Below are positions 1 through 39,094 of a stretch of 39,094 nucleotides of DNA, one piece after another. The DNA is from Verrucomicrobiota bacterium (GTDB taxonomy: Bacteria > Verrucomicrobiota > Verrucomicrobiia > Opitutales > Opitutaceae). The translations under genes and the position numbers were made by a program. Position 1 is the stretch's first letter. Every line of letters begins with the position of its first letter. The notes beneath the pieces were generated by a model. The model saw nothing but the letters and a program-made list of their open reading frames with translations. It did no database searches and was not told the DNA's origin. The stretch lies in assembly GCA_030604905.1 (NCBI GenBank), contig JAUVVA010000023.1, forward strand, positions 1 through 39,094, in the 5' to 3' direction.

Positions 1-37
1 AACGCCGGGCCAGCCCCTTTTCCTCGCCACCCGAAGG

Positions 38-141
38 GCTGGGGCGGAGCCGGTCGAGGGCGGCGTTGGGCGCGAGGGGCAGGGCGCTCCGCGCCCAGCA
101 CCCTCGCCCCCGCCTTGCCCTCAACCGGCTGCGCTCCCAGC
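38..141. repeat. Large imperfect palindrome (REP-like)
   Basis: The outer arms at 38-65 and 111-141 are imperfect inverted repeats: GCTGGG, then AGCCGGT and GAGGGC on the left are matched in order by CCCAGC, ACCGGCT and GCCCTC on the right. Inside lies a second hairpin at 72-107, in which GCGAGGG and GGGCGC pair with GCGCCC and CCCTCGC around a TCC loop. The element sits just past the 3' end of the AraC-type gene, so it could act as an mRNA 3' structure. It has no T-tract on either side, so it is not a classical terminator. I saw no second copy in this window. Its form resembles interspersed palindromic repeats of GC-rich genomes, which is inference. Confidence 0.55.
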
Positions 142-152
142 GACACACCGCT

Positions 153-1070
153 TTATTTTGAAGACAGCTCCTTGCTCTCCGCCGCGTGGAGTCGCCGGTA
201 GGCCGCGGGGGGCAGGCCCACGCGGGCGCGGAAGGCCTTGGAGAAATGGAAGCGGTCGGCGAAGCCCAGGCGCGAGGCGAGGTGGTCGATGGGCTCGTCG
301 CCGCGCGCCAGGGCCTCGGCGGCGAGGGCGAGGCGGCGCTCCAGGGCGTAGCGAGCGGGGCTGAGGCCCACCGCCTCGCCAAAGCGCCGCAGGAACTGCC
401 GCGTGCCGAGGCCGCAGGCGCGGGCGAGCTCGGCGTTGGCGGGCGGGGCCTCCGGCCGCTCCTCGATGCGACGGAGCGCCGGCGCCACGGTCGGCGGGAG
501 GCTGAGCCAGGCGGCCCAGGCGGCGCGACCCGCCGCGCTGGCCTGGGCGCAGGCCAGCGCGAAGGCGGCGTGCACGAGCGCGAGCGCGCGCAGGCGCTGG
601 GCGAGGTCGCTCACCGAAGCGCCGTCGGCGCCGAGGCCGCCGCGCCAGGCGGTCAGCAGGGCATCGATTTCTGGCGCGGCCGGCAGAACGATCGGCGCGG
701 GGAAAAGCTTGCGCAGCAGGGCGGGCGGGAAGCCCCCGACCTCAAAGTGGATGTAGTCCTGCCAGACATGGTCGACGCCTCCGCCCACCCGGGTGCGGAA
801 GCGCAGCCCGGCGGGCAGAAGATATACCCGCCCGGCGCGCAGAGACATGCGCCGGCCCTCCAGCTCCAGCTCCGCGCCCGGGTGGCGGTTGACGTAGAGG
901 CGCCAGAAAGGGCTGCAAAGATCGTAGTTCCATCGCTCGCTCAGACGTTCACCGCGGGCGATGATGACGTCGAGCCGCACCGAGCCGAGCAAGGCGTCGG
1001 CGGGGGGCGGCGAAATGTGCCCGGTGTGCACCATGACGCTTTTTGACATAGTGGAGGCAGCGCCTGCCAT
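153..1070 (-). CDS. AraC family transcriptional regulator
   Basis: Probable DNA-binding regulator of 305 residues. The N-terminal half looks like the cupin-type sensing domain of AraC proteins: a hydrophobic beta-rich stretch, LRAGRVYLLPAG, then a YIHFEV strand. The last 100 residues carry two helix-turn-helix units: NAELARACGLGTRQFLRRF, then IDHLASRLGFADRFHFSKAF followed by GLPPAAYRR, which matches the family signature. The ATG at 1070 gives the longest product. In-frame ATGs at 1049 and 1034 are also possible because the conserved part begins near residue 25. It is divergent from a putative glycosidase 74 bp away, the usual layout for a sugar-responsive activator and its target. The inducer cannot be read from sequence. 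Confidence 0.9.
   Translation of the reverse strand: MAGAASTMSKSVMVHTGHISPPPADALLGSVRLDVIIARGERLSERWNYDLCSPFWRLYVNRHPGAELELEGRRMSLRAGRVYLLPAGLRFRTRVGGGVDHVWQDYIHFEVGGFPPALLRKLFPAPIVLPAAPEIDALLTAWRGGLGADGASVSDLAQRLRALALVHAAFALACAQASAAGRAAWAAWLSLPPTVAPALRRIEERPEAPPANAELARACGLGTRQFLRRFGEAVGLSPARYALERRLALAAEALARGDEPIDHLASRLGFADRFHFSKAFRARVGLPPAAYRRLHAAESKELSSK
1043..1048 (+). promoter_or_regulatory. Possible -35 box in araC/glycosidase divergent region
   Basis: A perfect TTGACA lies about 100 bp upstream of the glycosidase start and just inside the longest reading of the divergent regulator. No convincing -10 hexamer follows at 17 bp. Candidates are a CCATAC at 18 bp or a TACCTT slightly further out. 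If the regulator starts at 1034 instead, the box is intergenic. Weak call. Confidence 0.25.
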
Positions 1071-1144
1071 ACCTTTCGCACATCGGATCCGCTACCCTGG
1101 AGCCCGACTTCTCCCGCTCCCTCTCAACCCCCTCCCACCCCGTC

Positions 1145-3163
1145 ATGCGTGCTCCCTCGCCCTTTCCGCTCCGCCAGGTTCATCTCGATTTTCACACTTC
1201 GCCGCACATTCACGATGTCGGGGTCGAGTTTGATGCGAAGGCCTTCGCTCGCACGGTGAAGGAGGCGCATATCGACAGCATCACGGTCTTCGCGAAGTGC
1301 CACCACGGCATGTGCTATTACCCGACCAAGACCGGCACCACGCACCCGGCGCTCGGCAAGCGCGACCTGCTCGGCGAGATGATCGAGGCGCTGCACCGCG
1401 AGGGCATCCGTTGTCCGGTCTACACCACGGTCGCCTGGGAGGAGAACATCGCCGATCTGCGGCCCGAGTGGCGGCAGCTCCGCGCCGACGGCACCTTCGC
1501 GCAGTGCGGCAACGCCGATTTCTCCAAGCCCCGCCACCCGGGCGGCTGGCGTTTCAACGACTGGCTCAACCCGGACTACCAGGACTACATGGAGGCGCAC
1601 ACCCGGGAGTTGTTTGACCGTTACGGAAAGCTCGACGGGCTCTTCTACGACATCGTGTTTTTCGAGCACGGCGCGCACCACAGCGAGGCTTGCCGCGCCT
1701 ACCGCAAGAAGCACGGCTTCCTCGCCGAGGACGCGGAGACGTTTAAGCGCTTCGAGGCGCACGCGCAGGCCGGCTTCGCGGCGCGGTTTTCCAAACTCAT
1801 CCGCGGGCTCTCGCCGCAGACCACCGTCTTCTACAACACGCCTTTCGACGTGTTCATCGACGGCACGGGCGGGCGGCAGCGCATCGCGAGCTGTTCGCAC
1901 GTCGAGATCGAGTCCCTGCCCTCGGGCTTCTGGGGCTACTTCCACTTTCCGCGTCTGGCGCGCGGCGCCGGTCGCTGGGGCAAGCCCTGGATCGGCATGA
2001 CCGGGCGCTTCCAGAAAATGTGGGGCGACTTTGGCGGCATCAAGCCGCAGGCCGCGCTCGAGTATGAGTGCTTCCGTTCGCAGGCGCTCGGCGGCGGCAA
2101 CTCGGTGGGCGACCAGCTGCCCCCGCGAGGCACGCTCGACGCCGCGGCCTACCGCTTGATCGGCGCGGTCTACGCGCAATGCGAGGCGGCCGAGCCCTTT
2201 TACGCCGGCAGCGTGGAGATCCCGCAGGTGGGCGTGCTCTCGGCCAACCACCCGGCGAAAAATCTCGGCGAGACCGGCAAGTCCGACGAGGGCGCGATCC
2301 AGATGTGCGAGGAGTCGCACTACGAGGTCACGCTGCTCGACGACCAGTCGGACCTGCGGCCCTACTCGCTGCTGGTCCTGCCCGACGACACCGTAGTGAC
2401 CCCGAAACTACAGGCGAAGCTGAAGGCCTGGCATGCCCGGGGCGGCAAGCTCGTGGTCTCGCACCTCGCCGGGCGCGACGCGGCCGGAAAGTGGGCGCTG
2501 GATTTTCTGCCCCTGGCCTTCGAGGGCGAGGTGGAGAAGTTTCCGACCTTCTGGCGGGCGCGGAAGGCCTTCTGGCCGGAGCTGAGCGCGAGCGATCGCG
2601 TGTTCTACGCGCAGGGCGTGAACGTGAAGCCCGGCCGCGGCGTCGAGGTGCTGGTCGACCGCGTGTTGCCCTACTTCAAGCGCAGCGACCTCACCTTCTC
2701 GTCGCACTTCCAGACGCCGCCGGTGGCGAAGGCGGACCGCTTCCCCGCGGTCGTGGCGGGCAAGGGCTTCGTCTACTTTGCCGACCCGATCTTCCGCGAG
2801 TATCGGCAGACGGGAAATCTGGCGGCGCGCGACGTGTGGCGGCGGGTGGTGCGCGAGTTGATCGGCCCGGCGCCGTTTGGCGAGGGCCTGCCGACGACGG
2901 TGGCTTGCTCGGCGCGGCGGCGTGGGCGGGATCTGATCCTCACGCTGCTGCACTACGTGCCGGTGCGGAAGGCGCTCGATCTCGACGTGTGCGAGGAACG
3001 GATGAGCTTCGCGGGTGAGCTGCTGCGGCTGCCGGAGAAGGTGAAGGAGCTGCGGGTCTTTGGCAGCGGCGAGCTGCTGCGCCGGAGCGCGGACGGCGAA
3101 GGCTTCGTGCTGCCGGCGGTGAAGGGGCGGCTGCTGCTGGAGGCGCCGGGGTTTTTCCGTTGA
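1145..3163 (+). CDS. Putative glycoside hydrolase, GHL6-like with beta-galactosidase trimerisation-like domain
   Basis: A 672-residue protein without a clear signal peptide, so probably cytoplasmic. Residues from about 12 to 330 look like a TIM-barrel hydrolase: HLDFHTSPHI near the start, SITVFAKCHHGMCYYPT, GIRCPVYTTVAWEEN, then DGLFYDIVFF with Asp169 in a position typical of a barrel-strand catalytic acid. This pattern resembles the hypothetical glycosyl hydrolase 6 family (GHL6). From about residue 350 a Rossmann-like region (QVGVLSANHP, YSLLVLPDDT, GGKLVVSHLAGRD) resembles the beta-galactosidase trimerisation/GATase-like domain that often follows such barrels. The C-terminus is beta-rich. 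The divergent AraC gene suggests inducible sugar catabolism. The substrate is unknown, and alpha-fucosidase- or amylase-like activity cannot be excluded. Confidence 0.75.
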   Translation: MRAPSPFPLRQVHLDFHTSPHIHDVGVEFDAKAFARTVKEAHIDSITVFAKCHHGMCYYPTKTGTTHPALGKRDLLGEMIEALHREGIRCPVYTTVAWEENIADLRPEWRQLRADGTFAQCGNADFSKPRHPGGWRFNDWLNPDYQDYMEAHTRELFDRYGKLDGLFYDIVFFEHGAHHSEACRAYRKKHGFLAEDAETFKRFEAHAQAGFAARFSKLIRGLSPQTTVFYNTPFDVFIDGTGGRQRIASCSHVEIESLPSGFWGYFHFPRLARGAGRWGKPWIGMTGRFQKMWGDFGGIKPQAALEYECFRSQALGGGNSVGDQLPPRGTLDAAAYRLIGAVYAQCEAAEPFYAGSVEIPQVGVLSANHPAKNLGETGKSDEGAIQMCEESHYEVTLLDDQSDLRPYSLLVLPDDTVVTPKLQAKLKAWHARGGKLVVSHLAGRDAAGKWALDFLPLAFEGEVEKFPTFWRARKAFWPELSASDRVFYAQGVNVKPGRGVEVLVDRVLPYFKRSDLTFSSHFQTPPVAKADRFPAVVAGKGFVYFADPIFREYRQTGNLAARDVWRRVVRELIGPAPFGEGLPTTVACSARRRGRDLILTLLHYVPVRKALDLDVCEERMSFAGELLRLPEKVKELRVFGSGELLRRSADGEGFVLPAVKGRLLLEAPGFFR

Positions 3164-3198
3164 GGGGGGCCGGAGGCTAGGGGGACGAGCCTAGAGAA

Positions 3199-3230
3199 AA
3201 TGCCTTGCCCCGCGCCGGGGAGGTGGCATT
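3199..3230 (+). other. Stem-loop upstream of the pilin gene
   Basis: AATGCC (3199-3204) pairs with GGCATT (3225-3230), and inside it CCCCG (3208-3212) pairs with CGGGG (3216-3220) around a CGC loop. It lies 36 bp after the glycosidase stop and 62 bp before the pilin start, with no T-tract. It may protect the glycosidase mRNA end or be part of the pilin 5' leader. Confidence 0.4.
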
Positions 3231-3292
3231 ACGTAGCGAATCCTGCCGCACGAGCAGCAGGTGAAAATCATAACCTAAAACATTCGTTTCGC

Positions 3293-3643
3293 ATGAAACT
3301 CACCCACAAGAAGCAAGGCTTCACCCTCGTCGAAATCATGATCGTCGTCGTCATCATCGGCCTCCTGGCCGCCATGGCGATTCCCGCGTTCCAGCGCGTC
3401 CGCGCCTCCTCCCAAGACAAGACCGTGCTCAACAATGCTCGTCAGCTCAGCGCCGCTGCCGACCAGTATTTCTTGGAGCATGGGGTCTCCACCGTGGCTC
3501 AGACCGAGCTCGTCGGCCCCGGAGCCTACGTGAAGGCGATCAACACCGCCGCCTCCGAGGTTTATCCCTCGAACTTTACTCAAGGCGTCACGATCACGAT
3601 CTCCAACGTGGCCGGTGTTCGCACGATCACGTTCGCTCCCTAA
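3293..3643 (+). CDS. Type IV pilin / type II secretion pseudopilin-like protein
   Basis: A small 116-residue protein with a classic class III signal: the basic leader MKLTHKKQG, cleaved by prepilin peptidase before Phe, then FTLVEIMIVVVIIG with Glu at mature position 5, followed by the rest of the hydrophobic alpha-1 helix and AIPAFQRVRAS. The helix continues into a short globular part ending TITFAP. There are no cysteines, so no disulfide D-loop as in PilA. The ATG at 3293 is chosen over an in-frame ATG at 3200 because it gives the normal 9-residue leader and lies directly before the signal. It is a single gene with its own terminator, which fits a highly expressed major subunit. Whether it belongs to pili or to a type II secretion pseudopilus cannot be decided. 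Confidence 0.88.
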   Translation: MKLTHKKQGFTLVEIMIVVVIIGLLAAMAIPAFQRVRASSQDKTVLNNARQLSAAADQYFLEHGVSTVAQTELVGPGAYVKAINTAASEVYPSNFTQGVTITISNVAGVRTITFAP

Positions 3644-3672
3644 AGTCGAGCACAGCTTCGGCTGCCTTCTCT

Positions 3673-3701
3673 GCCGCCCTTCCAAGGGCGGCTTTTTTTT
3701 T
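3673..3701 (+). terminator. Rho-independent terminator of the pilin gene
   Basis: GCCGCCCTT (3673-3681) pairs perfectly with AAGGGCGGC (3684-3692) and is followed at once by nine T. It is 29 bp downstream of the pilin stop and separates that gene from the glycosyltransferase operon. Confidence 0.93.
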
Positions 3702-3805
3702 CCCGGCGACGGGCCGGCGGCTGCTTGCCGCTCGTTCGCCGTTTTGATTGCACGGTCTTCGTTACCTCGTTCGCGTTTCCTCTTTCAAGTTAGTTGCCCT
3801 TAATC

Positions 3806-5692
3806 ATGCCGTCAGCCTTTCTTGCCGGAATCCCACGTCTCCGTCTCCTTTGCCTCGGGCTGTCGATAGTGGCGGCGGTTTTGTTGGGTTTCATTCTCGT
3901 TCCGGGGAGCCTGGCCTTGGAGTTGGTGCGATACGGGGGTTACTGGTTTATCGTCGGGACCACCGGCTGGTTCGTTTACCTACTGATTGGGATTGTCCGG
4001 GCGGCTGCGAAAGAGCGCCGTTCGACGGCGGGGCGGCTTGACTGGCCGGGCGTGGCGACGGTTGCAATCGGTTCCTGGTTCCTGCTCGTGCATGAGCCGT
4101 TCGGGTTTAAGATCATCATGGATGAGATCATGCTTCTCGGCACCTCGATGAGCATGCATCTGGAGCGGGTGGTGCAGGTGCCTTATCGAGCGCACGATAT
4201 CCAAGGGGTTTTCGCCATTGTTACGGGGGCCGTGGACAAGCGGCCGCTTTTCTTTCCGTTCCTCGTTTCGCTGCTGCACGATATCACGGGCTATCGTCCG
4301 GAGAACGTGTGGGTTTTGAACGTGGCGCTTTGCGTTTCCCTGATGGGTTTGGTTTACGTGTTGGGGCGAAGGATGGGTGGTTGGCCTTTCGGCGCGCTCG
4401 GGGTGGTCTTGCTGGCCGGGTTGCCGTTGTTGGCGCAGAACGCAAAAGGCGGAGGCTTCGAGTTGCTGAATCTCGTGATGATCGCGCTGTGCGCTTGGCT
4501 CGCAATTCGAGCTCTGGAGACCCGGCGCTCGCTGGAGCTCTCAGGGTTCGTGCTGGGCACCGTTCTCTTGGCGCAGGTCCGGTATGAGTCGGCCTTGTTT
4601 GTTCTGCCTGCCGGGTTGGTCGTTTTGCTGGTGTGGTGGCGTGCCCGGAGGGTGGACTTGCCTGCGGCGGTAATCGCGGCGCCCGTGTTGCTTCTGCCGG
4701 TGCCGTGGTTGCAGAAGATATTCTCGGTGTCCCAGGATGCGTGGCAGCTGCAAAGCAAACCCGGGATGGAGGCTCCTTTTTCGCTGTCCTATGTTTTCGA
4801 GAACAGCGCCCACAACTGGGCTTTCTTTTTCGCACGGGACGAGATGCAGCCGAACTCGTGGCTTTTATCTCTGCTCGGGTTGGTGGCGCTCGCGTTTCTC
4901 GTCGTTTTCCTTCTCCGGTTTTCGAGGCTGACCCAAGGCACCACGACCGAGTTGGGATTGGCGATCTATGCGTTCGCGCTTCTTGGGCTCTTTGGACTGC
5001 TGAGCAGTTATTTCTGGGGGCGTTTCGACGATCCGATCATAACCCGGTTGAGCCTGCCCGTTCACCTGCTCTTTGTTTTTGCGGTCTTGCTGGTGTTGGC
5101 GCGAATGCCGCGGTCACGGGTCCTGTGTTATGGTCTGCTCGGCGCGGGGTTCATTCAGCTGTGGGGATGGTCGCTGCCGGCGACGGCGAATCATGCCTAC
5201 ACGTTAAGCTACGTGCATGGGCGCGAGGTGGATTGGCGTCGGGAGTTTATCCGCTCGCAGCCGTCGCGTGATTTTCTGGTCATTGATCCCAACTCGATCG
5301 TCTGGATCAGTCATCTCGTCTCGTGCACCACGCCGGCGGAGGCCATCCGCCGGCCGGAGGCGCTGGAATATAACTTTCGCAACCGGCTGTTCCGGGAATT
5401 CTATGTCTACCAACGTTTCGAGGTGGAGGACGAGACCGGGGCGCTTCGGCTGGATCCGGATTTTGATCCGGGCCCGGCCTATGTCCTCGAGCCGGTCGTC
5501 GAGCGTCGGTTCACCGCCCTGAGTTTGGCGCGAATCTCGCGCGTGGTTTCCATCGATCCAAGCATGGCCTCGGCTCGGGGCGAGGAGCCCTCCTTGCCGA
5601 GGGTGGAAACGGATCCAACAGCGACGGGCCGTCCGAGCGTGGAAGAAGCCCGCCGCCTGTTCCGCGAAGAATGGTTTCGTAATCTCCCGTGA
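3806..5692 (+). CDS. GT-C membrane glycosyltransferase (ArnT/PMT-like), tandem copy 1
   Basis: A polytopic membrane protein of 628 residues with about ten or more hydrophobic segments. After the first segments comes a loop with Asp106-Glu107 (FKIIMDEIML), the place where GT-C enzymes of the ArnT/PMT type carry their catalytic acidic pair. It is followed by VDKRPLFFPFLVSLLHD, comparable to the KPPL-type motif of that superfamily. These enzymes transfer a sugar from a polyprenyl-phosphate donor on the outer face of the cytoplasmic membrane. The C-terminal 150 residues are soluble and presumably periplasmic. The ATG at 3806 is preferred to a TTG at 3794. The gene is first in a five-gene operon and its stop overlaps the next start in GTGA. 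It is clearly a paralogue of the next gene. Acceptor and sugar are unknown. Confidence 0.8.
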   Translation: MPSAFLAGIPRLRLLCLGLSIVAAVLLGFILVPGSLALELVRYGGYWFIVGTTGWFVYLLIGIVRAAAKERRSTAGRLDWPGVATVAIGSWFLLVHEPFGFKIIMDEIMLLGTSMSMHLERVVQVPYRAHDIQGVFAIVTGAVDKRPLFFPFLVSLLHDITGYRPENVWVLNVALCVSLMGLVYVLGRRMGGWPFGALGVVLLAGLPLLAQNAKGGGFELLNLVMIALCAWLAIRALETRRSLELSGFVLGTVLLAQVRYESALFVLPAGLVVLLVWWRARRVDLPAAVIAAPVLLLPVPWLQKIFSVSQDAWQLQSKPGMEAPFSLSYVFENSAHNWAFFFARDEMQPNSWLLSLLGLVALAFLVVFLLRFSRLTQGTTTELGLAIYAFALLGLFGLLSSYFWGRFDDPIITRLSLPVHLLFVFAVLLVLARMPRSRVLCYGLLGAGFIQLWGWSLPATANHAYTLSYVHGREVDWRREFIRSQPSRDFLVIDPNSIVWISHLVSCTTPAEAIRRPEALEYNFRNRLFREFYVYQRFEVEDETGALRLDPDFDPGPAYVLEPVVERRFTALSLARISRVVSIDPSMASARGEEPSLPRVETDPTATGRPSVEEARRLFREEWFRNLP

Positions 5693-7548
5693 GTCTGCCC
5701 GGGGAAAAAGGCATCTTCGGGGCTGGCATGCGGTGGCGGCTGGGTCTGCTGGCCGTCTCTTCGCTCGCGGCCATCGGGCTCGGGTTTGCATGGGCGGATG
5801 GCGCCGGGGCGGGCTTGGCGATGAAGCGGTGGGGCTATCCGATCCTAGCCGGGACGACGCTGGCGTTTGTGTGGACGCTGGTGTGCTGCCTGCGGGAAGA
5901 TCGCCCCGCTTGGCCGCTTTTTTCAGCGGCTGAATGCCGGGAGCGGGTCCGGCAACGCTGGAGGGCCTGGCGAAAAGCTCCATGGCAAGAGTTCCGCGGC
6001 TCGATCGCCGTGATGGCGATTGGGGGCACGATGGTGTGCGCTCTCGCCGAGCCGATGGGCTTCAAGATCTTGTTCGATGAGTATGTATTGCAGACGACGG
6101 CGCAATACATGCACCTGACGCGAGAGGTGGGCACGATGGTGCGCGCCCACGAGGTGGAGGGCGTCTGGCTGCCCTTGGGAACCTATGTCGACAAGCGCCC
6201 GGTCTTTTTCGCGTTTCTCCTTTCCCTGGTCCACGACTTCAGCGGATTCCGAGCGGCAAACGCGTTTGTGCTCAACCACGCGTTGACCGGTCTCTTGCTT
6301 GTCTTCGTGGCGTTCGTGGTGCGGCGGCTCACGGGGAGCAGAGAGGCGGGCGTGCTGGCCGGGTGGGCGCTCGCTTTTTTGCCGCTCCTGGGCCAGAACG
6401 CCAACGGCTCGGGGATGGAGGTGCTGAACGCGGTGATGATCGTCGCGGTGCTTTTGTTGGGACTGCGTCTCTTGGAGCGACCGGGGGCGGCACGGCAGGA
6501 TGCGTTCCTGCTGGGGGCGATCTTGCTCGCGCAGTGCCGCTACGAGTCCGCTCTGTATGTGCCGGCGGCGGGACTGATCGTGTTGGCTGCGTGGTGGAAC
6601 TCGCGGGCGCCCGAGGTTACGCCGCTCACCATTCTCGCGCCGTTGGCCCTTCTGCCGGTTGCCTGGGTGCGGCAGGTTTTTGCCGCGAACGAGGTGTTGT
6701 GGCAGTTGCCGGAGCATTTGGAGCGGCCTTTTGGTGCCCGCCATGTGGCCGAGAACCTGCGCGAGGCGGGGCGGTATCTGTTTTCAACGGGCGTGTCGTA
6801 TTCGAGTCTCGCCCCCTTGGCGTTCGTCGGGATCGCGGCGCTTGGTTTTCTGGGCGTGGCGTGGTGGAGGCGCTCTCGATCTACGTCGGCCTTCCAGCCG
6901 GGGCAGGCGGCGGCGCTTTGGTTGCTGGTGGTGCTCGGGAACTTTGTCTTGTTGATGCACTACTACTGGGGGCAGCTGACAGATCCCTTGGTCTCCCGTC
7001 TTTCGCTTCCTCTCTGGATTCTGCTCGCGTGCGTGTTTGCGATGGTGGTGGCCCATTATGATGGTCGTCGGAGGCGGATCATCGGTCCGGCGCTGGTGAT
7101 TACGCTCGTGCTGGGGGCCGCTTGGCAGGGGCGGGCCACGGCGCAGCACGTCTACACCCAGGAGAACATCCTCGAGCAGGAGATTCGTTGGGAACTGGAT
7201 TGGGTGGCGGCCAGGCCCGCGGGACCGCGGATCGTGATCACGAACAAGTCCAGCCTTCCGTGGCTTCTGGAGCGTGTGCCGGCGGTGCTCACGCAGTCGG
7301 CCCGGGGACGGATCGATGCGCTCGGCTTTCAGCTCGAACACGGTGCGAGGCTGGAGATATTGGTGACCCAGCGCTTGCGGCCCACCTCCGCGGCGGGAGA
7401 GTTCGAGGTGGACTTAGAGGATGTCCTGCCGCCCGAGGTAAAATTGGAACGCTTGGCGCAACGCCGCTTCGGCTACAGCATCGCCACGATCAATCGTGTG
7501 GTGGCCGTGGAGCCGCCGCCACCTTCGCCTGCCCTTGATGAACCCTGA
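5689..7548 (+). CDS. GT-C membrane glycosyltransferase (ArnT/PMT-like), tandem copy 2
   Basis: A 619-residue polytopic protein starting with GTG, which overlaps the preceding stop by 4 bp and indicates translational coupling. It aligns by eye with its upstream neighbour over the key loop: FKILFDEYVL with Asp130-Glu131, MHLTREVG, MVRAHEVEGV, YVDKRPVFFAFLLSLVHD and a later AQCRYESALYVPAAG. A soluble C-terminal portion of about 130 residues follows the last membrane segment. Family knowledge suggests transfer of a lipid-carried sugar at the periplasmic face. The substantial divergence between the two copies points to an old duplication with different specificities. The donor may come from the GT2 fusion encoded two genes downstream. 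Confidence 0.8.
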   Translation: MSLPGEKGIFGAGMRWRLGLLAVSSLAAIGLGFAWADGAGAGLAMKRWGYPILAGTTLAFVWTLVCCLREDRPAWPLFSAAECRERVRQRWRAWRKAPWQEFRGSIAVMAIGGTMVCALAEPMGFKILFDEYVLQTTAQYMHLTREVGTMVRAHEVEGVWLPLGTYVDKRPVFFAFLLSLVHDFSGFRAANAFVLNHALTGLLLVFVAFVVRRLTGSREAGVLAGWALAFLPLLGQNANGSGMEVLNAVMIVAVLLLGLRLLERPGAARQDAFLLGAILLAQCRYESALYVPAAGLIVLAAWWNSRAPEVTPLTILAPLALLPVAWVRQVFAANEVLWQLPEHLERPFGARHVAENLREAGRYLFSTGVSYSSLAPLAFVGIAALGFLGVAWWRRSRSTSAFQPGQAAALWLLVVLGNFVLLMHYYWGQLTDPLVSRLSLPLWILLACVFAMVVAHYDGRRRRIIGPALVITLVLGAAWQGRATAQHVYTQENILEQEIRWELDWVAARPAGPRIVITNKSSLPWLLERVPAVLTQSARGRIDALGFQLEHGARLEILVTQRLRPTSAAGEFEVDLEDVLPPEVKLERLAQRRFGYSIATINRVVAVEPPPPSPALDEP

Positions 7549-8302
7549 GCACCAAACGCCGCAAGCGACCTACGATCTCCGTTTGCTGGCGCGCAGCGCG
7601 GAGAAATGGCGGGATTCCGCGGCCTTGCGGGCGGTTTATGAAGATATCTTCGCCGAGGTGCGGGAGCGGCTCTCGCCGGGGCCCACCTTGGAGATCGGGT
7701 CGGGGATCGGTCTGGCGAAAACTCTGTTGCCGGAACTGACGACCAGCGACGTGGAAAAGACGCCCTACGTGGATCGCGCGCTCTCCGCCTATGACCTCGC
7801 GCAGGAGGCGGGGGCCTGGGCCAACGTGTTCGCGTTTGATGTGCTTCATCATTTACGGGAGCCCTTGCGATTCTTGGCGGCGGCCGGGGCGGCGCTACGA
7901 CCGGGCGGGCGCTTGGTGTTGGTGGAGCCGGCGGCCACACCCGTGGGGCGTTGGTTTTATCGGTTCTTTCATCATGAGCCCTGTCGGCCGGAGGAAATAG
8001 GTCCGCCCTTTGACTTTTCGGGTGGCAAAGGGGAATTCGCCAACATGGGCATGGCGTGGGCCTTGTTTGTCGAGCACCGGGCGGAGGTGGAGCATCGGCT
8101 TTTTGCGTTCGGGCTCAGGCTGGACGAGGTGCGCATGCGCGACGGGATCGCCTATCCGTTGACGGGAGGCTTTTCCAAGCCGGCGTTGTTGCCGGCGTGT
8201 GCGCTGCGTGTGCTGCTCGCCGGGGAGCGTGCCTTGCCCGCGATGGTTCGACGCAAAATCGGTTTGCGAATGGTGTCGGTGTTAACCCGGCTCGAGCGAT
8301 GA
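7538..8302 (+). CDS. Class I SAM-dependent methyltransferase
   Basis: A 254-residue soluble protein with a standard Rossmann methyltransferase core: motif I LEIGSGIG at residues 51-58, FDVLHHL at about 100-106 (a motif IV position typical of Methyltransf_11/25-like enzymes), and LRPGGRLVLVEP after it. The ATG at 7538 is chosen because it precedes the conserved domain by a normal distance. An upstream GTG at 7496 would lengthen the overlap with the previous gene from 11 to 53 bp. The stop overlaps the next start in ATGA, so it is co-translated with the methyltransferase/GT2 fusion. In this cluster it probably methylates a sugar or lipid-linked glycan, but the substrate is inferred only from context. 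Confidence 0.85.
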   Translation: MNPEHQTPQATYDLRLLARSAEKWRDSAALRAVYEDIFAEVRERLSPGPTLEIGSGIGLAKTLLPELTTSDVEKTPYVDRALSAYDLAQEAGAWANVFAFDVLHHLREPLRFLAAAGAALRPGGRLVLVEPAATPVGRWFYRFFHHEPCRPEEIGPPFDFSGGKGEFANMGMAWALFVEHRAEVEHRLFAFGLRLDEVRMRDGIAYPLTGGFSKPALLPACALRVLLAGERALPAMVRRKIGLRMVSVLTRLER

Positions 8303-9726
8303 GTCTGGGCAAGCATTTCGATTGGGTGGCCGCGAACGACGGGCGGGCCCGCCGTCGGCAACGCGGTTTCCATCAGCAGCTCTTGCAGGCGCATCGGGCC
8401 GCGATCGGGCCGGGCGAAAGCGTCCTCGAGGTGGGCTGCGGTGCAGGCGCTTTGCTCGCCGGGCTGGAGCCCCGGCGCGGGCTGGGTTTGGATTTGAGTG
8501 AGGAGATGATCGGGCGGGCGCGGAGGGAGCAAGGGGAACGGCCCGGACTGGAGTTTCGCGTGGGCTCGGCGGAAAGTTACGTGGCCGATGAGACGTTCGA
8601 CCATATCGTCCTCAATCATCTCATCGGCTACCTCGACGACATCCAGTCGGTGCTCGTGCGTCTGCAGGAGGCCGCTCATCCGCGCACCAGACTGCATCTC
8701 ACGGCGGTGAACACGTTGTGGAATCCGCTCCTGCGGCTGGGGGTTCGGCTGGGCTGGGTGATGCGGCAACCGCCAAGCAACTGGCTCTCGGAGACGGATC
8801 TGGTGAACCTTCTGGATCTCGCCGGCTGGGAGGTGGTGAAGAATGAGACCATCCAGCTCTGGCCTTTCCGCACGCCCGTGCTCGACGGCTTTTTCAATCG
8901 GTTTCTGGTGCGGCTCCCTCTGTTCCGGCATTTCGGGGCCACGCTCTGGCTGAGCGCCCGGCCGCGGCGGGGGGTGACGGTTGCGGGGCGCGAGCCGAGC
9001 TGTTCGGTGGTGGTGCCGGTGCGCAACGAATCGGGCAACATCCGTGCCGCGCTCGAACGTATCCCGACCTTGGGCTCCAGCACGGAGATCATCTTCGTCG
9101 AGGGCCACAGCCGGGATGACACTTGGGAGGTGGTCCAGCGCGAGCTCGCGACCTACACCGGCCCGCACCGCCTGCAAGCGATTCGCCAGCCGGGGAAGGG
9201 GAAGTGGGACGCGGTCCGCGCGGGCTTCGCGGTCGCGAGCGGCGATGTTTTGGTGATTCAAGACGGGGATTTGACCGCGCCGCCGGAAGACCTCCCGAAG
9301 TTTTTCGCTGTCCTTTGCCAGGGGGGCGCCGAGTTTATCAACGGCAGCCGCTTGGTTTACCCGATGGAACGGCGGGCGATGCGGTTCCTGAATCTTCTCG
9401 GCAACAAGTTCTTCGCCCTCGCGCTCAGCTATGTGCTCGGCCAGCCGGTCAAGGACAGCCTCTGCGGGACGAAAATGCTTCTGCGGGCCGATTACGAACG
9501 GCTTTTGCGCCGGATCGAGGAGCTGGGGGATTTTGATCCTTTCGGGGATTTCAACCTGCTCTTCGGCGCATCGTTGTTGAACCTCAAGATTCGTGATCTA
9601 CCCGTGCGGTATCGGGATCGCAAATACGGTGAGACCAACATCTCGCGCTTCAGTCACGGCTGGCTGCTGCTGCGCATGACCTGGTTTGGGCTATGGGCGC
9701 TGAAGTTTCCCCGTTGCCGCCGTTGA
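8299..9726 (+). CDS. Fusion of SAM methyltransferase and GT2 glycosyltransferase
   Basis: A 475-residue bifunctional protein. Residues 1-225 form a class I methyltransferase: SVLEVGCGAG at 41-50, GLDLSEEMI at 63-71, and FDHIVLNHLIGYLDD at 100-114 in the motif IV region. Residues from about 235 to 475 form a GT-A fold GT2 enzyme of the dolichol-phosphate-mannose-synthase type: SVVVPVRNESGNI, EIIFVEGHSRDDT, GKGKWDAVRAGFAVASGD, the DxD pair Asp322/Asp324 in QDGDLTAPPEDL, INGSRLVYP, LCGTKMLLR and RYRDRKYGETNISRF. The GT2 part likely charges a lipid phosphate with a sugar on the cytosolic face. The ATG at 8299 overlaps the preceding stop; the frame stays open upstream but only as a shadow of the preceding gene. 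No membrane helix follows the GT2 domain. Confidence 0.87.
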   Translation: MSLGKHFDWVAANDGRARRRQRGFHQQLLQAHRAAIGPGESVLEVGCGAGALLAGLEPRRGLGLDLSEEMIGRARREQGERPGLEFRVGSAESYVADETFDHIVLNHLIGYLDDIQSVLVRLQEAAHPRTRLHLTAVNTLWNPLLRLGVRLGWVMRQPPSNWLSETDLVNLLDLAGWEVVKNETIQLWPFRTPVLDGFFNRFLVRLPLFRHFGATLWLSARPRRGVTVAGREPSCSVVVPVRNESGNIRAALERIPTLGSSTEIIFVEGHSRDDTWEVVQRELATYTGPHRLQAIRQPGKGKWDAVRAGFAVASGDVLVIQDGDLTAPPEDLPKFFAVLCQGGAEFINGSRLVYPMERRAMRFLNLLGNKFFALALSYVLGQPVKDSLCGTKMLLRADYERLLRRIEELGDFDPFGDFNLLFGASLLNLKIRDLPVRYRDRKYGETNISRFSHGWLLLRMTWFGLWALKFPRCRR

Positions 9727-11426
9727 GGACTGGTGTCGCCACGGGCCGCGGCGGGCCGCCCATCGCGGCTTGTTCGCTGGTATGCGCGGTGGTCGCGGCC
9801 GCCGTGTTCTCGCCCGCGATTGGCTTTGATTTCGTTCGCTGGGACGACGACATCAGCGTCACTCAGAATCGCTTGGTGACCGAGACTTGGTCACGCGAAA
9901 CGTGGAGCGGTATTTGGTCGGGTGAGCATGCGATGCGGTTTCAGCCGCTCCGCTGGATGCTGTTTCGTGCCGTCCATGCCGTCGCGGGTCTGGAGCCGGC
10001 GGCCTGGCACGCCTTAGGCGTGGTTCTGCATGCTTTGGCGGCGGCTTTGGCCCCGATCGTGTTCGCCGCTTGGTATCGTCGGTTTGCGCCGGAGGCACCG
10101 GAGCGTCTGGTGAACGGGGTGGCTCTTGCCTGTGGCCTGTTGTGGGCGGTGCATCCCTTGCGGGTCGAGCCGGTGGCATGGGTGACGGCGTCGAGCTATC
10201 CGCTCGCGACTGTGTTCATGCTGATAAGCGCGTGGGCCCACGCGCGCGCATGGTCGGGAGATGGGGGGCGACCCTCCCGAAGGTGGATTACGCTGTGTTG
10301 GCTGTCGGCCAGCGCCGCGGTGCTGAGTTATCCGACGGCCTTGGGGTTTCCCTTTTTTTTGTTGGCGATGGAGGCGGGGCCGCTCGCGCGAGCGCCGCGC
10401 GCCTGGTGGAAGCCGGACCGGGTCGAGGTATGGCGATGGTGGGGGCGACAGGTTTTGTTCGCCGTGCCGTCGCTCGTTGCCTTGGGCGTCACGCTATTCG
10501 CGCGTTTCGCGACTCCCGGGATCTTTGGAGAGGCGCCGGGGCTGGCCCAGTCTGGCGTCTTGGAGAGAGTCTTCGCCGCTCTGGCCTCCGCGGCCTGGTT
10601 CCCGTTTCGGATTGTTCTGCCGCTTGAGTTGAACGCCAACCTGTCGCCGATGCGGAACGTGGAGGGATGGGAGCCGCTGGTTTGGTTTTTGGCGATAGCG
10701 TCGATGGTGTTCGGGGTTTGGGCGTGGTGCCGGTGGAGGGCGGCGCCGGGCGTGCTCTGGACGATCGTGGCCTATTTGGCCCTGGCGGCACCATGTCTGG
10801 GGCTCACCGAGCGCCCTGTATGGCCGGTGGATCGCTACAGCTATCTCTTGGACCTGTTTTCGATCGGGGTCGCGGGCGCCGTCGTTTTGCGGGCTTGGCC
10901 CTGCCTGAATCGTCCGCTTCGACAAGCGGTCGGGGTCGCGGCGGCGCTTGCGGTCGGCGGCTCCGCGTTGATGGCGGGACGGATCCTGCCCCACTGGCGG
11001 GACACGGACGCGCTCTTCCAGCGTTTTGAGCGGATGAGCAACTTTTCACGTTCGCCGGTGCAGAAGGCGCACGTCTACCGACTGTGGGCGTATCACCACG
11101 GGGCCGGGGGCGACGAGGCTTCCGCGCAGCGACTGCTCTCGCAGGCGCTCGCCGTCTACCGTGACGCGATGAGCGAAAGCGTGGCGCGGGGAGATTACCT
11201 GACGGCGATCAGGCTAGCCTACACGCGGGAGAGCGTGTTTGGACCGGACGCGATTTTGACCAGGGAACGTGGCGTGTGGTGGTGGCGCCTTGGCCGAGGA
11301 GCAGAGGCGCGGCGGGATCTGCTCGCGGCGCTTCGCGAGATGCCGAACGATGAGCGCGCCTTGGCCATGCTGGATGAAATCACGGCCGCGGGGCGCCGTC
11401 CGGACAGCGCGATGCATCGCGAGTGA
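9693..11426 (+). CDS. TMTC-like GT-C membrane protein with TPR-like tail
   Basis: A 577-residue multi-pass membrane protein. FDFVRWDDDISV (Asp51-53), FQPLRWMLFRAVHAV, a long hydrophobic segment with LHALAAAL, and AVHPLRVEPVAWVTASSYPLA match the pattern of TMTC-type proteins, which in eukaryotes are O-mannosyltransferases using dolichol-phosphate mannose and in bacteria are widespread but mostly uncharacterised. The last 130 residues are soluble and helical (QKAHVYRLWAYHHGAGG, QRLLSQALAVYRDAM, ARRDLLAALREMPNDERALAML), consistent with degenerate TPR repeats. The start overlaps the fusion gene by 34 bp. It closes the plus-strand operon and converges on the opposite operon with only 18 bp between the stops and no visible terminator. 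Confidence 0.78.
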   Translation: MGAEVSPLPPLRTGVATGRGGPPIAACSLVCAVVAAAVFSPAIGFDFVRWDDDISVTQNRLVTETWSRETWSGIWSGEHAMRFQPLRWMLFRAVHAVAGLEPAAWHALGVVLHALAAALAPIVFAAWYRRFAPEAPERLVNGVALACGLLWAVHPLRVEPVAWVTASSYPLATVFMLISAWAHARAWSGDGGRPSRRWITLCWLSASAAVLSYPTALGFPFFLLAMEAGPLARAPRAWWKPDRVEVWRWWGRQVLFAVPSLVALGVTLFARFATPGIFGEAPGLAQSGVLERVFAALASAAWFPFRIVLPLELNANLSPMRNVEGWEPLVWFLAIASMVFGVWAWCRWRAAPGVLWTIVAYLALAAPCLGLTERPVWPVDRYSYLLDLFSIGVAGAVVLRAWPCLNRPLRQAVGVAAALAVGGSALMAGRILPHWRDTDALFQRFERMSNFSRSPVQKAHVYRLWAYHHGAGGDEASAQRLLSQALAVYRDAMSESVARGDYLTAIRLAYTRESVFGPDAILTRERGVWWWRLGRGAEARRDLLAALREMPNDERALAMLDEITAAGRRPDSAMHRE

Positions 11427-11444
11427 ACGCCACTCCGCCTCGCG

Positions 11445-13481
11445 TCAGGAGCGGCGGTCGGACGCCTGCTGGGCGGCGTCGAGTAGGGCGCTGAAAGGCC
11501 TTTCCAGGGCGGCCTCCAGTTCTTCGGCATCAAGGCGGTAAATCAGGATCGAGTAGCCTACGTGAGCGTCGTGTCCGCGCAGGCGCAGGTAGTGGCAGAG
11601 ACGCGCGAAGCGCAGGGTCTCGAAGCGGCGCCATCTCCTGTCCCAGTCTTGCAGTGGCAAGATGGCGAGCAGTTCCGGGTCCTGTGGGTTCTCTTTGAGG
11701 CGGCGGAAGGAGGGATTGAGCGCTCGCCCCGCTTGGTATTCCGCCTCATTCTCCGTGGTCCAAGGGCCGCGCACCGGTTGGTAGACGTGCTGCAGCATCG
11801 TCGCGCTGATCGCGTAGATGCCCGGCTCCGGCCATGTCCAGGGCCGTGTGGTTCGAAAATCGAGAATCGTCGGGAGGCGGACCGCATCTATGGCAAAATG
11901 ATCCGGATCATCGCTGCCGAAATACGAGAGGTGCACCTGCTCGTTCTCGCGGCGATGGAGCAGAATCCAGTCGCGCAAGCCTGGTAGATCCTGCCCCCAA
12001 TCCAGAGAGCTGTCGACGAGGCGGCGGTGGCCTTGTTCCGGACCGCCCGCGAGCGGGCTGAAATAGGCCAGATAGTGCGGGTGAATCCGAGCGGCCTCGA
12101 CCACGTGTAACAAGAGCAGCAGGGCGGCGGGCGCTATCATCCAGCGGCGGCGTCTTGCGGGGACGAGTGCGGGTGCGAGTGCTGCGACGAGTCCCGCGAG
12201 AACGTAAAGAGCGGGATACGTGGGTAGGATGTGGCGGTGCCCGATGTTGAGATTGCTCGTGATTGAGATCGCCCAATAGACGCCGAAGGGCAGGAGAAGG
12301 GGCCAGAGCCAGTGCGCGCCGGGAAGGAGTGGTCCCCCGGTCATGCGGCGCCGAAGCAGGGCAGCCACGAGGAGCGCGCCCCCAAGCAGGCTCGCGGCAA
12401 GCAGCGCGGGCGGCGTCTTGTAGAGCAACGTTTTCGGGAAGAAAGAGATCCAGCCGTGTATCGAGTAAGCCCCGTCGAGGAAGGCTCCGCGGGCTTCACT
12501 GTGCTTGAGCACGTAGGCGAGTCCGTAGAGGTAGCCTTCCGGGAGGAGATGGTGGGTGCGGCAGAGCGCGATGACCCAGCCCGGGAATCCGAGGCCTGCG
12601 CCGACATAGTCCCACGGGGCGCTGAAATCGCCCGGCGGCAGTTCGGGGTTGAGCGCGGCGTAGCGGAAACCGAAGAAGGCCCAGATACCGAAGCAGGCGA
12701 CCAGCGCGTGCACGGCGGCCGACCCGAGCATGCTCCCGAGTTGGCGCAAGAGCGGAGGCGGTGGGTGCTCGCATGTGGAGCGGCTCCGCCAGAGATGGAC
12801 GGCGGCAAGCGCGGCCAGCGTTGGGGGAAGGAGGACGGCGCTGAATTTGGCGACGCAGGCGAGCGCGAAGCAGGCTGCGCTCAGGGCGAGCGAGGCGGTG
12901 CTCCGGGTGCGGAGATGCCACCACCAGGCCGCGGGGCTGGCGAGCCACAACAGGGTCATCGCCATGTCGGACGTGGCGAGCGGGCCGTGTGCGAGCATGG
13001 TCGTGCAGGCGGCGGCGAAGGCCGATGCCGAGAGCCCCGCCGCGGGGCCAGCGAGGCGCCAGGCCCACCAGCCCACCAGCAGCACGACGCCGGCGGCGAA
13101 GAGCGTGTTCATCGCGCGGGCAAGGAAGAGCAGCCGGTCGCCGTCGTTGCCGGATTGGCGAAGAAAAAGATGCGCGAATTGCCAGACGTCTGCCTCGCGC
13201 CAAGCGATGTGGTCCAGCGGCGGTGGAATGCTCTCGCTGAAAACCGCCGGCAGGGCATGGAGCCGCTGCGGGAGGATGCCATTCTCCGGCTGCATTCGGT
13301 AGTCGTGCAGGGTATTGAACACATACCCGCCCATGATGTGCGCCGGCTCGTCGACGGTGGCCGACTTCTCGCGCATCGCGGCCAAGCCGCCTAGAACATG
13401 TGCCAAGACCAGCAGTGCCAGACAGCCCACGGTGGCCAAAGCACGCTTACTCGGTGCGAAAATGCCGGAATAGCCCCTCAC
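11445..13481 (-). CDS. GT39-like GT-C membrane glycosyltransferase, minus-strand copy 2
   Basis: A 678-residue polytopic protein with the start GTG overlapping the previous stop by 4 bp (GTGA). The acidic pair Asp44-Glu45 in TVDEPAHIMGG lies after the first membrane helix, followed by DYRMQPENGILPQRLHALP. LATSDMAMTL, NIGHRHILPTYPALYVL and DSSLDWGQDL appear later. These motifs are shared with the paralogue upstream and with a family of phospholipid-carrier-dependent glycosyltransferases. The long hydrophilic C-terminal part (from about 500) should be periplasmic. It is last in a four-gene minus-strand operon whose first two genes encode polyprenyl-phosphate-sugar synthases, the likely donor source. 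Confidence 0.8.
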   Translation of the reverse strand: MRGYSGIFAPSKRALATVGCLALLVLAHVLGGLAAMREKSATVDEPAHIMGGYVFNTLHDYRMQPENGILPQRLHALPAVFSESIPPPLDHIAWREADVWQFAHLFLRQSGNDGDRLLFLARAMNTLFAAGVVLLVGWWAWRLAGPAAGLSASAFAAACTTMLAHGPLATSDMAMTLLWLASPAAWWWHLRTRSTASLALSAACFALACVAKFSAVLLPPTLAALAAVHLWRSRSTCEHPPPPLLRQLGSMLGSAAVHALVACFGIWAFFGFRYAALNPELPPGDFSAPWDYVGAGLGFPGWVIALCRTHHLLPEGYLYGLAYVLKHSEARGAFLDGAYSIHGWISFFPKTLLYKTPPALLAASLLGGALLVAALLRRRMTGGPLLPGAHWLWPLLLPFGVYWAISITSNLNIGHRHILPTYPALYVLAGLVAALAPALVPARRRRWMIAPAALLLLLHVVEAARIHPHYLAYFSPLAGGPEQGHRRLVDSSLDWGQDLPGLRDWILLHRRENEQVHLSYFGSDDPDHFAIDAVRLPTILDFRTTRPWTWPEPGIYAISATMLQHVYQPVRGPWTTENEAEYQAGRALNPSFRRLKENPQDPELLAILPLQDWDRRWRRFETLRFARLCHYLRLRGHDAHVGYSILIYRLDAEELEAALERPFSALLDAAQQASDRRS

Positions 13482-15586
13482 GGTGTGTTGGAGCTTGCTT
13501 CCGGCGGCGGCAGGTCGAAGGCGGGCCGTAGGAGTATTTCCTGCAAGTCCGCGTCGGTGAGGGCGAAGACCAAAAACTGGTTGGCAACTATGGCGTCGGG
13601 CGCGCGTGATCTGAGTCCGTGGATCAGCTTGCCGAGTCGTAGGTGGTCGTAGTTCGCGAGACGCTTCGCCCCCGTTTCCTGGAGCAGATCATACCGGGTG
13701 AGACCGTCCCAGAGTGGAGGGGGAGTTTTTCGCCAGAACTCGAATTGTTTCCAGTAGGCGACTTCGAACTCGGGGGTCCAAGGGCCCCGGACATGCGTGT
13801 AGGTCCTTTGCCACATCGTCGCGCTGATGACATACAATCCGGCCTCGAGGGGGTGGATGTAGAAGCCGGGTTGGCCTATGCGGAAATAATGGTCGCCGAA
13901 GCGGCGCGCCTCGATACCCAGCCTCTCCGGTCGATCGGAGCCGAAGTAGGAAAGGAACACCGGCTTCTCATTTGCATGGGCATCGAGCCATTGTTTGAGC
14001 GCAGGCAGGCCCTGTCCCCAGTCGAGCGAGCTGTCCACGAGGAATCGATGCCCGGCGGCGGGGCCACCCGCGATCGAGTTGAAGTAAGTGAGGTAGTGGG
14101 GGCGGATGGAGAGGGCGGTCCAAGCTTGCGCGGCCAACAGCACCGCGGCCGCGGCGAGGGCGGATCGGCGGCCGATGCGGGAGGCAATTTGGCGGTGGCA
14201 AAGGGCGCTGAGGACAAAACCAAGGGCGTAGACCGGCAATAGGTGGCGGTGGCCGATGTTGAGGCTGGAGAAGATGGAGAAGCCTCCGAGCACGATGATG
14301 GCCACGACAAGCGGGGCGGACCGATACAAGAGCCTTCGCTCGCTCCGTTTCCGGCTTAGCAACATGGCGATCCAGATCGCCGCGCCCAAGCCGCCTAGAA
14401 TCAGTTCCGGGGGGCTGCTCTTCAGCAGCGCGGCAATCGGGAAGAAGGACCGCCAGCCGGTGAAGCGCCATTCTCCGGCGAGGAAGGCGGGGCGCATCCG
14501 GGCGTGGAGGTCGACGTAGGCCAAGCCGTAGAGCCACGCTTCGGGCAGCAGACGATGATCGCGGGAGAAAGCGATCACCCGATGGATCGTGCGTGGGCGG
14601 ATGACGACCGAGACCACGTTGGTCTCGTCTGCCAGTTCAAAGAGCCCTTCATAAGCCTCGGCCGGCAAAATCTTGTCCCAAGAGCGATCGAAACCTGCTT
14701 CGACCGGGGCCCTTGGACCGGCGGCGGAGTATCTGAAGCCGTATCCAGCCCAGATGGTGAGCACCGCAAGCAGGGCTGCGACCACGCCCGCGGTCCCGAG
14801 CGCCAACACGCGGGAGCCGTTGGCAAGGCGACGCGGCTTCGCGCCAAACCAGCCTGAGGCGACGATGGAGCGGCGGGTGACCAGGACGAGCAGAAGCAGA
14901 GCCGCGGCTATCGGTGCCAGGAGCACACCCGAAAATTTAGCGAGGGCTAGCAACCCGGCGGAGATGCCGGCAAGCGCCACCCGGGTCGGAGTGACGCGAT
15001 GGAGCAGGCGCCACCAGAAAAGAATGGCCGCAACGAAGCCGACCGCCGCTGCAGTGTCCGATGTGGCGAGGCCGGCATGGGCGAGTAGAGTGGGGCTTAG
15101 GCCGGCCAGACCTGCCGCCAAAAGCCCTCCCGTCTCACCTCCGAGACTGCGTCCCCAGAGCCCGATCAGGAAGACACCCAAGGCGCCCAAGGAGGCGATC
15201 ATCCAGCGGCCGCGTTTCAGGATGTCGGGCAGGTGATTCCCGCTTTCATAAAAATACACCGCGCCCAAGCCCCACACGTCGCCTGTGGCCCACTTCTTCG
15301 AGTTTGAGGAGTCGCTTTGGAGATCGGGGAAGCGAACATCGTTCGCCAAGACATTGGGTAGTGCGGCGAGCCGCTGGGGGAGCAGGCCGTTTTCGGGCTG
15401 AAGCCGAAAATCCTGCTCGGTCCAGTAGGTGTGGCCGGCGGTGAGATGCGCGATTTCGTCCGACGTGACGCCGATCTCGTCGGAGACGGAGGCGGCGAGC
15501 CAGGCGTGGAGTGCGGCGAGAAGGGTGAGGAGGAGGGGGAAAACGAGTCGTCGGGCCTGCCGGCGAGTGGCGAGAGCGGGATCCAT
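13478..15586 (-). CDS. GT39-like GT-C membrane glycosyltransferase, minus-strand copy 1
   Basis: A 702-residue integral membrane enzyme, a close paralogue of the gene that follows it. Shared landmarks are TSDEIAHLTAG with Asp43-Glu44, DFRLQPENGLLPQRLAALPNV, LATSDTAAAV, LALAKFSGVLLAP, LNIGHRHLLPVYALGF and DSSLDWGQGLPALKQWL. The acidic pair in the first extracytoplasmic loop is the known catalytic region of GT-C PMT/ArnT enzymes. The ATG at 15586 lies 7 bp after the GtrB-like gene, so the two are co-transcribed. Expected reaction: transfer of a sugar from a lipid phosphate to a periplasmic acceptor such as glycolipid or protein. The acceptor is not deducible. Confidence 0.82.
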   Translation of the reverse strand: MDPALATRRQARRLVFPLLLTLLAALHAWLAASVSDEIGVTSDEIAHLTAGHTYWTEQDFRLQPENGLLPQRLAALPNVLANDVRFPDLQSDSSNSKKWATGDVWGLGAVYFYESGNHLPDILKRGRWMIASLGALGVFLIGLWGRSLGGETGGLLAAGLAGLSPTLLAHAGLATSDTAAAVGFVAAILFWWRLLHRVTPTRVALAGISAGLLALAKFSGVLLAPIAAALLLLVLVTRRSIVASGWFGAKPRRLANGSRVLALGTAGVVAALLAVLTIWAGYGFRYSAAGPRAPVEAGFDRSWDKILPAEAYEGLFELADETNVVSVVIRPRTIHRVIAFSRDHRLLPEAWLYGLAYVDLHARMRPAFLAGEWRFTGWRSFFPIAALLKSSPPELILGGLGAAIWIAMLLSRKRSERRLLYRSAPLVVAIIVLGGFSIFSSLNIGHRHLLPVYALGFVLSALCHRQIASRIGRRSALAAAAVLLAAQAWTALSIRPHYLTYFNSIAGGPAAGHRFLVDSSLDWGQGLPALKQWLDAHANEKPVFLSYFGSDRPERLGIEARRFGDHYFRIGQPGFYIHPLEAGLYVISATMWQRTYTHVRGPWTPEFEVAYWKQFEFWRKTPPPLWDGLTRYDLLQETGAKRLANYDHLRLGKLIHGLRSRAPDAIVANQFLVFALTDADLQEILLRPAFDLPPPEASSNTP

Positions 15587-15593
15587 CGGAAAA

Positions 15594-16559
15594 TCAGGAG
15601 CGGCGGCGCACCACGTAAAGCGGCCGGTTTTTCACCTCATCGTAGACGCGGGCCAGGTATTCTCCAAGGATGCCGATGCCGATCAGCTGCACGCCTCCCA
15701 AGAAAAGCACCAACGTGACGAGGGTGGTGAAGCCGGTGAAGGCGACCTCAAGGCCGAGGATCCGTCGCGCGGCGAAAAACGCCGCGACCGCAAAGCCACC
15801 GCCGGCGAGGAAAACGCCGCAGTAGGTGAGCAGGCGAAGCGGCAGGTAGGAGAAGCTGAAAATCCCGTCCAGCGCATAGCGGATCAGACGACGGTAGGTC
15901 TGCCCGGGTTCGCCCGCGAAGCGCTCCTGCCGGTCATAGAGGACGTGTTCGACTCGAAAGCCGACCCAAGATCTCAGCGCCGGGAAGAAGCGATTACGTT
16001 CCGGCAGGTCGAGCAGCGCCTCGAGCGCATCACGGCTCATCAGCCCGAAAGTGCCGGTGTTGGGCTCGACCGGGTAATCGACGAGTCGGGCGAAGGTCCG
16101 GTGGAAAAGCTGGAAGCTCATGCGCCTGAGCCCCGTCTCGGCGCGGGAGCGGCGCACGGCGAGGACGACCTCTGCGCCCTCCGACCATCGCTCGGTCATC
16201 GCGGGGATGACCTCGGGCGGGTCTTGGAGGTCGGCATCCATGGTGACGACCGCGTCGGCGTCCGCGGCGTGCCGAAGGCCGGCGAGGAGGGCGGCTTGAA
16301 AGCCAAAGTTGCGGCTCAGGCGGACAAGCACGAAGCGGGAGTCGACGTCGCACTGTTTCGCGATCAGGGCGGCGCTGTTGTCCCGGCTGCCATCATCCAC
16401 GAGCACGGCGGACCACCCGATGGAGGGCTTGGAATCAAAGACGGCGGCGAGGCGGCGGAAGAGCTCTCCCAGTCCGGCCTCTTCGTTGAATACCGGCATG
16501 ACGACCGATATCCGGGGCTGCGGCGTGCGATGGGGGGCGGTTGCCGGTGGATTGGGCAT
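15594..16559 (-). CDS. GtrB/DPM1-like polyprenyl-phosphate glycosyltransferase
   Basis: A 321-residue GT2 enzyme followed by two membrane helices. The catalytic domain shows ISVVMPVFNEE, AVLVDDGSRDNS, RNFGFQAALLAGL, VTMDADLQDPPEVIPAM (DxD) and a region with FGLMSRDAL. The C-terminal 90 residues hold two hydrophobic helices (LTYCGVFLAGGGFAVAAFF and FTTLVTLVLFLGGVQLIGIG) ending ILGEYLARVYDEVKNRPLYVV, the signature of the GtrB/YfdH/CsbB group. Such enzymes make undecaprenyl-phosphate-glucose or similar donors for GT-C transferases, which are encoded immediately downstream here. The ATG at 16559 is preferred over a TTG at 16595 that would add a 12-residue tail of ordinary composition. Confidence 0.9.
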   Translation of the reverse strand: MPNPPATAPHRTPQPRISVVMPVFNEEAGLGELFRRLAAVFDSKPSIGWSAVLVDDGSRDNSAALIAKQCDVDSRFVLVRLSRNFGFQAALLAGLRHAADADAVVTMDADLQDPPEVIPAMTERWSEGAEVVLAVRRSRAETGLRRMSFQLFHRTFARLVDYPVEPNTGTFGLMSRDALEALLDLPERNRFFPALRSWVGFRVEHVLYDRQERFAGEPGQTYRRLIRYALDGIFSFSYLPLRLLTYCGVFLAGGGFAVAAFFAARRILGLEVAFTGFTTLVTLVLFLGGVQLIGIGILGEYLARVYDEVKNRPLYVVRRRS

Positions 16560-16635
16560 CGGCTGACGACCTGTCGATGTGTGTGGCCGCTGCAAGACCG
16601 TAAAAGGCGGGGGGCGAGGCGGGCTTCGGGCGCGA

Positions 16636-17337
16636 TCAGCGGATCAAGTTGTATTTGAGAATCGCATACAGGGCGCGGAAGCCGTCGCGCCAGCCGATCT
16701 TTTTGCCCTCCTTGTAGGTGCGGCCGTAGTAGCTGATGCCGACCTCGTAGATCGAGATGTCGTCGATCTTGGCGACCTTGGCGGTGATCTCGGGCTCGAA
16801 GCCGAAGCGGTTTTCCTCGATGGTGATTTGTTTCACGACGTCTTTTTTCATCACCTTGTAACAGGTCTCCATGTCGGTGAGGTTGAGGTTCGTGAACATG
16901 TTGGAGAGCAGGGTGAGGAACTTGTTGCCCATGTAGTGCCAGAAGTAGACCACGCGGTGCGGGCCGCCGCCGAGGAAGCGCGAGCCGAAGACGACGTCGG
17001 CCTTGCCGGAGAGGATGGGGGCGAGGAGCTGCGGGTATTCCTGCGGGTCGTATTCGAGGTCGGCGTCCTGGATGAGGACGATGTCCCCGGTGGCGGCGGC
17101 AAAGCCGGTGCGCAGCGCGGCGCCTTTGCCTTGGTTGACCTCGTGATGGAGGATCTGGTCCACGAGCGGCGCGATCTCGGCGCGGAGGACATCGCCCGTG
17201 CCGTCGTGCGAGCAGTCGTTGACGATGATGATCTCCCGTGCGATGCCGGCGGGCAGCGGGGCGGCGCGCACGGCGTCGACGATGGTGCGGATGGTGCGGA
17301 CCTCGTTGTAGCAGGGGATGACGATGGAGAGCTTCAT
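16636..17337 (-). CDS. DPM1-like GT2 glycosyltransferase
   Basis: A 233-residue soluble GT2 enzyme: [15 protein letters not shown] at the N-terminus, [38 protein letters not shown], the DxD site in [28 protein letters not shown], then [17 protein letters not shown] and [14 protein letters not shown]. This is the DPG-synthase type of dolichol/undecaprenyl-phosphate sugar synthase without C-terminal membrane helices. The ATG at 17337 is directly before the conserved strand; the frame stays open upstream to 17976, but that part is antisense to the flippase gene. It is first in the minus-strand operon, 76 bp before the GtrB-like gene, and divergent from the flippase across 184 bp that must hold both promoters. 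Confidence 0.9.
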
Positions 17338-17521
17338 GCCTAAGGGGCGGGCTATGGGTTGTGTTGTCCACGAACAAGAAGGCGGTCGCCTCTCAAGCCA
17401 AGGGAGTTGTGAGCGGGCAGCGGAGAGGAGGGATTGACCCGCTGGTGAGCGAGGGCAGCGTGGCCCCGACGATGAACATCGGGATGTCAGACGAGCGTGC
17501 GGTGATGAAGAGAGGCGGGGT
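17338..17521. promoter_or_regulatory. Divergent intergenic region between GT2 and flippase operons
   Basis: The 184 bp separate two operons that point away from each other, so both start here or close by. I could not identify a convincing -35/-10 pair on either strand. A GAGG just upstream of the flippase ATG (17511-17514) is a possible ribosome binding site. Confidence 0.4.
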
Positions 17522-18835
17522 ATGAGCGGGAGGGGAATCCGGGGCGTATTGCGCGGGATCGGACGGGGTCGCGGCTGGGATTTTACGGTGTTGATCGCTG
17601 ACAGGTTCGCTCGTTTGCCGATGAGCCTGTTGGTCGCGGCGGCAATTGGAAGAAGTGTTGGGCCTGAGGACTTCGGCCGACTAAGCCATAGTCTGGCTTT
17701 GGTTGCCGTGTTGATGGTCCTCGCGCAGCTTGGCCTTGATCTTGTGGTAGTGCGGCGGCTGGCACGGGAGCCTGAACGCGAGGCGGCGATTTTGGGCGGA
17801 GCAATTGTGGCGCGATTGCTGGCGGGGGGGATGTTGTGGTCGGTCGGAGTGGCGGTTGCGCTGTTGATGCTGAACAGCGGCCGCGATGAGTTGTGGTTGC
17901 TGGTGGTGCTGTCGCTTGGGGTGTTCTCGCCGGCTGGCGGTGTGTCAGCTCTTTGGTTCCAAGCGCGGACGCGCAACCGCGTGGTGGTGGCGGTGGGATT
18001 GGTCGTTTTTGTGGCGATGTCTGCGCTTAGGCTAGGGATGGCGGCGCGAGGCGCGCCGTTGCTGACTTTCGCATGGATAATGGTTGTCGAGTGGGCCTTG
18101 ACCGCGTGGGCGGTGAGCTGGGCGATGAGCAGGGAAGGCGGACGTGTGGATTTGCGCGGGGGAATGGCAGAAATGCGTGGCCTCTTGGCAGAGGGTTGGC
18201 CGTTGTTGGTCGGCGCGCTCGCCTCGGCCTTTTATATGAAGGCGGACATTCTTGCCCTGCGGTGGCTGCGCGGGGCCGAGGAGGCTGGCGTGTTTGCCGC
18301 GGCAACGCGACTGAGCGAGGCGGCCTACGGGGTGCCAGCCTTGCTCGGGATGGTGTTCATGGCGGGCTTGAGCAGTGGAGGGGCGGCGGAGTCAGCCCAC
18401 CTTCAGGAGCGGACGGATGCTTATTTTCGTGCCAGCACGGCGTTGGGCTATGCGCTGGTCTTGCCTATGGCTCTCGTGGGGCCGTGGCTGGTGCCGGCGA
18501 TGTTTGGCGAGGCCTATGCGGGCGCGGCGGCCGTGGCTCAGGTGCACGCGATCTCGGTGTTTTTTCTCGCGCTCACGTTGGCGCGGGGACGCGTATTGGT
18601 GGTCAGGGGGCGCGGGCGCTTCACGATGGTGAGCGCGTTGTTCGGGGCGGTGGTGGTGTTGCCGCTTCATTGGCTTCTGATTCCTCGGTGGGGGCCGATC
18701 GGAGCGGCGTGGGCGACGGTGGCCGTGCATGCGCTCTCCGGGATAGGGCTGACCCTGGCTTACGCGCCGACGCGCGAGGTTGGGCTGGATTTGTTGCGGG
18801 CAATGGCGCGGCCGAGCTTTCGGGGGTTGCGATAG
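17522..18835 (+). CDS. Wzx-like polysaccharide flippase (MATE/MVF-type exporter)
   Basis: A 437-residue protein with about twelve hydrophobic segments and the layout of polysaccharide biosynthesis exporters. The N-terminal block reads [40 protein letters not shown], which resembles the opening of the RfbX/Wzx family: the helix, a short polar turn, then [10 protein letters not shown] second half begins at [25 protein letters not shown], the internal repeat typical of the family. The length is normal. It would move lipid-linked oligosaccharides across the cytoplasmic membrane. It opens a plus-strand set in which the next gene is a kinase/methyltransferase fusion 116 bp on, then four GT2 genes. 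No Wzy polymerase is recognisable in the window. Confidence 0.85.
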
Positions 18836-18951
18836 AATGCTCGTTCACAGGCTGAAGATGAAGAGCCGTCCCTGCCCTTGCATCGACGCGCGCCGAGTCA
18901 TTCTCTCGATGATCGCGATGTCGCCCGGTTTTTGAGTGGGGCGTTCTGTAT

Positions 18952-20280
18952 ATGCTTAAAACAGTGAACAATCCAATCGGTGCCGATCTGATGGAGGAGG
19001 CCGCCGCTTGGCGTGAACAGGTTTTCCGTTGGCTAGGCTCATTCGCCAAGCTGGTGCATGTCAGCGCGCACAGTAACGACGTGCGGCTCTATCGGGCGGG
19101 GGAGCGCGTTCTCAAGCTGCGGCGTCTGACGCCCGCGGCGATCCGGGGAAGGCCCAACACGCTGCAGGACGAGTATGAGGCATTGCAGCGGGTGGCGGCG
19201 GCGAACATGGACGCGTATTGGCAGTTCCCGCGCGCGTTGCGTTACCACTACGAAAATGGGTGGGAGGGGCTGGAGTTGACGGCGGTGGAGCCTGCGCCCG
19301 CGTTCGATCCTGTCTTGCATCCGTTTCGGGAGAAGGGCGCGGCCTTTTGGAGGCTGGCTCGTGGCGTGGCACGTCTGAACATGGCGGGACTTTCGCATGG
19401 GGACCTAACGCCGGCCAACGTCGGGTTTAATTCCAATGGAGCGGCGGTGATGCTCGATTTCGATCAATGCGTCGCCGCGCATCCGGCACGCTGTTTGTTG
19501 CGAGATTTTTTTGGCGTCGCATGCGCCGATCAGCCGGCAAAATACACTTTGTGGAATCGAGCGGGGCGCGTGTCTGGATGGAGTTGCCTCCGATGGTCTG
19601 AGCGCATTCGGGAACGGCTGAGGAGGCGGAGGCGAGGGTATTCGCCGCCTGTTGCGGCATTGGCGCAACAGGCGGAGATGCGGGGCGATTCCGAGTTGGC
19701 GGCGTTGACGCGTTGTTGGGCGGCGGCCGCGGAGTCGGATGCGAACAGCCCGGGCTCGGGGGTGGCCTATTATTCTCTCGATTTGCGCGGATTCCACCTG
19801 CCGGGGGAGCGCCCGTGGCCTTTGCGCTGGGAAATGCTGCATTCAGCCGTGTCTTTTCGCGACAAGCGCGTGGTCGAGCTGGGATGCAACCTGGGCTTGC
19901 TGGCGATCCATGCTCGGCTTTCGGGAGCGAGCTCAGCTGTGGCGGTGGATCACAACCTTGCGATCGTTGAAGCTGGGAGGATTCTGGCCGGCCTATGCGG
20001 CGTCGGCGTAGAGTTCGGGCAGGTGGATTTTGACAAGGATGCGGATTGGGAGCAGCGGCTGGGGGGAGGCGATTTGGTCACCGCGCTTTCCCTGACCTTT
20101 TGGTTGCAGGATAAGGACCGTGTCTGGCGTTATCTCGGTCGTTTCCCCGAAGTGATTTTTGAGGGGCATGAGCCTGTCGAGGAGGTTGAGGAGCGTTTGC
20201 GGACAATGGGGTTTTTGCATGTAGTCCAGATCGGCCGTTCCGAGCGCAACCGCGTTGTCTTTCATGCGCGCAAGGATTGA
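18952..20280 (+). CDS. Kinase-like and SAM methyltransferase fusion protein
   Basis: A 442-residue soluble two-domain protein. Residues about 30-220 have a protein-kinase-like fold of the aminoglycoside/lipopolysaccharide-kinase type: Lys55 in ERVLKLRR, a glutamate in DEYEAL (74 or 76) for the C-helix, the catalytic loop HGDLTPANVGF with His149, Asp151 and Asn156, and the metal-binding DFD at 169-171. An Arg-rich linker follows (about 212-230). From about 290 a class I methyltransferase is visible: VVELGCNLG at 307-315, AVAVDHN with Asp333, and DLVTALSLTFWLQDKD at about 374-389. All key residues of both domains are present. The nearest known analogue is WbdD, which phosphorylates and methylates the O-antigen end, but its order is methyltransferase then kinase. 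Function here is inference. Confidence 0.8.
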   Translation: MLKTVNNPIGADLMEEAAAWREQVFRWLGSFAKLVHVSAHSNDVRLYRAGERVLKLRRLTPAAIRGRPNTLQDEYEALQRVAAANMDAYWQFPRALRYHYENGWEGLELTAVEPAPAFDPVLHPFREKGAAFWRLARGVARLNMAGLSHGDLTPANVGFNSNGAAVMLDFDQCVAAHPARCLLRDFFGVACADQPAKYTLWNRAGRVSGWSCLRWSERIRERLRRRRRGYSPPVAALAQQAEMRGDSELAALTRCWAAAAESDANSPGSGVAYYSLDLRGFHLPGERPWPLRWEMLHSAVSFRDKRVVELGCNLGLLAIHARLSGASSAVAVDHNLAIVEAGRILAGLCGVGVEFGQVDFDKDADWEQRLGGGDLVTALSLTFWLQDKDRVWRYLGRFPEVIFEGHEPVEEVEERLRTMGFLHVVQIGRSERNRVVFHARKD

Positions 20281-20301
20281 GGTCCGCCTCCTGCTCTTCC
20301 G

Positions 20302-21033
20302 ATGTCCCGCGTTTGGTTAAGCTTCGTAACGGTTTCCAAGGATGATGCCCCCGGGCTTAGTCGAACCCTCGCGAGCGCGGCGGGGTGGCGAGCGCGGGGC
20401 GGGGTGGAGCAGATCGTGGTGTATGCGGGCGCCGAGCCGGATGCGTTGCCGGAGGGCGTGCAGGGTTTGCGCCAGGAGGGCGAGGGTATCGCCTCGGCGT
20501 TCAACGAGGGGCTGCGCGTGGCGCGCGGCGAGTGGGTGTGGTTTCTCAACGGGGGCGACGCCTTGCACGAGGAGATCTCGCCCGATTGGATGGAGGCGCT
20601 GCTTTCCCGCACTCGCGCGGACTTGGTGGTGGGCTGTATTCACGCAGACGGTGACGCTGGGCCGAGGGTTCTTGCCCCGTTGCACGAACAGTGGCCGCCG
20701 CTGCACTGTTGGTTGCCGCATCCGGCGACCTTGGTTCGACGCCAGGTGTTAATTGGTGTCGGTGGCTTCTCGACGCGCTATCGGGCGTGCATGGATTTCG
20801 ATCTCTGGCAGCGGCTCCTTGGCGCCGGAGCGCGCGCGGATGTCGTTAGGATGTCGTTCGCGCGCTTCGATCTGCGGGGCCTGAGCAGCCGATCAGAGAA
20901 CGTTGGGCTCCTTTTCCGTGAAAATGGGGTCGTTTTGTGGCGGCATCAAGGCGTTGTCTGGCGCGCTATTCTGCGAAGCGCGTTTGGGCTGTTACTTGCT
21001 TGGCTGCGGGCGCTGCGTCATTGGTTGTCCTGA
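20302..21033 (+). CDS. GT2 family glycosyltransferase (WcaE-like)
   Basis: A 243-residue enzyme with the compact architecture of colanic-acid-type GT2 proteins: WLSFVTVSKDDAPGLSRTLA, QEGEGIASAFNEGLRVARGE, WFLNGGDALHEE as the metal-binding region (the DxD equivalent is GGD), then PHPATLVRRQVLIGVGGFSTRY and ACMDFDLWQRLL. The last 30 residues are rich in Arg and hydrophobic residues and may lie at the membrane. It follows the fusion gene by 21 bp and precedes the next GT2 gene by 8 bp, so it is part of the same operon. It should add one sugar to a lipid-linked intermediate in the cytosol. Confidence 0.83.
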   Translation: MSRVWLSFVTVSKDDAPGLSRTLASAAGWRARGGVEQIVVYAGAEPDALPEGVQGLRQEGEGIASAFNEGLRVARGEWVWFLNGGDALHEEISPDWMEALLSRTRADLVVGCIHADGDAGPRVLAPLHEQWPPLHCWLPHPATLVRRQVLIGVGGFSTRYRACMDFDLWQRLLGAGARADVVRMSFARFDLRGLSSRSENVGLLFRENGVVLWRHQGVVWRAILRSAFGLLLAWLRALRHWLS

Positions 21034-21041
21034 GCCTCGTC

Positions 21042-21869
21042 ATGAGTTTGGACATCACCGTCATCGTGCGGACCTCAGGCCGACCGCGCTGTTATCTGGA
21101 CAGGGCGCTGGAGTCTATTCGAGCGCAGACCCTCCGGCCGGCGCAGTTGATCCTGTCCGATGACATGGGTGTGCGGGCGCCCTTGGGCGAAGATGGTGCA
21201 CTGCTTTGGTTGACGAGATCGCCCGACGAGCGGCCGAATCGATCCCGCGCCTTGAATCGCGCCATTGGGCATGCGACTTCGCCGTGGCTGGCCTTCTTGG
21301 ACGATGACGATACGTGGGCTCCTGATTTTTTGGCTCGGATGAGCGAGGCCGCAGCCGGCTCCGCAGGGGCCGGGGCTTTTTGCTGCCGCACCGAGGCGCG
21401 ATATGAAGACGAGCAGGACGGAGTCTTTACCGATTTGGGCGCGGAGCCCTTCAACCCCGGCCTTTCCGAGATCACCGTCGCCGCGCTGGTGAGAAGGAAT
21501 CTTTTCACCAACCACGCCGCGCTTTGGCGTCGTGAAGTATTTTCCAAAACGGGCGGTTATCGTGAAGATCTCGAGGTGTTGGAGGATTGGGAGTTCAACG
21601 TGCGCGCGTGCCGGCTTTTTCAGCTGTGCGTAGTGCCGTTGACACTTGCGCGCTATCATCAAAGGCCACGCCTCCATGGCGGCGGGCAGGCGGCAAATTC
21701 ATCGAGAAGCCAGCATGACGTCGTTCTCGCGCGGCTCACGAAAGAGTGGCGTAGCGCGGGATTGCTCCCGCCAGATCGCGGGTGGCATTGGTTGATGAAT
21801 CGTTTGCGTGGGGGGCGGCACCGCTGGGCGCGTTGGCGTTTTGCCGTGCGATGGGAGCGGAAGTCATGA
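21042..21869 (+). CDS. GT2 family glycosyltransferase
   Basis: A 275-residue enzyme. ITVIVRTSGRPRCYLDRAL, ESIRAQTLRPAQLILSDD, NRSRALNRAIGHATS, the acidic LAFLDDDDTWAPDFLARM and NHAALWRREVFSKTGGYREDLEVLEDWEF show a complete GT-A GT2 domain with the second acidic cluster that usually holds the catalytic base. The ATG at 21042 is chosen because it precedes the conserved strand and leaves 8 bp after the previous stop; an in-frame upstream start would extend into the preceding gene. The stop overlaps the next start (ATGA). The C-terminal tail is very basic. Confidence 0.86.
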   Translation: MSLDITVIVRTSGRPRCYLDRALESIRAQTLRPAQLILSDDMGVRAPLGEDGALLWLTRSPDERPNRSRALNRAIGHATSPWLAFLDDDDTWAPDFLARMSEAAAGSAGAGAFCCRTEARYEDEQDGVFTDLGAEPFNPGLSEITVAALVRRNLFTNHAALWRREVFSKTGGYREDLEVLEDWEFNVRACRLFQLCVVPLTLARYHQRPRLHGGGQAANSSRSQHDVVLARLTKEWRSAGLLPPDRGWHWLMNRLRGGRHRWARWRFAVRWERKS

Positions 21870-22813
21870 GCGGGCACGGCCCTCCGGCATCCGTGTCGAC
21901 GCTCTGCGCCGTGGTGGTGCTCTTCCGTCCCGAGCCCGAGGTGAGCGAAAACCTGCGCGCGCTCGTGCGGGAATGCGGCCACGTGGTGGTAGCGGATAAC
22001 GGCTGCCCGGCGGAGTTTCGTCTCCATCTCGAAGCAATCCCCGGGGTGGAGTGGTTGGCGATGGGGGGCAATGTGGGGGTGGCGACCGCGCTCAATCGCT
22101 GCTTGGCTCGGGCGGATGCGCGGGGATTCAAATGGGTGATCACTTTTGACCAGGATAGTATGCCCGAGCCGGGCTTGGCTGACGAGCTTCTCGCAACGGC
22201 GCGGAGGATCGAGCGGAGCGGGGTTGTTGGACCTTGTATCTTTGATCCGGCCCTCCGGCGGGCGCATACATGGCTGCGCCCAAATGCCGCCATTCCAGTC
22301 TTTTTCCAGCGGACGGCGTCTGGGGGACGGGACATTGATGAGGTTACGATGGTTATCACGTCGGGGGCTCTGACGTCGGTGGCGGCGTGGCGAGCTGTCG
22401 GTGGGTTCGATGAGACGCTCTTCATCGATTTCGTAGACACGGATTTTTGTCTGCGGCTGCGCCGCGCGGGTTGGCGGGTATCCGTGAGCGGAGCCGCGCG
22501 TTTGGCGCACAAGCTCGGGCGGCGCGAGAGGCGTCGCGCGCTTGGTGTTAGTTTTCATCCGACCCATCATGTTCCTGTCCGACATTACTACATTTGTCGG
22601 AATCGCCCGCGGATGATCGCGCGGCATGGCCTTCGGGAACCGCACTGGCTTCTGTTCGAGCTTTGCGCGGCGGCGATGTGGGTGTTCCGAGTTCTTGCGT
22701 TTGAGGGTGACCGAACGAGGAAGATAACGGCGATGATTCTGGGAACCTGGGACGGGTTGCGCGGACGCAGCGGGATCTGTCCGCCGGAGCGAATGAGCCG
22801 CTTTGTCGCATGA
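21866..22813 (+). CDS. GT2 glycosyltransferase (rhamnosyltransferase-like)
   Basis: A 315-residue enzyme resembling rhamnosyltransferases of the RfbF group. CAVVVLFRPEPEVSENLRAL, VVVADNGCP, MGGNVGVATALNRCLA, FDQDSMPEPGL (DxD variant), ITSGALTSVAAWRAVGGFDETLFIDFVDTDFCLRL and RAGWRVSVSG follow in family order. Hydrophobic helices near 270-295 (LLFELCAAAMWVFRVL) may tether it to the membrane. The ATG at 21866 overlaps the preceding stop, and the frame upstream only shadows that gene. The following gene starts in the stop overlap ATGA, so translation is coupled along this group. Confidence 0.86.
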   Translation: MSGHGPPASVSTLCAVVVLFRPEPEVSENLRALVRECGHVVVADNGCPAEFRLHLEAIPGVEWLAMGGNVGVATALNRCLARADARGFKWVITFDQDSMPEPGLADELLATARRIERSGVVGPCIFDPALRRAHTWLRPNAAIPVFFQRTASGGRDIDEVTMVITSGALTSVAAWRAVGGFDETLFIDFVDTDFCLRLRRAGWRVSVSGAARLAHKLGRRERRRALGVSFHPTHHVPVRHYYICRNRPRMIARHGLREPHWLLFELCAAAMWVFRVLAFEGDRTRKITAMILGTWDGLRGRSGICPPERMSRFVA

Positions 22814-23775
22814 CGCCGCTCCTCTCCATCATTATCGTCGCCTATAGCTCGCGCGGAGAGATCGGGGACTGTCTGCGCTCCCTGCCCCGGGAGATCGGTG
22901 GGCGGGCGGTGGAGGTCGTCGTGGTGGACAATTCCCTCGATACCGACGGCACGGGCACGGTGGCGCGCGAGGCGTATCCGGAAGCGGACTACGTGGTGCC
23001 GGAGACGAATCTGGGCTTCGGGAGGGCAAACAACTTCGGCTATGGGCGGACGCACGGGGAGTGCGTGCTGTTTTTGAACCCCGACACCGTGTGCACGCTC
23101 GCCGCGCTGGAGCATTGCGTCGCACGCGTGCGGGCGGAGCCGGAAATCGGGCTGATCTCGCCAAAACTCGTCATGGCCGACGGAGGCATGGACCTCGCGT
23201 GCCGACGCAGCGTGCCGACGCTTTGGGATGGGTTTTGCCGCGCGAGCGGGCTCGCGGCGGCGTTCCCGCGCAGCGCTTGGGCGGCGGGGTATAACCTCAC
23301 GCACCTCGACCCGGAGGGGACTTACGAGGTGGGGGCGATCAATGGAGCCTTCCTGCTCGGGCGGCGCGAGGTGCTGGAGGCGGTGGCGGAGAAGAGGGCC
23401 GAGCCGGGGCTCGGCGTTCCCGGGGGCGGAGCCGTCCATGCTCCGGCGGGGCGTCGGGTGCAGGTGTTTGACGAACGCTTCTTCATGTATGGGGACGATA
23501 TCGACCTCTGCATCCGCGTGCGGAAAGCCGGCTGGCGCGTCGTGTATGACGGGCGGGTGGCGATCACCCATCTGAAAGGCCTGAGCGTGGCCAAGAGCTA
23601 CGAGGTGATGTCGGCCGCCATCTTCGATGCGAATCGTGACGTTTACCTAAAACACTTCAACCCGCGCGGCTCGCGTTTGGTGGAATGGAAGTGGCGCGCG
23701 GCTTTCGGTGCCTGGAAAGCGGTTTCGCGGTGGCGGGCGCGCTTGCGAGGCTATCGGCAGGTAAAGCCGCTTTAG
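22810..23775 (+). CDS. GT2 glycosyltransferase (WbbL-like rhamnosyltransferase)
   Basis: A 321-residue protein: LLSIIIVAYSSRGEIGDCL, VEVVVVDNSLDTDG, NLGFGRANNFGYGRTHGE, VLFLNPDT (metal site), GAINGAFLLGRREVL, then FDERFFMYGDDIDLCIRVRKAGW with the acidic catalytic-base cluster, and ITHLKG. This set is the standard pattern of WbbL-type enzymes in O-antigen, cell-wall and exopolysaccharide loci. It starts inside the previous stop and is the last gene of the plus-strand group, 14 bp before a tRNA gene that reads in the opposite direction. Donor sugar (dTDP-rhamnose in the best studied members) is not proven by sequence. Confidence 0.88.
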   Translation: MTPLLSIIIVAYSSRGEIGDCLRSLPREIGGRAVEVVVVDNSLDTDGTGTVAREAYPEADYVVPETNLGFGRANNFGYGRTHGECVLFLNPDTVCTLAALEHCVARVRAEPEIGLISPKLVMADGGMDLACRRSVPTLWDGFCRASGLAAAFPRSAWAAGYNLTHLDPEGTYEVGAINGAFLLGRREVLEAVAEKRAEPGLGVPGGGAVHAPAGRRVQVFDERFFMYGDDIDLCIRVRKAGWRVVYDGRVAITHLKGLSVAKSYEVMSAAIFDANRDVYLKHFNPRGSRLVEWKWRAAFGAWKAVSRWRARLRGYRQVKPL

Positions 23776-23789
23776 CCCGTTCTCAAAAG

Positions 23790-23863
23790 TGGTGCGGCCG
23801 GAGGGAATCGAACCCTCGAGACCACTTTGGAAGAGTGGAGTTTTACCACTAAACTACGGCCGC
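23790..23863 (-). tRNA. tRNA-Gly (anticodon TCC)
   Basis: Read on the minus strand the gene has a 7-bp acceptor stem (GCGGCCG with CGGCCGC), a D-arm GTTTAGTGGTAAAAC, an anticodon stem CCACT/AGTGG around CTTCCAA giving anticodon TCC (reads GGA/GGG), a short variable loop, a T-arm GAGGG-TTCGATT-CCCTC, discriminator A and an encoded CCA at the 3' end. All pairs are intact. It follows the addA-like gene in the same direction after 137 bp and converges with the last GT2 gene. Confidence 0.97.
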
Positions 23864-23946
23864 GACGACTGAACGAGCGACGCTCGCCGATGCGCCCAGC
23901 GCGGTCAAGCCCCACGGCGTGGCCTCGATGCAGGATCGGAAAAGTC

Positions 23947-23962
23947 ACGGAGGGCACGGAGT
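23947..23962 (+). repeat. CACGGAG direct repeat
   Basis: CACGGAG occurs at 23947-23953 and again at 23956-23962 with GG between, in the spacer between addA and the tRNA gene. A partial third copy (CACGGA) is at 23983-23988. No function is apparent. Confidence 0.5.
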
Positions 23963-24000
23963 GAGCCGGACCAGGTTGGGACACGGATCGCCGCGCCGTT

Positions 24001-27000
24001 TTATTCGACCTCGACCCAACGGCCGAGGCCGGTGGCGTAGAGGAGGCGGCGCACGCGGCAGGCGGGGAACATCGCGGCGAGGGCGCGGCCGTAGGCGCGG
24101 AGCTGCGGCGCATATTCGGCCTCGAGGCGGGCGAGGAAGGCCTCCTCGGTCTCGGCGGCGCGGCGGCGGTTGGTCTTCCAGTCGAGCACCCATACCTCGC
24201 GCGCCTCCCCGTCGTGCAGCACGAGGTCCATCACGCCGTCCATCCAGGCCTCGCCTTCGTCGTCGAGCGGCGCGAGCACCGAGAGCTCGGCGAGACGCGT
24301 CCAACGCGCGTCGCGCAGTTCGCGCCAGGCCTCGCCGCGGCGAAACAGCTCCCACTCGGCGCGCGCGCGGGCACCGGCGCCGATCTGCTCGGCGGCGGCG
24401 AGGCGCTTTTGCACGTGCGCGTCGATCTCGGCCTCGGAGCGCAACCAAGGGATGAACTCGACCGTCTCGTGCCACCAGAGGCCGTAGGCGATCGGGTCTT
24501 CGCCGACGCGCGGCGAGGGCAACAACTCGTCGCCGCTTTCGTGGCGTGCCGCGCGCGGGGCATCCTCGGCGTGCTCGGCGAGCTGGTGGGGGAGGAGGCG
24601 GCGCGCGGTGGGTTGCAAGGGCGGCGCGGGTGGCGGGACGGGATCGGTGGCGGGAGCGGTGGCGGGACGGTGGCTCGAGGGTTGTTCGCGGTCTCCGGCG
24701 AGCGGAGACCCTACAGGGGCGGTGGCGGGCGCGGGGGCTGCGTCGGCGGAGGCGGCGGAAAACTCGGGCAGGCTGGCGAGGGGGTGGCCCCAGAGCGCGG
24801 CGAAGGACTGGGTGTGCGGGGCGGTCTCGGCCGCATCCCAGGGCAGGAGGAGCAGGCGGCGCGGGCGGGTGAGCGTGACGTAGAGCAGGCGCACGAGTTC
24901 GCGGCGGCGCTCGCGGGCGCGCGATTCCTTGGTGTGCTCGGGCACGTCGTCGCTGCGCAGGTAAACCACGGGCTCGCCGGCGGCGTCGCGGAGGACTTGC
25001 AGGCCTTTGCCGTGATCGAAACTGATCTCGCGCCAGAGGCCGGGCACGAGCACGGCGGGCCACTCGAGGCCTTTGGCGGAGTGGCAGGTCTGCACGGTGA
25101 TGGCGTCGGGCTCGCTGCGGCTTTCGGCGCGGCCGCCGTGGCGGCCTTGGAGGAGTCGCTCGGCCCAGGCGCGCGGGGTGAGTCCCTCGACTGCGCCGGC
25201 GCGCGCCTCGGCGCGGAGGCGCTCCAGCTCGCGGAGGGTGGCGCCGCTCGTGTCGGCGGCGCGGGCCTTGGCCTCGAGGTCGGTGGCGGCGATGAGGCGT
25301 TCGCACCAGAGGTCGAGCTGCACGGCCTCGTCGTCCACCGATTGCACGAGCGGGCGCAGGGCCTCAAGCGCGGCGCGCAGCGGCTCGGCGTGGACCTCGG
25401 GGCTTTCCCATTCGAAGCGGCCGCGGCGCAGTTTTTCGCGGGCGAGGAGGGAATCGCCGAGGGCAAAAATCTCGCGCAGCACGCCGAACCATTCGTAGTC
25501 GTCGTCGGGTTCGCAGCAGACGGTGGCGAGGCCGGCGAGCCAGGCGTAGGCGGACTGGTCGCCGAGCTCCTGTTGTTTGCTCTGGCGGGCGACCTTGAGG
25601 CCGGCCTGTTCGAGGGCCTCGACGGCGACGTCCATCCATTTGTTGCGCGCGACGAGCACGCAGAGGTCGCCCCAGTCGGCGAGGCCGAGGGCGGCGGGCG
25701 TGCGGTCGTGGAGCCAGGCGGCGATTTGGCGCATCTCCTCGCGGAAGGTGTCGCCGCGTTTTTTCGCGGGCTGGCCGGCGATGCCGGCGAGGGGGAGGCG
25801 GGCGACGGCGCCGGGGGCGTTGGAGGGGCCGGCGACGAGGGCTTGGTAGGCGACCTGGAGGAGGGGCGCGTCGGCTCCGTCGGCGGGCGGGAGGCCGAGG
25901 TTGTGCTCGCGCTCGGCGGAGAAGGCGGCGGGCAGGGACGCGTTGAGCAAATCCACCGCGGCGCGCGGGGCGCGGAAGGTGACCTCGAAGTCGAGGCGGT
26001 CGCCGGCCGCGCCGCCGTCGAAGGCTTCGAGGTGGCGCTGGAAGGTGCGCACGGAGGCGCGGGAGCTGTAGATGGATTGCTGGCCGTCGCCGACCATGCA
26101 GAAGCGGCCGGGGAGGGGCGGCGCGCCGTCGCCGGGCCAGGTGCCGGGCTGGGCGTCGGCGGGGCGGGTGAGCTCGACCAAGATGGAGAACTGCGCCTCG
26201 TCGGTATCCTGCGCCTCGTCCAGGATGATGCGCCAGCCGGCGGCGCGGGCGGCGGCAAGGGTGCGCGGGTGGCGGAGCAGGTCGCGGGCGGCGGCGACCT
26301 GGTCGGAGAAGGTCTGCACGCCGGCGGCGCGGCGCCAGGCGGCGAAGCGCTCGGCGATCTCGCCGGCGGCGGCTCCGGCGGCGACGGCGGCCCAGCGGGC
26401 GAGCGGGGCCATCCAAGCGTTGGCGGCGACCTTGGCGGGGGCGGCGGTGCCGGCTTGTTTGAAGAGGCCGAGAAACTCGACGCTGTCGGGCTCGGCGGCG
26501 CGGCGCGCCCAGTCGGCGGCGAGCTCCTTGGTCTTGCGGATGTTTTTCGCGCCGGTGCCTTTTTCGGCGAGGGCAAGGATTTCCTGGAGGCCGGTCTCGC
26601 TGGCGCGGGGCGGGAGGCCGCGGGGGGCGCGGGAGCGGAGGATGCGGGCCTCGCCGGGCTCGAGCTCGCGCGCCTGGTCGAGCACGTCCTCGAGGCGCAC
26701 GAGGCGGAAGAGCCAGCGGGCGGAGGCGGGCGTGAGCGAGCCGAGGGTGAGCGGATCGCCGGAGAGAAAATCCTCCCAGGCGGCGTCGGCGCCGCGGGCG
26801 TCGAGCACCTCGGGGGCGAGGTCGAGGCCGGCCTCGTGGCCGTGCTCGCGGGCGAGCTTGAGGCAGAAGGAGTGGAGCGTGCCGAAGAAGGCGCGTTCGA
26901 GGTGTTCGAGCGGGGCGAGGTCGGCGCCCGCGCCGCGCTCCTCGAGGCGGCGGAGGAGGCGCTCGCGGGCGCGGGCGCCGATCTCCTCGGCGGCCTTGAG

Positions 27001-27249
27001 CGTGTAGGTGACGACGGCGGTGCGGCGCAGCTCCTTGGCGCCCTCTGGGTCGAGGGCCATGGCGGCGAGGCGCTCGGAGATGGCGGTGGTCTTGCCCGAG
27101 CCGGCGTTGGCGGAGACGGCAAAGTTGCGCCGCCATTCGAGCCGGAAACGCTCGCGGGCGGCGTGGTCGGCGACGGGGGCGTGGGCGGGCGCGGCGACGG
27201 TGGGCGCGGTGGACAAATCGGTGGGCGAGGCAGGCGAGGAGTTAGTCAT
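24001..27249 (-). CDS. addA: AddA-like UvrD/RecB-type helicase-nuclease
   Basis: A 1082-residue protein combining superfamily 1 helicase and RecB-type nuclease domains. Walker A NAGSGKTT with Lys53 lies after a 40-residue low-complexity N-terminus. THSFC-like FGTLHSFC, Walker B LDEAQDTDEAQ near residue 345, VGDGQQSIYSSR, FRAPRA and QTCHSAKGLEW correspond to helicase motifs Ia to V. The last 100 residues carry the nuclease site: GVMDLVLHDG, VWVLDWKTN and the YAPQLRAY motif. It would unwind and cut double-stranded breaks to load RecA. It overlaps the upstream addB-like gene by 8 bp. Codon usage is extremely GC-rich, with runs of Ala and Arg, and the long antisense open frames there are artefacts. 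Length is somewhat shorter than B. subtilis AddA. Confidence 0.9.
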   Translation of the reverse strand: MTNSSPASPTDLSTAPTVAAPAHAPVADHAARERFRLEWRRNFAVSANAGSGKTTAISERLAAMALDPEGAKELRRTAVVTYTLKAAEEIGARARERLLRRLEERGAGADLAPLEHLERAFFGTLHSFCLKLAREHGHEAGLDLAPEVLDARGADAAWEDFLSGDPLTLGSLTPASARWLFRLVRLEDVLDQARELEPGEARILRSRAPRGLPPRASETGLQEILALAEKGTGAKNIRKTKELAADWARRAAEPDSVEFLGLFKQAGTAAPAKVAANAWMAPLARWAAVAAGAAAGEIAERFAAWRRAAGVQTFSDQVAAARDLLRHPRTLAAARAAGWRIILDEAQDTDEAQFSILVELTRPADAQPGTWPGDGAPPLPGRFCMVGDGQQSIYSSRASVRTFQRHLEAFDGGAAGDRLDFEVTFRAPRAAVDLLNASLPAAFSAEREHNLGLPPADGADAPLLQVAYQALVAGPSNAPGAVARLPLAGIAGQPAKKRGDTFREEMRQIAAWLHDRTPAALGLADWGDLCVLVARNKWMDVAVEALEQAGLKVARQSKQQELGDQSAYAWLAGLATVCCEPDDDYEWFGVLREIFALGDSLLAREKLRRGRFEWESPEVHAEPLRAALEALRPLVQSVDDEAVQLDLWCERLIAATDLEAKARAADTSGATLRELERLRAEARAGAVEGLTPRAWAERLLQGRHGGRAESRSEPDAITVQTCHSAKGLEWPAVLVPGLWREISFDHGKGLQVLRDAAGEPVVYLRSDDVPEHTKESRARERRRELVRLLYVTLTRPRRLLLLPWDAAETAPHTQSFAALWGHPLASLPEFSAASADAAPAPATAPVGSPLAGDREQPSSHRPATAPATDPVPPPAPPLQPTARRLLPHQLAEHAEDAPRAARHESGDELLPSPRVGEDPIAYGLWWHETVEFIPWLRSEAEIDAHVQKRLAAAEQIGAGARARAEWELFRRGEAWRELRDARWTRLAELSVLAPLDDEGEAWMDGVMDLVLHDGEAREVWVLDWKTNRRRAAETEEAFLARLEAEYAPQLRAYGRALAAMFPACRVRRLLYATGLGRWVEVE

Positions 27250-30200
27250 CGTTGCCCTCCTCGGAGGTGGGGTCGGCGTCGGCGGCGCCGGCGAAGGTGC
27301 GGGCGTATTTGGCCTTCAGGTCGCGGGCGGGGATGGGGGTGCAGGCGAGGGGCCAGGTCCAGGGTTCGCGTCCGCCGTGGGGATTGCGGTCGGGGGTGAG
27401 GGCGCCGTAGCGGCCGGCGCGCATGGCCTCCATGAGGCGGGGGAGCGCGGCGAGGGCTTGGTCGAGCTCGGTGGAATCGAGCGGGGAGGCCTCGTCGGCG
27501 GTGAGTTTCCAGATGGTGGCGCGGGCGACGCCGAGGGAGCGCACGGCATCGAGGTAGAGCGCGAGTTGGAGGGACTCGGCGCGCTCGGCCATCTTTTGGG
27601 CGTCGAGGGCTTTTTCGGCGGCGCCGGATTTGTAGTCGTAAACGTGGACGATGGCGTCGTCCCAATGGGGGCGGTTGGAGCGGGCGACGTCGATGCGGCC
27701 GCGCACGGGGATCTCCCAGCCGGGCAGGGTGAGGCGGGCTTTTTCGGGGAGCCAGCACTCGACGCAGACGTAGTCGCCCTCGCCGGTGGCGTAGAAGCGG
27801 CGGAGGAGGGCGCGGGCGAGCGCCTCGAGGCGGCCTTGCTCGGCCTCCCAATACCACTGGCCGGCGGGGAAGGCGGCGCGCTCGCGGGCGAGGCCATCCT
27901 CGAGGAGGGCGCGGGCTTGGACCTCGAGTTTGAGCGGGCCCCACTCGCCGTCGCGCGCGCCGGGCGGGCGGACGGCGTCGGCGAGCAGACGGTGGGCGAT
28001 CTGGCCGCGGCGCAGGGCGAGCGCACGCTCGAGCGGCTCGCGGCGGGCGGGCTCGATGCGGAGCAGGCCGCGAAACCAGAGCACGGCGGGATCGGCCACG
28101 GCTTTTTCCAGCGTGCTCGGGGAGAGGGAGGCGGGGAGCGGGGCTGTTGCGGCGGCGGTGGAATCGGCGGAGTCGGCTGTAGTGGTGAGATCGATACAGA
28201 GAAAGTTTTCGTCGAAGGGTTTTTCGGGGTCGCGGCGGGCGGCGCGAACGGCGCGCCAAGCGTCGAGGGCGGGCGCGGGAGCGGGGGCGGAGGGAGCGGG
28301 CGCGGGAAGCTCGCGGGCGAGGCGCGCGAGGGCTTCCTGCGGGCGGCGTTCGCCGCGGGCCCAGAGGAGGCGTTCGAGGACGCTGTTGGGCGCGAGGGGG
28401 CGGTCGGGGTCGGCCTCGTCGGCGGCGGAGGCGGAGTAGGCGAGGCCGCCGGGGCGGCGGACGGAGGCGGCGAGGGCGGCGTAGCCGGCGCGTTCGAGGG
28501 CGGCGGCGTCCTCGCTGGTGAGGAGGGGGGCGGCACCGCGGCCGCCGCGGTTGAGGGCGAGGCGAGCGGCGTCGTCGAGCCAGGGGTTGGGGTCGCGGCG
28601 GCGGGGCCATTCGCCGGCGTTGGCTTGGGCGAGGAGCACGCGGCCCCAGGGGGCTCCCTCGGCGCGGCGGCGGGTGGTGAGGACGAGACGGGCGAAGCGG
28701 CCGGCGTGGGGCGCGGGCTCCTCGGCGGGGACGGTCTCGGGGAGGAAGGCGAGGAGCGTCTCGGCGAGGGCGTCGCGGGGCCAGAGGGTGGAGTCTTTTT
28801 TCGCGAAGGCATCGAGGGTGGCGAAGCCTTCGGGGAGGGTGAGGCCCCAAGCGGTGGCGACGGCGCGCAGGCGGGAGGCGGCGTCGGCGAGCGAGAGGCG
28901 CGGCTCCCAGGCGGGGAGGAGGGCGGAGGCGAGGCGGTGCAGATCGGCGCTGGCGGCGGAGCGTTTTTCGCGGGCTGAGAGCGGCGCGTCGGGGTCGCGC
29001 TCGGTGGCGGTGGCTGGCGCGGCGGCGGCGGGCGGCGGAGTGTCGAGCGCGACGGCGGCGGCGAGGCTGTGGTCGCAGGTGGTGTGGAAGCGTTCGTCGA
29101 TCTCGCGGCGGAAGGCGCCGTAGTCGGCGGAGAGCTCGGCGAGGTTGAGCGCGTGGAGGCGCGGCCAGAGGGCGAGGACTTCGTCGAGGCGGCCGCCCTT
29201 GGCCCAAAAGGCGATCACGCCGCGGAGGAGCTGCGTGTCCACGGGTGGCGCGGCGACGCGGCCCACGAGGTCGTGGTGCGGCAGGCCGAGGGCGCGCAGG
29301 CGCGCGCTGACGAGGCGGTGCAGCGGGCCGGGGCCGGGGAAGACGACCGCGATGTCGTCTTCGTCCGCGGCGTCTTCGGCGATCCAGCGGCGCACGCGGT
29401 CCACGATGAGCTCGGCCTCGGCGCGGCGGTGGGCGGCGAGGAGCAGCTCGGGCTCGATGGTGGCGTCGGGGGCGAGCGGAGCGGGCTCGGCGTCGGGCGC
29501 GAGCGGGAGGGCGGGGACGCCGAGGAATTTTTCCCAGCGGGTGACCCACGCTTCGTCGGGGCGCTCGGTGATCTCGCCGGCGGAGTCGGCCTCGGCGGCG
29601 CCGCGCAGGGCGGGCGCGGGCAGGACGACGGTGGCGCGGGCGGCGCGGCGGAGGAGCGCGGCGACGTTGAAAAACTCGTTGGCGTTTTCCGGGCCGAGGC
29701 CGAGCACGAGGACGTCGTCGGCGAGCGGGGCGGTGCCGGGCGGGAGCGGCTCGGTGGCGGCGGCGATGGCCTGGGCGGGGCCGTGGGCGTGGCCGAGTGC
29801 TTCGGTCCAGCGGCGGAGCTCGGCGCCGAGGATGGCGAGTTCGCGGCGGGGCGCGGCGGCGGCGGGATCGAAGCCGGCCTGGGCGAGGTCGTCGAGGGCT
29901 TGGAGGGCGCGCTCGGGGTCGCTGCGGAGGCTGCGCCAGACGGCGAGCGCGTCGTCATCGGCCCCGGCGGCGCGGCCGTCCTCGAGGCGGGCGGCGATGA
30001 TGCCGCGCAGGCCGAGGAGGAGAAACTCCTTGCCGAGGACGGGGCGCTCGGGGGCGAGGAGGGGCAGCCATTTGCGGCGGGCGAGGCCGGGCGTGATGAA
30101 CTCGACGCCGAGGAGGGGCAGGCGGGCGCGAACGCAGCGTTGTTTCCAGACGAGGGCCTGGCCGCGGGTTGGCACGACGACGAGGCGGCGCGAGAGGGAG

Positions 30201-30295
30201 CCGCGGCCGCGCTCGAGCCAGGGGCGGGCGGCGAGTTGCCAGGCCGTCTCGGCGTCCGGAGCGAGAAGGAGTTGCGGAGTGGCGGGCTCGGGCAT
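27242..30295 (-). CDS. addB: AddB-like nuclease subunit, iron-sulfur and ATP sites missing
   Basis: A 1017-residue partner of the AddA-like protein. The C-terminal RecB-family nuclease is intact: GRIDVARSN, VHVYDYKSGA and SLQLALYLDAV give the Asp, Asp-x-Lys and Gln-x-x-x-Tyr motifs. An SPSTLEKAVADPAVLW segment occupies the place where typical AddB has a Cys-Pro pair, and no C-terminal Cys cluster is present, so the 4Fe-4S site is absent. The N-terminus (LLLAPDAETAWQLAARPW) has no Walker A lysine motif, so the helicase half is probably a scaffold that recognises DNA. The ATG at 30295 is chosen over an upstream GTG-type start at 30337. Pairing with the downstream gene is by 8-bp overlap. Confidence 0.8.
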   Translation of the reverse strand: MPEPATPQLLLAPDAETAWQLAARPWLERGRGSLSRRLVVVPTRGQALVWKQRCVRARLPLLGVEFITPGLARRKWLPLLAPERPVLGKEFLLLGLRGIIAARLEDGRAAGADDDALAVWRSLRSDPERALQALDDLAQAGFDPAAAAPRRELAILGAELRRWTEALGHAHGPAQAIAAATEPLPPGTAPLADDVLVLGLGPENANEFFNVAALLRRAARATVVLPAPALRGAAEADSAGEITERPDEAWVTRWEKFLGVPALPLAPDAEPAPLAPDATIEPELLLAAHRRAEAELIVDRVRRWIAEDAADEDDIAVVFPGPGPLHRLVSARLRALGLPHHDLVGRVAAPPVDTQLLRGVIAFWAKGGRLDEVLALWPRLHALNLAELSADYGAFRREIDERFHTTCDHSLAAAVALDTPPPAAAAPATATERDPDAPLSAREKRSAASADLHRLASALLPAWEPRLSLADAASRLRAVATAWGLTLPEGFATLDAFAKKDSTLWPRDALAETLLAFLPETVPAEEPAPHAGRFARLVLTTRRRAEGAPWGRVLLAQANAGEWPRRRDPNPWLDDAARLALNRGGRGAAPLLTSEDAAALERAGYAALAASVRRPGGLAYSASAADEADPDRPLAPNSVLERLLWARGERRPQEALARLARELPAPAPSAPAPAPALDAWRAVRAARRDPEKPFDENFLCIDLTTTADSADSTAAATAPLPASLSPSTLEKAVADPAVLWFRGLLRIEPARREPLERALALRRGQIAHRLLADAVRPPGARDGEWGPLKLEVQARALLEDGLARERAAFPAGQWYWEAEQGRLEALARALLRRFYATGEGDYVCVECWLPEKARLTLPGWEIPVRGRIDVARSNRPHWDDAIVHVYDYKSGAAEKALDAQKMAERAESLQLALYLDAVRSLGVARATIWKLTADEASPLDSTELDQALAALPRLMEAMRAGRYGALTPDRNPHGGREPWTWPLACTPIPARDLKAKYARTFAGAADADPTSEEGNDD

Positions 30296-30390
30296 TGCGC
30301 GGGCCGTGAGGACTAGCGGGCGTGGGCGCGGGGACAAGCGCGGCGTGGCGGAGGGGTGGGGCGGAGGAGCCGGGCGGGCGGGGCAAAAAC

Positions 30391-30427
30391 GAAAAAGCCC
30401 CGCGTCGCCGGGAGGGCGAACGCGGGG
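30391..30427 (-). terminator. Rho-independent terminator of rpsT
   Basis: On the minus strand CCCCGCG (from 30427) starts a GC-rich stem that closes with CGCGGGG, the arms continuing inward as CGCC/GGCG with one bulged T, and is followed by a CTTTTTC run (30397-30391). It ends 42 bp after the rpsT stop and lies before the addB-like gene, separating the two transcription units. Confidence 0.85.
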
Positions 30428-30468
30428 TGGGGGAGAGCGGACGGCGCGGCGCGGAGCCGCGGGGGCGC

Positions 30469-30729
30469 TTACTTGGCGAAGACGACCTTGGAGGTCTGGG
30501 CCTTGGCGCGGGAGGCGGCGTTCTTGTGGACGACGCCAGACTTGGTGGCCTTGTCCATCGCGGAGGCGTAGGCCTTGGCGGCGGTCTTGGCGGCCTCCTT
30601 GTCCTCGCCCTTGGCGGCGGCGAGGAACTTCTTGTGGAGGGTCTTCAGGCGGGTCTTGGTCGCCTTGTTGCGGGCGGTGAGACGGGTGGTCTTACGGGCG
30701 GCCTTGATGGCGGATTTGGTGTTGGCCAT
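30469..30729 (-). CDS. rpsT: 30S ribosomal protein S20
   Basis: An 86-residue, strongly basic protein of the normal S20 length. MANTKSAIKAARKTTRLTARNKATKTRLKT is the expected N-terminal helix, and the remainder (KKFLAAAKGEDKEAAKTAAKAYASAMDKATKSGVVHKNAASRAKAQ) has the typical second and third helices ending GVVHKNAASRAKA, the family signature. It binds 16S rRNA in the small subunit. A single-gene transcription unit: the ATG at 30729 is preceded by a purine-rich GAG stretch and the gene ends with its own terminator. It is divergent from the histidine kinase across 174 bp. Confidence 0.97.
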   Translation of the reverse strand: MANTKSAIKAARKTTRLTARNKATKTRLKTLHKKFLAAAKGEDKEAAKTAAKAYASAMDKATKSGVVHKNAASRAKAQTSKVVFAK

Positions 30730-30790
30730 GGTGAGAGGGAGACAGGGTTTGCTTTTGGAAAACGGTCAGAAGCGCAAAGGCGGCGGCGGG

Positions 30791-30796
30791 CGTCAA
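30791..30796 (-). promoter_or_regulatory. Possible -35 box of rpsT
   Basis: TTGACG read on the minus strand, 62 bp before the rpsT ATG. The region 17-18 bp downstream (GCTTCT) is a poor -10, so this is a weak promoter call based on one box only. Confidence 0.25.
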
Positions 30797-30852
30797 GGGC
30801 GCATTTGGCGGGAAGACTTGTTTAAGATTGGCAAAAAACCCGCGGCTCGTGT

Positions 30853-30892
30853 GTATCGCCGCGCGCCCGCCGTCCGCGGCGGGCGTATCGCC
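30853..30892 (+). promoter_or_regulatory. Hairpin between direct repeats before the kinase gene
   Basis: A perfect 9-bp stem, CGCCCGCCG (30864-30872) with CGGCGGGCG (30877-30885), has a TCCG loop. It is framed by two identical octamers GTATCGCC at 30853-30860 and 30885-30892, and ends 11 bp before the histidine kinase ATG. It could be an operator or a 5' leader structure. Nothing ties it to a known factor. Confidence 0.5.
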
Positions 30893-30903
30893 CTCTTCAC
30901 GCA

Positions 30904-32598
30904 ATGAGCATCAAACTGCGCCTCGCCCTCTTGCTGGGTTTGTTGCTGCTCTTGTTTCTGTTTTCGTTGGTGGCGCTCCGCACCTTGGAACGGCGGCAGA
31001 TCGCGGAGGCGGTGGAGGCGGCGCGGAGGGATGACGCGCAACTGGTGGAGAACTGGATCGAGCTGCGGGCCTCGTCGCTGCGGCGATTTATCGAGGATGC
31101 GGTGGAGTGGCCGGCCTTGGCGGCCTTCGCCGCGGATCCGGCGGCGCGGGCGGAGTGGGCGCGGCAGGAGCTCGATCCGGCGCTGGCGAACTACGGGGTG
31201 GAGCTGCTCTGGCTGGCGGCCGCGGACGGGCGGCTCCTGCACCGGGTGGGGCGGCCGGATTTGCCGGAGCTGCCGCTGCCCCTGCCGGAGGGTAGGCTGG
31301 GGGACCTGGCCGCCGACGAAACGGGGGCGCGGGCGTTTTTCCATTCGGTGGCGGAGGGCTTGCTGGAAGTGCGGAGCACGCGCTTGGCGGCGCCGGGGGC
31401 GCCCTGGCTTTTCGTGGCCCGGCTGTGGGATGGAGCCTATCTCGCGAGTCTTGGCGACCTGACCGAAAGCGAGGCGAGCCTGGCGCCGGCTTCGGCTGCG
31501 GGGGTCTCGGTGGCGCTGCATGAGAGCTTCGCGAATCCGGGGCCCAGCGCGGCGCCGATCGTCGTGCAGCGCGCTCTGCCCGGCTGGGGCGGTGAGACGG
31601 TGCGGACCTTGCGCCTGTTCAAGAGCGCTCCGGACATCTCGTTCCGTGTGGAGGCGGACCGGCTGAAGACGCGGGTCTTCCTGCTCTTTGGTCTCTGTTT
31701 GATCGCGGCGCTGGCGGTGAGTCTGCATCAGTGGGTGCTGCGTCCGCTGGGGTGGATCACCGACAGCCTCTCGCGGCACGACACGGCGCCGATCCAGCCG
31801 CTGTTGTCGGCGCGAAACGAGCTGACGCGGGTGGCCCGCTTGATCGTGACCTCCTTTGAGCACCGGGAGCATCTGCGGCGCGAGGTGGCCGAGCGGCGGC
31901 ACGCCGAGGCGGAGTTGCAGCGCACGCTGGAGGAGCGCGCGCGGCTGGGGCGCGATCTACATGACGGACTCATCCAATCGCTCTATGCGGCCGGGATGGG
32001 ACTGGCGGCGGCGCGCAAGCGCGTGGCGGACGATCCGGCGGCGGCGGAGCGTCATCTGGCGCAGGTGGCCTCGGTGTTGAACGACTCGATCCGCGAGGTC
32101 CGGGACTTCATCACGGGGCTGGAGCCGGAGCCGGGCGACGAGGGCGCCTTCACTCCGACGGTGAATCGGCTCTTCGCCACGATGAACGCCGACGGCGCCG
32201 CGCGGGTGGAGCTGGCGCTCGACGAGGAGGTGGCGGCGCGGTTCCCGACGCGGCTGCGCACGGAGTTGCTGCTTTTGTTGCGGGAGGCCTTCAGCAACGC
32301 GCTTCGGCATGGGCGCGCGGGGCGGGTGCGGGTCTCGCTCGGTGCGGTGCAGGGACAGGCGCATCTGGCCCGGCTGGGCGTCGTGGACGACGGGGTGGGC
32401 TTTGATCCCGCCACCGTGCGCCGCGGGCGGGGCTTGGACAATCTCTTCGCCCGCGCCGCGACCCACGGGGCGCAGGCGCGGCTGGATTCGCGTCCCGGTG
32501 AAGGCACCCGACTGGAGTTTGATTTCCCGCTGCCCACCATGGAGGACGAAGACGAAGAGGCCGAGCCCGCCCCGGGGGCGTCGGTTCACCCGGCCTAG
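30904..32598 (+). CDS. Sensor histidine kinase, NarX/DesK type
   Basis: A 564-residue membrane sensor. TM1 is at about residues 8-25, an extracytoplasmic sensing region follows to about 257 (CHASE4-like in length, but not certain), and TM2 is at about 258-279. The cytosolic HisKA_3 dimerisation helix ARLGRDLHDGLIQSLYAAGM carries His353, the phospho-acceptor. The HATPase_c part shows the N-box LREAFSNALRHGRA, VDDGVGFDP and GRGLDNLFARA. This is the kinase class that signals to NarL-type regulators. The nearest such regulator gene in the window begins at 38208, beyond two pseudopilin operons. The protein ends in an acidic DEDEEAEPAP tail. The signal is unknown. Confidence 0.92.
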   Translation: MSIKLRLALLLGLLLLLFLFSLVALRTLERRQIAEAVEAARRDDAQLVENWIELRASSLRRFIEDAVEWPALAAFAADPAARAEWARQELDPALANYGVELLWLAAADGRLLHRVGRPDLPELPLPLPEGRLGDLAADETGARAFFHSVAEGLLEVRSTRLAAPGAPWLFVARLWDGAYLASLGDLTESEASLAPASAAGVSVALHESFANPGPSAAPIVVQRALPGWGGETVRTLRLFKSAPDISFRVEADRLKTRVFLLFGLCLIAALAVSLHQWVLRPLGWITDSLSRHDTAPIQPLLSARNELTRVARLIVTSFEHREHLRREVAERRHAEAELQRTLEERARLGRDLHDGLIQSLYAAGMGLAAARKRVADDPAAAERHLAQVASVLNDSIREVRDFITGLEPEPGDEGAFTPTVNRLFATMNADGAARVELALDEEVAARFPTRLRTELLLLLREAFSNALRHGRAGRVRVSLGAVQGQAHLARLGVVDDGVGFDPATVRRGRGLDNLFARAATHGAQARLDSRPGEGTRLEFDFPLPTMEDEDEEAEPAPGASVHPA

Positions 32599-32643
32599 GG
32601 TCGACTCCGCTATTTCCCTTACTCGACGAATCCGCTTTTTTTC

Positions 32644-32656
32644 CCTAGTCCCTAGG
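32644..32656 (+). promoter_or_regulatory. Short palindrome before the first pilV-like gene
   Basis: CCTAG and CTAGG flank a TCC centre, ending 7 bp before the ATG at 32664. It could be a repressor-type site or a small RNA hairpin. This operon's upstream region lacks the GGGCCTGAAAA box seen before the second operon, although a CCCTTA at 32616 is shared. Confidence 0.25.
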
Positions 32657-32663
32657 TCCGTTT

Positions 32664-33125
32664 ATGCCGGTAGGCCCCGCCAAGTTATTTTGTTTTTCTG
32701 CACGCCGTGGGCGGAGGCGGGCGGGGTTTTCCTTGGTGGAGGTGATGGTGGCTTCCTGCGTGCTGATGTTGGGCATCAGCGGAGCGCTGGTGACCCTGCA
32801 GCGCAGTCTGAGCTCGATCGCGCAAGCCCGGCAACTCGACGCGGCGTCGCAGCTCATGCAGACGGAGCTGGAGCGGCTGCGCCTGCTCAACTGGAGCCAG
32901 CTCGAAGAATTGCAGCGCTCGGGCGACCGGGTGGTGCCGACGCCGCCCGGGGGGGACTTCGCCCGGTTCACCTGCGAGCGTCAGATCCGCGATATTCGCG
33001 ACGGGATGAAGGAGATCACGCTGGTCGCCAACTGGGGCGGCCTGGACGGGCGCTCCCACACGGCCCGTCTTGTCACTCGTTACAGCCGCAGCGGCCTCAA
33101 TGACTACTTCTACACCACGCGCTGA
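32664..33125 (+). CDS. PilV-like pseudopilin, operon 1
   Basis: A 153-residue class III signal protein. A 21-residue Arg-rich leader (MPVGPAKLFCFSARRGRRRAG) ends in Gly and is followed by FSLVEVMVASCVLMLGISGALV, with Glu at mature position 5, the prepilin peptidase and methylation pattern. The body has the PilV arrangement, QLMQTELERLRLL, and ends TRYSRSGLNDYFYTTR, closely matching the end of the second PilV-like protein. Minor pilins of this kind prime pilus assembly and sit at the tip complex. The PilW-like gene follows with a 26-bp overlap. Gene 65 bp after the kinase stop, probably the same direction of transcription but not necessarily the same transcript. Confidence 0.85.
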   Translation: MPVGPAKLFCFSARRGRRRAGFSLVEVMVASCVLMLGISGALVTLQRSLSSIAQARQLDAASQLMQTELERLRLLNWSQLEELQRSGDRVVPTPPGGDFARFTCERQIRDIRDGMKEITLVANWGGLDGRSHTARLVTRYSRSGLNDYFYTTR

Positions 33126-33732
33126 TCGCGGCCCTCGTGCCGTTCGCCGAACCGCGCTCCCCGGGCGCGGGCGGAGGGGGGGCGCGCGCGCATCGGGCTT
33201 CACGCTCACCGAGGTCATCATCGCGGCGAGCCTGTCGACCTTCGTGCTCGCCGGGATCCTGTCGACTTTCCTGCTGGTCGGACGGGCGGGCTTCAACGCC
33301 TCCGCCTATTCGGAGATGAACGCGAAACTGCGGCACGCGGTGGAGCGCTTTCATCAGGACGTGCGCATGGCTCAGGATGTGCGCTGGCAGGACGAGCGTC
33401 GGCTCACGCTGCTTTTGCCCGGTGGCGAGGGCTCCGCGGTGACCTACTTCTTCGAGCCCGGGGCCGATCCTGCGGGGCCAGGGCGCTTCCTCAGGCGGGT
33501 GGGCGAGGCCAAGGCGGAGGTCCTGGTCGATAGCGTGGCGCCGGACTTTTCCTTCCGTCGTTTTCGCCTGCCTGATCTTTCGGGGGAGGAGCGCGCGGCC
33601 GTGAATGACCTCGAGACGATGCAGCTCGAGGTGCGGCTGCGCGCCGTGCGGACCTCCGCGACCAATCCCTCCGCCAGCCAGCTTGCCACCTCGGCGCGCT
33701 GTGTGCTCCGCAACAAAAACAGCGGCACCTAG
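33100..33732 (+). CDS. PilW-like pseudopilin, operon 1
   Basis: A 210-residue pseudopilin. The 33-residue leader is long, Arg-rich and largely encoded inside or next to the overlap with the preceding gene, then Gly precedes FTLTEVIIAASLSTFVLAGILSTFLLVGRAG, with Glu at mature position 5. The helix is followed by AKLRHAVERFHQDVRMAQDVRW, the usual PilW/PilJ-like pattern (DVRMA), and beta strands ending TSARCVLRNKNSGT. The ATG at 33100 is preferred to a TTG at 33070. It precedes the PilX-like gene by 10 bp. Confidence 0.83.
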   Translation: MTTSTPRADRGPRAVRRTALPGRGRRGGARASGFTLTEVIIAASLSTFVLAGILSTFLLVGRAGFNASAYSEMNAKLRHAVERFHQDVRMAQDVRWQDERRLTLLLPGGEGSAVTYFFEPGADPAGPGRFLRRVGEAKAEVLVDSVAPDFSFRRFRLPDLSGEERAAVNDLETMQLEVRLRAVRTSATNPSASQLATSARCVLRNKNSGT

Positions 33733-33742
33733 AACTCGGCCC

Positions 33743-35155
33743 ATGCGTCCCGCCTCTCAACGCTTCTCGACCGCCTGGTCGCTCCGCCCCTCCGGCGGGG
33801 CGCGCGCGGCCTCGCGGCGTCGGGGTTCGGTGCTGATCGTGGCGCTTCTCGTCGCGGCGATGCTCGCCCTCGTGTTGGGCGGCTACCTCAGTCTTAATCT
33901 CGGCTCGGCGCGCCTGTCGCAGCGCACCTTTGACCGCGGCGCGGCTTTTCATCTGGCCGAGGCCGGTCTGGAAGAGGGGCTCTGGACCTACAATCGCCTG
34001 CTGACGGGAGACACCTCGACTTGGAACGACTGGCAGGTCTCAAGCGGCTCGGCCTGGCGTCGCTTCGATGGTTTCGCGTTGAGCGGCTCGACGAGCGGCT
34101 CGATCAAGGTCTATGCGCAGCCGGTGGCGCCCACCGAAGAAGCGAGGCCGATGGTGGTCGCGCTCGCCTCCGTGCGCAGCCCCGGCGGCGCGCCCGTGAC
34201 CCGGATGCTCGAGGTTTCGCTGCGCCGCCGTTCGTTCTTCGCGGCGGGCATCGTCGCGCGCGAGAGCTTGGTTTTCCGCGGGCGGAACGTGAGCTTCGAC
34301 TCTTGGGATTCCGATCCGGACAGGGATCCGGCCACGCCGCGCGTGCCCTACTCGGCGGAGGTGAGACTCGACACCGGCGTCATCGCGACGGGCGCCGCCG
34401 CGGAGAATCTGGTGCTCAACCGCGCCAGGATCCACGGTCGTCTGGTCACGCGAGGTCTCGTGCCCGAGCTGAGCGCGCCCGGCTTTGTTGGTCCTTTCGG
34501 AGTCGAGGAGGGCGAGATCCACTCCGGGTGGCTGGCCCAAGACTACAACGACGAGTTTCCGCAGATCAACGCGCCCACGGATGGCACGTTTCTGACGCAG
34601 GCCCGGCTTGGCTCGACCTTGGGCGTGCCGGGAGAAGCCACCTCGTGGCGCATGCCCTCGTTGCGGCTGAGCGGCAAACAGACGCTCACGATTCTCGGAC
34701 ACGTGACGCTCGTGCTCACGGACCCGGTCGACGCGCTCTCGATCTCGGGCGGCGCGTCGTTGGTTTTGTCGCCGGGATCGAGCCTCGCGCTTTACGCCGA
34801 GGGGGACATCTCGATCGGTGGTCAAGGCATCGTGCAGGACTTCGCCAATCCCGGCGCGCTCCAAATCTGGAGCACGACGCGGCCTGGTCAGCGCAACCCT
34901 CGAATCACCATATCCGGTCGTGGCGAGCTGGCGGCTTTGGTCTACGCGCCGGAGGCGGACTTCGAGGTCACCGGCAACGGGGAGTTCTATGGCTCCTTGA
35001 TTGCGCGGCGCGTGACCTTCGGGGGGAACGCCGCGATCCACTATGACCACGCGCTGGGGCGGATAACCAAACACGCGCCCTACCGGGCCGGCGAGTGGCG
35101 GAGCGTGGATGATCCTGTGCGTCGGGCGGAGTTGCTCCGGCTGGTGGATCGTTGA
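33743..35155 (+). CDS. PilX-like pilus assembly protein with beta-rich tail, operon 1
   Basis: A 470-residue protein. A basic N-terminus ends RRRGSVLIVALLVAAMLALVLGGYLSL, the PilX-type membrane helix, and FHLAEAGLEEGLW is the AEAGLE hallmark of PilX proteins. The rest, roughly residues 130-470, is unusually long for PilX and rich in short hydrophobic strands separated by Gly-Asn turns (LSISGGASLVLSPGSSLALYAEGDISIGGQG, ALVYAPEADFEVTGNGEFYGSLIAR). That looks like a right-handed beta-helix as in DUF7305-type proteins, possibly a tip adhesin. The ATG at 33743 is taken because the frame upstream is only a shadow of the PilW gene. Confidence 0.82.
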   Translation: MRPASQRFSTAWSLRPSGGARAASRRRGSVLIVALLVAAMLALVLGGYLSLNLGSARLSQRTFDRGAAFHLAEAGLEEGLWTYNRLLTGDTSTWNDWQVSSGSAWRRFDGFALSGSTSGSIKVYAQPVAPTEEARPMVVALASVRSPGGAPVTRMLEVSLRRRSFFAAGIVARESLVFRGRNVSFDSWDSDPDRDPATPRVPYSAEVRLDTGVIATGAAAENLVLNRARIHGRLVTRGLVPELSAPGFVGPFGVEEGEIHSGWLAQDYNDEFPQINAPTDGTFLTQARLGSTLGVPGEATSWRMPSLRLSGKQTLTILGHVTLVLTDPVDALSISGGASLVLSPGSSLALYAEGDISIGGQGIVQDFANPGALQIWSTTRPGQRNPRITISGRGELAALVYAPEADFEVTGNGEFYGSLIARRVTFGGNAAIHYDHALGRITKHAPYRAGEWRSVDDPVRRAELLRLVDR

Positions 35156-35241
35156 CCTCGTTCTTCGGCGCACGCTGCCGTAGGGGCAAAGAGCTAAAAC
35201 AGCAAAAGCCCCGCACGCACCCTAGACCGAGACCCCAGTCA

Positions 35242-35320
35242 TAATAGGCCTACTAATGGGCCTGAAAAGATGTGACGTTGGGCCCTTATTTCGTGGGGTT
35301 GCGGCGGGTAGCATGGCGGT
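35242..35320 (+). promoter_or_regulatory. Upstream element of pseudopilin operon 2
   Basis: Two direct repeats, TAATAGGCCT (35242-35251) and TAATGGGCCT (35254-35263), with a 12-bp period, are followed by TGAAAA, a GGGCCCTTA at 35280, and TAGCAT at 35309-35314, six bases before the start ATG at 35321. The block TGGGCCTGAAAA (35257-35268) recurs 66 bp upstream of the gene start at 39001, here 64 bp upstream. It looks like an activator site plus a -10-like box with an almost leaderless mRNA. Confidence 0.5.
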
Positions 35321-35881
35321 ATGAATCGGCATGGACTTACCGGCCCAGCGCCTCACGTCTGTTCTTCGACGTCGCCCAAGCCAGGCTCCCGACAAAGGGG
35401 ACGCGCCGCCGGGTTTACGGTGGCGGAGGTGATGATCGCCACCTTCGTGCTGCTTTTCGGCATCGTTTCCGCGATCTTCGTCATCCAAGCCGGTTTCCGC
35501 GCCTTGGACACGGCACGCAACACCACGCTCGCCGCGCAAGTGCTGCAGAGTGAAATGGAGCGGATCCGGCTCCTGCCGTGGAGCACGAGCGTGAGCGAGA
35601 TCGGCCCCGCCCGGCCCTCCATCTCCACGCTGGGCAACGAGGAGGTCAATCTGCGGGACCTTTTCCCCGCTGGTCCAACCACCGACAACCTGGTGCGCCG
35701 TTTCACGATGACCCGGGCCGTCTCGGACGCTCCCGGTCGGGACGGGGAGATGAAGATCATCACCCTGACCATCACCTGGCGAGGCATCGACGGCATCCAG
35801 CACACCCGCAGTTCCACCACCCGCTATGCGAAACATGGACTCTACGACTACTACTACACGCGAGCCGCGCCCGCATCGTGA
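35321..35881 (+). CDS. PilV-like pseudopilin, operon 2
   Basis: A 186-residue paralogue of the PilV-like protein in operon 1. The 31-residue basic leader ends RGRAAG, then FTVAEVMIATFVLLFGIVSAIFVIQ with Glu at mature position 5. The later part has QSEMERIRLLPW and finishes YAKHGLYDYYYTRA, parallel to YSRSGLNDYFYTT of the first copy. It starts a second tandem operon after a 165-bp spacer that holds its own regulatory motif. The next gene begins 56 bp before its stop, so its last codons and the next leader share DNA. Confidence 0.85.
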   Translation: MNRHGLTGPAPHVCSSTSPKPGSRQRGRAAGFTVAEVMIATFVLLFGIVSAIFVIQAGFRALDTARNTTLAAQVLQSEMERIRLLPWSTSVSEIGPARPSISTLGNEEVNLRDLFPAGPTTDNLVRRFTMTRAVSDAPGRDGEMKIITLTITWRGIDGIQHTRSSTTRYAKHGLYDYYYTRAAPAS

Positions 35882-36479
35882 GTTCGATGCGCGCGATGTC
35901 GCGAGGCGCGGTGGCGCGCTTGGCCAGCGCCGCCCGTCGGCGCACGGCGGCCGGGCCTTCACCTTGGTGGAGGTGCTGGTGGCCACCACGCTTTCGAGCA
36001 TGGTGCTCGCGGCCGTGCTGACCTGTTTTCTCTTTCTCGGCCGGGCGGGCGTGGGCCTGCAAAACTACGCCGACATGGAGTCGCAGGCCCGCGCCGCCAT
36101 CGAGACCTTCGCGCTCGACGCCCGCATGGCCTCGGACGCCCGCTGGAACAGCGCCCAGTCCCTCACGCTCACCATCCGGCGGGCCGGAGGAAACATCAGC
36201 GCGACCTACGCCTATGATCCCGTCGCGCGCACCTTCACGCGCAGCGTGCCCGGCGCAGCGGCGGAGGTGCTGCTCACCGACATCCGCTCCTTTAGCTTCA
36301 ACGCCTACGGGATCGACACCGGCGCGATCTCGCTCGACACCATCACCACGGCCACGCACCGCGACACCAAGCAGGTGCAGATCTCGCTCGAGACCGAGCG
36401 CGTGCGCCGCTCCCTCGCCGCCTCGACGAACAAGGTGATCTCCGCCCGCTTCGTCCTGCGCAACAAACGCGTCGCCTGA
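35826..36479 (+). CDS. PilW-like pseudopilin, operon 2
   Basis: A 217-residue paralogue of the operon 1 PilW-like gene. FTLVEVLVATTLSSMVLAAVLTCFLFLGRAG is preceded by a 44-residue basic leader. At the cleavage position the residue is Ala44, not the usual Gly (GGRA before FTLVE), which is unusual because prepilin peptidases mostly require Gly. The mature part has ALDARMASDARWN and ends SARFVLRNKRVA, like the first copy. An ATG at 35835 (residue 4) is an alternative start. Confidence 0.8.
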   Translation: MRNMDSTTTTTREPRPHREFDARDVARRGGALGQRRPSAHGGRAFTLVEVLVATTLSSMVLAAVLTCFLFLGRAGVGLQNYADMESQARAAIETFALDARMASDARWNSAQSLTLTIRRAGGNISATYAYDPVARTFTRSVPGAAAEVLLTDIRSFSFNAYGIDTGAISLDTITTATHRDTKQVQISLETERVRRSLAASTNKVISARFVLRNKRVA

Positions 36480-36493
36480 ACCCCGCCCCCGCC

Positions 36494-37954
36494 ATGATCT
36501 CCACGATTTCCCGTCTCTCTCGCCGACGCTTCGCGCCCACCCCGCGCCGCGGCTCGGTGCTGCTCGTCGCGCTCCTGCTCTCTGCGGTGATCGCGATCAG
36601 CCTGGGCTCGTTCCTCAATCTCGCCACCCAGTCGTCCCAGCTCTCGTATCGCGGCTTCTACACGGGCTCGGCGATGAACGCCGCGGAGACGGGCCTCGAG
36701 GAGGCGATGTGGGCGATCCAACGCCGCCTCGCCGGCGACACGGGGGTGTGGAATCGCGCCGGCTGGGACCTCCAGTCCAACGGGGCGGTGCGCCGCTCCA
36801 TCAATCTCGGCTCCGTCTCCGGCGGCGCCACCGCCGAGGTGAAGGTCTTCGTGAGCAGCGCCAATCTGGTGGGCACCGATCCCTTCGTGATCGCCCGCGG
36901 GATCGTCACCCCTCCGCGCGGCCCCGCCGTGGAGCGTTGGGTGCAGATCACCTTGAAGAAGCGTTCCCGTTTTTCCACCGGCCTCGTGGCTCGCGACCTC
37001 ATCACGTTCAGCGGCAACAACGCCTTCGTCGACAGCTACGATTCCCGTCTCGGCGCCTACACGCCAAATTCGTTCGCCAACCGCTTCGCCCGCGGTTCGG
37101 CCGGTTCGGCCTCCATCGAGGTCGACCGCATCAACTTCAACCTCGGCAACGCCGACGTGTGGGGCTACGTCGCCGTCGGCACGAAAACGACCTCGAGCCT
37201 GCGGGTGGGCCCCAACGGCACCATCGGTCCCTTCGGCACGCCGCAAGGCACCGTGGCGCCCGGGCACGTGACGACCAGCTTCACCGCCAACTTCGAAGAC
37301 ATCTCGCATCCGCCCGCCTACACCGGGGCCGGCGCCTACAACATCACCTCGATCAGCGGCTCCATCACGCTTCCCCGCGCGGGCGACGTGGCCGCGGACG
37401 ACAAAAAATTCTACTACAACGTCGGCTCGATCAACCTCAGCGGAAACAACGCGGTGCTCACGATCGCGGACAACGTCGTCATCCGCATGACGCCGACCTC
37501 CGGCACCGCGATCAGCGTGACCGGCCAGGGCGAGATCGCCATCGCGACGCCCTCCGCCGGCAAGACCCCCTCGCTCGAGATCTTCACCGAGGCCGACGTC
37601 AAGATCGCGGGCAAGGGAGTCGTCAACTCCGGCCGCCCGCAGGCCTTCTTGCTCTGGGGCACGCGCCCGCAGAGCCGCACGACCGCCCAATCCATCGAGA
37701 TCACCGGCAACGGCAACCTGTCGGCCGTCGTCTACGCCCCCAACGCCGACGTCGAGATGAAGGGCGGCGGCAACTCCGGCGCCGTCTTTGGCTCCGTGGT
37801 TGCGAAAAACATCACCCTCACCGGCAACTCGACCTTCCACTTCGACGAGTCCCTCGCCGAGCTCGACGCGGGCGAGCCGCTCGGGATGCACGAGTGGAAC
37901 GAGTTTGTCACCTTCGCCGACCGCGAGCTCTACCGCTCGCTCATGCGTTTTTGA
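36494..37954 (+). CDS. PilX-like pilus assembly protein with beta-rich tail, operon 2
   Basis: A 486-residue paralogue of the operon 1 PilX-like protein. RRGSVLLVALLLSAVIAISLGSFLNLA is the membrane helix and AMNAAETGLEEAMW the PilX landmark. The C-terminal 300 residues repeat strand-and-turn units (LSGNNAVLTIADNVVIRM, AISVTGQGEIAIA, IEITGNGNLSAVVYAPNADVEMKGGG, GSVVAKNITLTGN), again suggesting a beta-helix. The end aligns with copy 1 around AVVYAPNAD/ALVYAPEAD. It is 14 bp after the PilW-like gene. The sequence differs strongly from copy 1 in the middle, so the tips may recognise different surfaces. Confidence 0.82.
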   Translation: MISTISRLSRRRFAPTPRRGSVLLVALLLSAVIAISLGSFLNLATQSSQLSYRGFYTGSAMNAAETGLEEAMWAIQRRLAGDTGVWNRAGWDLQSNGAVRRSINLGSVSGGATAEVKVFVSSANLVGTDPFVIARGIVTPPRGPAVERWVQITLKKRSRFSTGLVARDLITFSGNNAFVDSYDSRLGAYTPNSFANRFARGSAGSASIEVDRINFNLGNADVWGYVAVGTKTTSSLRVGPNGTIGPFGTPQGTVAPGHVTTSFTANFEDISHPPAYTGAGAYNITSISGSITLPRAGDVAADDKKFYYNVGSINLSGNNAVLTIADNVVIRMTPTSGTAISVTGQGEIAIATPSAGKTPSLEIFTEADVKIAGKGVVNSGRPQAFLLWGTRPQSRTTAQSIEITGNGNLSAVVYAPNADVEMKGGGNSGAVFGSVVAKNITLTGNSTFHFDESLAELDAGEPLGMHEWNEFVTFADRELYRSLMRF

Positions 37955-37978
37955 GGCCGCACATCCGAGTGCGCGCCG

Positions 37979-37996
37979 CCGGCCCATAAAGGCCGG
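37979..37996 (+). other. Short stem-loop after operon 2
   Basis: CCGGCC and GGCCGG pair around CATAAA, 25 bp after the PilX-like stop. There is no T-tract, so it is at best a weak or Rho-dependent 3' structure. The rest of the 253 bp before the response regulator shows nothing I can identify. Confidence 0.3.
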
Positions 37997-38207
37997 GCCC
38001 GGGTGGGCCGGGTGGGGTGGCGTTGATCGGCCGCGAGCTCCAAGCGCGCGGAGGCGGAGGCCCCGCCCTCCTCGCGAGGCGGACGCCCGACCGCGGGCTC
38101 CGTCGTCCAGGCCCGTTCCCGGCCCGCGGAAGCGGTCTCCTGCGAAACGCGCTTGCGCGGCGCGCCGGCTCGGCGCTACCTCGCCCCAAGTCCCGCGTCC
38201 CCCCTGT

Positions 38208-38906
38208 ATGGCTCCCGCTGATACGAACACCCTGCCCCGCATCCGTCTCCTGCTTGTTGATGACAGCGCCTTGGTGCGCCGTGGCGTGCGCGCCCTCCTG
38301 GAGGGCAGGCACCGTCAGGCCGAGCTGATCGTGGCGGGCGAGGCCGGCACGGTGGCCGAGGCCATCGCGGTCTCCCGCACCTGCAAGCCCGACGTCGTGC
38401 TCCTCGACATCCGGCTGCCCGACGGCGACGGCTTCGAGGCCTGCCGCGGCATCCTGAAGGACCATCCCACGGCGCGCATCCTCATGCTCACCTCCTTCGC
38501 CAACGACGATTTCGTGCACCAGGCGATCGTCGCCGGCGCGCACGGCTACCTGATGAAAGAGGTGGAGCCCGAGCGCCTCGTCGAGGCGATCGTCAGCCTG
38601 CACCAGGGCGAGTCGATCCTCGGCACCGGCTTGGTCGAGCGCGTCCTCGACCTGGTCCGCGCCGGCCGCACGGGGGCGAAGGGCGACCCCGGCTCCGGCC
38701 TGGCGCTTCTCTCCGCGCAGGAACGCCGCGTGCTCGCGCTGGTGGCCGAAGGGCGCACGAACAAGGAGATCGGCGTCCAGCTCGGCCTCAGCGACAACAC
38801 GGTCAAGAACTACCTGGTCAACGTCTTCGACAAGTTGAAGGTGAAGCGCCGCTCCCAGGCCGCGGCCCTGTGGGTTCAGGCCTCCCCCAAGGACAAGGAC
38901 AGGTAA
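38208..38906 (+). CDS. NarL/FixJ-family response regulator
   Basis: A 232-residue regulator with receiver domain at residues 12-125: the acidic pair Asp18-Asp19 in LLVDDSA, phospho-acceptor Asp67 in VVLLDIRLPDGDG, Thr95 in MLTSF, and Lys117 in GYLMKEV. A LuxR-type helix-turn-helix follows: LSAQERRVLALVAEGRTNKEIGVQLGLSDNTVKNYLVNVFDKLKVKRRSQAA. The start at 38208 is chosen because the open frame upstream to 37788 only shadows the PilX gene. It is a natural partner class for the histidine kinase at 30904. It is located directly before the box-containing promoter of the next pseudopilin-like gene. Confidence 0.93.
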   Translation: MAPADTNTLPRIRLLLVDDSALVRRGVRALLEGRHRQAELIVAGEAGTVAEAIAVSRTCKPDVVLLDIRLPDGDGFEACRGILKDHPTARILMLTSFANDDFVHQAIVAGAHGYLMKEVEPERLVEAIVSLHQGESILGTGLVERVLDLVRAGRTGAKGDPGSGLALLSAQERRVLALVAEGRTNKEIGVQLGLSDNTVKNYLVNVFDKLKVKRRSQAAALWVQASPKDKDR

Positions 38907-38913
38907 TCCCCCC

Positions 38914-38927
38914 GGCCCTTTCGGGCC
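38914..38927 (+). other. Hairpin after the response regulator
   Basis: GGCCC pairs with GGGCC around a TTTC loop, eight bp after the stop. There is no T-tract, so a terminator role is doubtful. Confidence 0.3.
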
Positions 38928-38934
38928 CCGCCAG

Positions 38935-39000
38935 TGGGCCTGAAAAAGCGGGCCCTCCGCCCCTTACCGGGACCGCGGTCCCGCGGCTAGTATCCCGCGC
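38935..39000 (+). promoter_or_regulatory. Upstream element of the putative operon 3
   Basis: TGGGCCTGAAAA (38935-38946) is followed by GGGCCCT at 38950, CCCTTA at 38961, a perfect 12-bp palindrome GGACCGCGGTCC and a TAGTAT at 38988-38993, seven bases before the ATG at 39001. The same order of box, GGGCCCT, CCCTTA and TAG-AT precedes pseudopilin operon 2 at nearly the same distances. Confidence 0.5.
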
Positions 39001-39094
39001 ATGGATACGCCGTCTTGTTTTTCCCGCCCCCGCGCCCCGGGCGGCGCCGCGGCCTCGGCCGGGCGTGCGCCGGGCCGCCGCGCGCCGCGCCTGC
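39001..39094 (+). CDS. Start of a putative third pilV-like gene (cut by window end)
   Basis: Thirty-one codons are visible. The peptide begins MDTPSCFSRPRAPGG and is rich in Arg, Ala and Gly, ending GRRAPRL. That matches the long basic prepilin leaders of the two PilV-like genes upstream, of 21 and 31 residues, and the cleavage motif would be expected just beyond the window. The upstream box is shared with operon 2. The call rests on leader style and promoter similarity; the hydrophobic helix itself is not visible. Confidence 0.45.
   Translation, partial: MDTPSCFSRPRAPGGAAASAGRAPGRRAPRL

Follow-up and report, generated by a model that had tools for sequence, protein, structure and literature searches.

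A predicted kinase-methyltransferase fusion with its domains in the reverse order of WbdD lies among glycan genes in a Verrucomicrobiota bacterium and has relatives in distant bacteria

The window (the whole stretch of DNA that was analysed, 39,094 nucleotides from a contig of a Verrucomicrobiota bacterium) contains a plus-strand run of genes comprising a flippase gene, a gap of 116 nt, a gene for a 442-residue protein, a gap of 21 nt and four family 2 glycosyltransferase (GT2) genes that end at 23775. Judged from its sequence, the open reading frame at 18952-20280 is predicted to encode, in this order, a kinase of eukaryotic type and a class I methyltransferase (MTase). The genes of this neighbourhood are as follows.

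15594-16595 and 16636-17376, minus strand: two further GT2 genes, left of the flippase gene
17522..18835, plus strand: Wzx-like flippase gene (PF01943, 63.5 bits; PF13440, 49.9 bits; both above cut-off)
18952..20280, plus strand: kinase-MTase fusion gene, 442 aa, ATG start, with four full-length homologs
20302..21033, plus strand: GT2 gene (PF00535, 32.9 bits)
20937..21869, plus strand: GT2 gene, true start probably further 3' (PF00535, 48.2 bits)
21782..22813, plus strand: rhamnosyltransferase-like GT2 gene (PF00535, 30.1 bits; TIGR01556, 148.4 bits, below its cut-off of 200.55)
22810..23775, plus strand: GT2 gene (PF00535, 58.1 bits)

The first-pass annotation had named a Wzx-like flippase as the neighbour of the fusion, and the two Pfam matches of the gene immediately upstream bear this out; its score against NF041871 (Wzx_EPS) was 41.6 bits, far below the cut-off of 800. 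To the left of the flippase, the minus strand also carries two genes with sub-cut-off PMT_2 matches. Four genes with PMT_2 (GT39-type) matches, two per strand, lie at 3794-7548 and 11445-15586 of the window, and one of the four scored above the Pfam cut-off. No ABC transporter gene adjoins the window fusion gene. Wzm- and Wzt_C-type exporter genes are found elsewhere in the same genome (contig C153, L064:11938-14158), so the fusion could serve a Wzm/Wzt exporter in trans.

A kinase and a class I MTase in a single protein of a glycan cluster are also found in WbdD, described as the chain terminator of Escherichia coli O8/O9a and Klebsiella pneumoniae O5/O3, where termination consists of phosphorylation and methylation in an ABC transporter-dependent pathway (PMC3482155, PMC11231755). 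The domains and motifs of the window protein are arranged as follows, all on the plus strand.

19051..19734: kinase domain, approximately residues 34-261 (bounds inferred), from the kinase-half profile against the PDB and Foldseek kinase chains
19396..19419: kinase catalytic loop HGDLTPAN, residues 149-156; H149, D151 and N156 identical in 5/5 proteins; aligns with the WbdD loop
19456..19464: metal-binding DFD, residues 169-171, identical in 5/5
19735..20277: class I SAM MTase domain, residues 262-442, from Pfam, NCBIfam, Foldseek, the MTase-half profile and homologs
19804..19830: GERPW..RW motif, residues 285-293, N-terminal of the SAM motif; G285, E286, R287, P288, W289, R292 and W293 identical in 5/5
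19870..19896: SAM-binding motif VVELGCNLG, residues 307-315; E309, L310, G311, N313 and G315 identical in 5/5
20158..20169: invariant FEGH, residues 403-406, from the five-protein alignment
20239..20253: SER.R motif, residues 430-434, candidate basic site; S430, E431, R432 and R434 identical in 5/5

Pfam analysis of the kinase half gave matches to Kdo/WaaP (PF06293) at 17.0 bits, under the cut-off of 21.3, and to APH at 15.4 bits, likewise below cut-off. The MTase half matched Methyltransf_23 (17.1 bits), Methyltransf_25 (16.1 bits) and PrmA (15.2 bits), all sub-cut-off, and the NCBIfam scores of the protein (TIGR04290, 23.4 bits; PrmA, 22.4 bits; Kdo kinase, 20.0 bits) fell far under the cut-offs. 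When the window's genome was searched with PF06293 in all six frames, no match at E<=0.001 was returned. The sub-cut-off Pfam matches are not due to chance, because four full-length homologs have the same domain order; one of these, G091, reaches 25.9 bits against PF06293, above the gathering score of 21.3 that the window protein fails to reach. The earlier reading of the gene as a kinase followed by an MTase with intact motifs was upheld by the alignment, in which all five full-length proteins agree in the kinase catalytic residues and in those of SAM motif I.

AlphaFold models of the window protein and of a Bacteroidetes relative (L053) had mean pLDDT values of 62.8 and 71.8, respectively; since they were built on an alignment of four sequences, they speak for folds and not for sites. 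Foldseek matches, given without aligned ranges, were headed for the window model by CmoB-type and other MTases, with kinases (lanthipeptide synthetase) from rank 39 of the best 50, and kinases were also among the best 50 for the L053 model. The kinase chains in both lists favour the kinase fold that had been assigned to the N-terminal domain; WbdD was absent from the best 50 matches of either model. CmoB-type MTases are tRNA enzymes and are not known to carry a kinase. The CmoB family (PF08003) scored 18.8 bits with the L053 relative, below the cut-off of 23.8, and was not among the Pfam matches of the window protein at E<=10.

The kinase-then-MTase order was found in four other full-length proteins, two from the window's phylum (genomes G059 and G091) and two from metagenome-assembled genomes titled Bacteroidetes (G696 and G697). 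They are 28-34% identical to the window protein, and each of the five genomes holds one full-length copy. Three sets of genomes were searched, with up to four candidates scored per genome, which limits sensitivity. Among 387 genomes of the window's phylum, the window protein retrieved itself and the full-length G059 protein (E 5.4e-54), and G091 was recovered by its MTase half alone (E 2.9e-27); 37 of the 387 genomes had a match at E<=0.001, and beyond the window's own genome (G000), G059 and G091 the other 34 matches lay within one half. A three-row profile (A2) run against 372 genomes of the order retrieved G000, G091, where it matched both halves at 579.6 bits, and a remote protein in G434 (72.1 bits). 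Matches at E<=0.001 were obtained in 250 of these 372 genomes, and among the matches listed all except these three span one half only; in the five other genomes of the window's genus even the best matches were weak (E 1.0e-6 to 5.5e-5). Across 395 genomes of the phylum of the first Bacteroidetes copy, the only full-length protein was that copy, and two of the three matches at E<=1e-12 were kinases alone. A scan of genome_contigs, limited in sensitivity by its need for one of two short peptide patterns, yielded 108 stretches with three relatives among them; two are titled Bacteroidetes bacterium, and the third, titled Verrucomicrobia bacterium, has the ORFs of G059.

Of the 925 stop-to-stop ORFs with a length of 150 aa or more in 70 records, 15 contained both domains. 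After overlapping loci were taken into account, these represent seven proteins: the five full-length kinase-MTase proteins, the remote G434 protein and a protein of reverse order in G206. Loci L058, L060 and L066 were used at most in the ORF list and in the both-domain and GT2-match comparisons. The kinase-first family thus looks rare and patchy in the genomes covered. Searches of viral contigs, phage records and plasmid records gave no fusion relative, and a viral, phage or plasmid origin was rejected on this basis. A chance fusion or assembly error was rejected as well, given that the order recurs in four other genomes.

Of 29 alignment positions looked up, 25 are identical in all five proteins; positions 333, 334, 359 and 383 vary. 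The invariant residues include K55, E74, H149, D151, N156 and D169 in the kinase and E309, G311, N313 and G315 in SAM motif I, together with Y273, Y274, R287, W289, R292, W293, D374, W384, D387, E404, H406, S430, E431, R432 and R434. Conservation is uneven, the MTase halves of the homologs being 37-46% identical to that of the window protein and the kinase halves 19-26%; at this level of divergence, the kinase substrates may differ. The two Bacteroidetes copies are under purifying selection, as indicated by a dN of 0.069 against a dS of 0.390 (NG86). The G059 protein, from the window's phylum, shares 37-39% identity with the Bacteroidetes copies and only 34% with the window protein, which hints at transfer. 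Horizontal transfer is taken as a lead only, because the five-row gene tree leaves one of its two inner branches open and places G091 on a very long branch.

Inspection of the five full-length loci revealed a glycosyltransferase or glycan-export gene next to the fusion in every case. In G059, a flippase gene (PF13440, 129.4 bits), the fusion and a GT4 gene share one orientation, and more GT4 genes, a Wzy_C gene and a Poly_export gene lie close by. At both Bacteroidetes loci a GT2 gene lies directly upstream of the fusion (in L053 by Pfam, in L054 through its match to a window GT2), and across the compared loci these two genes pair with the window GT2 at 20302..21033 as reciprocal best matches. 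The other genes of L053 and L054 appear, by eye, to encode a sugar-phosphate transferase and glycosyltransferases. The G091 locus has a gene for an ABC2_membrane protein (PF01061, 74.5 bits) and one for an ABC ATPase with a Wzt_C domain (36.5 bits; cut-off 30.4), followed directly by the fusion. Downstream of it are an NAD synthase gene and then epimerase and UDP-sugar dehydrogenase genes; Glf, an MTase-GT2 fusion and glycosyltransferase genes lie within about 30 kb, and an unrelated efflux set occupies the other side on the other strand. The G091 fusion has an N-terminal extension (L032:7558-8980) of about 470 residues if the ORF's first start codon is taken as its beginning. The extension had no Pfam match and gave five weak matches in the PDB, every one a repeat protein of the solenoid type and four being designed proteins.

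Flippase matches were obtained in all six genomes searched, and they fell on the contig of the fusion in G000 and G059 only, so the two Bacteroidetes genomes gave none there. Wzt_C was found in three of the six, adjoining the fusion in G091 and on other contigs in G000 and G059; it was not found in G696, G697 or the G434 genome. The occurrence of the same order beside flippases in related genomes, which the first-pass annotation had proposed as a check, therefore holds for G059 and fails for G091 and the two Bacteroidetes loci.

The invariant D151, N156 and D169 of the fusion align with the catalytic Asp, the Asn and the metal-binding Asp of the WbdD kinase. Kinase-first order, already noted for the window protein as the reverse of that in WbdD, holds in five of five full-length proteins. 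The WbdD gene adjoins wzm and wzt; the window fusion differs in adjoining a flippase gene, and the G091 fusion resembles WbdD in having Wzm/Wzt genes with Wzt_C as neighbours. The fusion shows no extended coiled-coil ruler: in the window model, the 442 residues hold the two domains, and no helix exceeds 20 residues, residues 180-234 being poorly predicted. PMC3482155 names H132 and H133 of WbdD as MTase active-site residues, lines a sulphate pocket with R31 and R36 and places R203 in a basic phosphate site. In a weak alignment, the two histidines correspond to F383 and W384 of the window protein; position 383 is a histidine in one of the five homologs (G091), and W384 is identical in all five. 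R287 and R292 of the fusion are spaced as are R31 and R36 of WbdD, which may be a coincidence. Invariant R287, R292, H406, R432 and R434 of the MTase half could bind phosphate.

A five-row joint profile searched against the PDB ranked WbdD first (E 8.5e-15) and StkP next (8.6e-11), the WbdD match consisting of a kinase stretch of 40.1 bits and an MTase stretch of 15.4 bits (i-E 0.058). With the halves split, the kinase profile scored StkP (47.6 bits) above WbdD (44.3 bits), and many other kinases also matched. The MTase profile, at E<=0.01, did not have WbdD among the best 60 of 72 PDB chains; the first chains were a putative arginine MTase, methylphosphate capping enzyme (MePCE) and phosphoethanolamine MTases. 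The top rank of WbdD in the joint search is therefore the sum of two domains, since the split halves rank it lower. Full membership of the WbdD family was rejected on domain order, the coiled coil, the histidine pair and the MTase half.

The two domains, their catalytic motifs, their conserved order, the glycan-gene neighbours and the Wzm/Wzt neighbourhood of G091 can all be read from the sequences; we infer that the substrate is a glycan, that phosphate is the methyl acceptor and that modification precedes export. We propose that the protein is a bifunctional glycan enzyme whose kinase phosphorylates a lipid-linked glycan and whose MTase methylates that phosphate, and assign this reading a probability of about 0.5. 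At the inner membrane face, the N-terminal kinase would phosphorylate a hydroxyl group of a sugar in a polyprenol-linked glycan, and the C-terminal MTase would methylate the new phosphate to give a methyl phosphate group, a plausible product for the fusion. In the window operon, the adjoining flippase would then flip the decorated or capped oligosaccharide. In G091, the fusion would act as chain terminator and its product would be recognised by the Wzt_C domain. In WbdD systems (O9a), Wzt_C recognises the modified chain end; if the proposal is correct, the G091 Wzt_C domain should bind the cap made by the fusion, which makes this locus a clean test case. Conservation of the order in all five proteins, and of the fusion in two phyla, fits sequential reactions on one substrate. 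The reading is also favoured by the gene settings in G091, G059 and the window, by the reciprocal GT2 matches, by the first rank of WbdD with the joint profile and by the invariant basic residues of the MTase half. Against it count the composite nature of that first rank, the absence of WbdD from the best 50 Foldseek matches of either model, the unconserved histidine pair, the missing coiled-coil ruler, the lack of an ABC transporter gene next to the window fusion, the failure to find Wzt_C in G696, G697 and G434, the low identity of the kinase halves, the NAD synthase gene next to the G091 fusion and the position of the remote G434 gene among flagellin genes.

The kinase could alternatively modify one position of the lipid-linked glycan while the MTase O-methylates a sugar hydroxyl or other group elsewhere on the same molecule, so that two separate decorations arise and no methyl phosphate is formed. 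The MTase half has no specific likeness to the WbdD MTase and lacks counterparts of H132/H133, and it has diverged much less than the kinase half, as though each had its own target group. That the domains are nevertheless fused in all five full-length proteins and in a remote sixth, and that the G091 fusion sits where a terminator belongs, leads us to regard two unconnected decorations as rather unlikely.

Concerning origin, the first-pass annotation had suggested independent assembly of the fusion, and this is probably right: the MTase half, without WbdD among its best 60 of 72 chains, suggests separate assembly and not a swap, and the kinase half places WbdD just behind StkP. Derivation from a WbdD family member by rearrangement (circular permutation) would account for the first rank of WbdD in the joint PDB search, with both domains matching, and for the presence of both orders in one phylum. 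The second order is that of G206, where an MTase-then-kinase protein (L070:4635-6002) scores highest in the PDB against WbdD, with 31.8 bits on the MTase. We nonetheless consider a swap unlikely, as chains other than WbdD, with the arginine MTase and MePCE first, make up the whole of the best 60 for the MTase half and as the G206 protein is only weakly similar to the kinase-first profiles (kinase, 20.8 bits; MTase, 32.7 bits). ORF6 of K. pneumoniae O7 is described as a methyl-phosphate terminator of an ABC transporter-dependent pathway, set apart from WbdD by sequence and predicted structure, with a kinase domain in which its authors saw no sequence similarity to known kinases (PMC11231755). 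By the same description, it shares with the window fusion a kinase-MTase pair within a glycan cluster and differs in its MTase-first order, coiled coil and fused GT2 modules (PMC11231755). This account points to more than one origin of methyl-phosphate terminators, and with the WbdD-order protein of G206 it indicates that the kinase-MTase combination was probably built more than once.

A protein substrate such as flagellin or a glycoprotein, or a regulatory role, with the glycan cluster incidental, would suit the high scores of StkP-type Ser/Thr kinases with the kinase half and the flagellin setting of G434, but appears improbable, since all five full-length loci have an adjoining glycosyltransferase or glycan-export gene and the G434 locus, which could be one of protein glycosylation, fits glycan modification too. 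The G434 protein (L056:6467-11052) has a weak TPR match, then the kinase, then the MTase; it is flanked by two flagellin genes, and a GT41 (OGT-like; Glyco_transf_41) gene lies nearby at L056:12336-14675. Its scores against the fusion profiles were 25.4 bits (kinase) and 44.4 bits (MTase); Pfam detected the MTase and no kinase family at E<=0.01. We are unsure, on these scores, whether it belongs to the fusion family; the locus may possibly modify a flagellin glycan.

The export route proved a poor guide to the kind of fusion. The contrast drawn earlier between a flippase neighbour and an ABC transporter does not define the kinase-first proteins: G091, with the same order, follows ABC2_membrane and Wzt_C ATPase genes, and a flippase adjoins the fusion in only two of five loci (the window and G059). 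It fails from the other side as well. The G206 protein, fused and flippase-adjoining like the window protein, lies directly behind a flippase gene (PF13440, 205.9 bits), with glycosyltransferase genes and a Wzy_C gene following (L070:3160-6002). Order therefore does not predict export route in these loci. More tentatively, with somewhat less confidence than an even bet, we suggest that the kinase-first proteins are a further methyl-phosphate glycan enzyme class of independent assembly, passed between phyla as a module and working with either export route, as a terminator with the Wzt_C ABC system of G091 and as a flippase-linked cap or decorator in the window and G059. If so, finding a kinase-first version next to flippases, and next to Wzm/Wzt in one relative, would mean that the chemistry was assembled repeatedly and that phosphorylation and methylation are not tied to one export pathway. 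Methyl-phosphate termination is already known from WbdD and K. pneumoniae O7. Among the open-licence papers listed on WbdD, methyl phosphate and flippases, no title or abstract opening describes a kinase-first glycan kinase-MTase fusion, and PMC6120980 and PMC6254364 carry WbdD in their reference lists only.

Immediately beyond the GT2 genes, the minus strand of the window (24001-30337) encodes a UvrD-type helicase with a PDDEXK domain and a second PDDEXK protein, an AddAB-like pair. Its G+C content is 0.745-0.759, compared with 0.616-0.665 for the run from flippase to GT2, and this step at 24001, judged on the adjoining genes compared, would suit an acquired glycan island. A separate MTase-GT2 fusion is encoded at 8056-9726 of the window; a 49% identical copy is present in G091 (L059:8228-9667), about 18 kb from the kinase-MTase fusion of that genome.
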